Below, one piece after another: positions 1-64,000 of a stretch of 64,000 bases of DNA. The first letter of the stretch is position 1; every line of letters begins with the position of its first letter. The stretch comes from Hippasteria phrygiana. Lineage: Eukaryota; Echinodermata; Asteroidea; Valvatida; Goniasteridae. The stretch covers positions 2,666,001 through 2,730,000 of the forward strand of contig JAZGUH010000117.1 in NCBI GenBank assembly GCA_037893225.1. The letters are read 5' to 3'. The position numbers and the translations under genes are program-made. A model generated the notes under the pieces. That model searched no databases and was not told the DNA's origin. It saw only the letters and a list, made by a program, of their open reading frames with translations.

Positions 1-1895
1 TCCAAGAATGGCTTCTGCTCCAATTAGCCGCTTAAAGACGGACCATTTTTAAGAACATTTGAAAATGCGTTATTAAGAGTTTCGGGTGGAATGCCGTCTT
101 TGAGAGAAAGTGTACCGCACATGTTTTGGAAAATTCACATTTTTCTTTCATATTCATAATTCCCACCTTCCTGGGCACACTTAATTTCAGCAAGGGCCTA
201 TTCCAAGAATGGCTTCTGCTCCAATTAGCCGCTTAAAGACGGACCATTTTTAAGAGAATTTGGAAATGCGGTATTTGGAATACCGTCTTTGAGAGAAAGT
301 GTACCGCACATGTTTTGGAATATTCATATTTTTCTTTCATATTCATAATTCCCACCTTCCTGGGCACACTTAATTTCAGCAAGGGCCTATTCCAAGAATG
401 GCTTCTGCTCCAAATAGCCGCTTAAAGGCGGACCATTTTTCAGAACATTTGAAAATGCGTTATTAAGAGTTTCGGGTGGAATGCCGTCTTTGAGAGAAAG
501 TGTACCGCACATGTTTTGGAATATTCATATTTTTCTTTCATATTCATAATTCCCACCTTCCTGGGCACACTTAATTTCAGCAAGGGCCTATTCCAAGAAT
601 GGCTTCTGCTCCAATTAGCCGCTTAAAGACGGACCTTTTTAAGAACATTTGGAAATGCGGTATTTGGAATACCGTCTTTGAAAGAAAGTGTACCGCACAC
701 GTTTTGGAAAATTCATATTTTTCTTTCATATTCATAATTCTCACCTTCCTGGGCACACTTAATTTCAGCAAGGGCCTATTCCAAGAATGGCTTCTGCTCC
801 AATTAGCCGCTTAAAGACGGACCATTTTCCGAGAATATTTGAATATGCGGTATTTGGAGTTCGGGTGAAATGCCGTCTTTGAGAGAAAGTGTACCGCACA
901 TGTTTTGGAAAATTCATATTTTTCTTTCATATTCATAATTCTCACCTTCCTGGGCACACTTAATTTCAGCAAGGGCCTATTCCAAGAATGGCTTCTGCTC
1001 CAATTAGCCGCTTAAAGACGGACCATTTTTAAGAACATTTGAAAATGCGTTATTAAGAGTTTCGGGTGGAATGCCGTCTTTGAGAGAAAGTGTACCGCAC
1101 ATGTTTTGGAAAATTCACATTTTTCTTTCATATTCATAATTCCCACCTTCCTGGGCACACTTAATTTCAGCAAGGGCCTATTCCAAGAATGGCTTCTGCT
1201 CCAAATAGCCGCTTAAAGGCGGACCATTTTTCAGAACATTTGAAAATGCGTTATTAAGAGTTTCGGGTGGAATGCCGTCTTTGAGAAAAAGTGTACCGCA
1301 CATGTTTTGGAAAATTTATATTTTTCTTTCATATTCATAATTCCCACCTTTCTGGGCACACTTAATTTCAGCAAGGGCCTATTCCAAGAATGGCTTCTGC
1401 TGCAATTGGCCGCTTAAAGACGGACCATTTTCCAGAATATTTGAAAATGCGGTATTTGGAGTTCGGGTGAAATGCCGTCTTTGAAAGAAAGTGTACCGCA
1501 CACGTTTTGGAAAATTCATATTTTTCTTTCATATTCATAATTCTCACCTTCCTGGGCACACTTAATTTCAGCAAGGGCCTATTCCAAGAATGGCTTCTGC
1601 TCCAATTAGCCGCTTAAAGACGGACCATTTTTAAGAACATTTGAAAATGCGTTATTAAGAGTTTCGGGTGGAATGCCGTCTTTGAGAGAAAGTGTACCGC
1701 ACATGTTTTGGAAAATTCACATTTTTCTTTCATATTCATAATTCCCACCTTCCTGGGCACACTTAATTTCAGCAAGGGCCTATTCCAAGAATGGCTTCTG
1801 CTCCAATTGGCCGCTTAAAGACGGACCATTTTTAAGAAAATTTTGAAATGCGGTATTTGGAGTTCGGGTGGAATACCGTCTTTGAGAGAAAATGT
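1..1895 (-). repeat. ~198-bp foldback-arm tandem array, minus orientation
   Basis: About nine and a half head-to-tail units of roughly 197-201 bp run off the left edge. Each unit carries recognisable blocks such as CCTGGGCACACTTAATTTC, AAGAATGGCTTCTGCTCC and GTGTACCGCACATGTTTTGG. Units differ by substitutions and small length changes, and several subtypes alternate. The same unit forms both arms of the complete element at 17,664-29,421. Short reading frames recur in every unit but look like a by-product of the unit, not a gene. Confidence 0.93.
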
Positions 1896-2232
1896 ATACA
1901 CATGTATATTTATACACATGTATATTTAGGTAATCTGTTCAATACAATGTAAAGTATGTAGTACCTCCCTGACTATGACGCTCCAACATGCAAGAAAATT
2001 TTTGAACCGATTATTTTTATTTTGAAATTAATATGTAAACCCTAAAAGTGTACAATTAATATATCTTAAAGCTGCGTCCGAATCGCTTGTCTATGGCTAT
2101 TGTCTATAGGTGTTCGTCCATTACAACTACGCGTGACGTAGCCGTAGCTGTAGCTCTAGACGCCCATTTCGGACACGGCCTAATAATCATCCAATATAAC
2201 TGATAAACGGGTTGCACACAACAATGAATGTG
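1896..2232 (-). mobile_element. Core segment of the foldback element, inverted copy
   Basis: This stretch is the near-identical reverse complement of 24,548-24,894, the segment just inside the right arm of the complete foldback element. It lies here directly between two oppositely oriented arrays, with the protease genes and the rest of the core missing. The 1-3,114 structure is therefore best read as an internally deleted copy, inverted relative to the complete one. A ~110-bp MITE is nested inside it. Confidence 0.85.
2071..2180 (-). mobile_element. ~110-bp MITE-like repeat, copy 1
   Basis: It begins GCTGCGTCCGAATCGC and ends TTCGGACACGGCC, so the ends form an imperfect inverted repeat around TCCGAA. 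Related copies lie at 24,600-24,711 (inside the foldback core) and 51,023-51,128 (outside any foldback element). The last copy shows the unit is dispersed on its own. Confidence 0.7.
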
Positions 2233-3114
2233 TATATGAAAGAAAAATATGAATTTTCCGAAACATGTGCGGTACACTTTCTCTCAAAGACGGCATTCCA
2301 CCCGAACTCCAAATACCGCATTTTGAAATTGTCTTAAAAATGGTCCGTCTTTAAGCGGCCAATTGAAGCAGAAGCCATTCTTGGAATAGGCCCTTGCTGA
2401 AATTAAGTGTGCCCAGGAAGGTGGGAATTATGAATATGAAAGAAAAATATGAATTTTCCAAAACATGTGCGGTACACTTTTTCTCAAAGACGGCATTCCA
2501 CCCGAAACTCTTAATAACGCATTTTCAAATGTTCTGAAAAATGGTCCGCCTTTAAGCGGCTATTTGGAGCAGAAGCCATTCTTGGAATAGGCCCTTGCTG
2601 AAATTAAGTGTGCCCAGGAAGGTGGGAATTATGAATATGAAAGAAAAATATGAATATTCCAAAACATGTGCGGTACACTTTCTCTCAAAGACGGTATTCC
2701 AAATACCGCATTTCCAAATTCTCTTAAAAATTGTCCGTCTTTAAGCGGCTAATTGGAGCAGAAGCCATTCTTGGAATAGGCCCTTGCTGAAATTAAGTGT
2801 GCCCAGGAAGGTGAGAATTAGGAATATGAAAGAAAAATATGAATTTTCCAAAACATGTGCGGTACACTTTCTCTCAAAGACGGAATTCCACCCGAACTCC
2901 AAATACCGCATTTTGAAATTGTCTTAAAAATGGTCCGTCTTTAAGCGGCCAATTGAAGCAGAAGCCATTCTTGGAATAGGCCCTTGCTGAAATTAAGTGT
3001 GCCCAGGAAGGTGGGAATTATGAATATGAAAGAAAAATATGAATTTTCCAAAACATGTGCGGTACACTTTTTCTCAAAGACGGCATTCCACCCGAAACTC
3101 TTAATAACGCATTT
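2233..3114 (+). repeat. ~198-bp foldback-arm tandem array, plus orientation
   Basis: About four and a half units of the foldback arm run opposite to those at 1-1,895, so the two arrays would pair as a hairpin. The array breaks off in mid-unit near 3,114 and lacks the outer terminus seen at 29,047-29,421 and 50,562-50,939. This arm is truncated. Confidence 0.9.
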
Positions 3115-3711
3115 AACACGTTTGGAAATATTTTTGTATAATTGGAAAACACGTTTTCACATTTTTCACGGATAATTACTTCAAAAAACGTTGGTAAGTT
3201 GTCAATACTTATCACTTTTGTTGTTCAAAATCTTAATTAATCATCATTCTCCTATAAACTAGCAAATTTAATAGATAAAAGGAATATACTGCACCAACAT
3301 AACAAATTCGTGGTAAAATCTTCAAACACAATGGAGACTTTCTTTCTGAATGGACTTTAAATTGTTCTATATGTTCCTTCCAATGTATCATTTTCATGAT
3401 TGAGATAGTGTTTCTAATGTAGGTTTCATTTTCAAAGATTAAAAATTGAGCAATAACATTTATTTCTGAAATAGTGAGTTTTTATTAATCAAAATACAAA
3501 AGAACACAAAATGTCCGTTGGTACACAGTATTATCCATTAAATTTTGAAAGTGCTTCCCTAATAGAAGTTTTAGGACAATTCTTTAACTTTTTTTAATGA
3601 ATGTCACTGTTTTTAACACAGAACAAGAAAAACTCAACATGAAGCTACGAAAACTTGGCATTTCTTTTAAATGTGATATTTATTTGAAAGCATCTGTCCA
3701 ATATTAACATT
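3115..3711. other. AT-rich stretch, no gene seen
   Basis: No convincing ORF, RNA gene or terminal repeat. The first ~40 bases loosely resemble the reverse complement of the sequence left of 48,200, and may also be a decayed foldback unit. The evidence is weak because both are AT-rich. Confidence 0.5.
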
Positions 3712-6011
3712 AGGGTATGCCAGTTGGCCAGCCCCATACCAGTCTTGACAGCCCGTTACATTATGTTATATAAATTATATAGAGTATCCTACTATAGGGT
3801 ACGCCAATTGGCGCCCCATACCAGTCTTGACAGCCTGTTAAATGAAATTATATACAGGATCCTACTAGGGTACGCCAATTGGCACCCCGTACCAGTCTTC
3901 ACACAGCCTGTTGCATTATGTTATATACAGGATCCTACTAGGGTACGCCAATTGGCGCCCCGTACCAGTCTTCACACAGCCTGTTAAATGAAATTATATA
4001 CAGTATCCTACTAGGGTACGCCAATTGGTGCCCCGTACCAGTCTTGACACAGCCTGTTGCATTATGTTATATACAGGATCCTACTAGGGTACGCCAATTG
4101 GCGCCCCGTACCAGTCTTGACACAGCCTGTTGCATTATGTTATATACAGGATCCTACTAGGGTACGCCAATTGGCGCCCCGTACCAGTCTTCACACAGCC
4201 TGTTAAATGAAATTATATACAGTATCCTACTAGGGTACGCCAATTGGTGCCCCGTACCAGTCTTGACACAGCATGTTACATTATGTTATATACAGGATCC
4301 TACTAGGGTACGCCAATTGGCGCCCCGTACCAGTCTTGACACAGCATGTTACATTATGTTATATACAGGATCCTACTAGGGTACGCCAATTGGCGCCCCG
4401 TACCAGTCTTGACACAGCCTGTTGCATTATGTTATATACAGGATCCTACTAGGGTACGCCAATTGGCGCCCCGTACCAGTCTTCACACAGCCTGTTGCAT
4501 TATGTTATATACAGGATCCTACTAGGGTACGCCAATTGGCGCCCCGTACCAGTCTTCACACAGCCTGTTGCATTATGTTATATACAGGATCCTACTAGGG
4601 TACGCCAATTGGCGCCCCGTACCAGTCTTGACACAGCCTGTTACATTATGTTATATACAGTATCCTACTAGGGTACGCCAATTGGCGCCCCGTACCAGTC
4701 TTGACACAGCCTGTTGCATTATGTTATATACAGGATCCTACTAGGGTACGCCAATTGGCGCCCCGTACCAGTCTTGACACAGCCTGTTGCATTATGTTAT
4801 ATACAGGATCCTACTAGGGTACGCCAATTGGCGCCCCGTACCAGTCTTCACACAGCCTGTTGCATTATGTTATATACAGGATCCTACTAGGGTACGCCAA
4901 TTGGCGCCCCGTACCAGTCTTCACACAGCCTGTTGCATTATGTTATATACAGTATCCTACTAGGGTACGCCAATTGGCGCCCCGTACCAGTCTTCACACA
5001 GCCTGTTAAATGAAATTATATACAGTATCCTACTAGGGTACGCCAATTGGCGCCCCGTACCAGTCTTGACACAGCCTGTTGCATTATGTTATATACAGGA
5101 TCCTACTAGGGTACGCCAATTGGCGCCCCGTACCAGTCTTCACACAGCCTGTTGCATTATGTTATATACAGGATCCTACTAGGGTACGCCAATTGGCGCC
5201 CCGTACCAGTCTTGACACAGCCTGTTGCATTATGTTATATACAGGATCCTACTAGGGTACGCCAATTGGCGCCCCGTACCAGTCTTCACACAGCCTGTTA
5301 AATGAAATTATATACAGTATCCTACTAGGGTACGCCAATTGGCGCCCCGTACCAGTCTTGACACAGCATGTTACATTATGTTATATACAGGATCCTACTA
5401 GGGTACGCCAATTGGCGCCCCGTACCAGTCTTCACACAGCCTGTTGCATTATGTTATATACAGGATCCTACTAGGGTACGCCAATTGGCGCCCCGTACCA
5501 GTCTTCACACAGCCTGTTAAATGAAATTATATACAGTATCCTACTAGGGTACGCCAATTGGTGCCCCGTACCAGTCTTGACACAGCATGTTACATTATGT
5601 TATATACAGAATCCTACTAGGGTACGCCAATTGGCGCCCCGTACCAGTCTTCACACAGCCTGTTAAATGAAATGATATACAGTATCCTACTAGGGTACGC
5701 CAATTGGTGCCCCGTACCAGTCTTGACACAGCATGTTACATTATGTTATATACAGTATCCTACTAGGGTACGCCAATTGGCTCCCTGTACCAGTCTTCAC
5801 ACAGCCTGTTAAATGAAATTATATACAGTATCCTACTAGGGTACGCCAATTGGTGCCCCGTACCAGTCTTGACACAGCATGTTACATTATGTTATATACA
5901 GTATCCTACTAGGGTACGCCAATTGGCGCCCCGTACCAGTCTTCACACAGCCTGTTGCATGAAATTATATAAAGGATCCTACTAGGGTACGCTAATTGGC
6001 GTCCCATACCA
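3712..6011 (+). repeat. 73-bp tandem array (about 31 copies)
   Basis: A regular satellite-like array with a 73-bp period, for example at successive GGGTACGCC words at 3,868, 3,941 and 4,014. Each unit contains the palindrome GCCAATTGGC flanked by GGTAC and GTACC, then GTCTTGACACAGCCTGTT and a TATATACAG(G/T)ATCC block. Two subtypes alternate irregularly: 'TTGCATTATGTT' and 'TTAAATGAAATT'. Edge units are more degenerate. An inverted array of the same unit lies at 46,671-47,752. Confidence 0.96.
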
Positions 6012-7289
6012 CTGAACTTCAAATGAGACCAATTTTACAATTCCAGCCCCTTTGACAACTTTACCTTAAATGACTGTTGACCTCAGTACTTGACCTTTGA
6101 CATGGCCATCATATGAAGGTTTAAATATTGCATCCAAGACCCAAGTTTATTTCCATTGGCTTCACCTTTGTCAGGTGAGACAAAAAATCTTCACTTCAAA
6201 AATTGATACAAAATCAGCCAATAATGTCATTGTGAAGTCACTTTATATTTTGCATATTATTAATCCTCCCACCAAGTTTCATGATGATTAGACCTATCCT
6301 TACACATAAACAGTGTAAGTGTTTTGAAAAATTGCATTATCACTGTGTGCATTCCTTATGACCAAACAAACCCATTACAGAGAAGAATTTCAAATTTAGC
6401 ATGTTGGGTTCGTAAAATAGTTACAGTGATAATCTCCAAAACTTCACAAATCTACACATGACCTTATTTTTGTTTACCTATAACACATTACGGTCTACTT
6501 ACATAGGACGTTTTAACCGGACTTATGGTTCTCTGGATATGGGACTTTAGAATATGCACTTTTAAGATGTCACGTGAAATTTTAAATAGCACGTATACAA
6601 ATGTATACCAATTTTAAGCAGAAAAGCGAAAAACAATCATTTGGATCATGAGATTACACATGACACTATGGTCACTTTTTGTATGAAAATACAAATTTTG
6701 TAATTTGATTGTATTTGTTTGCTTGTAATTTGATTCCTGATATATACCATTAAGTCAGAATATATGCTCACCTTAGGAATAGGGTTTATCTTGTTTCAAA
6801 TTTCATTTTTAAAAGTTGTGTAGAATTTTATGTAATGACGCCATGAAGACATTTCACCAAATAATTGTCACAATTTTAAGCCATGGTTAAACTTAATATC
6901 ATATACCGTAAACCGTTCAGAATAAATTTTCTTTTACTCTCATTTCAGTTTGGTTTATTCTTATGTCAGGCTTTTGTTTATATTTTGAGTTCAGCTAACT
7001 CTGACATTCCGGTAACTCTGGGTGTTTAAGTTTTCCTTGAAAAATATGGGCAGATATCATAATTATAACTAATCCTGTACAATAAAATTTGTTATACATG
7101 TATACGTGCTTTTTAAGCAGTTCGTGTTGGATGATATGTATACATGCAAAGGTTTTGCATAATTCAGAACAGATAATGGGTAAACACGCAACGAGCGAGG
7201 CTGGAAAATATGTCAGCTCCCCACAGCCAATGACCAAGGCTGGAAATATGAGCCCGAGGGTAAATGGCTTCAACCCGGCTTGTAATTTG
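6012..7289. other. Intergenic, no gene seen
   Basis: AT-rich sequence following the last 73-bp unit. No conserved ORF or terminal repeat is apparent. The right part (about 7,000-7,290) may hold the decayed 3' end of the adjoining LINE relic. Confidence 0.5.
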
Positions 7290-7693
7290 GCAAATCCATG
7301 AATGGGGGCAAGCAAACTGGCATGATACACCATCATCATTCTCCTTATCCATCGTGTCTTGTGGTCAACTTCCAGCTGGCACACCCAGGTGTTGCGTGGT
7401 CGGCCCCTGGGTCTCCTCCAGGAGGTGTCAGGGAGGAGTCCCCCTCGTACGTCGACACTCAGCTTAAGGGCGGCGTGGGCTGGCGTGTCATCCGGCAGCC
7501 GTCGGATGTGGCCAAAGAGGGAATGACGCCTCCTTGAAATTGTTGCACAGATGTCCTCAAGACCAGTGGTCTCCATAATAGTAATATTAGTGACGAAGTC
7601 AGACCACCGGACACCGAGGATGCGCCGTTGGCACCGCATGTTGATACACGGCACTCTATTATTACTGAGAATAGTTTGTTCAGTGGGTGACAT
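7290..7693 (-). pseudogene. Non-LTR retrotransposon (LINE) ORF2 C-terminal relic
   Basis: The minus-strand translation contains the motifs that typically follow the reverse transcriptase domain in LINE ORF2 proteins: an MRCQRRILGVRWSDFVTN block, then RRRHSLFGHIRRLPDD, then RRPRGRPRNTW. No RT active site is present, the open frame starts inside the domain, and similarity fades after PRNTWVCQLE, consistent with a 5'-truncated, decayed copy. The clade cannot be assigned from this fragment. It sits about 430 bases downstream, in its own direction, of the minus-strand exon at 8,125-8,483 and is unrelated to it. Confidence 0.8.
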
Positions 7694-7922
7694 TATGCAG
7701 CTACAATTGGCTTAAATGGAAATCACGTCCCGAATACTGATTTCCAAATTGTGTCACAAGAAAGTACAATTCAAGTTGTGACTCAGTAACTTGTGAAATG
7801 AAATTGAGATCAAGAAGATTACGTTTTGTTGAAATATACAGCATTCACCGTCTTTAGATTTTGAACTTTTTGTTTCTTCAAATGACAAATCAAATGGTCC
7901 ACCCCACCTTTAAATATCTTAA

Positions 7923-8124
7923 CCCCTTGAACCCGGGTGGCGCCGGGGCACCAGGCCGAGTTATGCAGCCAAGCGAAACGGAAACAAGAGGTTTGTGCAG
8001 CAAGCATAACGTACACAATACCCCAATAATGGATTGAAAATGCAGAAATTGGCGTGTATAGACGTCAACCGGCCAGGTGGCAATTTTCAATCTGCACGTA
8101 TTTGTGTCAACCGTATGCAAGGGG
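7923..8124. mobile_element. 202-bp MITE flanked by TTAA (PiggyBac-type)
   Basis: The element reads TTAA-CCCCTTGAACCCGG at the left (TTAA 7,919-7,922) and GCAAGGGG-TTAA at the right (TTAA 8,125-8,128). The 7-bp perfect inverted terminus CCCCTTG plus duplicated TTAA is the hallmark of PiggyBac-type insertion. It has no coding capacity. The right TTAA supplies the stop codon of the adjoining minus-strand exon. Confidence 0.65.
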
Positions 8125-8483
8125 TTAATCAGAATCTGATGGATTGTCCAACGCATCGTACTTTCTCCTTAATTCCAAGGCAGTTGACTTACTAAGGTGT
8201 CCCTTTTTAGTCAAGCTGAATTGCCAAAGTATAACAGACTCCAACATGACAGAGTCAATGTAGGCCTTGGCATGTCTTCCATTGCCAATAACCCATGGCC
8301 TCCACTCTCTCAGCCACTGTATGCTGATTGTTGCTTCTTCCCTTTCCAAGACCTTGGCAATAAATGGTCTACCTTCCTTTTCTTGGAGGTGGATGGCCAC
8401 CAAGTCACCCTCTTTGATGGACTCCCTGCTTGTCTCTATTGACACCTCCCCATTCCTTCTCTTCCCTTGTTCACCGATGATGA
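8125..8483 (-). CDS. Last exon of an unrecognised minus-strand gene
   Basis: On the minus strand a good splice acceptor (CTCTGTGCTTGCAG) precedes an open frame of about 118 codons starting VIIGEQGKRRNG and ending NPSDSD. The translation looks like a real protein: GDLVAIHLQEKEGRPFIAKVLE then ISIQWLREW resembles a small beta-barrel of the BAH/chromo/Tudor kind, followed by ESVILWQFSLTKKGHLSKSTALELRRKYD. I recognise this only as a layout seen at the C-termini of uncharacterised invertebrate proteins and cannot name a family. Upstream exons were not identified; they should lie to the right on this strand. The TAA stop lies within the TTAA duplication of the MITE at 7,923-8,124, so the original C-terminus may have been longer. 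Confidence 0.6.
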
Positions 8484-9440
8484 CCTGCAAGCACAGAGAA
8501 CGAATGGAAATGTATTATTTAATTAAATCAAAACACAGCACTTTTTAAGGCGAATAAAAAAAAGAAAATCTGAAAAAAATTCAAGTTCATGGTTTAAATA
8601 ATAAGGTTACAAAAGTTCTTTTTTTTTAAAGCTCACACCTGAAAACAAAGAATAATGCAAAGCTTTTTAAGTGGCCTACTGGGCATACATAAACATGTAA
8701 TTAGAATTGGTTTTTATTTGGGTTTTATATTTAATGGGCTGTATTGTTTAACGCAGTGGCGTAAAGAGAAAACTATTTTGGGGGGGGGGGGGCAACTTTA
8801 CAATTTTCTTTTGTTACTGAAAAATGTATTGTTTATCAAGCCGCTTAATCAATATCAGTAATTACATTTAAAATTAATGAACTGTTGTACCTTTGTAATA
8901 AGTAAAAACAGTTGCAAAGTGTTCTGCTTTAGTAAGGCTTTCCATCCCTAACCTGCCAAAATCAAACACCCCATTTGTGTTGAATTTTGTGTGATTGGGT
9001 ACTGTAGAGCCTTGGCACCATCACTTTGCATGGGACTTGATGCCCTGATTTTGTCTAAGTACAAAGAAAGTGCCATTGGTTTACTACACAGTGTTGGAGT
9101 TTGTGTGGTTAGGGAAGGATTCTAGTAAAAAGCCTTGGGCTGTTAGGGTTGTTAAAAGTTTTATTAAAATCCGTTGGGTAATAAAAAAAGTATGGCACTT
9201 TTTAGTTCAGAACTTCCCGAAAAGGTCACGACTTTTTCTTTGTTTTCTATGTTAAAAACCTAGTTAAAACAATACCAAATCAAGCCCGTCAATTAAATCT
9301 TAAAATATTCATAACTTTTTTAATAATTATACCATTGCAATGCTTGTTCTGAGCTCTTTCCAATGGTACTAAAATTATGCCAAAATGTTGAATTTGAAAC
9401 TTTTTGTCACATACCTATCCCATGTCATAAGCCTAGAGCC
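8484..9440. other. Intergenic or intronic; dispersed-repeat copy, no gene
   Basis: Contains a 13-plus G run near 8,780. At about 8,935-9,135 is a repeat-family copy with CCCTAACCTGCCAAAATCAAACAC at one end and TTGGAGTTTGTGTGGTTAGGG at the other; these are similar to 62,180-62,380 (opposite strand) and in part to 46,060-46,175. The CCCTAAC/GTTAGGG ends recall PiggyBac-type termini. No coding exon recognised. Confidence 0.5.
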
Positions 9441-9924
9441 GGTCATGCGCTATTTAGCGTCAACAAACCCGATCAGCGTCAACAAAGCGTCAACAAGCTC
9501 AAAATGCACATTTAAGCTTCACAAAAGCTACACTTGTATTCAACAAACTCTCGCATCTCGTATTATGTAAGAAATTGGGCGAATTCTTTTTCACAATCCC
9601 ACATAAAAACACAATTTTATGACGACAAAATTTCGATAAATGGGCGCCGCCATCTTTGTTTTCTATTTTGCGCATGCGCGATTGCACCATGTCCCAGAAA
9701 AACAAGATAGCTGTCGGGAAAAAGCACCGTTGATGTCGTACTTTTTCGCTTAAAATCACACATTTTAAGATACTTTTACTTTTTAGATACTAAATGATAC
9801 TTTTTAAATAATCATCCATAGGAGCCAACTAAATATTGTGAATAACATGTTTAAGCTTAACAGTGCTTTTAATTTGTATAAGTTGTTGACGCTTTGTTGA
9901 CGCTAAGTACAAATTAGCATGACC
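9441..9924. mobile_element. Non-autonomous TIR element (~484 bp)
   Basis: The ends are inverted: GGTCATGCGCTATTTAGCGT at the left and TTAGCATGACC at the right, with TAGCGTCAACAAA and GCGTCAACAA blocks repeated inside both ends. A similar internal block (GATCAGCGTCAACAAA) recurs near 31,909. There is no coding capacity. A target duplication could not be fixed by eye, so the superfamily is open. Confidence 0.65.
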
Positions 9925-11039
9925 CGCCTAACGCGAACGTTAGAGCTGGAATTTTCAAGCCAAGCACAAGTCAAAAAAGCTCCATAACGTTAAACTCTAT
10001 AAAAATGCCATCTGAGAAGTGAGATACAATTTAAGAATTAAGATTGAGGTACTAAAGTTTACTTACGATTTAGATGAAAAGTGGAATTTCCAGTTGAATT
10101 TCGAAAGCTTCCTCAGGCCATGGAGTTTACTACCTCCATGCTCAGGCTCAGCCTCAGCAGGCCTTACATCTTTGCTGTCGTCGTTGTGCTTTTTAAAATG
10201 GCGCGCGGTATGACTCGACCCGATCTCGCTAGCTGGCCGTGTACTTGGCCGGCTAGAGTATATTACTATAGTTAGTCTATGGGGGTCATATATGGTAGCA
10301 TGTAGCTGCAGCCACTTCACATCATGCATGGAGTTAGTTGGAGGTACCTCCAATGTTCACATAGGCCTCGCAGGAATCTTCGCGTTGATCGCTCCTCACA
10401 CGATCACACCACTACTTTCGAATACAACCACTTTGAAAATGCTGGCACTGACGGTAGTGACACGTTGACGGTTGACGGTCGTCGGTGCACACAAATCCTT
10501 ACAAAAATTTCTTCAAAAGATGAAACTTTACTTTCCGTTTCGCATCCAACTTTTTACAATCACGATGTTCTGAACAAGTGTGCTAATTTAGAACGTGTAC
10601 TTCATGACAACATTCCCGTCACGCTCTCTGTGCGTACGACGTACGTACATGTACTACTAGTACTACTATACTACCTTGAAATTGTTCCAACACGAAAGGG
10701 GTTGCCCCATTATGCTTTGTAGGGGGTTTAAATAATTAAAGTCGCTCTCAAATGAGTAAATATTATGATTTTGTTTTATAATAAAAAAAATAATGTATTT
10801 AAATTCTGCTTTTATTTACAAAAAAGGCCTACATGAACTATTTCTCTAATCCACGTTTATAAAAACTGAGCAAAAAAACTTTGCAGAATTGACTTACCAA
10901 GTAACTTACCCGGTTATTTTAAATCACTCAGCTTCCACCAAAACCACTTGCCGGCGGTTTATAACTTGCGCATCGTGTGTGTGTGTGTGTTTAGTATCCG
11001 GACCATTAACAGCATAACAGGCTTATTTTGTTTGCAGGT
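9925..11039. other. No gene recognised
   Basis: The stretch at about 10,190-10,700 is richer in CpG and has open frames on both strands, but their translations show no family resemblance and carry no splice logic I could follow. A (TG)n run lies near 10,974-10,990. Confidence 0.4.
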
Positions 11040-11460
11040 TCTTTTTCTCGAAACCCTAGCTTCGTCACCATCTTCGGCTTCGGCTTCGGCTCCGACTTTT
11101 GAATGACTGAGAAGCAAACCAAATGGAATTATTCTAAATTGTGGTGCATGTTCTGCCTCGGGAACATTCATTCGGTTGATTATGAAAGCAAAAATTTGAA
11201 TATTTCCACTTGGTTTGCTTCTCAGCAACGGCAGCGGAACAGGAGGAGGGGGGGGGGGGCGAAGGGGGCGAAGGGAGCATTCCCTCCCCCCACCCCCCAA
11301 CTTTTTCCACTTTGGGGAAATGCCTCCCCCCCACCTTAGCAGTTCATCATAAAGCAAACATAGAAAGTGGCAGCATTTTGCCTCCCCCACTTTCAAAAGT
11401 GTTCCGGCGCCGTTGCTTCTCAGTTTAAATACCGGAGACGAAGGTTTCGAGAAAAAAACC
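11040..11460. repeat. Dispersed repeat with short inverted-repeat element
   Basis: The part at 11,108-11,227 starts GAGAAGCAAACCAAATGG and ends CCACTTGGTTTGCTTCTCAG, an inverted pair. The reverse complement of about 11,045-11,200 matches 54,220-54,380 over blocks such as AACCGAATGAATGTTCC and TTTGGTTTGCTTCTCAG. The flanks contain poly-G/poly-C tracts and an imperfect CGGCTT repeat. Confidence 0.6.
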
Positions 11461-11597
11461 TATAATATGACGTACGAACAACAGCGCCCTCGTGTGGCAC
11501 GCGGTGCTCATGGCCACTTTTCGACCTCGTCTTTTTTTCACTTTTCAACCTAAAACACAGAACAATAAATGTATAAAATATCGGTTCACGGGAAAAA

Positions 11598-14500
11598 ATA
11601 TCTGAGGTCAGATGTTTAGGTCAAAATAATGGTAAATTTTTGCATAATTTGGCACTTGAAGTTGAAGGAATCCTAAAGGGATCAACAAAATGGTACAAAT
11701 ATTCAAGTTGTATCAGTTAAAATTTAAGAATTTAATTTAAATTTTAATTAATTGAAATTAAGGATTGGATTCTAAATTTCCGAAGGGGGCGGAGGGCATT
11801 CTAGGATAACTCAGGCCAATTTTTGTGCAGATTGGTCCCTTGATTCTAATTTAAGGTCAAATGGTCACTTTTCAGCAATATTTGGCACGGGGCATAGATG
11901 ATAAAATTGTAGTCAATTTTCCAAGTTGGGGTTAGTTAAAATTTACGGATTCGATTTAAATTTTATGAAGGGGACGGATGATGTACTAGAATATCTAAGG
12001 TCAAATTATGTGCAAATGGGTCACTTGGTTTAAATTTTTGGGTCAAATGGTCACTTTTGAGCATTATTGGCATGTGGCATAGATGATAAAATTGTATAAA
12101 TTTTCTATATTTGGGTTAGTTGAAATTTACAGATTGCATTTTAAATTTCCAAAGGGGGCGGAGGGCATACTAGGATATCTTAGGCCAAATTTCGTGCAAA
12201 TTTGTCACTTGGTTTAAATGTTTGGGTCCAAATGGTCACTTTTGAGTATTTTGGCATGTGGCATAGATAAAATTGGAGTAAATTTTCCAAGTTTGGGTTA
12301 GTTTACATCTACAGATTAGATTTAAATTTTCATGAGTGGACGGAAGGCATACTAGGACATCTCAGGCCAAATTTTGTGCAAATGCGTCACTTGATTCAAA
12401 TTGTTGGGTAAAATGGTCACTTTCGAGCATTATTTGGCACGTAGCATAGATGATAAAATTGTACTAAATATTTCAAGTTTGGGTTAGTTGAAATTTACGG
12501 ATTGATTTTAAATTCTCATGAGTGGACGGAGGGCATAATAGAATATCTCAGGCCAAATTGTGTGCAAATTGGTCACTTGGTTCAAATTGTTGGGTCCAAT
12601 GGTCACTTTCGAGCACTTTTTGGCATGTGGCATAGATGGAAAAATTGTACTCAATTTTCCACGTTTGGGTTAGTTGAAATTTACGGATTGATTCTAAATT
12701 CTCATGAGTGGACGGAGGGCATAATAGGATATATGAGGCAATTTTTTTGCAAATTGGTCACTTGGTTCAAATTGTTGGGTCCAATGGTCATTTTCGAGCA
12801 TTATTTGGCACGTGGCATAGATGGTAAAATTGTACTAAATTTTTCAAGTTTGGGTTAGTTGAAATTTACGGATTGATTTTAAATTCTTATGAGTGGACGG
12901 AGGGCATACTAGGATATCTTAGGCCAAATTTTGTGCAAATTGGTCACTTGGTTCAAATTGTTGGGTCCAATGGTCACTTTTGAGTATTATTTGGCTTGTG
13001 GCATAGATTATAGAATTTTATCAATTTTCCAAGTTTGGGTTAGTTGAAATCTATAGATTGGATTTAAATTCTCATGAGTGGACGGAGGGCACAATAGGAT
13101 ATCTCAGGCCAAATGTTGTGAAAATTGGTCACTTGGTTCAAATTGTTGGGTCCAATGGTCACTTTTGAGTACTATTTGGCTTGTGGCATAGATTATAGAA
13201 TTTTATCAATTTTCCAAGTTTGGGTTAGTTGAAAGCTAAAGATTGCATTTAAATTTTCATACGTGGACGGAGGGAATATTAGGATATCTCAGTCCAAATG
13301 TTGTGCAAATGCGTCACTTGATTCAAATTTTTGGGTCAAATGGTCAATTTCGAGCATTATCTGGCACGTGGCATAGATGGTAAAATTGTACTTAATTTTC
13401 CAAGTTTGGGTTAGTTGAAATTTACGGATTGATTTTAAATTCTCATGAGTGGACGGAGGGCATACTAGGATATCTCAGGCCAAATTGTGTGCAAATTGGT
13501 CACTTTGTTCAAATTGTTGGGTCCAATGGTCACTTTTGAGTATTATTTGGCTTGTGGCATAGATTATAGAATTTTATCAATTTTCCAAGTTTGGGTTTGT
13601 TGAAATCTATAGATTGGATATAAATTTTCATACGTGGACGGAGGGAATATTAGGATATCTCAGTCCAAATGTTGTGAACATTTGTCACTTTGTTCAAATC
13701 GTTGGGTCCAATGGTCACTTTTGAGTATTATTTGGCTTGTGGCATAGATTATAGAATTTTATCAATTTTCCAAGTTTGGGTTAGTTGAAATCTATAGATT
13801 GGATATAAATTTTCATACGTGGACGGAGGGAATATTAGGATATCTCAGTCCAAATGTTGTGCAAATGCGTCACTTGATTCAAATTTTTGGGTCAAATGGT
13901 CACTTTCGAGCATTATTTGGCACGTGGCATAGATGGTAAAATTGTACTTAATTTTCCAAGTTTGGGTTAGTTGAAATCTATAGATTGATTTTAAATTCTC
14001 ATGAGTGGACGGAGGGCATAATAGGATATCTCAGGCCAAATTTTGTGCAAATTGGTCACTTGGTTCAAATTGTTGGGTCCAAATGGTCACTTCTGAGTAT
14101 TATTTGGCTTGTGGCATAGATTATAGAATTTTATCAATTTTCCAAGTTTGGGTTAGTTGAAATCTATAGATTGATTTTAAATTCTCATGAGTGGACGGAG
14201 GGCATAATAGGATATCTCAGGCCAAATGTTGTGCAAATTGGTCACTTGGTTCAAATTGTTGGGTCCAAATGGTCACTTTTGAGTATTTTGGCATGTGGCA
14301 TAGATGATAAAATTGGAGCCAATTTTCCATTTTTGGGTTAGTTTAAATTCACGGATTGAATTTAATTTCTCATGAGTGAACGGAGGGTATAATAGGATAT
14401 CTCAGGCCAAATTTTGTGCAAATTGGTCACTTGGTTCAAATTGTTGGGTCCAATGGTCACTTTTGAGTATTATTTGGAATGTGGCATAGATTATAGAATT

Positions 14501-14800
14501 TTATTAATTTTCCAAGTTTTCGTAAGTGGACGGAGGGCATACTAGGATATCTCGGGCTAAATTTTGTGCAAATGGGTCACTTGGCGCAAATTTGTGGGTC
14601 AAATGGTCATTATTCAGCATTGTATCAGTTTTTCAAGTTTGGCTTAGTTGAAATTTACGGATTGGATTTAAATTTTCATAAATGGACGGAGGGCATAATA
14701 GGATATCACAGTTCAATTTTTTTGAAAATTGGGGACACGGTTCAAATATTGGGATAAAACGGGGGATTTTAAGCAATAAATTTGTATGGATGATGTAATT
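11598..14800 (+). repeat. ~185-bp diverged satellite array (about 17 copies)
   Basis: Tandem units of about 183-186 bp share GAGTGGACGGAGGGCATA, AGGATATCTCAGGCCAAAT, TTGGTCACTTGGTTCAAAT, TTGTGGCATAGAT and TTTTCCAAGTTTGGGTTAG. Copies at the two ends are the most degenerate and the centre is more homogeneous. The array has no coding conservation and is not related to the 73- or 198-bp units. Confidence 0.93.
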
Positions 14801-17655
14801 GGGTCTATCCAAGAAAATACAAAAAAACCCAACTTTGGATGTGACATCGATCAGCGGACCCACTTATTGCCCACAAACATTTTGCCTTGGCTGAAATGAC
14901 TAGTCAAGATGTGGGTGGTTTTCATGCCATTAAGACACTAAAATGGAATTGTGCCGAGGGAAACATAAAAATGATTTCAGTCATGTACTGTTACTGTTAG
15001 CTGTTACATATGTTACATTATTCCTCCATGGTTACATGTATACAAATCAATGTTCAATTGTTAAGTTTTCAAACAATATAATACTCGGCATGAACAACAG
15101 CGATTATTTCCCTTTGCGGTTTATTTGCAATTTAACGTCTCTATGATTTTTTGGCTTTTGCGTTGGATCAACATAATCCAAATGTTAGGGAAACTCAAAC
15201 TGGTTTTTGTAGTAAAATAGTGAGTAGTTTACAGATGTTTTTTTTTGTTTTTTTCCTTTTTTCCTTTTTGGGGGGTGGGCGGTGTCGGCGCTAGATGAAT
15301 CACCAAGCAGGTAATAGTCCTTGTCGTATCATCCATCCTGTTCCTTGTTCTACATACATGTTGTTGCTGATTTCTTGGTAAAGATGCTACCGGTATGCAT
15401 TGTATGACGAGAATAATAGTGTGGCATTTTGAAGTTTCACCGCGTCTTCCTGTCTGCATTGACAATTTAGCACCTATCATCAATTTAGCATGGGCGTTGT
15501 TTTGTGGCTTTTTTAGATAGCCTATTGTATAGCATAGTCTTGCCCACAGGAAAATCGAATACATTAGCAAGGCAGTTAGTTCCTCCATGGTTATACCATG
15601 GTTATACACTGTGTTTACACTCGATCCAGCAAAGAGGTAATCGGATCCTGCGGTCGCAATAAAACCAAGCTGTGCTGGGGTTTGATAATAGACTCGCAGG
15701 GTGCGTGGTCCAGGGTGGTGGGGGTAGGGGGGGGGGGGGGGGGGGGTGGAACTAGCCGACCAACCGAATAATACTAATTTGTTCATCTACAGTATATTGT
15801 AATCGATAGGAGCAACATTTTGCAAATAATCTTTTCTTATATCGCAGTGGTCGTACAATTTCCATTCCATTTATCTCTATTATTCCCAGTTAAACAAAAA
15901 GATCTATTTACACTTTTCAGCGCTGTTGTAATGTTTTCCGTAGGGCGAAAAAAAACACTGTTCGGAACAACTGTCGTTGTTTTGGTAATATACGAATACT
16001 ACATTTATTTCAGCAAATAAATGAACAGTGAATTAAGAACAACACCAGAAGTTCTGTTTAGAGGAAATACACGTCCAGACACGTTTTGTGTGAGCGCCAT
16101 GAAGTTAATTGAGTAATCAAACATCATCCAAATAAACAGCAAATTGTTAAACTTGATGCCGCTGTCACACCAAAAATATTTGAACCTCAAAACGTTTCTC
16201 GAATAAAATATTTTTACTTGGTTCAGAATAGCCCGAATAAACGAGGGGAGGAAAATGCTTTCCGCATGCTCCTATAGCATCCTCCTCGAATGCTTTCCGA
16301 ATGCTTTCCCGGCGAACGGCTCGTTTGGTTTAATATCACACCGATTTCAAATGGAACGCTTTCCGATTCCTTTCCAAACGCTCTCCGAATAGGTCGGACG
16401 CTTCTCGAATAGCCAGTTTCCTTTCCGTTTACCACAAGTTGAATGAAATCATCGTCGAAACCACTGGCTTTATATCAGGAAACGGCGGACGTTTGGAATG
16501 GATTCGTTCTGTTCGAGGTAGGTACTATCTGGGTTAGAGCATGGAGGTGCGTTCGTTATGTTCGAGCTCTGTTCGAGGTACGTTCGTGATGTTCGGGTCA
16601 CTCGTTAAGGAATCGGAAAGCGTGCGACAAGCGTTCGGCCAATTCGAGCTACGTTCTACCTGTGTTCGAGTGGGGGACAGGTGCCGAAAACATCAGGAGA
16701 ATGTAATTCTCATTTTTCAGCAAAAAGGGTCGAAAGGTCTCCCCAATTCTCTCTTGCAAATAATTGTAAACGGGTGACTCCGAGTTTGTGTATTAAGCCT
16801 TTTTTCGATCAGGCTGCTTTTTTGTTGTTTGTAAATACTTCAACGATTGTTCATGAGCAACAGTGACATACTTTCATAATATAGGCCCAAACAGGGGCAC
16901 CCGAAGGTGAACATAAACGTAAAAGGGGCAGGGACACGGACACGTTGTAGTTTTATATAAGCCACTTATGTAACGCGTGGGGAGTATGAAATCCACCCCT
17001 GTTAATAATCTGCCAGTGTTTACCGTGTTGAAAAATGCTTGATATCTGTTCCTTCCTCCATGATATAAGCATGGAGGAAGGATGATATAAGCATGGAGGA
17101 AGGATAAGACAATGTTGCCACCCGGGTTCTGGCCTGGAGTGTGGTTGTTTATTTGCGATACTGCGGTTAAAAACTTGTTGTCTGAGTCTAGGAATCCGGC
17201 GATCACGTGTGGTCCAGGACGTATCAAGCAAGATAACAATGGTGTAAATAAACATGTTGTGGTGAGCTTATTTGTGGATATAAAGCCGACTCAGTGCGTC
17301 CACAGATTATACCACGTCTGCCGTACTGTGAAGTTCTCTTCAGTCGAAGTCAGCCGAACCATACGAAAGCTAAAGCCAACATGACTCGCAGTTTTGGTGG
17401 TTTGAAAAGGTCAACGGGGAAGTTTTCATCAAGTGTGACAGCTCTAGTTCTCCGGGACCAAACGACGGGAAACCTCTTTCCCAAACAACCGGGAAGCCTT
17501 GCAGTTCTGTCAGGAACTTGATGCAGCATTCGTCTTAGGGTAAACTAGAAGATATCAAGGTAACGTGTTTACTGTTCCATGTGGGTGATCTTATAGACCT
17601 ATACATGTATGTAACTCGGTCGCATATATATTGCTTTTTGACGTTTGCTAGTTTA
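14801..17655. other. Intergenic, no gene recognised
   Basis: Holds a poly-G run near 15,728-15,747, a CpG-containing stretch at 16,220-16,680 with repeated TTCGAG/GCTTTCCG words, and a short hairpin at 17,049-17,084. Open frames here show no family resemblance. Confidence 0.45.
17049..17084. repeat. Short hairpin of the GGAGGAAG family
   Basis: TCCTTCCTCCAT and ATGGAGGAAGGA form a stem around a 10-base loop; a third arm copy follows at 17,092-17,104. The same arms recur at 51,581-51,633, 51,858-51,886, 55,065-55,096 and 55,470-55,482. Confidence 0.75.
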
Positions 17656-17663
17656 TTTCCTAT
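17656..17663. repeat. Left target-site duplication of foldback element
   Basis: TTTCCTAT immediately precedes the terminal ACCTGGCGG; the identical octamer follows the other terminus at 29,422-29,429. Confidence 0.92.
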
Positions 17664-18044
17664 ACCTGGCGGAAGCTAGCCCGAGATTCAGCACGCGATT
17701 CAGCCTGCGATTCAGCCCGCGATTCAGCCCGCGATTCGCAATAGGGCCCGCGATTCGCCCGATCAGAGCAGCCGCATATAGAAAACTAGAATCCATCCGA
17801 CAAAAGGAGTTTTTTTTTTTTATGAAATCACTGGATTCAGGCAACGAATTTTCGAAAAATATCAAGAAATTACAAACCAATTTTGCTTGAATTTTCAGAA
17901 TAGGTATAGGCAAAGCTGTACATATTATACTGAACGCTATTTTATGTGTATTTTTTATGAAATAATTTGTCAATTCGCGAGGGCCCATTTCAAAAGCTTC
18001 TCTACATCAATTCCTTTCGGCTCAGCACAATAGCTTCTGTTTAA
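17664..18044 (-). repeat. Left unique terminus of foldback element
   Basis: Near-exact reverse complement of 29,047-29,421. It includes about five copies of a 15-bp motif (GATTCAGCCCGC type) and a short A/T homopolymer that differs in length between the ends. The same terminus occurs at 50,562-50,939, where the homopolymer is lost. Confidence 0.92.
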
Positions 18045-19998
18045 AAGAAAGTGTACCGCACATGTTTTGGAAAATTCACATTTTTCTTTCATATTCATAA
18101 TTCCCACCTTCCTGGGCACACTTAATTTCAGCAAGGGCCTATTCCAAGAATGGCTTCTGCTCCAAATAGCCGCTTAAAGGCGGACCATTTTTCAGAACAT
18201 TTGAAAATGCGTTATTAAGAGTTTCGGGTGGAATGCCGTCTTTGAGAAAAAGTGTACCGCACATGTTTTGGAAAATTCATATTTTTCTTTCATATTCATA
18301 ATTCCCACCTTCCTGGGCACACTTAATTTCAGCAAGGGCCTATTCCAAGAATGGCTTCTGCTTCAATTGGCCGCTTAAAGACGGACCATTTTCCAGAATA
18401 TTTGAAAATGCGGTATTTGGAGTTCGGGTGAAATGCCGTCTTTGAAAGAAAGTGTACCGCACACGTTTTGGAAAATTCATATTTTTCTTTCATATTCCTA
18501 ATTCTCACCTTCCTGGGCACACTTAATTTCAGCAAGGGCCTATTCCAAGAATGGCTTCTGCTCCAATTAGCCGCTTAAAGACGGACCATTTTTAAGAACA
18601 TTTGAAAATGCGTTATTAAGAGTTTCGGGTGGAATGCCGTCTTTGAGAGAAAGTGTACCGCACATGTTTTGGAAAATTCACATTTTTCTTTCATATTCAT
18701 AATTCCCACCTTCCTGGGCACACTTAATTTCAGCAAGGGCCTATTCCAAGAATGGCTTCTGCTCCAATTGGCCGCTTAAAGACGGACCATTTTCCAGAAT
18801 ATTTGAAAATGCGGTATTTGGAGTTCGGGTGGAATGCCGTCTTTGAAAGAAAGTGTACCGCACACGTTTTGGAAAATTCATATTTTTCTTTCATATTCCT
18901 AATTCCCACCTTCCTGGGCACACTTAATTTCAGCAAGGGCCTATTCCAAGAATGGCTTCTGCTCCAAATAGCCGCTTAAAGGCGGACCATTTTTCAGAAC
19001 ATTTGAAAATGCGTTATTAAGAGTTTCGGGTGGAATGCCGTCTTTGAGAAAAAGTGTACCGCACATGTTTTGGAAAATTCACATTTTTCTTTCATATTCA
19101 TAATTCCCACCTTCCTGGGCACACTTAATTTCAGCAAGGGCCTATTCCAAGAATGGCTTCTGCTCCAATTAGCCGCTTAAAGACGGACAATTTTTAAGAG
19201 AATTTGGAAATGCGGTATTTGGAATACCGTCTTTGAGAGAAAGTGTACCGCACATGTTTTGGAATATTCATATTTTTCTTTCATATTCATAATTCCCACC
19301 TTCCTGGGCACACTTAATTTCAGCAAGGGCCTATTCCAAGAATGGCTTCTGCTCCAAATAGCCGCTTAAAGACGGACCATTTTAAAGAAAATTTGAAAAT
19401 GCGGTATTTGGAGTTTCGGGTGGAATGCCGTCTTTGAGAGAAAGTGTACCGCACATGTTTTGGAAAATTCACATTTTTCTTTCATATTCATAATTCCCAC
19501 CTTCCTGGGCACACTTAATTTCAGCAAGGGCCTATTCCAAGAATGGCTTCTGCTCCAATTGGCCGCTTAAAGACGGACCATTTTCCAGAATATTTGAAAA
19601 TGCGGTATTTGGAGTTCGGGTGAAGTGCCGTCTTTGAAAGAAAGTGTACCGCACACGTTTTGGAAAATTCATATTTTTCTTTCATATTCATAATTCTCAC
19701 CTTCCTGGGCACACTTAATTTCAGCAAGGGCCTATTCCAAGAATGGCTTCTGCTCCAATTAGGCGCTTAAAGACGGACCATTTTCCCAGAATATTTGAAA
19801 ATGCGGTATTTGGAGTTCGGGTGAAATGCCGTCTTTGAAAGAAAGTGTACCGCACATGTTTTGGAAAATTCATATTTTTCTTTCATATTCATAATTCCCA
19901 CCTTCCTGGGCACACTTAATTTCAGCAAGGGCCTATTCCAAGAATGGCTTCTGCTCCAATTGGCCGCTTAAAGACGGACCATTTTCCAGAATATTTGA
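18045..19998 (-). repeat. Left arm: ~198-bp tandem array (about 10 units)
   Basis: Same unit as the right arm in inverted orientation. The order of subtypes is not a mirror image of the right arm, so the arms have been rearranged by unequal exchange or conversion since they formed. The last unit ends abruptly at AGAATATTTGAA, right before the open coding frame. Confidence 0.93.
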
Positions 19999-20006
19999 AT
20001 CTGTGA

Positions 20007-22202
20007 CTGAATACACTGAAAGGTGTTATAGAATTGTTACTGGTATTAAAGGCAAGGGAGAACGATTTGAAAAAAACACACGTTCATTCCTGTGTCAGTC
20101 ACTTCGTGAAAAACAGTGCCAAAATGTGCAGGAAGTATTATCATTCCAACTTTCGTGATGCAATGTATTGGATTGGTCTTCTCGTACAAGCAAGCACCCT
20201 TGACGAAATCGATGAAATCATACTGTCTATGACAATAATAACATGTTCGGAGTTTGCAACGGATCTTGTAAAATCAAACTTTGAGAAACTAAAATCTAAA
20301 ATTGAACAGCAGAATTCCACCCAAAATGATTACTTGGAAGAGAATGTATCTGAACACGCCGATGGAGAGGGAGACCCTTCCACATCAGACTTCCACAACT
20401 TGGCTGAGAGCGAAACAAGCAGCCTTGATATTTCGGAGGACGAATATATTCAAAAAGGATACAACTCACCATTTAAGGCTCATTTTCAAGGGATTATCGA
20501 GCTAGGAAAAAGGGAAATTGACAAATATGGCAAGGGTACAAACACTGCAGTACAGCATCTCAAAAATCCCTACTTAGGGAAAGAATTTCTGAATTATCTT
20601 TTGCAATTTCCACTCTCAAACATAGCTAGCTGGTCAGCACTTTTACTACATGATCATGGAAGGCACGGAACATCGCAGATTTATGAAAACTATTCAAAGA
20701 TGTACAGGGTTCTAGAAAATTCAAAATTTCAGAATATATCAAGGGACAATCGGACACAAGGGATAGTTGAAAAATCCATGCAAGAGACGAAAAGAGCGAA
20801 ATTGATGTACAATAGGGTTGGAAAATTGATTGATTTCGTTCTCATTTACGAAAGAGACATGCTCCCCCTACAAAGGGAATTCGTTGAAGCATTCTGCACC
20901 TCTAAACGGACCATCCGTAAACGATCTTTGAAACTGTCTACTGAGAAATGGTCCAAACGTCCAAAAACAAGCACACCAACAAATAAAGGTGTCTACCTTA
21001 CTCCCCCAACTCAGGAATTGCGGTTTAAAGACGGGTCAAACAAAAAAAGGGGAAAGCAAGAACAACCAAAACCGGAAAGCGCAAACGCCTTTCTTCACAA
21101 AGTGAAAAAGAACCACTCGTCTAAACACAAGAAAACCGCAGTCGTGGACACGACAAATCAGTCAACATCGTCTTTACTCAGGGGGATTTCAAACAATCAA
21201 GTATCTTGTTGGTGGATTTCAACCATCCAAGCTGTTCGACCATTCATTGATGCAACAAAAATCAATGTTGCTAAGTTTCAAGGAAGCGAAGTATTTCTTT
21301 GGCGAAACCTATTGAAGCTTTTTGAATCATTAAACAATGGAAATACATCGGCTGTTCCATTCCACGAAGTGAAGCCATTGGTAGAAGAGAGTGCATTGCA
21401 AATGGGAATTAATTCCAAACACCAGCAAGATGCTGCCGAATTTTATTCGCAACTGATTGTACCTTTTTGGGGGGAGTCTTGTCTCACCAACGAAATAGAA
21501 ATTATAAAATCAGTGATGTGCCTACGTTGTGACGAAAGCGAACCAACAGAAAATTCAAGTTCGGGAGTGTTGCCGGTTCCTCTGAATAAATCGACTTTAG
21601 ATAAATGCATTCAACAGGTTTTTGAAGATGAAATGATTTCGGACGTAAACTGTGATTTTTGCCGCGAGACATTGTATAAAAAGATCATGACAACGCGCAT
21701 CGTAAATTGTCCGTCTGTGTTAGTCGTGCAACTACTACGGACCCGTGTCGTTGAAAACAAACTTGAAAAAATTACTACAGAAGTTCTCCCCAGTGTAGAA
21801 ATAGATTTACGCCGATTCTGTTTGAACAAAACACCCGCCGTTTACCGCCTGAGATCTGTAATAACGCACGAGGGTCAATCCCTACAAAGCGGACATTATA
21901 AAGCCTTTGTTAGGGAAAATTTGTACGGTACTGGTTCAGTCACGAAATTCGACGACTCACGGGTAGACCGCATAGGCACGTTTGCTTTTACCACCCAGAT
22001 ATCGGAATCTGGTTACATATACTTTTTTGAAAGAACAGATGTTCACAGGAAAGACAAAGACTGCACGGGCTCATGCACTTCAGATGACAATTTCGTGGTA
22101 AGCGATAAGGAGAGAGAATTTGTGAACATTCTATGGTGTTCGCTCAATGAAAAAACCTGCATAGCGTTGCAGTCGAAAACACAACGAACACCGAGTTCTT
22201 AA
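20007..22202 (+). CDS. Transposase-like remnant fused to USP-type deubiquitinase
   Basis: Uninterrupted frame of about 731 codons (residues numbered from 20,034). Residues ~15-260 (THVHSCVSHFVKN, FRDAMYWIGLLVQASTLDE, TQGIVEKSMQETK) resemble, to my eye, the C-terminal half of DDE transposases found as uncharacterised proteins in invertebrates; the N-terminal acidic residues are absent. A basic linker leads to a peptidase C19 (USP) domain at ~380-668: Cys box NNQVSCWW (Cys392), HQQDAAEF (464-469), zinc knuckle CLRC...CDFC (496-543), His box SGHYKAF (His621) and FDDSRV (Asp640/641). All catalytic residues are present, although the usual GNTCYMN around Cys is altered. The first in-frame ATG is 20,124, inside the conserved part, so the gene is 5'-truncated or has an unseen upstream exon. 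A neighbouring frame at 19,998-20,060 (SVTEYTERCYRIVTG) continues the similarity upstream, implying a frameshift. Confidence 0.85.
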   Translation: MNTLKGVIELLLVLKARENDLKKTHVHSCVSHFVKNSAKMCRKYYHSNFRDAMYWIGLLVQASTLDEIDEIILSMTIITCSEFATDLVKSNFEKLKSKIEQQNSTQNDYLEENVSEHADGEGDPSTSDFHNLAESETSSLDISEDEYIQKGYNSPFKAHFQGIIELGKREIDKYGKGTNTAVQHLKNPYLGKEFLNYLLQFPLSNIASWSALLLHDHGRHGTSQIYENYSKMYRVLENSKFQNISRDNRTQGIVEKSMQETKRAKLMYNRVGKLIDFVLIYERDMLPLQREFVEAFCTSKRTIRKRSLKLSTEKWSKRPKTSTPTNKGVYLTPPTQELRFKDGSNKKRGKQEQPKPESANAFLHKVKKNHSSKHKKTAVVDTTNQSTSSLLRGISNNQVSCWWISTIQAVRPFIDATKINVAKFQGSEVFLWRNLLKLFESLNNGNTSAVPFHEVKPLVEESALQMGINSKHQQDAAEFYSQLIVPFWGESCLTNEIEIIKSVMCLRCDESEPTENSSSGVLPVPLNKSTLDKCIQQVFEDEMISDVNCDFCRETLYKKIMTTRIVNCPSVLVVQLLRTRVVENKLEKITTEVLPSVEIDLRRFCLNKTPAVYRLRSVITHEGQSLQSGHYKAFVRENLYGTGSVTKFDDSRVDRIGTFAFTTQISESGYIYFFERTDVHRKDKDCTGSCTSDDNFVVSDKEREFVNILWCSLNEKTCIALQSKTQRTPSS

Positions 22203-22921
22203 CATTTTCCCAATTGGCAACGATTAATTCTTCTCCCTCCCCTGCTATTGTGAAGCGCCTGAAACATGCATACACAAATTATCAACCAGGATGGTTGGGA
22301 GAAGGAGTGATAGATTTTTACCTGAACCAGCTTTGCAAACTGTCACATAATGATCCCCACCAGAAAAGAAAGTTTGGGTCCGTGCAGTGCTTTGTGACCA
22401 AGAAGATATTGCATAATAAAATAACTCCAGAAACGTATCGATCAGTGGCCAAACACTGCTTTGTAGGTATGCGTTTCTGCGAGGTGATGATATTTCCCCT
22501 ATTAGAAAATATGCACTTCACCCTGTACGCCATCGACACTAAAAGCAGCAGGATAGATTGTTTGGATTCCATGAGTGACAGGAAAGACACGAGGCAGAAG
22601 AGGTTAGCCCATGGTCATGCATTCAGGGAGTTTTTTCAGAACGGTCTAATCAAGAGATACTGGAATAATACTCACGGTGTTCTTCAGTGTGAAAAAATGA
22701 TTAACATAAGACAAGCACCCTGTCTGCAGCAAACAGATTCAGCAAGTTGTGGTGTTTATTGCTGCTTGTTTGCCGAGGAAATGTGTCTGGGAGAGAGAAA
22801 ACTTCACATAGGCAATGATAGTGAAGAACTCCGAATGTATCTCACGATTCAGCTAATACAACGATCCAACATTGTTGACCCTCAGCTTCAACAATTATAT
22901 TCAACTTATATGAATTTGTAA
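22151..22921 (+). CDS. Ulp1/SENP-type (C48) cysteine protease
   Basis: Predicted protease for SUMO or a related ubiquitin-like modifier. Counting from 22,214: GWLGEGVIDFYLNQL near residue 26 is the C48 tryptophan motif; MHFTLYAID gives His101; DCLDSM gives Asp118; LQQTDSASCGVYCC supplies the oxyanion Gln173 and nucleophile Cys179. The domain looks complete and the key residues are intact. The frame opens at 22,151 and overlaps the end of the USP frame by about 50 bases in the -1 phase. No in-frame ATG precedes the tryptophan motif, so independent translation would lose it; expression as a frameshift or spliced fusion with the upstream protein is more likely. Ulp1 domains are known companions of several eukaryotic transposons, including the KDZ (Zisupton) group. 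Confidence 0.88.
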   Translation, partial: KNLHSVAVENTTNTEFLTFSQLATINSSPSPAIVKRLKHAYTNYQPGWLGEGVIDFYLNQLCKLSHNDPHQKRKFGSVQCFVTKKILHNKITPETYRSVAKHCFVGMRFCEVMIFPLLENMHFTLYAIDTKSSRIDCLDSMSDRKDTRQKRLAHGHAFREFFQNGLIKRYWNNTHGVLQCEKMINIRQAPCLQQTDSASCGVYCCLFAEEMCLGERKLHIGNDSEELRMYLTIQLIQRSNIVDPQLQQLYSTYMNL

Positions 22922-22925
22922 TAAA
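22920..22925 (+). terminator. AATAAA polyadenylation signal
   Basis: AATAAA overlaps the TAA stop of the Ulp1 frame. It is consistent with a very short 3' UTR for the cargo transcript; one hexamer is weak evidence alone. Confidence 0.4.
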
Positions 22926-24547
22926 TAAGATGAACCCTAATGACAATTTGCGTCATTTTGGTATTTTACAATATTATCTAATCTCTGTTGGTGCAATGTA
23001 TTGATTATGCTTGATCTTGCCTTTGACAAGTACAATCGCTTCATTTAAAACTTTATATCACATTGGAAAGGCTCTTATAATTTATATTCATATGCAATCG
23101 GGAAATCACCTTTTTAACGTAACACTGAAATTTAGAAAGCTGCATGCTACACTGGGTAAAGTGAAACAATTTGCATCTGACTGGTCATACACCTATGACG
23201 TCACATTGTTTACGGAAGCTTGCCAAATATTGTCCTCGTGTAGCGTTCATTCTATTGCGTGGTTTGCTGTTGAGCTGTCAAGACGTCGTGCAGACAGCAC
23301 CGCTTGTTATATTAATTTCACTTTTGGAATTTGTTTTAATGCTTTCCTTTTAACCTTAATTGAATTTGTATAGATTTGTTTAAATAGCTTTTAGTAATAC
23401 ATTGTAGTTCAACTTATATTTTTCCAAATTCTTTGTGTGTTTTACGTGTCACTAACATTGGTAGCTTAGGGCCTATACATAAATGTTGATGATTTTTTAA
23501 TTTACGATTTATTCTCTGCGCATGAATTTAAGTATTTCTGTCACAGTCATATTTAAGCGCCTTCGTCATAACATTTTGCACTTTCTCAAATCATTTCAAT
23601 TGTCTGACTTGCATTTAGTATTAAGCAAGAACATTATTAGTTTTTCCGGTTTTGATCACACATTTTGTTTGTTAATTTCGAGTACGTGTAACAATTAATC
23701 TTTTTGAAATTTCAGATTTGAACATTTTTTTATTCCTTTCTCATATTAACTTGCTGTTATTAAACTTTGATTGCGAAAGTTGTGATTTAAAGGTGATCAT
23801 GGCCGATAAACGTAGCAAACCTAACCGTTCTTTGGAGGATGTTTTTCAGTTGTTTTCAGGGGGAGGCTGTCCTGTTGGAATGAGTCGTGACTAGCGGCGA
23901 ACTGTTGGAAGATTTGCAAGCTGCTTCAGACTATATAGAAGGTATAATGCCAAAGATGTATACGTGTCCATATAACCATTCGAGTTTCTTTTAGGATTCA
24001 TTGCAAGTTCAACTGATGAGTCATGAATTTGACGAAAGGGCAATTAGCAGCATTGAAAATGGAACTCTTCACAAACATTGGTTCTTTGGTTTACAAACAT
24101 TGGCTCAATATTTTCAAGTAAAAATAAATCGCAATTCAAATTGTTTTTAACTTGACAATTGCCCTCAATTTGAAAAGGGCTAAGTAAGCTGCTGATTGGC
24201 CTCTTGAACACCGCATGATGTGTATAAAATTGAACAAACTTAAACATAATTCACCGGTGTCTGTCTTCATCAGGGTTCATGGGCGGCGATAACGAGGTGA
24301 GGGACGGAGGGACACGTCCCCCAATATTTTGGGAGGAGGGGTCGGCTATGGCAGTGTCCCCCCCTCCCCCCAATAATTTCGTGAATACGCAAAGATCGGC
24401 ACACACTTTCAAATATTTCCCAGGATACAGAAGATGTACACCGAGTGGAAAATGCTTAACAATTATTCTTGGGTGTCTGCTTTTTTCCTCCGTCCCCCAA
24501 CCTTGACGACAACTCGCCGCCGCTGTCGGGGTTCACAAAGCTGCATG
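22926..24547. other. Non-coding part of foldback core
   Basis: AT-rich sequence with no convincing ORF. It contains a G/C-run patch near 24,290-24,370 (GGACGGAGGGACACGTCCCCC). The segment is absent from the deleted copy at 1-3,114, so it is dispensable for that derivative's arms. Confidence 0.5.
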
Positions 24548-24894
24548 CACATTCATTGTTGTGTGCAACCCGTTTATCAGTTATATTGGATGATTATTAG
24601 GCCGTGTCCGAAATGGGCGTCTAGAGCTACAGCTACGGCTACGTCACGCGTAGTTGTAATGGACGAACACCTATAGACAATATAGCCATAGACAAGCGAT
24701 TCGGACGCAGCTTTAAGATATATTAATTGTACACTTTTAGGGTTTACATATTAATTTCAAAATAAAAATAATCGGTTCAAAAATTATCTTGCATGTTGGA
24801 GCGTCATAGTCAGGGAGGTACTACATACTTTACATTGTATTGAACAGATTACCTAAATATACATGTGTATAAATATACATGTGTATACATTTTC
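24548..24894 (+). mobile_element. Core segment adjoining right arm, shared with the deleted copy
   Basis: Matches the reverse complement of 1,896-2,232 almost base for base, including ATACATGTGTATAAATATAC next to the array and the nested ~110-bp MITE. Its left edge marks the deletion breakpoint of the derivative. Confidence 0.88.
24600..24711 (+). mobile_element. ~110-bp MITE-like repeat, copy 2
   Basis: GGCCGTGTCCGAAATGGGCG at one end and ATTCGGACGCAGC at the other. Reverse complement of the copy at 2,071-2,180 and related to 51,023-51,128. Confidence 0.7.
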
Positions 24895-27800
24895 TCTCAA
24901 AGACGGTATTCCACCCGAACTCCAAATACCGCATTTCCAAATTTTCTTAAAAATGGTCCGTCTTTAAGCGGCCAATTGGAGCAGAAGCCATTCTTGGAAT
25001 AGGCCCTTGCTGAAATCAAGTGTGCCCAGGAAGGTGGGAATTATGAATATGAAAGAAAAATGTGAATTTTCCAAAACATGTGCGGTACACTTTCTCTCAA
25101 AGACGGCATTCCACCCGAAACTCTTAATAACGCATTTTCAAATATTCTGGGAAAATGGTCCGTCTTTAAGCGGCTAATTGGAGCAGAAGCCATTCTTGGA
25201 ATAGGCCCTTGCTGAAATTAAGTGTGCCCAGGAAGGTGAGAATTATGAATATGAAAGAAAAATATGAATTTTCCAAAACGTGTGCGGTACACTTTCTTTC
25301 AAAGACGGCATTTCACCCGAACTCCAAATACCGCATTTTCAAATATTCTGGAAAATGGTCCGTCTTTAAGCGGCCAATTGGAGCAGAAGCCATTCTTGGA
25401 ATAGGCCTTGCTGAAATTAAGTGTGCCCAGGAAGGTGGGAATTATGAATATGAAAGAAAAATGTGAATTTTCCAAAACATGTGCGGTACACTTTCTTTCA
25501 AAGACGGCATTTCACCCGAACTCCAAATACCGCATTTTCAAATATTCTGGAAAATGGTCCGTCTTTAAGCGGCTAATTGGAGCAGAAGCCATTCTTGGAA
25601 TAGGCCCTTGCTGAAATTAAGTGTGCCCAGGAAGGTGAGAATTATGAATATGAAAGAAAAATATGAATTTTCCAAAACGTGTGCGGTACACTTTCTTTCA
25701 AAGACGGCATTTCACCCGAACTCCAAATACCGCATTTTCAAATATTCTTAAAAATGGTCCGTCTTTAAGCGGCCAATTGAAGCAGAAGCCATTCTTGGAA
25801 TAGGCCCTTGCTGAAATTAAGTGTGCCCAGGAAGGTGGGAATTATGAATATGAAAGAAAAATATGAATTTTCCAAAACATGTGCGGTACACTTTTTCTCA
25901 AAGACGGCATTCCACCCGAAACTCTTAATAACGCATTTTCAAATGTTCTGAAAAATGGTCCGCCTTTAAGCGGCTATTTGGAGCAGAAGCCGTTCTTGGA
26001 ATAGGCCCTTGCTGAAATTAAGTGTGCCCAGGAAGGTGGGAATTATGAATATGAAAGAAAAATATGAATATTCCAAAACATGTGCGGTACACTTTCTCTC
26101 AAAGACGGTATTCCAAATACCGCATTTCCAAATTCTCTTAAAAATTTTCCGTCTTTAAGCGGCCAATTGGAGCAGAAGCCATTCTTGGAATAGGCCCTTG
26201 CTGAAATTAAGTTTGCCCAGGAAGGTGGAAATTATGAATATGAAAGAAAAATATGAATTTTCCAAAACGTGTGCGGTACACTTTCTTTCAAAGACGGCAT
26301 TTCACCCGAACTCCAAATACCGCATTTTCAAATATTCTGGAAAATGGTCCGTCTTTAAGCGGCCAATTGGAGCAGAAGCCATTCTTGGAATAGGCCCTTG
26401 CTGAAATTAAGTGTGCCCAGGAAGGTGGGAATTATGAATATGAAAGAAAAATATGAATATTCCAAAACATGTGCGGTACGGTATTCCAAATACCGCATTT
26501 CCAAATGTTCTTAAAAATGGTCCGTCTTTAAGCGGCTAATTGGAGCAGAAGCCATTCTTGGAATAGGCCCTTGCTGAAATTAAGTGTGCCCAGGAAGGTG
26601 GGAATTATGAATATGAAAGAAAAATGTGAATTTTCCAAAACATGTGCGGTACACTTTCTCTCAAAGACGGCATTCCACCCGAAACTCTTAATAACGCATT
26701 TTCAAATGTTCTTAAAAATGGTCCGTCTTTAAGCGGCTAATTGGAGCAGAAGCCATTCTTGGAATAGGCCCTTGCTGAAATTAAGTTTGCCCAGGAAGGT
26801 GAGAATTATGAATATGAAAGAAAAAAATGAATTTTCCAAAACGTGTGCGGTACACTTTCTTTCAAAGACGGCATTCCACCCGAACTACAATACCGCATTT
26901 TCAAATATTCTGGAAAATGGTCCGTCTTTTAAGCGGCCAATTGAAGCAGAAGCCATTCTTGGAATAGGCCCTTGCTGAAATTAAGTGTGCCCAGGAAGGT
27001 GGGAATTATGAATATGAAAGAAAAATATGAATATTCCAAAACATGTGCGGTACACTTTCTCTCAAAGACGGTATTCCAAATACCGCATTTCCAAATTTTC
27101 TTAAAAATGGTCTGTCTTTAAGCGGCTAATTGGAGCAGAAGCCATTCTTGGAATAGGCCCTTGCTGAAATTAAGTTTGCCCAGGAAGGTGGGAATTATGA
27201 ATATGAAAGAAAAATATGAATATTCCAAAACATGTGCGGTACACTTTCTCTCAAAGACGGCATTCCACCCGAAACTCTTAATAACGCATTTTCAAATGTT
27301 CTGAAAAATGGTCCGCCTTTAAGCGGCTAATTGGAGCAGAAGCCATTCTTGGAATAGGCCCTTGCTGAAATTAAGTGTGCCCAGGAAGGTGGGAATTATG
27401 AATATGAAAGAAAAATATTAATTTTCCAAAACATGTGCGGTACACTTTCTCTCAAAGACGGCATTCCACCCGAACTACAATACCGCATTTCCAAATTTTC
27501 TTAAAAATGGTCCGTCTTTAAGCGGCTAATTGGAGCAGAAGCCATTCTTGAAATAGGCCCTTGCTGAAATTAAGTGTGCCCAGGAAGGTGGGAATTATGA
27601 ATATGAAAGAAAAATGTGAATTTTCCAAAACATGTGCGGTACACTTTCTTTCAAAGACGGCATTTCACCCGAACTCCAAATACCGCATTTTCAAATATTC
27701 TGGGAAAATGGTCCGTCTTTAAGCGGCTAATTGGAGCAGAAGCCATTCTTGGAATAGGCCCTTGCTGAAATTAAGTGTGCCCAGGAAGGTGAGAATTATG

Positions 27801-29046
27801 AATATGAAAGAAAAATATGAATTTTCCAAAACGTGTGCGGTACACTTTCTTTCAAAGACGGCATTTCACCCGAACTCCAAATACCGCATTTTCAAATATT
27901 CTGGAAAATGGTCCGTCTTTAAGCGGCCAATTGGAGCAGAAGCCATTCTTGGAATAGGCCCTTGCTGAAATTAAGTGTGCCCAGGAAGGTGGGAATTATG
28001 AATATGAAAGAAAAATGTGAATTTTCCAAAACATGTGCGGTACACTTTCTCTCAAAGACGGCATTCCACCCGAAACTCTTAATAACGCATTTTCAAATGT
28101 TCTTAAAAATGGTCCGTCTTTAAGCGGCTAATTGGAGCAGAAGCCATTCTTGGAATAGGCCCTTGCTGAAATTAAGTGTGCCCAGGAAGGTGAGAATTAG
28201 GAATATGAAAGAAAAATATGAATTTTCCAAAACGTGTGCGGTACACTTTCTTTCAAAGACGGCATTCCACCCGAACTACAATACCGCATTTTCAAATATT
28301 CTGGAAAATGGTCCGTCTTTTAAGCGGCCAATTGAAGCAGAAGCCATTCTTGGAATAGGCCCTTGCTGAAATTAAGTGTGCCCAGGAAGGTGGGAATTAT
28401 GAATATGAAAGAAAAATATGAATATTCCAAAACATGTGCGGTACACTTTCTCTCAAAGACGGTATTCCAAATACCGCATTTTCAAATTTTCTTTAAAATG
28501 GTCCGTCTTTAAGCGGCTAATTGGAGCAGAAGCCATTCTTGGAATAGGCCCTTGCTGAAATTAAGTGTGCCCAGGAAGGTGGGAATTATGAATATGAAAG
28601 AAAAATATGAATATTCCAAAACATGTGCGGTACACTTTCTCTCAAAGACGGCATTCCACCCGAAACTCTTAATAACGCATTTTCAAATGTTCTGAAAAAT
28701 GGTCCGCCTTTAAGCGGCTAATTGGAGCAGAAGCCATTCTTGGAATAGGCCCTTGCTGAAATTAAGTGTGCCCAGGAAGGTGGGAATTATGAATATGAAA
28801 GAAAAATATGAATTTTCCAAAACATGTGCGGTACACTTTCTCTCAAAGACGGCATTCCACCCGAACTACAATACCGCATTTCGAAATTTTCTTAAAAATG
28901 GTCCGTCTTTAAGCGGCTAATTGGAGCAGAAGCCATTCTTGGAATAGGCCCTTGCTGAAATTAAGTGTGCCCAGGAAGGTGGGAATTATGAATATGAAAG
29001 AAAAATGTGAATTTTCCAAAACATGTGCGGTACACTTTCTTTTAAA
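24895..29046 (+). repeat. Right arm: ~198-bp tandem array (about 21 units)
   Basis: Head-to-tail units of 175-201 bp. Subtypes (for example with or without the CACCCGAAACTCTTAATAAC block, or with a short TCCAAATACCG deletion) recur in a partly periodic order, suggesting duplication of multi-unit blocks. The arm is twice as long as the left one. Confidence 0.93.
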
Positions 29047-29421
29047 CAGAAGCTATTGTGCTGAGCCGAAAGGAATTGATGTAGAGAAGCTTTTGAAATG
29101 GGCCCTCGCGAATTGACAAATTATTTCATAAAAAATACACATAAAATAGCGTTCAGTATAATATGTACAGCTTTGCCTATACCTATTCTGAAAATTCAAG
29201 CAAAATTGGTTTGTAATTTCTTGATATTTTTCGAAAATTCGTTGCCTGAATCCAGTGATTTCATAAAAAAAAAAACTCCTTTTGTCGGATGGATTCTAGT
29301 TTTCTATATGCGGCTGCTCTGATCGGGCGAATCGCGGGCCCTATTGCGAATCGCGGGCTGAATCGCGGGCTGAATCGCAGGCTGAATCGCGTGCTGAATC
29401 TCGGGCTAGCTTCCGCCAGGT
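29047..29421 (+). repeat. Right unique terminus of foldback element
   Basis: Begins after TTTCTTTTAAACAG and ends CGGGCTAGCTTCCGCCAGGT; inverted copy of 17,664-18,044. Confidence 0.92.
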
Positions 29422-29429
29422 TTTCCTAT
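29422..29429. repeat. Right target-site duplication of foldback element
   Basis: TTTCCTAT, identical to 17,656-17,663. Confidence 0.92.
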
Positions 29430-29431
29430 TG

Positions 29432-29791
29432 TTACGGCATGGTGAAAACTGTCTAGTTCCCCGACGTAATGGTTTTGAATGTGACGATGTTTGCTGTTGG
29501 AACCAGACTATCAATGGTCTCTGATTTTATTTCCCTTTTAACAAATTTCTCCAAAAGCACTCAAATCAAAGGGAAGAAAATTAAATCTACTGAAATAAAA
29601 ATTGATTCAATACCTAAAACTAGTAAAAGGCTAAAACTTAAAAAATCTTTTCGAATTTTTTTTTTAAAAATCAGACAGCACGGCATGGATTCGAACCAAG
29701 GTCCCTAGCCATCAAAACCAACGCCGAAGCGCTTTGGCAGGATCGGCACTCTGATCTGATACGTTTGCATTGTGTTTTTACCATGCCGTAA
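29432..29791 (-). mobile_element. tRNA-like dispersed repeat with inverted ends, copy 1
   Basis: Ends TTACGGCATGGT and ACCATGCCGTAA are inverted. On the minus strand, 29,680-29,760 reads like a tRNA-derived head: a TTTTGATGGCTAGGGACC block followed by GGTTCGAATCC (B box). A second, more diverged copy in the opposite direction is at 60,194-60,792. The foldback element inserted a few bases outside this repeat. Confidence 0.65.
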
Positions 29792-31298
29792 TAATTATGC
29801 ATTTGAAAGTCGTGTAATAACACGGCGCGGCTGACGTCACTGTGGCCAATCCTTGGGATTTTTCCCAAGATCTTTGGAATTTTGGTGGGGAAAATATGGA
29901 TTGCACATGCGCAAAGTGCTTCTTCCCGTGCTCTGTGTTAAATGCATTGCACAGTGTTGGGAATTCTTGGGAATTTTACTGGCTGAATCTTGGGAATTTC
30001 AAATTTCATGAGTGGACGTAAAATAGCCACTGCGAAAATGAATACATATAGAATACAACATGATGAGGTGTAGGTAGGTACACTTGTACTTTGTAGTTGT
30101 TGTACGTACACATAAGCACGGAGGAAGTTTGGTCATCAGGTCATGATTCCTTACTCACTTGGCCATGCTTGGACCTTTCTTGGACTTTCTCAAGTAAGAA
30201 AAGACCTTTACCTTGGCTAATGAGGACGACAGAATTCAGAACGCAACGCGAAAACAAAGATGGCGATCACCGCGACGTGTAGTAAACACGCAAAACCGCA
30301 TTGATTCGAATGGCAACTGCCGTAAAGCGCGTAAGAAAATTGCATTTTCTACCGCAATAAACTGTGCAAAATTACCAAAAACGATGTAAATATAATTAAG
30401 AGAAGTCTGCTTTAGGTTGAAAAAGTAATTTTGGAATGAGAAAAAATACCATTTGACTCTAATTTGACCAAAACTAAAGAGGGGCCCTACACAAACAAAG
30501 TTAATAATAGGCTAATCCATGTTACTGCTACTACTACCATGACTACTAGTTTTTGAGTAACTCCAGCTTACATGCTCATGACATTGCCATTGGGAATTCG
30601 CATACATAGCATGCGAATTCCCAATTTCATGAGCATGTAAGCTGGAGTTACTCGAGCTAAATCCATGTAAGCCTAGGCCAACATATACACCATGTGCGCG
30701 GATCATATTTCCGACAATATGTTCGCCCTATGCGTATTAAACTATTTTGTCCGATTTGTAGGCTTAAGTGTATGTTGTAAATTAAATACAAATTTTTTTT
30801 AGTACCGATTATGCTTAGTTGTAGGCCTATTTTTTGTAGGCCCTAACTCGTCACTTTCATGACTGAAACCCTAACTCAAAAAGTGTCAATGTAAGGAGAC
30901 TCAAGACTCTGTAAAAAATATATAAACCCTCCTATGGAAACATACATTCTGTGTCGATGTCAAGTAAATTTGTAGCCCCTTAAGTCAAAATAAATCAAAT
31001 GACCGTTTCAGCAGCAGTGCCCTCATTTGTCAGGAAATGCACTAAAGATTAACAAAAAAGTGATGTCAAGTTGCTTTTATACATTTAAGACGGAGTAGAA
31101 AATTGCACATAATGTTTCCTAGGTAGGGAATTCATGCAATGGACCCTTTAATGAACCTTTGCTCTACGATTGAATTTTTGGACTATCAGGCGGAACCCTA
31201 AACTGGGGCTGTGTAGGCATGTACTGGTAGCGTTATGTACATGTACATGGCATTTTCTGCACATCAAAAGTGAATGTTTCTTATTATTTTGTACCTAG
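29792..31298. other. Intergenic or intronic; strong hairpin, no gene recognised
   Basis: No exon could be recognised here, although 5' exons of the gene whose exon starts at 31,299 may exist. A long near-perfect hairpin lies at 30,555-30,653. Confidence 0.4.
30555..30653. repeat. ~100-base near-perfect inverted repeat
   Basis: The left arm (30,555-30,581 plus 30,589-30,603) pairs with 30,611-30,653: GAGTAACTCCAGCTTACATG with CATGTAAGCTGGAGTTACTC, and ATTGGGAATTCGCAT with ATGCGAATTCCCAAT. There is one small asymmetric bulge and a 7-base loop. It could be a young palindromic MITE or a transcribed hairpin. Confidence 0.85.
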
Positions 31299-31552
31299 GT
31301 TGTCTTCAAAAGCCCTGCTGACAAGCCGCGCATCCTGTTAAGTCGTCAATTTCTGTGGCAAGTGAATAGCTTTTGTAAGATTTTCAAGCCGAATCCAGCA
31401 TCATTGTCCCCAGTACATGACTTCATTGAACTATTTGCTGTCAACTACCCAGACACCGCTAAAACTTCCATGCCTGATGACACTCCCAGCTCCCTGGAAG
31501 TGTACAGCTTTGAAGAAGGTGACCAGACTGAGATACAACCCCCCAGTCAGAG
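31299..31552 (+). CDS. Internal exon of plus-strand gene (ParB-like gene, exon a)
   Basis: Acceptor TTTTGTACCTAG precedes an open frame starting VVFKSPADKPRILLSRQFLW and containing SPVHDFIELFAVNYPDT and YSFEEGDQTE. Taking the weak donor AG|GTGATT at 31,553 gives a 254-bp exon that ends in phase 2; joined to the exon at 38,290 it forms a Ser codon and reads on as RPKKRKQ. Without splicing the frame stops immediately (TGA 31,554). The acidic tail and following basic motif suggest a nuclear protein. No family is recognised for this part alone. A PiggyBac insertion lies in the following intron. Confidence 0.6.
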
Positions 31553-32931
31553 GTGATTAACTAATCATACAGTCAGTAAAATTTCTGTTGGTTTGGAAAA
31601 ATCTAAGGGGTGAAGGGAGAAGGGCCATGCTCCCCTCCTGGTCCCCCTCCCCCCCAAAAAAGGAAAATGTGAAACTGAATTTCCATGCCATAATATTTCA
31701 TTCCCTACTGAAACAGTCTAAAAATAGCCACATGCCTTAGAAAAACCATGTACAGATTACACAAAGAAATCATCCAATGTTTTAGAAATTCCCTAAAAAA
31801 AATGTTGTGAGTGGCACTGCATTTCTTTTATCTGCAAGCTCTGAATCCTTTCTGTAATATTAAAACTTGATGGGTAAATTTCTTTTGTTAAGCTGCTCAG
31901 TGCTTGGTGATCAGCGTCAACAAACTCAAAATGCACTCTGGAGCTTTAAAATAGCTATTATTATGGCCATTCAAAATTGATTTTTAGGTTTTTATCACTC
32001 AGATCGAACAAAAAATTCAGTCGAGAGGGGAATTTATATTTATATTTTATATTTAAGGGGAAATGCCAGGCCAACACGGTCCATATCCCACGGTAACATC
32101 GTGGGTGGGCTGCCATGTGGACCGGCCCCGCTGTCAGTGGTCAATGGCACACAGCGATGGGCACACAGAAAACCACGTTTCACTGAATACTAGAAACAAA
32201 ACATTGAGACCTAAAACAAAAGTCATGAAAGCATAAAATACATATATGCAGAAAGAGGGACCAAGTTTTGTTAATTAAACCTTCATTCATAAATACCTGC
32301 ATGTAAGACAGTTTACCCTTCCTATTGGTCACATGGCCGGTCTTAAACGGATGATAAAGACTTGCTGGCTGGTCTTAAACACTTTCCAGTGTTGCATGAA
32401 ATTTGGACGCCGGTGAAATCTAGTCGCTTTGCCCTTTTATTGGTTGAAACCTCACAAGGCATGCTCAATACTACAAACGAGTCTGTATTTCATAATAGTC
32501 CTTAACCCAAAGTCCTGAATCCTCCAATTTCAATATGATTTTCCACAAACTCTAGGGAGTTGGGGTTAATTCATGCTGTACCGGCAACTTGCATTTTGGG
32601 GTTAATTCACGCTGTACCGGCAACTTGCATTCTGCGTAATATCGCGCAGTACGCGGCACGCATGCGCCAATGCCCATATTATGACTGATCACGTCATGTG
32701 GGACTGATCATGTGAGTGAGGATAACCGAGGAACATACATTGTACCATAAACATATCTAAAGGGGTGTTTAAAAAAATATGAAGTATAATTATTTGACAA
32801 AATCGTTGGAAACTTATATTTTTGGCTTGTTTTGGTGTGTTTGACCCAAAAGTTATTTTTGAATGGAAATAACTATGTGGTTGGCTGGTATTAAACGTAC
32901 GTTTAAAACCGGCCATTTACTTATTCCCTTA
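31553..32931. other. Presumed intron, no other feature
   Basis: Contains a poly-C/poly-A patch near 31,645, a GATCAGCGTCAACAAA block shared with the TIR element at 9,441, and a 37-bp tandem duplication (GGTTAATTCAYGCTGTACCG) near 32,560-32,635. No exon seen. Confidence 0.45.
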
Positions 32932-33876
32932 TTAACCCTAACCATCCCAAATCCTCCAAAATCCTCTTTGCCAAAAGGAGGAATTTGGAGGATTGAGGGC
33001 CTTTGGACGTTGGTGCATTGGAGGATTTTGCAGGATTGAGGTCATAAGGGGTTTTTGCCTCTGGAGGAATATGAAGGATCCAGGTTATCAGGCTATATCT
33101 AATGCTGGTTGATTTTGGAGGATTGAGGTTACTTGGGGTTTTATGCAAAAGAGGATTTTGGAGGATTGAGGTTACTTGGGGTTTTATGCAAAAGAGGATT
33201 TTGGAGGATTGAGGTTACATGCTTGGGGGTTTATCGAAGGATGATTTTGGAGGATTGGGGTTACTTCGAGGGTTTATCGAAAGGTTTATTTTGGAGGATT
33301 GAAGTTATCATGGAGTTTATCCAAAAGATGATTTTTTAGGAATCTGGTTATTTTTACCTTACTTTCACACTGTTCATGCCCTGTGCACATTCTGAATATA
33401 GGTTCAGTCAAAGCAATGAGGCATTGTTTATACATGTACAACTTATTCTTTAGCTTATACTTGCATGCACTATACATGTATACACATTCCCCATAGAGGT
33501 CCAGTCAAGGTAAGTTAAGACATTGTTTATGCATATCAAGGGTCTTGTTACACTGTACTGCTCACTTGTGAAGGTCAGTTTTTGTTTTAAAAGCCACATC
33601 CATTTTCCAAGAGGTAAGTTCCTTTGTTATGTTTATGTAAGTCAGTTTTTGTTTTGTTTGAAGCTACATCCATTTTTAAGAGTTAAGTTCCTTAGTTATG
33701 TTTATGTTGAATAAATTGAATCTAAAAATTACACAAGCCAGTGAACTTCAAAGGCAAGATAATAAAAGGTAAGTTATACTTATGCAATATTATATAATTT
33801 ATGTAAAACAGTAGATTTTTTAAGCTATAAATAAGGCTGAAAATTACTGATGGTCACCATTCTCATATGAGTCAGC

Positions 33877-34461
33877 ATGACTTCACGAGAGCTTATAAAC
33901 CTGCAACAGTCTATGTCGAAGGAGGAGTCGGGAGTGTTCCTGAGACAGATCATGGGAGGAAGTAGAGGAAGAAAAGCACCAAAGAAAAAGAGAGAGCGAA
34001 GAGTGCTTGGTGTAGAGGAGGAGCATATTGCTGGGAGCAGTGCGGGAAAGGAGCCCGGGAGGAGGACGAAGAAAGGAAAAGGCAAGGGGAAAGCGCCACT
34101 CCCCAAGAGCAGAGATGCCGGCTACAAGGAGCGCCTTGCGGCCGCTAAAAAGCTGGAGCTACGGCAGGCTATACGGCAGAGTGCCGTTGAAGCAGGGGTT
34201 CGGATGGGGAAAACCTACCGGGCTTTGGCTAGCACCTCTGAAAGTGATGAGGAGGAATATCTGGACAACGCCTGCATGTCCCTGTCTGAAGAGAGTTGTC
34301 AGGAGGAGACACTGAGCGAGGAGGAAGAGGAAAGTGAGGAGCCCAGGGGAGATGGGGACAAGGACGGGAGGGAGACCCACGAGGAGGAGGGGGAGGAGGA
34401 GGAGGAGGAGGCGGAGGAGGAGGAAGAGGAGGAAGGGGAGGAGGAAGAGGAAGAGGAAGAG

Positions 34462-34496
<35 letters not shown>

Positions 34497-36360
34497 GACG
34501 GGCAGTGACATCCCCGAGCCCAGTCGACGGAGGAAGGAACGGCGTCGCCAACCACCACCTCCAAAGAAGGCGAGAAGAGGGAGAAAACAGCCGGATCCGG
34601 AGTCGGACAACGATCCTGACCCACCATCAGTGCTCCAGCCTGACATCCCCCCTGATATACATGGATGGACGAGGACTCTGTCAGATGTTTTCGTGCGACC
34701 CTTCAATGGGAAAAAACCACCTGGGCCCAAATTCAGACGGAGTGAGTCACCGCTCCACTACTTCCTACAGTTTTTTCCCCTGTCCCTGCTGCTGTCCATC
34801 GTCAAGTGGACGAATCTAAGCCTGAGGGAGGCACTGAAGACACCGACAACAATCCGGGAGATCCGTGCGTGGTTTGGTGTCCATATCCTTATGGGCCTCA
34901 ACAAGCTCCCAAACTACCGCGGCTACTGGAGCACACACCCAGCCCTCAGAAACCACATGATTTCTACAACGATGTCCCGCAACAGGTTCGATACCATGAA
35001 CACATACCTTGCGTGTAATGATCCCGACAAAGACCCGGCACTGATCAGAAGCAAGGCAAAGCAATACAGATTCAAGAAAAAGAACCCCCTGTACCCCCTC
35101 CAGCCACTCTGGAACAAGGTCAGGCGCAGATGTATCAAGAATTTCAATGCCCTGCGTGAGCTCTCCATCGATGAAGCTATGATTAGATACCGAGGGTTCA
35201 AGGCCAACATCAGAAAAGTCTTCATGCCCCTCAAGCCCATCCGGGTAGGATTTAAAATATATGTCTTAGCCGAGTCAGCTACTGGAGCCGTGCTCAACTT
35301 CATGCAACATCCCTGGGGAAAGCAGATAAAGATGACGACCATTGCCACCAAAGTTGCCAAGCACCACCGTACCCGCTTCCATCACATCTTTACTGACCGC
35401 CTCTATACTTCAGTGTCTTTGGCCAGAGCGTTCCTAGCCCGCCGAATCTACCTCACTGGGGCAGTAAAGAGTAATAGCCGAGGTCTGCCCAAGGATTTGG
35501 CAGGAAGACTGGTGGGGATGAGACGGGTGAAACGAGGCACCTTTTATTCCAGGCAGAATGGCCAGATGGTCGTCACTGCATGGAAAGATAGCAAGGCAAT
35601 GATGGTGTTGTCCACAGCCCACCAGGGATGGCGGGATCCTGACCACCACAATGTAAAGCGCAAGGTACCCGATGAGAGTGGCCGGAGGAAAACCAAAGTA
35701 ATCCCAGCTCCCCCTCAAGTCATTGATTACATGGCCAACATGGGAGGGGTGGACCGTGGGGATCAGCTCCGTGCCTACTACACCTGCTCCCGCAAAGCAC
35801 AGTATTGGTGGAAGAAGGTCCTGTACTTCCTTATTGATATATGTAGGGTGAACGCCTACATTTGCTTCATCAAGCACCGCCACCAGGATGTACATGTACC
35901 GGTCGATACATCAGGTGACAGCTCCGGTGATGGCGATGCTAGTCCAACTAACACCAAGACCAAGCATCTCAGCCACACCAAGTTTATCCTCGAGCTGGGC
36001 ACGGAGCTGATCGATGGCTATGCTGGAGGTTCAACAAATCCCCAGTGTAGATCTGCCACGACCATCCCAGGTCACAACATCAAGGGCCACTACAGTACAA
36101 GGATGCCTGGCCTCTACCCCAAGCGTTGTCAGTGGTGTCGGCACAACAACGGCGTGACGAAATCAGGCAGGCCAAAGACAACCCGAAGTGGCTGTGCAGT
36201 CTGTATGGTCAACTTATGTACCGGGCCTTGTTTCATAAAGTTTCACCAGGCTGTCACCCGTCCCGACCCTACCACAAGCACAACAGATAGCACTGATGAG
36301 GAGTCATCAGCCCCCGAACCCCCAAAGAAGAAGAAGAAGAAGACGACAAAAAGTACATGA
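33877..36360 (+). CDS. PiggyBac transposase (PGBD-like), intact
   Basis: About 827 codons from an ATG at 33,877 with no interruption. Layout: basic N-terminus, a long Glu tract (~165-210) encoded by GAG/GAA repeats, a basic patch, then the DDE_Tnp_1_7 core from SDVFVRPFNG (~270). The three catalytic Asp are visible in LSIDEAM (~433), FTDRLYTS (~508) and GGVDRGDQL (~627); the second motif has DRLY where DNFY is usual. A C-terminal cysteine-rich domain (CQWC...CAVC...CTGPC, ~752-786) fits the DNA-binding CRD of the family, and a lysine-rich tail ends the protein. The role is cut-and-paste transposition at TTAA. Intact frame plus intact ends suggest recent or current activity. Confidence 0.95.
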
Positions 36361-36424
36361 AGAAAAAAGAAAATCCAGAAGAGAAATTAACACAGAGAAG
36401 AAAAGAGGTTAAATCCGGTAAAGA

Positions 36425-36740
36425 AAACCGAAAAAAGTAGAAGAAAACCTTTACGTTTTTGGTTCAAAAGAAGGACAAAACCAAAGAAAAGAAATTCCAG
36501 AAAAGAAATCGACACAAGAAAAGTCGAAGAAAACCTTTACGTTTTTGGTTCAAAAGAAGATAAAACCAGAGAAAAGAAATTCCAGAAAAGAAATCGACAC
36601 AAGAAAAGTCGAAGAAAACCTTTACGTTTTTGGTTCAAAAGAAGATAAAACCCAGAGAAAAGAAATTCCAGAAAAGAAATCAACACAAGAAAGTTGAAGA
36701 AAACCTTTAAGTTTTTGGTTCAAAAGAAGAAAAAAAAAAA
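36425..36740 (+). repeat. ~85-bp tandem repeat downstream of transposase
   Basis: Just under four units sharing GAAGAAAACCTTTACGTTTT and TTCAAAAGAAG, spaced 85-86 bp, inside the PiggyBac element after the stop codon. Confidence 0.85.
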
Positions 36741-37572
36741 AAGGAAAAAAAGGCAATGATGACAAAATGATATTTGACAAGCAGATGTTGTTAGTATCAA
36801 GTTACTGAGCCAAAAAAAAAAAATCCATGTTTTTGATTCACTTTACAATCTGATACAGGATTTTGCAGGATTCAGGCAATGATGAGAACATCCAGTAAGC
36901 AAAAGTTGTCAATGTCAAGTTTTCCGAGCCCCCCAAAAACAAATCATTTAGAGGCCGTGTGAGGCTCGCAAGAGACCCCACTGGACTCAGCGGGCGAGAG
37001 CTGGTGGATGCCGGCCGTGGATGGACGGGGACATTTTCCATAGGGGTGCAGTCAAGTTGTACACTGTTTATGTACATTTGTGATGTGTCAAGGATAGAAA
37101 ACTTGATATACATGTACCAAGTGTAAAGTGTGTTGGTCCCTTGCAGTTAGCAGCTGTTGGTTCTATTTTTGGCTGCTTTGTTTTATTGAGTGTCCATGTA
37201 CATAAATTTATCAAAGGGCTATACTGTTCTTGGGTTACAGTGTGGATACTGCATTGCATTTGGGGGTGTCTGATTTCCGAGTGCTTATCATAATGGTGTG
37301 AGGGTACACTTCTGAAGGTCATTTTTTTTAGAAAGCCATATCCATTTTTTAGAAGGTAAAACTTAGCCATTTTTCCTGTTTCCATGATTTGGTATAACAC
37401 TGGCCATAAACCAACTGCAGGATTTTGCAGGATTCAGGCAGTGGTCACCAGTAATGAATATTGGAGGATTTTGCAGGATTCAGGTTACATGGAGTTTTAA
37501 CACTTCAGAATTAGAGGATTTTGCAGGATTCAGGTTATGTGTAAGAAAAAAGGGGTAGGGAGTTAGGGTTAA

Positions 37573-38289
37573 AGATTTTCATAGTTCCAATCTTTTCCAA
37601 TGCTGTTTGCCTCAGAAATCGTTCACGTTAAAGTTTTTGAAATCTGTTTGCGCATGATTTGGACATGTACCATGCTGGCTCCTGCCCTTTCATTGTTGTT
37701 CTTGCTGTTCTAGCCATGTATAGCAGTGGGAACCAGAGTCCGCCTAATGCGTGCATACTAATGCACCATGCGATGTTGGAAAAATGGAGTTGCCCGAGGA
37801 TTTGCAAGAAATTTTTCTGAAATAAAAATACACTTTATTGGAGAAAATGCACACTTTACAAAAAAAATCAGGGCGGGCATGAAATTTGGGACGGGCGGAG
37901 ACGAAAACCTAAAAATCTATTTTAAATGGCCTTTTACATAGATTCTCATTGGTGGTACTTTATTTGGTAAGAAAATAGTGGAATTTAGGTTCATAATTGC
38001 ACATAAAAACATTTTTTTGGGGACAACAAATTACAGTGACTTGAACTGATCTTCATGCATCTTTCAACGTCTGCATGGACTCCACACTTATAGTCTCCTG
38101 ACAATGAACAGAGCGTACGTACTGTCCAAAACTTAAAGTTTGTCCCTGTTCTTTGCAGAACCCCACAAACTCAAAAAAGATGTTCTCACATAGTGCCACT
38201 GTAAATGTTTATCTTGAACTTCTGTAAACCAATAGTATTGCCATGACATAACATTTATTCTCATTACATATCTATTGGTCAATTTTCAG
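37573..38289. other. Presumed intron, no feature seen
   Basis: No exon or element recognised between the PiggyBac right end and the acceptor at 38,290. Confidence 0.4.
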
Positions 38290-38423
38290 TCGGCCAAAGA
38301 AGCGAAAGCAAAGTGACATCAGTGTTCCACCTCTCCTGAATAAACAACGCAGGGCATCTCAGCCATCGACATCTGCCCCATCCTGCAGTCCATACAAAAC
38401 AGAGACTGACAGAGCTTTTCTAG
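38290..38423 (+). CDS. Internal exon b (nuclear-signal-containing) of ParB-like gene
   Basis: Acceptor TCAATTTTCAG and strong donor CTAG|GTAAGT bracket 134 bp. In the phase set by exon a it reads RPKKRKQSDISVPPLLNKQR then RRASQPSTS..., and ends TDRAFL with one base over. PKKRKQ resembles a classical nuclear localisation signal; the rest is low-complexity Ser/Pro. Its end phase (1) fits the exon at 43,589 exactly, completing a Gly codon. Confidence 0.65.
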
Positions 38424-38895
38424 GTAAGTTCCAACCATTTGTTACTGTTATTGCGTGTCAATGTGAAAGCCTGCATCCCCATAAATGCTATGGGAAGGAT
38501 GCTAATTACTACTATAGGAGAAACAAATATATGTTTGTTGCCAGTTACAATTTGTATTTAGGAACAAAGTAGAGTTAGGAAAAAGAGGTTTATTGTAGAT
38601 CACAGAACATCCTAATGAGTTGTAAACGCAAGGCATTGATAGTTTCCTTGTAATCGCATGGTTTTCATTGAAAACAAACACGGTTACTATATAGGCCTAT
38701 TTCTTTACTTTCTTTGGTAACCATACCTTTTTCAGCATGCCTGCTATGTTTCTTGTAAATGTTTCTGCATGATCAATTCACCTCTTGCATTAATGACAGT
38801 AATATTTTCAGTTTGGGTCATTGTTTTGAACGATATAAGGGGTTTATACAGTTTACTTGGATAAAGTATTGTATCCACCACTAAACCTATAGACT

Positions 38896-39375
38896 AAGCC
38901 GTGTCTGCACTGGAAATTTTTTTTTGAAGGTTTTACCGAGACGATGGTAAAATGAAAAATGGTCAAATGTGATCCGCACTTGGACTTTCGACACTGGAAA
39001 ATTTTACTGAGACCGTGGTAGAAGTAACCGAGCTGTCGATATAATGACTCATGAGGGCGCTTTCCGTGACCTTTCTACATTGACGCGATTGACCCAAATC
39101 ACGCGTGCCTTTTCATTTTTTCAGCTGATGTGCACACGCAGGCCTACGTCTTTGGCACCAATCAAACTTCCAACTTTATCAATAATAGTATCTGCCATGA
39201 TTGCGACCAAAAGAGGAACAACGCACTGCAATTTTAAATTTTGCCACATCTGCACCGCACTGCGGTGTAACAATGCAAAGCGCATGCATGGTTTCCCTGC
39301 GAAGCATGACCTTGCACTTGGGCCGGATGTACGCTTTTAAGTTTTACCAAAAAAAGTCAAGTGCGGACAGGGCTT
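38896..39375. mobile_element. Non-autonomous TIR element (~480 bp)
   Basis: AAGCCGTGTCTGCACTGG at the left and AAGTGCGGACAGGGCTT at the right are imperfect inverted repeats; GGTTTTACCGAG near the left and GTTTTACCAAA near the right extend the pairing. There is no coding capacity. The target duplication is unclear. It lies in the intron between exons b and c. Confidence 0.65.
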
Positions 39376-39964
39376 TATTCTCTCCAGAAAAGTAAGGGGA
39401 AGAAAGTACATGTATATATCAGTTTATAATTGCTTGTAGAAACCAGCTCACAACAAAGAGAGAGAGAGAGGATGGGGAAAGTTGGTTGAAGCAAAAGCAG
39501 CCAAATATTCATTCAACAGGAAACTCATTAAGTTGCTTGGAGAATTCCAAACCATATCTTCTCTCCATGGAGGCTACCCCCATACCCTCTCTACATGTAG
39601 GACCTAGCTCTATTATGCTCTAGGACAAACTAATTAATCAAGTGTTTCCTTGGGAGTGTAACCGTAGAAACAATGACCTCTTGTGGAGCATAGAGGAAAG
39701 AAAACAGATGGGCCATTAACCAAGGCTGACCATGAGCTGTGGTCACTGTACATGTACATGTATGTGTGTACATGTACATGTAATTTGGCAAACAGAGTAC
39801 TGTCATGAGAAACATATTTGGCTATAGGGCCATCGCGGATTTGTCCATATTTGTCCAAGTACAAATCTGTGATGGCCCTAAAGCCAAATATCGTTCCCAT
39901 GACATACTCTTATTACTTTGTGCCAAATTCCATGCTTTTAATAATTGTGCAAGCTGCCTCACTA
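39376..39964. other. Presumed intron
   Basis: Contains a short (GA)n run near 39,460, a TACATGTACATGTA palindrome cluster near 39,750-39,780, and an inverted pair around 39,820-39,890 (GGGCCATCGCGGATTTG / CAAATCTGTGATGGCCC). No exon seen. Confidence 0.45.
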
Positions 39965-40014
39965 TAAATTGGCAGAGTCTGAGTTTAATCCGCTGCCAAT
40001 GTTTCACAAAGATT

Positions 40015-43000
40015 CATTTTATCCCCTCTACAGACATGAGCAGCACCATCTGTATTGTGTACTAACCACATTATTTTCTCCTGTTCCACAGGTATGGACA
40101 ACTCGGTTTGTACTTTCCAGCAACTCAGAAAGGCTAGGGAGAAGGCCTTACGCTATTCTTACCATCAAGATAACTACAATTTTTTCTCCCTCTCTCGATT
40201 TATCCCTACAGGTTTGCAATTATCTACCTCTCCCTGCTTGGGTACCCTCTCACCGCCTCTTCAAAGGAGATGGAACCAAATTCTACATGGTACCTCCATT
40301 AAACTCATCAATGTCCTCTCTCAACAGTGTCAAACTACACTTCAGAACCTCCATCAGAATATTGCCCACCTCGACTCGGAACTTAGATCCAGTTGTTCTG
40401 ACACCAGATACAGTAAATTCCATGATGAGATTGATAAGAGCGTATCTAACCTTGACTCTGTTCTGCTTAACAGGAGAAACAAGAAGATTGGTGGCTTGCT
40501 TACCAAGCAACATCAACGCAGACAGAGACGCTTTAGACGCCCCAGGCCCCAGTCTACACCACCACCCCCTTCCAATACTGTAGTTAACCTTTCTTCATCA
40601 TCCATATCTGACGCTGAACATAAACTTCTCTCAAAGGGTCTTAATTTTTGTCCTACTCCCCACACTGTGAACCAGGTAGAGCTCAGCCAAGATCTCACGG
40701 AATACTACCGTAGGATCCGTCTCCGAGAGTTTTTCCTTGATTCTGACCGATGTGACCCAGAACCGTTCCGTGTCAAAAGTACCTGGGTACCCCCCAAGAA
40801 TCGTGTACCAGCCCTCGAGACTTATGTTCAAGTTGTCAGTTCTCAAGTCACTAACCCTGATAACTTTGTCCACAGAACTCATGACAATCTCCGCAGAGAG
40901 GAGCGCTTGGCGTTGAATGCCTTGCGCTCCCGTACTGATATCATCATCAAGCCGGCCGACAAAGGTTCAGCTGTGGTCATCATGGATCGTCATCAGTACA
41001 TTGACGAGGCCCACCGCCAGTTGAACAATCATACTAACTACATCTGCCTTGACTCTGACCCCACAGGTACATTCTCTCAAGAGATACAACAGGTGCTGGA
41101 CGATATGCGATCACGTGACCAGCTGTCTAAGAAAGCTCATAAATTTCTCTCTCCCTCTGACTGTAGGACTGCCAGATTTTATCTCCTTCCAAAGATTCAC
41201 AAGGCTGGCAACCCCGGTAGGCCCATTGTCTCTGGTAATGGTTCACCTACGGAACGTATCTCCCTGTTTATTGACAGTTTTCTCAAACCCCTCGTTCCAC
41301 AGATGCCATCATACATCCATGACACCCCAGACTTTCTGCGCAAGCTGGATGGAATCAAGAACAAGATTCCCAGCACAGCCATCATTGGGACTTTTGACGT
41401 TTCATCCCTGTACACCAACATCCCCCACGAGGAGGGTATTCGTGCTTGTTCCTCGTCCCTGGCCAAGGCAGGACACACAACCCCACCCATCAGTGATATT
41501 GGCACCCTCATGAGACTTGTACTAACCAAGAACAATTTTTCCTTCCTAGGCAAACACTATCTACAGGTACACGGTACAGCCATGGGCACTCGCATGGCCC
41601 CCTCCTTTGCATGCCTCTTCATGGGCGACCTCGAAGAGCGCATGCTTGCCTCAGCACCATGTCGCCCCTGGGTATGGTGGAGATATATTGACGATGTATT
41701 TTTCATCTGGACCAGTGATCAGGACAGTCTGGAGACTTTCATTAATCACATTAATTCCTTCCACAGGACCATCAAGTTTACATCAGAGTATTCAGTGCAT
41801 CAGACCAACTTCCTGGATGTCACCATCCGCAAGGAAGACAACTCGGTAACCACTGATCTGTATTCTAAACCCACAGACACCCACCAGTACCTCCACTCCT
41901 CCAGCTGTCACCCCAGGCATTGCAAGACAGGCATAGCATTCAGTCAGGCACTTAGACTCAGAAGGATTTGTTCTAATAATTCTGACTTTTCCCATCATGT
42001 ACAGGTACTGAAGAATAACTTGGTTGCCAGGGGCCACAGCTCCCGCCAAGTTCAACGTGCTATCGCCAGAGCCAAAACTATCACCAGAGATTTTGCGCTC
42101 AAGAAAAAGACACCTAGCACTAATGCCGACCCCAAGATTCCCTTGGTCACCACCTTTCATCCTAGTCTCCCTCCCCTTCGTAAAATAACTAATGACAACC
42201 ATCATATCCTTCATACTTCAGATCGCCTTGCCCGTGCCGCCCCTGACAACCCAATATTGGCTTATAGGCGCCCCCGTAATCTACGAGACCTGATTGTTCG
42301 AGCCGAGGTCCCCACCTTGGCTGCATCCCCTCCCATACAGCATGGTACTTTTAAGTGCAATTCCAGGTGTGTTGTTTGCCATACTCACATGCAGGAGTCT
42401 GACTCCTTTTCTGGCCATTCATCTGGAACTACTCACAGAACCAATGGCAACATTACTTGCAACACCTCTAATGTCATATATCTCATTTCTTGCAGGGTTT
42501 GTGGTATCCAGTATGTCGGGGAGACCAAGAACACGCTCAAGAAGCGTTTCTATGGCCATCGATCGACTGTAAACACCAAGAAAATTGACACCCCTGTTGG
42601 TCATCACTTCAACTTGCCTAACCATTCCATTTCTGATATGATTCTACAGGGCATAGAATCACTTTTCCACCGCAAGGACTCAGTTCGCCTCAGCCGAGAG
42701 AAAGTTTGGATGAAACGTCTTCGGACTATTCAACCACATGGTCTAAACATCCAGGAAGGGAATGATTAACTTTTAATTTTTCCCCCATTGTCATTTGTTT
42801 ACAGATTATCCTCCTGGCAAACCCTCTTGGGGTCTCTTGGCCAAATGGGGTTGTCTTACCATTTCCTGTTTATCTTTGCCACTAACCACATTCCTTTGTC
42901 CAATTCCCCAGCTTCAACCTTCATCCTAATCCCTCCCCGCATTCATCCTTACCCAAACCTCTCTCTTTGATGTTTACCCACTGCCATGCTCCCTTGCATC

Positions 43001-43134
43001 CCTCTTTTGTGTTTCTCCACCCACCCCCTCATGCATGTGTGTTCCCTACATGTTTGTTTCTTGTACTCTGTCATTTGCCTTTGAGAAAGAACTTGCTTAA
43101 GTTCGAAACGTCAGGCCAGCTAATTTTTTGATTT
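40015..43134 (+). mobile_element. Penelope-like retroelement (3.12 kb)
   Basis: Flanked by AAAGATT at 40,008-40,014 and 43,135-43,141, a 7-bp duplication. The undisturbed target is preserved in a tandem copy at 43,434-43,500, where CACAAAGATTTAGTTAC is continuous, which fixes both boundaries. It carries one intact RT-endonuclease ORF and a short 3' tail with GAACTTGCTTAAGTTCGAAA. Confidence 0.88.
40094..42769 (+). CDS. Penelope-like RT with GIY-YIG endonuclease, intact
   Basis: About 891 codons from the ATG at 40,094 (GMDNSVCTFQQLRK); the open frame runs 13 codons further upstream without an ATG, across a CTGTTCCACAG acceptor-like site. Motifs in order: IIKPADKGSAVVIMD, FYLLPKIHKAGNPGRPIVSG, FDVSSLYTNIPHEEG, GTAMGTRMAPSFACLFMGDL and the catalytic YIDDVFF (Tyr531-Asp534). 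Then a Cys cluster FKCNSRCVVC (~753) and a GIY-YIG nuclease, VIYLISCRVCGIQYVGETKN (~794), reaching to the C-terminus. This is the canonical endonuclease-plus PLE layout; the Cys cluster before GIY-YIG recalls the Neptune-type clade. It copies its RNA into nicked target DNA. No frameshifts seen. Confidence 0.95.
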   Translation: MDNSVCTFQQLRKAREKALRYSYHQDNYNFFSLSRFIPTGLQLSTSPCLGTLSPPLQRRWNQILHGTSIKLINVLSQQCQTTLQNLHQNIAHLDSELRSSCSDTRYSKFHDEIDKSVSNLDSVLLNRRNKKIGGLLTKQHQRRQRRFRRPRPQSTPPPPSNTVVNLSSSSISDAEHKLLSKGLNFCPTPHTVNQVELSQDLTEYYRRIRLREFFLDSDRCDPEPFRVKSTWVPPKNRVPALETYVQVVSSQVTNPDNFVHRTHDNLRREERLALNALRSRTDIIIKPADKGSAVVIMDRHQYIDEAHRQLNNHTNYICLDSDPTGTFSQEIQQVLDDMRSRDQLSKKAHKFLSPSDCRTARFYLLPKIHKAGNPGRPIVSGNGSPTERISLFIDSFLKPLVPQMPSYIHDTPDFLRKLDGIKNKIPSTAIIGTFDVSSLYTNIPHEEGIRACSSSLAKAGHTTPPISDIGTLMRLVLTKNNFSFLGKHYLQVHGTAMGTRMAPSFACLFMGDLEERMLASAPCRPWVWWRYIDDVFFIWTSDQDSLETFINHINSFHRTIKFTSEYSVHQTNFLDVTIRKEDNSVTTDLYSKPTDTHQYLHSSSCHPRHCKTGIAFSQALRLRRICSNNSDFSHHVQVLKNNLVARGHSSRQVQRAIARAKTITRDFALKKKTPSTNADPKIPLVTTFHPSLPPLRKITNDNHHILHTSDRLARAAPDNPILAYRRPRNLRDLIVRAEVPTLAASPPIQHGTFKCNSRCVVCHTHMQESDSFSGHSSGTTHRTNGNITCNTSNVIYLISCRVCGIQYVGETKNTLKKRFYGHRSTVNTKKIDTPVGHHFNLPNHSISDMILQGIESLFHRKDSVRLSREKVWMKRLRTIQPHGLNIQEGND

Positions 43135-43433
43135 AAAGATTTAGTTACTTTAAATGTTTAACTGCTCTCATTTGATATTCTCTACCATGCAAAGTCTCAT
43201 ATCACATTCATGATTTAAAGGTAACATATTCTTTTGTCTTTCACTTACAGGCTATGCAATTATAATTGATGTGATTGGACTTAATGAGCTTCAAATTCAC
43301 AAAGTTACTTGCCGGCACAGTTACCCTAACAAAAATAAATGGGAAATCACGTGAAAAATTAAAACATCTTGATATTTAGCCCAAAAAAATAAACGGGGGG
43401 GAAATGTGTTTGTGCAGTCAAGCATAAGATAAA

Positions 43434-44205
43434 TTGGCAGAGTCTGAGTTTAATCCGCTGCCAATGTTTCACAAAGATTTAGTTACTTTAAATGTTTAAC
43501 TGCTCTCATTTGATATTCTCTACCATGCAAAGTCTCATATCACATTCATGATTTAAAGGTAACATATTCTTTTGTCTTTCACTTACAGGCTATGTCAAGA
43601 TTTCGTTGCAGAATCTTGAGGTTGGCAAACAAATAAGACCAGTACGTGACGACTTTGTTGCCAGCCTACAGCAACGCATGCAGAGGTTTTCTATGTACGC
43701 CTACCAACCATTAATGGTCATCACCAAGACACTCAAGGACAAGAAGCACTTCAATGAAGCTAATGTAAGTCTACTCTATGAAGTTGTTATTGGTTTAACA
43801 GCTAGAATATTTTCCTGATTAAATAAATACAAATAAATTGAAGTGGTATACAACTTTATATTGTATCAACAATCTCAAATCGCTGTAATTAGCCCATTCG
43901 TCAGGTCAACAGATCACACAGCCACTGATATCAGTGCAGGTCATCAACCCTCATACCTCTTAGACAACACTATGGGAATTTTGTGTGGTAATTTTTGTTT
44001 GTCTCAGATTTTGCTCGTTCCACATGCAATTATAATTGATGTGATTGGACTTAATGAGCTTCAAATTCACAAAGTTACTTGCCGGCACAGTTACCCTAAC
44101 AAAAATAAATGGGAAATCACGTGAAAAATTAAAACATCTTGATATTTAGCCCAAAAAAATAAACGGGGGGAAAATGTGTTTGTGCAGTCAAGCATAAGAT
44201 AAACT
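43434..44205 (+). repeat. Tandem duplication of the target region (intact copy)
   Basis: The left part (43,434-43,593) repeats 39,965-40,014 plus 43,135-43,256; the right part (44,029-44,205) repeats 43,257-43,434. Only this copy retains the 435-bp middle (43,594-44,028) with the body of exon c. The Penelope-like element sits in the other copy. Junctions show 3-base microhomology (ATG and AAA). Confidence 0.85.
43589..43764 (+). CDS. Exon c: ParB-like N-terminal domain fragment
   Basis: Acceptor TTTGTCTTTCACTTACAG and donor AAT|GTAAGT bracket 176 bp. In the phase passed on by exon b it reads GYVKISLQNLEVG, then IRPVRDDFVASLQQRM, then YQPLMVITKTLKDKKHFNEA. The pattern I-x-x-L-x-V...RPV-x-x-x-x-V-x-x-L-x-x-R/S-M...P-L-x-V matches the start of ParB/Srx-type domains, in which a position strand and 'what-to-bind' helix precede the GxxR motif; that motif would fall in the next, unseen exon. 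The exon end is phase 0. The acceptor region is duplicated at 43,137-43,256, where the exon body has been lost. Confidence 0.6.
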
Positions 44206-45145
44206 GCACAGACGGCAGCCAATGGCGTCATCCGGCCTGGTGACACTTTTTTGTTTGCGTCCACAGACGTCATTTGTACGCAAAGGGTTAAGCAACCTAG
44301 CTGATTTTAAGCACACTTTTAAAATCCGGCCAAGTACATGTATGTTTATAATCGGTAAAGCACATATTCCCATTCCTGAATACTTTCATTTGAAAAGTTG
44401 AGAAAAAAGCTATTAATAATGCACAAATTTAATTATTTTTTCAATAATTTTACTGCATGGGATGTTTGTGAAACACACCTCTGGTCATGTCTATGGTGTA
44501 CGTGCACTGTATATATCTCCGAGGACAAGAGAAGAAAGGAAACACAAAGAAACCTTTCAGTCCTCGAACGTTGAGTCTTTTGTTGAAATCGGTCCTCGAA
44601 CGTAAGGATACGTGCTTAGTCTTTGGGGGTTGGTTATATTAAAGGAACAATAGGAAACACAAAGCATTGTCCTCGGACGTATTGGGGAAGTACGACTGTG
44701 TGTGTGCATTGTGTAACAATTTTACTGCACGCACAGTAAGTACCGCACTTTGGTGCAGCGGTGTTTACCTGAAATCTAAAACCACCTATGTGACAGACTC
44801 TCCACCAATATGAAGAGGTAAACTGTTTCAGGTATTCATGAATAAGGAGAAATTCAAATCAAGACGAAATAAGTCCAATAATTTTAAACAAATTGTGCAC
44901 TCAAAATTCATATCAGAATAATATCCTTTGTGACAAAGCAACTTAAACAACATGACGACAAATGCACAAACCAAGTTTTAAGTTTAAGTTTTAAAAGAAT
45001 TAGCATTTGCAAAACGAAAAAAAAAGCATACGTAAAAAAGAAAGAAATTCCAAACTGCACCTGAATATTTTTGGATTAAAGAAAGACTTGAATACCTGTG
45101 TTGATGAATATTTAATTGCCGTAAATGCTGTCTTTTTATATTTAG

Positions 45146-45396
45146 GTACAGGTTTGCTTGCAAGCCTGAAAGAGGGAAGAAACTGTATTGCAGTGGAGGA
45201 GGATGGAGAGAAGCTTTTCCATCTTCAGGCCAGGTACAATCTGATGGCAGGAGACATGACAAGCCAAGAATCTTCCAGCAGTGAAGAGACCCAGATTGAA
45301 GAAGACAGTAACAGTGAGAGGGTTTTAGATGACATGGAGGAGGAAGTTGTGTCATTCAGTGAGATTTCTCCAGTGCTACATCTGAAGGTTCCATGA
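45146..45396 (+). CDS. Last exon: DNA-methyltransferase-like SAM-binding end
   Basis: Acceptor TTTTTATATTTAG precedes a frame needing one base from the previous exon: (G)TGLLASLKEGRNCIAVEED, then EKLFHLQARYNL, and an acidic Ser/Glu tail ending HLKVP. The G-T-G...L-x-x-G-R-N-x-I-x-V-E-x-D block matches motif I and the following acidic motif of N6_N4-type (beta-class) DNA methyltransferases, where motif I lies near the C-terminus. The phase does not fit the end of exon c, and the DPPY/SPPY catalytic motif was not found in between, so at least one exon is missing, unrecognised or deleted. Function is therefore a hypothesis. Confidence 0.55.
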
Positions 45397-46670
45397 AATG
45401 AGTTTTTGTACTGTACAAAATAGCTTTAAGTTATTTTTCCAAGTGTCTTTGAACTAGGCCGTTTGTATGAAATTCGGTATTGCACTTTTGGCCTTCACTG
45501 ACATTTTTATAAACACTGGATACTCAGGGTTTTCCCAACTGTTCATGGGAAAACAAAATCATAACCTACTCTGGAGGGACTTAAACCCACGACCTGTTCA
45601 ATAGTCTTTCTTGAGATCTGTTCACGAGAAAATTCAATACTCGGTTATTCATGTGATAAAAAGTTGCAACTACCCGACTAATATTACAATTAATTATTTA
45701 CTTACTGGAGCATTACAGTGATACAGCTTGGCTAATCCATACTTAGAAAACATTTTGGAAAATGCCATGACCATAAATTTCTTGTCCGTGGAGTTTTGAT
45801 TAGTTTTTGCAGAGCAATCGTCTTTGATGAAATGTTCATTCAATTTGATTCACAAACGTGGAAAATACTTAGACCACCATCTGAAGAAGCATGACAAATC
45901 ATGTCGTCATGATGACATCAGGTGTCATGTGACATGCCCATACAGATGCATATTTTGCAGGTAGATATATTCTGAAGCGCTCCAATTGAAACTTTACATG
46001 TACCCGTACCCATGTGTGTTATGCATACATGTGAAAATTGAGGTGATGTCGTCTCCCTGGGCCTTTGGTACAATGTCAAAGTCCAGCAACAAGTTGCTAA
46101 TGTTTGGTAACAAACATGCCAAAATTTAACAAAACCTGCTGTTGGAGTTTGATGGGTTTGAGGTAGTTAGGGTTAAGTTAAGCACTTATTACAAGGAAAA
46201 TAAGTATTATTATGGATTCAGATATTCATAATGGCTTTAAATTGACAACAAATTAGGGGCAGGGTTTTAAGGCACCAAATGCATTTCGACACCATTTTGT
46301 TCAAATTGTGTACAATGTAGTTATGACCTGTATAACTACAGTGTCAAGAAATCGTGCAATTTACTTATACATGTATAACTTCATGCCAATATTTCTGAGA
46401 TCCGATTAGGTTAAAACTTCAATACCATACAAGGAGGAGCAATATCGCAATACATCAGACTTGTATTCGAGTCGACCAAACATAGTCTGAGTCCGAGTCC
46501 CGAGTCATGCAGGTTGAGTCATGAGTCACAAAGGTCAAGTCCGAGTTGCAAGTCACCTTTAATATATAAGTAAATATTAAGGTACATGTACTGCTAAAAC
46601 CTCACATTGTAAATGTTTCATCTTTTACACTTTTTCTCTAATTTAATGAACCGGAAATACACGATTTAAA
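45397..46670. other. Intergenic, no gene recognised
   Basis: At about 46,060-46,175 is a copy of a repeat also seen at 62,180-62,380, ending GTAGTTAGGG-TTAA. Low-complexity GAGTC words occur near 46,480-46,560. At 45,575-45,600 is a weak tRNA B-box-like string only. Confidence 0.45.
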
Positions 46671-47752
46671 GACTGGTACGCGGGGCGCCAATTGGCGTAC
46701 CCTAGTAGGATACTGTATATAATTTCATTTAACAGGCTGTCAAGACTGGTACAGGGCGCCAATTGGCGTACCCTAGTAGGATACTGTATATAACATAATG
46801 TAACATGCCGTGTCAAGACTGGTACGGGGCGCCAATTGGCGTACCCTAGTAGGATACTGTATATAATTTCATTTAACAGGCTGTGTCAAGACTAGTACGG
46901 GGCGCCAATTGGCGTACCCTAGTAGGATCCTGTATATAACATAATGTAACATATTGTGTCAAGACTGGTACGGGGCGCCACTTGGCGTACCCTAGTAGGA
47001 TCCTGTATATAACATAATGCAACAGGCTGTGTCAAGACTGGTACGGGGCGCCAATTGGCGTACCCTAGTAGGATCCTGTATATAACATAATGCAACATGC
47101 TGTGTCAAGACTGGTACGGGGCGCCAATTGGCGTACCCTAGTAGGATCCTGTATATAACATAATGCAACAGGCTGCATGTGTCAAGACTGGTACGGGGCG
47201 CCAATTGGCGTACCCTAGTAGGATACTGTATATAACATAATGCAACAGGCTGCATGTGTCAAGACTGGTACGGGGCGCCAATTGGCGTACCCTAGTAGGA
47301 TCCTGTATATAACATAATGCAACAGGCTGTGTGAAGACTGGTACGGGGCGCCAATTGGCGTACCCTAGTAGGATCCTGTATATAACATAATGTAACATGC
47401 TGTGTCAAGACTGGTACGGGGCGCCAATTGGCGTACCCTAGTAGGATCCTGTATATAACATAATGCAACAGGCTGTGTGAAGACTGGTACGGGGCGCCAA
47501 TTGGCGTACCCTAGTAGGATCCTGTATATAACATAATGCAACAGGCTGTGTCAAGACTGGTACGGGGCGCCAATTGGCGTACCCTAGTAGGATACTGTAT
47601 ATAACATAATGTAACATGCCGTGTCAAGACTGGTACGGGGTGCCAATTGGCGTACCCTAGTAGGATCCTGTATATAACATAATGTAACATGCTGTGTCGA
47701 GACTGGTACGGGGCGCCAATTGGCGTACCTTAATAGGATACTAGTGTATAAC
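46671..47752 (-). repeat. 73-bp tandem array, inverted (about 15 copies)
   Basis: Reverse complement of the unit at 3,712-6,011 (GGTACGGGGCGCCAATTGGC reading on this strand). It ends close to the inner edge of the 198-bp array at 48,201, just as the other array sits close to 3,114. Confidence 0.95.
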
Positions 47753-48200
47753 ATTGGTCAAGGTTAACCAGTTTATCAATTCAAATATTGTTTTTTGTTT
47801 CTTTGCCCATATGAATTATAATTAAAAAAATTAACGTGTCTTGATTCAAAGAAATTGTCTGTCTGTTGCCTTTTCTCATTGCTGTTGGTGAAAAAATTGT
47901 TTTTGTGGTTTAGCTTTTGTTGTTTTATAAATATTGTTTTTTTGTGTGATATAGTTAACAATGAATGGTTTTACTTCTGAAAGTACCTTTTAACCCTTTA
48001 TATTAAAAGATACAAAAGTAATTTGCGAAAAAATGATTTTTTTTGCTGAAATTTTTACATCTCTTCACTTCCAATAGAGAACATGGAAAAGTTTCAAATT
48101 AACATAAATAAATCCAAGTGTTGGAATATTTCTTCCATTTTATACAAAAAAAATCCAAAATTTTGATTTCCAATTTTACCAAAATATTTCCAAACTCGTT
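47753..48200. other. AT-rich spacer, no gene
   Basis: Poly-T/poly-A rich. The last bases (AATATTTCCAAACTCGTT) resemble the inverted sequence to the right of 3,114. Confidence 0.45.
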
Positions 48201-50561
48201 ATTTTCAAATGTTCTGAAAAATGGTCCGCCTTTAAGCGGCTATTTGAAGCAGAAGCCATTCTTGGAATAGGCCCTTGCTGAAATTAAGTGTGCCCAGGAA
48301 GGTGGGAATTATGAATATGAAAGAAAAATGTGAATTTTCCAAAACATGTGCGGTACACTTTCTCTCAAAGACGGCATTCCACCCGAAACTCCAAATACCG
48401 CATTTTGAAATTTTCTTAAAAATGGTCCGTCTTTAAGTGGCTAATTGGAGCAGAAGCCATTCTTGGAATAGGCCCTTGCTGAAATTAAGTGTGCCCAGGA
48501 AGGTGAGAATTAGGAATATAAAAGAAAAATATGAATTTTCCAAAACATGTGCGGTACACTTTCTCTCAAAGACGGAATTCCACCCGAACTCCAAATACCG
48601 CATTTTGAAATTTTCTTAAAAATGGTCCGTCTTTAAGCGGCCAATTGAAGCAGAAGCCATTCTTGGAATAGGCCCTTGCTGAAATTAAGTGTGCCCAGGA
48701 AGGTGGGAATTATGAATATGAAAGAAAAATATGAATATTCCAAAACATGTGCGGTACACTTTCTCTCAAAGACGGCATTCCACCCGAAACTCTTAATAAC
48801 GCATTTTCAAATGTTCTGAAAAATGGTCCGTCTTTAAGCGGCTATTTGGAGCAGAAGCCATTGTTGGAATAGGCCCTTGCTGAAATTAAGTGTGCCCAGG
48901 AAGGTGGGAATTATGAATATGAAAGAAAAATATGAATATTCCAAAACATGTGCGGTACACTTTCTTTCAAAGACGGCATTTCACCCGAACTCCAAATACC
49001 GCATTTTCAAATATTCTGGGAAAATGGTCCGTCTTTAAGCGGCTAATTGGAGCAGAAGCCATTCTTGGAATAGGCCCTTGCTGAAATTAAGTGTGCCCAG
49101 GAAGGTGAGAATTATGAATATGAAAGAAAAATATGAATTTTCCAAAACGTGTGCGGTACACTTTCTTTCAAAGACGGCATTTCACCCGAACTCCAAATAC
49201 CGCATTTTCAAATATTCTGGAAAATGGTCCGTCTTTAAGCGGCCAATTGGAGCAGAAGCCATTCTTGGAATAGGCCCTTGCTGAAATTAAGTGTGCCCAG
49301 GAAGGTGGGAATTATGAATATGAAAGAAAAATGTGAATTTTCCAAAACATGTGCGGTACACTTTCTCTCAAAGACGGCATTCCACCCGAAACTCCAAATA
49401 CCGCATTTTGAAATTTTCTTAAAAATGGTCCGTCTTTAAGCGGCTAATTGGAGCAGAAGCCATTCTTGGAATAGGCCCTTGCTGAAATTAAGTGTGCCCA
49501 GGAATGTGAGAATTAGGAATATAAAAGAAAAATATGAATTTTCCAAAACATGTGCGGTACACTTTCTCTCAAAGACGGAATTCCACCCGAACTCCAAATA
49601 CCGCATTTTGAAATTTTCTTAAAAATGGTCCGTCTTTAAGCGGCCAATTGAAGCAGAAGCCATTCTTGGAATAGGCCCTTGCTGAAATTAAGTGTGCCCA
49701 GGAAGGTGGGAATTATGAATATGAAAGAAAAAAATGAATTTTCCAAAACATGTGCGGTACACTTTTTCTCAAAGACGGCATTCCACCCGAAACTCTTAAT
49801 AACGCATTTTCAAATGTTCTGAAAAATGGTCCGCCTTTAAGCGGCTATTTGGAGCAGAAGCCATTCTTGGAATAGGCCCTTGCTGAAATTAAGTGTGCCC
49901 AGGAAGGTGGGAATTATGAATATGAAAGAAAAATATGAATATTCCAAAACATGTGCGGTACACTTTCTCTCAAAGACGGTATTCCAAATACCGCATTTCC
50001 AAATTCTCTTAAAAATTGTCCGTCTTTAAGCGGCTAATTGGAGCAGAAGCCATTCTTGGAATAGGCCCTTGCTGAAATTAAGTGTGCCCAGGAAGGTGAG
50101 AATTATGAATATGAAAGAAAAATATGAATATTCCAAAACATGTGCGGTACACTTTCTCTCAAAGACGGCATTCCACCCCGAAACTCTTAATAACGCATTT
50201 TCAAATGTTCTGAAAAATGGTCCGCCTTTAAGCGGCTATTAGGAGCAGAAGCCATTCTTGGAATAGGCCCTTGCTGAAATTAAGTGTGCCCAGGAAGGTG
50301 GGAATTATGAATATGAAAGAAAAATATGAATATTCCAAAACATGTGCGGTACACTTTCTCTCAAAGACGGCATTCCACCCGAACTACAATACCGCATTTC
50401 CAAATTTTCTTAAAAATGGTCCGTCTTTAAGCGGCTAATTGGAGCAGAAGCCATTCTTGAAATAGGCCCTTGCTGAAATTAAGTGTGCCCAGGAAGGTGG
50501 GAATTATGAATATGAAAGAAAAATGTGAATTTTCCAAAACATGTGCGGTACACTTTCTTTT
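48201..50561 (+). repeat. ~198-bp foldback-arm array (about 12 units)
   Basis: Same unit and orientation as the right arm of the complete element. The left edge starts in mid-unit and no core segment or genes adjoin it, so this is a right arm without a recognisable partner next to it. Confidence 0.93.
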
Positions 50562-50939
50562 AAACAGAAGCTATTGTGCTGAGCCGAAAGGAATTGATGT
50601 AGGGAAGCTTTTGAAATGGGCCCTCGCGAATTGACAAATTATTTCATAAAAAATACACATAAAATAGCGTTCTGTACAATATGTACAGCTTTGCCTATAA
50701 CTATTCTGAAAATTCAAGCAAAATTGGTTTGTAATTTCTTGATATTTTTCGAAAATTCGTTGCCTGAATCCAGCGATTTTCATCCTTTTGTCGGATGGAT
50801 TCTAGTTTTCTATATGCGGCTGCTCTGATCGGGCGAATCGCGGGCCCTATTGCGAATCGCGGGCTGAATCGCGGGCTGAATCGCAGGCTGAATCGCAGGC
50901 TGAATCGCGTGCTGAATCTCGGGCTAGCTTCCGCCAGGT
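50562..50939 (+). repeat. Right unique terminus of a second foldback copy
   Basis: Matches 29,047-29,421 and ends CTAGCTTCCGCCAGGT at 50,939. The next eight bases, CAAATATG, would be this copy's target duplication; no matching left end is present in the window. Confidence 0.9.
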
Positions 50940-51022
50940 CAAATATGTTAGCTGCATGTTGCAAGTAAATTGCGCCCTCTGTTGACAAAGTGCTGCTAGT
51001 ATCAAAAATCGTCTTGGATCGA

Positions 51023-51128
51023 TGCGTCCGAATCGCTTGTCTAAAGCTATTGTCTAAATGTTCGTCCATTACAACTACGCGTGACGTAGCCGTAGCTGTA
51101 GCTCTAGACGCTTATTTCGGACACGGCC
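51023..51128 (-). mobile_element. ~106-bp MITE-like repeat, copy 3
   Basis: TGCGTCCGAATCGCTTGTCT to ATTTCGGACACGGCC, same family as the copies inside the foldback cores but here 84 bp outside a foldback terminus. It has lost a few bases in the TAGGTG region. Confidence 0.7.
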
Positions 51129-51289
51129 ATGCACGTTGCGTCATTCATACTTAAAGATTACATGATTGGTCATTGATGCAATTTTCAGAAATGGGGTTAG
51201 TATTTTATACCTGTTCAAAGTTTCGCGTTGTTGGATGGCGAAAAAAACGAGAGAAAAACGGCGCTCGTTTTCAACCGTCGGGCGGATGA

Positions 51290-51345
51290 TAGCCTTTAGT
51301 CAAGGCGCGCGTCCGGGTAGCCACGCGCGCCTTGACTAAAGGCTA
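51290..51345. repeat. Perfect 23-bp-arm GC-rich hairpin
   Basis: TAGCCTTTAGTCAAGGCGCG continues to 51,312 and pairs without mismatch with 51,323-51,345 across a 10-base loop (CCGGGTAGCC). The surroundings are CpG- and GCGCGC-rich. Confidence 0.9.
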
Positions 51346-51597
51346 CATATAGACGAATCCGGCGACCAAAATTAGAAGCATTTACTGCGGTGGCATCACG
51401 CTCGCGTGCGTATTTTACGCACGCGCTTGATGCAGCTTCGACCAACAGGGTGTTTACAACTTGCGAAAATGCGCGCGCGACTGAAATTAAAGAACGCGCG
51501 CATCCTGCACGCGAGCGCGGCACCACTGTCAAAATGGCGTCGGCGAATTCCTGTATAGGGATGATTGAGACTACTATTACAATGGAGGAAGGATTAA

Positions 51598-51633
51598 CCA
51601 TGGAGGAAGGATATATATATCCTTCCTCCATGG
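51598..51633. repeat. 36-bp perfect palindrome (GGAGGAAG family)
   Basis: CCATGGAGGAAGGATATA followed by its exact reverse complement. Another arm copy lies just to the left (51,582-51,593). Confidence 0.92.
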
Positions 51634-51778
51634 ATTAACTTACAGTCTAGTTCGTAATAATTCAGTAAAAAAAATTACCAATCGTGATTACCAATTAGTG
51701 ACTATTATAATACAAAAATGTATTCTTCGTCAAACAATCCACAAGAGAAACTGACTAGGTAAATTTGAATACATTTTC

Positions 51779-51985
51779 AAAGTGAACAAAGAAACTGGCA
51801 GGAGCGGGTTTCGAACCTGCGATCTCCATCAGTTTACCGTACCGGCGATCTACCAACCATGGAGGAAGAAAACACACTTCCTCCTTGTACCAACTGAGCT
51901 AACTAGCCCGAAGTTGGCGGTTTCCCAAATTGTCAGTATCTTTATTCGGGTGGGCGCTAGTCAGAAGTCATAAACCCGGAATGCC
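51779..51985 (-). mobile_element. tRNA-derived SINE, interrupted
   Basis: The minus strand shows GGGCTAGTTAGCTCAGTTGG (A box) and GCAGGTTCGAAACCCGCTCC (B box). Between them a ~30-bp GGAGGAAG-type hairpin (51,858-51,886) interrupts the tRNA-like fold. Its tail block CAAAGTGAACAAAGAAACTG recurs in the next copy. It is related to 59,365-59,482. It cannot be a functional tRNA because of the insertion. Confidence 0.75.
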
Positions 51986-52132
51986 GTATAGCCAGGGATC
52001 ACACCCAATTTTACGATACAACCTGGGAAGCGACATTGTGGGGATCACTCAATGAGGATACGACTTTTTTACTTATAATTCGTCAAACAATCCACAAGGG
52101 AAACTGACTACATGTAGGTAAATTTGAATACA

Positions 52133-52256
52133 TTTTCAAAGTGAACAAAGAAACTGGCAGTTTCTTTGTTCACTTTGAAAAAAATATATTCTGGTATTCC
52201 GAAGGTCGCGGGTTCAAATCCCGCTCCTGCAAGTGTTTTTCTTTGTTCACTTTGAG
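52133..52256 (+). mobile_element. tRNA-derived SINE fragment and 24-bp-arm palindrome
   Basis: 52,133-52,156 pairs perfectly with 52,158-52,181 (CAAAGTGAACAAAGAAACTG and its complement), created where two SINE tails meet head-to-head. To the right, GGTCGCGGGTTCAAATCCCG is a B box, followed by another TTTCTTTGTTCACTTTG tail. No A box is seen, so this copy is partial. Confidence 0.7.
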
Positions 52257-53270
52257 AAAACATTTTGACCGACTGAGGGCGTTGCGTTATACGCTGTGTG
52301 ATTTTTTTTTGTCATCCCCGAAATGTAATTAGTCAAGTCTTTTTCTTTTCTTCCTTTTTTTTTTTGGAGGGGGGGAGGGGGGGGGGGTGGTCGGAAAAGG
52401 GATGGCACATTCGTCTGGGTTGTGCAGTTTTGGCGATGTTATTCTTTCGTTCTGTTCCGACTAGCCTATGTATAGAGAAATCATTGCCCGCCTTCAAAAC
52501 TTTTATATTTTTTAAAATTGTTTTCAAGTCCATGATCAGTCATTTCGGGAACCCTTCTCAACTTTCCTCTCCCGCTTTCGTGAAACTCACCTCTTTTTAA
52601 TGAACGTTTTTCTTTCAACCACTGAGTAGGCCTGCCAAACTCATGTCGATTTTGTTTAAATTCTAATTTTATTGTTATTTTGTGTCATTTTGCGAATAAT
52701 CCCGAACGGAAAACAGGATTTTTTGTCCATAATCTTTCTATTATCATTACCGAGCCATTCAAATTTGAAAAATGTGCGTTTCAGGAATTGAAAAAGAATC
52801 TAATAAAAGTGCCGGATTGCGCCAGTGGATTCTGTGTATTACAGACCGAGTACCTCAGTTGGTTGAAATATCGCTTTGTTCGAAGTATCCACTCGGCTAA
52901 CGCCGACACAGTGTGAGCTGAAGGAATTGAAGGATATGAGCACTATTATGCACTACTGTGTAATGAATAAAATTGACGTTTTATCCCATTCGTAATTTGG
53001 TTATAATACTAAGTTGGGAAGGTATCCCACTCCATGTTTAGATGCAATTCCTGAAATCGCATAAATACAATCACAGAGCTAGAGAGAGAACAGAACAGTT
53101 AACTTTTTGTCCCTGGATGCATTACGTGGAGTACAATTTTAAGCTTTATTTTCTTCCTGGTATGATAACTTTTTGTTTTTCCGTATTTAAATTACTCAGT
53201 TCTGACATGGGGCCGTTCCACTTTTACTGCTTTTTACTTTAACAGAAACGACCTTTTCGTGTAGTTTCTA

Positions 53271-53337
53271 TTCAAATCAAATCAAATCGAATCGAATCAA
53301 ATCAATTCAAATCAAATCAAATCATATCAAAATTTCA
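53271..53337 (+). repeat. Pentanucleotide AATCA microsatellite
   Basis: Imperfect ATCAA repeats with ATCGA variants. Confidence 0.85.
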
Positions 53338-53645
53338 AAATTCAAATAATTGTTAAAACTCACTGATGGGGGATCGGGGTGCCACGTCGGGGAATGAGGG
53401 GTGACAAAAATCCCGGCCGGCCAAAGAAATTAAATTTAAAAATCGGGGTGGGTGGGGGGAAGGGACAGTGAGAATATGACACTAGGAGGGGGGGGGGAGC
53501 TGTTCATGATACAAAGGTCTAGTTGCTGTGTACATAATGCAACTTTTTCCTTAAAAAAAACAACATTTTTACCCACTGTTGGAAAGTAACAAGATAACCT
53601 CAAAATCAGCATTTTTTTAAATTCTCACCACACAAATCTGGGAGT

Positions 53646-53672
53646 GGGGGGGGGGGGGGGGGGGGGGGGGGG
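53646..53672 (+). repeat. 27-base G run
   Basis: Longest of many G/C homopolymers in the window (others near 8,780, 11,248, 15,730, 54,846, 56,755, 56,780, 57,441 and 62,668). It can form G-quadruplexes, and its length may be unreliable in the assembly. Confidence 0.8.
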
Positions 53673-54209
53673 TGATCCAACGGCCCACCCCCTGGTCAAA
53701 AAGTGGGGGGGGGGGGATATACCCTTTCTGCCGGGATTTACGCCAATTTATGATTTATGAATCATTCATTACTTGCTTGTTTTAATTCCTGCGTCAAAAA
53801 TGCATTCTTATAATTATATTCCTGCACAAGTCAATTATTTAAATACGAAAGGAGATGCAATGCTATTTTCACCTAATGTTTGCAAAAAAATATAAATTTC
53901 ATTGTGGAACTGTGAACATAATATTATGGTCATGAAACACTAAACACTGCAATATAACATAACTTTTGTGAAGTTCACACAAATTTTCTCATTTCTGATT
54001 GGTCGTGCAATTTCTACTTAATGAGCGGCCTTTTACGGGTTTGCCGTAAAATGTGGACTTGAAATCAAGTCGGTAACTGGACGTCCAGGGTATATAGGCC
54101 TAATACAGCGCATAACACTTCGCAGTTGCGGGGGGACGATGCGTGAATCCTTGATCCCACCAACATGCGTACTATGCTTCCATTCAGTTATTAGACACGT
54201 CGAAACTTC

Positions 54210-54380
54210 ACGAACGGCGGGCGTTACACAATTTTTTACTTTCATAATCAACCGAATGAATGTTCCTGAAGCAGAACATGTACCAAAATTTAGAATATTT
54301 CCATTTGGTTTGCTTCTCAGTTATTCAGAGGTCGGAGACGAAGCAGAAGCCGTGAGCCGAAGCCAGCGTTTCGAAAAATA
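54210..54380 (+). repeat. Dispersed repeat, inverted relative to 11,040-11,200
   Basis: Shares AACCGAATGAATGTTCC, CCATTTGGTTTGCTTCTCAG and GGAGACGAAGCAGAAGCC-like blocks with the reverse complement of 11,045-11,200. Confidence 0.6.
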
Positions 54381-55670
54381 TATAATGTGCCTCGCTTGTG
54401 ACTGCGCCTGCAGACAAAACACGACTGTCTAGCGACTTGTCTTCAAGTCTAGAAAAATGTAACGCGCATTTTTAGGGTTACTCACAGTCAATATTCACAT
54501 GATTGTCATCGTAAAAAAATACGGGCATTTTTTACAATGTAGCAATTTTTTTGTTTTAAGAATGGAAACTTCCACCACTTTTAAACGTACACCTCCACGC
54601 GATTTTCAAAACATTTTTAAGGACGAAATAAGTTTTAGCCGCTTTTCAGAAAAAAATGGAATTTCCCCGCGCCAATCCAGCCTCAGATCTACACCCCGGG
54701 ATTCCTTTATGCCCATTCCGCTTCTCCATCCGGGAGCTAGCAGGAGGAGGGGCATGTTTGGGAGTGACCCGTGCAGCGAAGAGCAACTAATTAAGGCGTG
54801 GTTCTTGCTGGACTCGTCTCCCCATTTTTTTTCGGGTGGTGCGAGGGGGGGGGGGGGGGGGGGTGTTATTGACAGAAGTTGTTGGTAACCATGAATCATG
54901 CCTATGAGCTGTAAAATCAGGAAGATAAGATCGTATGACTTCATTCATTTTGGGTCGTAGAAAAGAGAGGCTCTGCTATACGGTATAGGGAGTTGTCACG
55001 GCGGGATATTATAGAACCCGGCACGCCCCCAAAAAGGGCGGTGAAAAAAACTACTGAGAGTTACTCCTTCCATAGAGGAAGTTTCTTCCTCCATGCTCCT
55101 TCAGACACTTGAGTGGCTTGACAAGCTCTTGTACGCATATGCACTGTATAATTACAAGCGCCAAGCTGAAAATAAACTGAACAAAGAAACATGCATGTGG
55201 AGGTACCTCCATGAAAGAAACGACCATTCCCAAATTTCCGAACACCGTATCTCTTGCCCCTTTGCCCTTTTTTGCTGCTCAAATTCCGAAACAATCATAT
55301 CCTCAAAGTAACAAATAACCATTTGAGATAAAAAAAAAATGTGGTCATCTTCAATTTTCCAGTTATGATGGATCAGGAACTTCATTAGAACATATAGAGG
55401 ACACGGACGATCCCACGAATACGGACGGTCGATTCCGTAGGAGGCCCGCAGACGCGCTTAAGTTCAAACATGGAGGAAGAAAACACATGGTTCAAACAAA
55501 TTAACTTGTAGAATAAATAAAACAAATAATACAATTTACTAAAACCAACTAAACAATTATGCATTCCTCCCCAACCCCAAACGACATGATTGTGTTGATC
55601 TTCTGATTTTTCTCTGAATTTCAGAATTTTGTGCCAGCTTCTTACGTCATGGTCACCGCGCGGCCCTCAG
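54381..55670. other. No gene recognised
   Basis: Contains short GGAGGAAG hairpin pieces at 55,065-55,096 and 55,470-55,482 and a GGAGGTACCTCC palindrome near 55,198. Confidence 0.45.
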
Positions 55671-58136
55671 GTATGGTGGCTCTGAAGGGACATCGGAAAT
55701 CGTCAATATTCACGACAAAATTTCACGACTTGCCCCAAATCGTGAATATTCACGTCAATATTCGCGACAAAAATTTCACGTCCCGCTCTCCGCTGGCAAA
55801 TATTTACGTCAATATTCGCGTCAAAAAGTTCATGTCCCGCTTAGCTCTCAGCTCGCAAAAATTCACGTGAATTTTTGTTTTTTCAGCAAGCAAGGTGCTG
55901 GTTGTCAAGTCGATGTGCGCGTGCGAACTTACTCACAAATACAAAAAAAATAGAAGGCATGCAGAAAAGGGAGCTGCATAAACTCGGCAGATTCTGGAAA
56001 CACTTTGCTGTAAATCTTCTACAAACCTGAGTTTTTTTAGATTACGTTTTCCAACAGAGACCAGTTAGCAAAAAATTATTTTACCTTTCCATTTTTCATA
56101 AAATAACTGTTTAAAATGAGATATTATTTTATTAAATGTTTTAGAAAATATTCGATTTTCTGAAAAGGCAGTACTTTTTACTAAAAAGAAAATGTACCTC
56201 ACATTTTTCGAATTTTTCCCAATTTTCTTTGAAAATCTGAAAAAGTATAGCCCTGGGCACACTCTATTTTTGAAAAGGCTAATTCGAGCCACTATTTAGT
56301 ACTAGAATGGACGACTAAAGGAATGTAATTTTCCATATAAAATGGATTTATTGTAGTTTATGCGTACTTGAGTAAAATAATTCATTATAATTCGTTTTCA
56401 ATACTAAAACGAAAAAACAAGTTATAAAATTAACCCTTATCCATCTTTAAATTGATAATTGAAAATTAAAAATTAAAAACTGAATTATCAAATCCCAATT
56501 TTCTCTTTTTAGCTTTTAAAATTAAGAATTGAAAATTGAATTTTTAAAACAAATTCTTTCGCATTTTGCACTCAAACTTTCTACGGTTCTTTTCTTAAGA
56601 CGTATTCCCGAGACGGTTCGGAGCGTCAGCCGTATGTGTGTCTATGCAGTATGTTGCATGCTATAAACAATCGTCGCCGCCCCCAGTCGCCCCCCTGTAA
56701 ATTTCGCAAACGAAAAAAAAAAAATAGTATTATTAAGAAGAATACTGTGAGCGCCCCCCCCCCCCCCGTGTAACATCCCGCCCCCCCCCCCCCCCCCCCA
56801 CCCGCACTCACCCCAATGGAGAGAGCCCTGGCTGGAGGGTCCCCCATCCCCCAATACGCCCGTAGACGGGTATTACTGGTACACACTAGAATATATAGGG
56901 AGTAGTGGGAGTAGAATTTTAGGAAGAAAACTGTCAAACTAATGATATACATGCACTTACTGGCTTTTTATCCATTACGATAATATTCAACCATATATTA
57001 TACTTATGGGAATGCACCGTCATTAGAATAAGATAAAAGTTGCACATTGGAAAGGCTGACTTTTGAAACTCATCATTCAGTTATTTTTGTGCAACAAAGA
57101 AGTTAATTGGCGAATTTACTATCTCACTGACAATGGTGCACGGGCGTCCCGTGATTTGTTTATGGGACCCACGGCGTGGGGATTTGTGCCGTTCCAGATG
57201 CGCGCTCCTTAGCACTGGCCCCCAATTTAGTGGCTCTGCTGAAAAGGTGTGCTAACTATAATTTATAGAAGAATTCTGTGGACGATACTATGAGGCCGAC
57301 TCTGCTAATTCCTGCTCGTGACGAAGATTCGGTCCCGGCTTCATACCGATAAAGCACTTTAAAAAAAAACTGGTGAGAATTTCATTTGAACTTTTGTGTT
57401 AATAAGACGCATTAAATATTGGGGGCGTGTCCCTCTCGCCCCCCCCCCCCCGGAATCGCCGCCCAAGACACCTACACATTATGTGAATGACACTTCTAGA
57501 ACGTCTTCAACGGGAGGTTTTCAACTGAGTACATCTATGGAACAATTGCAGTCAACCATGATGAGGTTGAATGGCCTCCTCGTTTCATGCGTTTTATTCC
57601 GTTGCAAGCGTTACTTCAAGTTTTTGCAACACCCCGGCGAAACCTTAGACGATGTTTAAAAGTAATCATTACTGAGATGGATATCATTGATCAGAATCAT
57701 TCGGGTACTAATTAGTGGCCGAATTAGCCTTTTACAAAATAAAGTGTGCCCAGGGTATATGATCTTTCAGATTTTCAAAGAAATTTTTTAGTGAAATGTA
57801 CTGCCTTTTCAGAAAATATAATATTTTCTGAAACCAATTAATAAAATAATATTTAATGAAAAAATAGAACGGTAAAATAATGTGTTTGTGTACTAAAGTG
57901 TGCTAACTGGTCTCTGTTGGAAAAACGTAAAACCTAAAATAAACTGAGTTTTTGTCTAAGAGAGTTTCCAGAATCTGCTGAGTTTATGCAGCTCCCTTTG
58001 CTGCATGCGTTCTAGTTATATTTAATTCGCGACTAAGTTCGCACGCGCCGCGCACATCGACTTGCACGTGAATATTTTGTCGCGAATATTGACGTGAATA
58101 TTCACGATTTCCGATGTCCCTTCTGGGCCACCATAC
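55671..58136. mobile_element. Long-TIR DNA element (2.47 kb), foldback relative?
   Basis: Starts GTATGGTGGCTCTGAAGGGA and ends inverted (GCCACCATAC). Flanked by CTCAGG (55,666-55,671 and 58,136-58,141; a 4-bp TCAG if the terminus starts at the G). Arms are roughly 630 and 440 bp, diverged, with GTGAATATTCACG palindromes near the tips. Inner blocks (AAGAAAATGTACCTCACATT, CCTGGGCACACT, AAAAGGCTAATTCGAGCC) resemble one foldback unit. The interior holds no convincing ORF, only C-runs and simple sequence, so the element is non-autonomous. Confidence 0.8.
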
Positions 58137-58141
58137 TCAGG

Positions 58142-59037
58142 CGCTAATAATGTAGGCGGAGTCAAGTCAGAGCATTCCTAAATGGGCTCACGGCCGGACC
58201 ACAGCCACAGCATTGCCCGATTGCAAACGGTCGCGAGTACGTAAATGGAAAATGTACCCCGATGTAGTCGTGAAACGCAGATTCTGGTTGGGCAACTACG
58301 AGGTGAGTCACAATTTTACATGAGACGGGTTTTTCTATTAGCTTCCAGGTTCTCGCGGTTTTTAGCTTGTGCATGATGTGTAATGTGAAAAATAAGGTTT
58401 TGATGACGAACGAACGTCAACGACCTATATTCTACAACGTGGATGTCAATTGGAATTGTTCGTGACAATCAAGACATGATGTGATCGATAACAGTTTTCT
58501 TTACGTTGATGTGTTTCTAATGAAAGTTGAAACTGCTCTGGCAGCCCTGCTTCGATCGGTTTCCATATTAAAAGAATTCAGTTCCTTGGTCAAGAGAGTT
58601 GGTGTGAAGTTGAAGTTGTGATTAAAATTTCGTGGGTAAGTTGGAGGTAGGAAAAGTCATTAGTGTCAATAGCCTGAATACTATAGTAAACCATGAGTAA
58701 ACTGAGTATAGGCCTAGGCTAAAAGTACTACACCGATCATTCAAGCATTTGTATCCTTTTTGGCCACACATCCATTGCCAGGGAATCACAATTTTCCAAT
58801 GGAGGCCGACATCATGAACAGATATTTAATTTATGTTGTTTTTACAACTTTGAAATTTGGAATTTGTGGCATTGCAATTTATTTGCATAATAAATAGACC
58901 TATTGCCATTTTTGCTGCCTGACCTTGTTTTATAAGGAGAGAATAGGCCTAAATTATAACAACTCTTCTGAAAAAGCTGGTGGTGATATTGTCTTAAATA
59001 TCGGCAAGATCAGATTTATGGAAGAAGAGGCTTTACA
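58142..59037. other. No gene recognised
   Basis: Unique-looking sequence with TAGGCCTA words; no exon supported. Confidence 0.45.
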
Positions 59038-60039
59038 GTCACTTCGCCCAAAAACCACATCGCCCTCAACCACTTCGCCCAAACGCCACTTCGCCCAAAC
59101 CCCACTTCGCCCAATTACCCCTTCGCCCAAACGCCACTTCGCCCAAATGCCACTTCGCCCAAAAACCACTTCGCCCAAAATCCACTTCGCCCAAAAACCA
59201 CTTCGCCCAAAAACCACTTCGCCCATGCCCGATCCGTATGCCCTTTTTTCATTTCATTAGTTTGTTACATAAATTGTACATCATCCCTCATATCAGTTAA
59301 GATGTTAGAATATAAATGTTTGTAAAAAAATACGTTATAAATTTTAAGAATTTTTTATAAAAACCTCCGGAATACCGTACCAGCGCTCTATACTACCAAC
59401 TAATAAGCTATCTTGCCCTATGTTGGCGGTCTCCCAAATTGTCAGTATCTTTGTTTGGGTTGGGCGCTAGTCAGAAGTCATAAAATCGTAATAATTTGAA
59501 TGACCACTTGATAAACATAATTGACCTATCGCGGTGGAATCGCGTCAACGCAGCTTATGAATTATTGTCCAATCACATCAATTAAAATTCCACGTGGAAC
59601 GAGCAAAATCTGAGACAAACAAAAAATAACACACAAAAATCCCATAGGGTAGTTGTCTAAGGGGCGTGGTTAACTCGTAAACGGCGACAGGTCAATTGCC
59701 TATAAACTAATAAGAAAAGAAAAGCATGGTCACAAAAAGGATGTCACAACGCAAATAAAGTTTTGAATGCACCATCAAAACGAAATAGAAAACGAAAACA
59801 AACACATTGGGAACAAAATCTTGGGTGCTTAAAAATTGGGCGAAGTGGTTTTTGGGCGAAGTGGTGTTTGGGCGAAGTGGTGTTTGGGCGAAGTGGTGTT
59901 TGGGCGAAGTGGTGTTTGGGCGAAGTGGTGTTTGGGCGAAGTGGTGATTGGGCGAAGTGGGATTTGGGCGAAGTGGCGTTTGGGCGAAGTGGTTGAGGGC
60001 GAAGTGGTTGAGGGCGATGTGGTTTTTGGGCGAAGTGAC
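59038..60039. mobile_element. 1.0-kb mini-foldback with 13-bp-repeat arms
   Basis: Left arm 59,038-59,226 is about fourteen copies of CACTTCGCCCAAA; right arm 59,838-60,039 is the inverted counterpart. The outermost ~45 bases match exactly as inverted repeats, including variant units (CACATCGCCCTCAAC) in the same order. The ~610-bp middle contains a SINE copy and no ORF. A target duplication was not resolved. Confidence 0.82.
59365..59482 (-). mobile_element. tRNA-derived SINE relic
   Basis: Shares TTGGCGGTYTCCCAAATTGT and GGGCGCTAGTCAGAAGTCAT with 51,905-51,970, but without the hairpin insertion and with a more decayed A box. Confidence 0.6.
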
Positions 60040-60193
60040 CGACAACCAAGAAGAGTGTTTTTATAGTAGAAAGCAAACAAAAACATACCTGTAGTTTTTT
60101 TCGATATTATGTAGAAAACATAATGTGTTTGGGTATAATTGTCCACAGTAGCTATTTTTACAGCAGCCATAATGCGACTTTCAAATGCTATTG

Positions 60194-60792
60194 TTACGGC
60201 ATGGTAAAAACACAATACGAACATACATCAGACTTACATTACAACTGCATGTTGACAGAGTGCTTCGGTAGCTCGATTGGTACAGCGTTGATTTTGATAG
60301 CTGGGGACCCTGGATCGAATTCATGCTGCGCTGTCCGATTAAAAAAAGAAAAATCTAACATTTCTAAAGTTTTAGGTTTCTAATCAAATGGTTATTTTTA
60401 TTTAAGTAGGTTTAATTTTCTTCCCTTTGATTTCTGTGGTTTTGGAGAAGTTAAGAAAAGAGTTCCATATCCGGACATTACTTATTTTCCCTTAAAAGTC
60501 TTAATATGACTTAAAAACTACCAAAAAGTGTAAATCTGATGAAGAAACACGAATTTAGGAGGGACAAATTTTCAACTTATTCTTTGAAAATACTTTGACT
60601 TTTACTGTCAGGCCCATAGACTTTGTGCATAAGGTATAAGTGATGTCCGGATATAGACCTCTATCCGAATTTAAAAGGGAAATAAAGTCCGAGAACCATT
60701 TGGTTGATAGTCTGGTTCTAACAGCAAACATCTTTACGTTGAATTCCATTACATCGGGGAACTAGGCAGTTCAGTAACGACGGCTGCCGTAA
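60194..60792 (+). mobile_element. tRNA-like dispersed repeat with inverted ends, copy 2
   Basis: Starts TTACGGCATGGT and ends GGCTGCCGTAA. 60,258-60,332 carries GGTAGCTCGATTGGTACAGC (A box-like) and GGATCGAATTC (B box-like). The right part matches the reverse complement of 29,440-29,600, for example ATGTTTGCTGTTAGAACCAG. Confidence 0.65.
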
Positions 60793-63240
<2,448 letters not shown>

Positions 63241-63446
63241 CCCTAACGTTCATAAATCCATCAAAATCCTGGGGGATTTTGATGGATTGAGGATTGTAAG
63301 CCTAGCGTTACTGCAGGATTTTGATGGATTCAGGATACCTCCATATTGAGGCAGTCACCAAAACCAACTTTTTGTGCATGACAAAATAGGTGGATTTTTT
63401 GGCGGATTCAGGATACTTTCTAGTAAAGTTACCCAAGGGATTAGGG
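63241..63446. mobile_element. 206-bp PiggyBac-type MITE
   Basis: TTAA (63,237-63,240) then CCCTAACGTTCAT at the left; GGGATTAGGG then TTAA (63,447-63,450) at the right. The interior has three GGATTTTGATGGATTSAGG-like words, echoing the subterminal GGATTTTGSAGGATTSAGG words of the autonomous PiggyBac at 32,936-37,568. It is a probable passenger of that or a sister transposase. Confidence 0.8.
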
Positions 63447-63465
63447 TTAAATTGCAAATGAAATT

Positions 63466-63611
63466 TCATAACATAACATAACAACATAACATAACATAAC
63501 ATAACATAACATAACATAACATAACATAACATAACATAACATAACATAACATAACATAACATAACATAACATAACATAACATAACATAACATAACATAAC
63601 ATAACATAACA
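63466..63611 (+). repeat. (AACAT)n microsatellite
   Basis: About 29 nearly perfect copies of ATAAC/AACAT with one early interruption. Confidence 0.95.
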
Positions 63612-64000
63612 AATAACACGTGCAGTACATGTACAATGTGCACAATACATGTACAGTACATATACATTGTATATAATACATGTGTGTAGCAAGACTGAGC
63701 TCCAGCATTGCATGCTATTTAGCAAGAAGAGGATGTGATTAATTTAGAGGACAGAAGTGACAGCTGAGCATTGTTTAATAATTTTCCTGTTTTGTACTTT
63801 GTGGGGGGTCGGGGTTTGGGGGGGGGGGGGGAGATACACTGTATGTGTGGAACCCAAAGCCTTGACTACGTGCAAGTTGATGGTGAATAGAAACAGAGGG
63901 TGTTTGGCTGTCTAGAAGCATCACATGGGAGTAATAATCAGGTTTGTGACACCTCACATACAAGGGGCAGTGTGAAATTAGACATCAGAACGCTCGGACA
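63612..64000. other. SMAD4 intron continues; no feature
   Basis: TACATGTACA-type words and a G run near 63,821; nothing coding seen. Confidence 0.5.

Follow-up and report, generated by a model that had tools for sequence, protein, structure and literature searches.

A foldback element of Hippasteria phrygiana with USP and Ulp1 peptidase domains, probably derived from an element with a MULE-type transposase

The window, a 64,000-nucleotide stretch of Hippasteria phrygiana DNA (GCA_037893225.1, contig JAZGUH010000117.1), contains a foldback element, A1 (17664–29421; 11,758 bp), whose core carries a USP domain and a Ulp1 domain. A1 is probably a non-autonomous derivative, generated by internal deletion, of a ~32-kb foldback element of the MULE kind, and the two peptidases are, judging from sequence comparison, domains fused to the C-terminal end of a MULE-type transposase whose frame is broken in A1. 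The anatomy of the element and its predicted MULE identity can be held with high confidence; the deconjugation of ubiquitin or SUMO by the two peptidases, to which domain identity and selection point, is an evenly balanced proposition. The initial annotation of a foldback transposon with a ubiquitin-type and a SUMO-type protease is supported by the ends of the element, its target-site duplication, its arms, and its Pfam domains.

The termini of A1 are exact inverted 13-bp copies with the 8-bp sequence TTTCCTAT on either side, as first described, and the features between them are listed in Table 1. Five copies of a 12-bp repeat lie close to each end, followed inward by units of ~200 bp, which agrees with the ~198-bp tandem units reported initially; these units belong to two alternating subtypes that together form a 401-bp dimer. 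Left and right arm are free of mismatches over their outermost 420 nt, where a single internal 1-nt indel separates them. A1 has the long inverted repeats of tandem units that define a foldback element. The BLAST comparisons of the A1 arms, of A1 with the C276 element, of the 15 element cores, and of the C463 and C82 arrays described below were filtered by length or confined to the top-ranking matches, and refer to the matches listed. The frame at 23005–23370 gives no Pfam domain.

Table 1. Features of A1 and of the related element A2, with positions in the window.
Feature	Position	Strand	Basis
A1, left target-site duplication TTTCCTAT	17656..17663		sequence
A1, left terminus ACCTGGCGGAAGC	17664..17676	+	sequence; paired copies elsewhere in genome
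A1, outer 12-bp tandem array, AGCCCGCGATTC x5	17678..17737	+	
A1, left arm, ~200-bp tandem units, 10 anchor sites, 10 exact copies of CTGGGCACACTTAATTT	18040..19999	+	
A1, MULE-type transposase remnant (C2H and putative catalytic E kept, D1/D2 absent)	20000..21182	+	
A1, open frame with USP domain	20034..22202	+	
A1, open frame with Ulp1/C48 domain	22151..22921	+	
A1, 3' core part, no recognized gene, 99.4% identity to C276 element	22922..24885		
A1, right arm, ~200-bp tandem units, 21 anchor sites	24886..29040	-	
A1, outer 12-bp tandem array, mirror image of the left one	29348..29407	-	
A1, right terminus GCTTCCGCCAGGT	29409..29421	-	
A1, right target-site duplication TTTCCTAT	29422..29429		
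A2 part 1: arm 1–1904, ~330-nt core remnant 1905–2230, right-arm start 2231–3114	1..3114		
A2 part 2: remaining right arm and terminus; next 8 bp CAAATATG match left flank	48201..50939		

Both peptidase assignments of the initial annotation were recovered by profile comparison, in which the USP frame matches Pfam UCH (3.1e-27; residues 384–665, about 21183–22028) and the Ulp1 frame matches C48 (3.5e-13), each above the Pfam cut-off. The catalytic residues, all said to be present, are indeed found by alignment to USP2 (Asn387, Cys392, His621, and Asp640/Asp641; codons Cys 21207, His 21894, and Asp 21951/21954) and to SENP2 (His101, Asp118, Gln173, and Cys179; codons His 22514, Asp 22565, Gln 22730, and Cys 22748). 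The UCH profile with its Cys/His/Asp triad marks the predicted USP domain as Peptidase C19, and the C48 profile with its His/Asp/Gln/Cys set marks the predicted Ulp1 domain as Peptidase C48 with putative SUMO specificity. Used as the sole query, the C48 open reading frame retrieved no database protein at E 0.001, and its predicted structure (pLDDT 39) is too poor for use.

The complete form of the gene is found elsewhere in the genome. A translated search of its 944 Mb (1285 contigs) with the USP frame gave at least 70 matches (62 of the 130 candidates scored), and among the matches listed, 11, including A1, contain the same 731-codon open frame at 99–100% identity. In full-length relatives, a PHD finger, a MULE-type DDE transposase, the USP, and the Ulp1 domain share a single frame; the frames at C276, C463, and C82 extend from stop to stop over 2064, 1758, and 2023 amino acids, respectively, and PHD, UCH, and C48 all score above the Pfam cut-off in the three proteins. 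The one fused frame of the full-length copies rules out two separate protease genes, so that the two cysteine peptidases first recognized in the core stand, but not as two independent open reading frames. A programmed frameshift between USP and C48 in A1 is likewise not favored, as C276, C463, and C82 run through unshifted. The C276 element (31,612 bp, with a 9-bp duplication and arms of 31.4 and 36.0 unit copies) contains one long gene-like frame and represents a ~32-kb element with a single recognized gene.

The transposase identity of the upstream region is supported by several motifs. Similarity to the transposase begins at 20000, exactly where the left arm of A1 stops, and the core contains two frame breaks (~20047 and ~22150). 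Of the transposase motifs, A1 retains C2H (C codon 20091, H codon 20100) together with the E at 20769, which is putatively catalytic; the PHD, the putative DNA-binding region, and the two catalytic aspartates (D1 and D2) are missing. The C276 frame holds D 997, D 1075, a CxxH from 1122, and E 1348, which are aligned in C463, C82, and the database relatives, except that P0002 begins after D1 and that P0006 and P0007 vary. MULEs are marked by a C2H motif that lies after the second D and before the E, and C276, C463, and C82 all have this arrangement of a MULE-type DDE. The structure model (mean pLDDT 55, with no Foldseek match at E 0.001) appears to have the IS256/MULE/hAT-type transposase fold, and the N-terminal region may be WRKY-like, as it is modeled in one relative. 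The Pfam MULE model PF10551 finds P0004 alone of 7 database proteins (E 0.0014; 19.4 bits vs. a cut-off of 27.6) and has no match at E 0.1 in the C276, C463, and C82 proteins; NCBIfam has no match for P0001, P0005, and P0006.

A protein search identified four relatives (P0001–P0004), and a profile built from them led to P0005 and to the more distant P0006 and P0007. P0001 (991 aa, 51% identical) and P0002 (985 aa, 37%) have a transposase-like region upstream of the USP, with C48 on the same chain in P0002; P0003 gives no Pfam hit, and its USP-like cysteine region was recognized by eye. P0005, from the fish Triplophysa rosa, contains a PHD finger and a C48 match of 15.3 bits, below the cut-off of 20.7, and shows no USP match in the Pfam comparison; a UCH match is also absent from P0004 and P0007 in Pfam, and the short length of P0006 precludes a call. 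The genome loci that best match the transposase of P0005 match the USP frame as well. Two further loci, C732 and C77, have similarity to the transposase part and are absent from the USP matches listed; 39 of 254 candidates were scored in this transposase search, so that its counts are lower bounds and absence from it weighs little. In a tree of the DDE region, P0004, P0005, P0006, and P0007 cluster (support 76), and P0003 joins them (99); a single gain of the USP fits this tree and the distribution of UCH, rather than being proved by them. A viral or prokaryotic carrier was also considered and rejected, with no relative in scans of viral contigs and genome contigs.

Relative to C276, the junction of the A1 left arm with the core falls midway through the transposase, and the A1 core and right arm are 97.1% identical to C276 over 9,109 columns; the simplest reading is that A1 arose from a C276-like element by one internal deletion, the arm registers being ambiguous. 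A1 and C207 have the same deletion junction and identical bases at 4884 of 4885 core positions but different duplications, which argues that the short form moved recently. Since D1 and D2 are missing, A1-type copies would move in trans, and A1 illustrates the spread of a foldback derivative without part of its transposase.

Searching the genome for paired termini, as the initial annotation had suggested, revealed 22 pairs within 35 kb, 10 of which enclose a USP-frame match (A1, C207, C122, C575b, and C276, together with C400, C423, C53, C363, and C770, for which enclosure was judged by coordinates only). This enclosure, together with the at least 70 genome matches, argues against ordinary host genes, the alternative with which the initial annotation would have been at odds. 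Sixteen of the 22 pairs and both ends of A2 were read, leaving out C53, C363, C382, C400, C423, and C770. The duplications in 17 elements (15 fetched pairs, A1, and the A2 ends) measure 8 bp in 12 and 9 bp in two, with none in three, and thus fall in the 8–11 bp range of target-site duplications by which MULEs are recognized. The 13-mer terminus itself is not enriched (39+43 genome sites vs. 41+71 for the same letters reversed); the evidence for the termini lies in their paired orientation, the arms, and the duplications, not in 13-mer frequency. When 15 elements (C276 and A2 left out) were compared with the C276 core, 10 had no resembling stretch of 80 nt or more and C575a had only 3' non-coding parts, so most of the elements read with these ends are without the proteases. 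Such variable middles are the usual pattern of foldback families. A weak C48-like match (39% over 48 aa) was observed in C18.

A2, the second copy of the family in the window, begins beyond the window's left edge at G000:C117:2663149, spans G000:C117:2663149-2716939 in all, and is bounded by the duplication CAAATATG. It is split by a 45-kb insertion, element B (3115–48200), with ends of its own and an ATTT duplication; when the flanks of B are joined, they are 99.7% identical over 300 bp to an A1 arm. Because B interrupts A2 and A1 sits within B, the family was active both before and after the arrival of B. An exon with an MH1 domain, which we take to be that of SMAD4, and a vault RNA match were also observed.

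The arm units of different subfamilies share a 17-nt motif, CTGGGCACACTTAATTT, which is common to the unit consensus of A1, C463, and C82. The C463 locus (~54% protein identity) lies between inverted arrays of 201–203-bp units, with 38 copies on the right and, up to the end of the stretch read, at least 7.5 on the left; in the 27 kb read at C82, this subfamily shows its 186-bp array on a single side, and a foldback form of C82 is therefore unsupported. Local scores between unit consensuses are 73 for A1–C463, 34 for A1–C82, where the match is the 17-mer alone, and 76 for C463–C82. In 200 shuffles per pair, which preserved base content only, the highest scores were 28, 28, and 30, respectively, the motif having been chosen after the alignment was seen. 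The window contains 52 exact copies of CTGGGCACACTTAATTT, all within the A1 and A2 arms and in opposite orientation between arms, and its conservation within A1/A2 units is good, not best (rank 20 of 183 windows). CTGGGCACACTTAATTT is a candidate binding site for the transposase and probably serves as one.

These features suggest a mechanism in which the transposase would bind the arrayed motifs, pair both arms, and cut and paste the element by DDE chemistry, with A1-type copies mobilized in trans by the full-length protein. The C-terminal USP and Ulp1 domains may remove ubiquitin and SUMO from the transposase, the transposition complex, or silencing chromatin, so that the complex would be neither degraded nor silenced. 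Among C276, C463, and C82, pN is 0.21–0.25 in the DDE region, 0.26–0.33 in the USP, and 0.28–0.35 in C48, against a saturated pS of 0.74–0.84, so that pN/pS gives direction only; by this excess of silent changes, also present in the DDE region, both peptidases look maintained across subfamilies. In a more elaborate and rather doubtful version, the PHD finger would read histone marks, the two deconjugases would free the silencing machinery at the arms of ubiquitin and SUMO, and peptidase-only derivatives would spread as trans-acting anti-silencing helpers. The family combines two deconjugases on one transposase with indications of purifying selection, full-length copies that are open, and a candidate binding site, and because the proteases, open copies, and candidate site coexist, the role of ubiquitin and SUMO can be addressed with single-residue mutants.

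Alternatively, the Ulp1-type peptidase, the USP, or both could process the ~2000-aa chain itself as a polyprotein, releasing transposase and accessory proteins, host ubiquitin and SUMO not being their targets. Ulp1-type peptidases and the adenovirus protease belong to the same clan, the single frame holds all the domains, and the C48 part of A1 has a weak similarity to Peptidase_C5 (E 0.0046; 17.1 bits, below the cut-off of 21.3). For cleavage, however, USP domains generally depend on a ubiquitin-like fold at the site that is cut, and Pfam detects no ubiquitin-like domain at E 0.1 in the C276, C463, and C82 proteins; such maturation is considered unlikely.

The peptidases might also be passengers, captured from the host, no longer needed, and intact through recent amplification only. 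The near-identity of the 11 short copies does not require selection, and MULEs tend to pick up host gene fragments, as noted in parts of the literature (PMC6446971). However, across subfamilies of ~50% identity, USP and C48 are open and in frame with their catalytic residues kept, their pN is far below pS, as in the DDE region, and the fusion recurs in P0001 (USP) and P0002 (USP and C48), which makes the passenger reading quite improbable.

A different role would be that of a trans-acting anti-silencing helper, expressed by A1-type copies from the USP/Ulp1 part and comparable to VANC of VANDAL elements. The transposition domains are deleted, yet the USP frame is open in 11 of 11 copies and the C48 frame in A1 and C207; the frame breaks of A1 nevertheless take its C48 out of the frame of the USP, and a recent burst accounts for the 99% identity, so that this role is very unlikely. 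As a last alternative, inverted repeats of unrelated origin could have captured USP and SENP genes of the host in a single event, without any connection to a transposase. This would fit the window copy taken by itself, which shows just two proteases between repeats, but can practically be dismissed given the transposase remnant in the frame of the USP and the complete fused proteins elsewhere in the genome.

The preferred reading, a deletion derivative of a MULE with two fused peptidases, can be compared with several known systems. Sea urchin TU elements have tandem-repeat foldback arms, an 8-bp duplication, and variable middles, and the A1 family resembles them by description in all three. 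Tetris of Drosophila virilis is described in the sections consulted with ~220-bp tandem-unit arms, 8–10 bp duplications, and a variable middle, but with no coding capacity and no known transposase (PMC4079207); in the A1 family, foldback arms occur together with a MULE-type transposase and a repeat motif that is conserved. Rehavkus and Phantom (PMC6446971) and Tm1 (PMC3169594) share 8–10 bp duplications and minisatellites with the A1 family in the parts of these papers drawn on. Rehavkus has a PHD finger, as does the A1 family, a minisatellite, and a 9-bp duplication, and Phantom has a FLYWCH domain, both being compared by description only (PMC6446971); Tm1 has foldback-like composite termini (PMC3169594). 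The word "protease" is absent from the main texts of both papers, and the main text of Dupeyron et al. (2019), which defines MULE groups, is without ubiquitin, protease, or peptidase (PMC6446971). The same text raises whether vertebrates are without MULEs (PMC6446971), a question on which the fish protein P0005 bears. A term search of a 2026 survey of arthropod MULEs detected no mention of ubiquitin, Ulp1, or peptidase (PMC13359780).

Transposon-encoded deubiquitinases, at times of two classes together, are known from Helitrons, in which Erven et al. (2022) described VTD and OTU enzymes; Helitrons are, however, rolling-circle elements with other enzyme classes, and in the sections consulted USP is named only as a host enzyme class (PMC9741609). 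Closer precedents appear in the consulted sections of Bao et al. (2010), where Mutator transposons from hydra, lancelet, and plants are reported to carry Ulp1, Ginger1 transposases carry Ulp1 or OTU, a figure legend aligns Ginger1 and Mutator transposases in their Ulp1 and PHD domains, and a role of the ubiquitin/SUMO pathway in transposition is proposed from the Ulp1 and OTU domains (PMC2836005). The same sections list Trichomonas XP_001314237.1, which combines Transposase_11 with Peptidase C19 and so resembles the A1 family in a USP-type peptidase on a transposase, but belongs to another transposase family (pfam01609) with no Ulp1 mentioned there (PMC2836005). The initial annotation knew of no such combination, and a literature search, with most subscription papers and Repbase beyond reach, found neither a MULE with a USP nor one with USP and Ulp1; its separate components, Ulp1 on Mutator and C19 on the Trichomonas transposase, are published (PMC2836005), and the novelty of a MULE with an added USP is provisional. 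The Mutator and Ginger1 transposases share a C-terminal Ulp1 peptidase with the A1 family (PMC2836005), although the integrase of Ginger1 is of the Gypsy type, unlike the MULE-type transposase found here, and the A1 family differs from both in having a USP between transposase and Ulp1, a ~32-kb element, and foldback arms built of repeats.

A2, the second member of the A1 family, is split by a 45-kb insertion, element B, the arms of which are inverted arrays of a 73-bp tandem unit (window 3775-6011 and 46669-47754) that are about 94% alike. Element B is a second foldback-type element, distinct from the A1/A2 family, and it holds A1 (the foldback element with USP and Ulp1 domains), a piggyBac-type frame, and a Penelope-like frame with RVT_1 and GIY-YIG domains. 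Outside element B lie a vault RNA match and an exon-like ORF with an MH1 domain, which is SMAD4-like.

Transposon-related and other features in the window
Feature	Window position	Strand	Evidence
Element B, 45-kb insertion	3115-48200		imperfect inverted ends (AACACGTTTGGAAATATTTT...), 4-bp duplication ATTT
piggyBac-type transposase, open frame, 827 aa	33877-36360		DDE_Tnp_1_7, 1.3e-65
Penelope-like open frame, 904 aa	40055-42769		RVT_1 + GIY-YIG domains
Vault RNA match	52805-52909	-	Rfam RF00006, 52.1 bits vs gathering score 34
Exon-like ORF with MH1 domain	61446-61946		8.2e-14

A short dispersed repeat (CGTCTAGAGCTACAGCTACGGCTACGTCACGCG), perhaps a small transposon, is found in the A1 core (24600-24709), in the A2 core (about 2070-2180, by eye), and just beyond A2 (51023-51128). 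The window also contains a tandem array with a 371/185-bp period (11748-14519, 7.5 dimer copies), which differs from the foldback arm unit as printed.

Among the same-genome loci with full-length fused frames, the C276 and C82 proteins carry an in-frame minisatellite upstream of the PHD finger, composed of 45/75-bp units in C276 (6162-6933 of the fetched stretch L029) and of 21/63-bp units in C82 (L031, 6178-7011), whereas none was reported in L030, the stretch with the C463 locus. The C276 element additionally contains a 126-aa open frame (about 12434-12811, element coordinates) that, on impression only, looks like a putative SGNH-type hydrolase fragment.

Outside this genome, the fish protein P0005 (Triplophysa rosa LOC130559383) combines a related transposase with a PHD finger and a sub-threshold C48 match, and is relevant to the question of whether MULEs exist in vertebrates.
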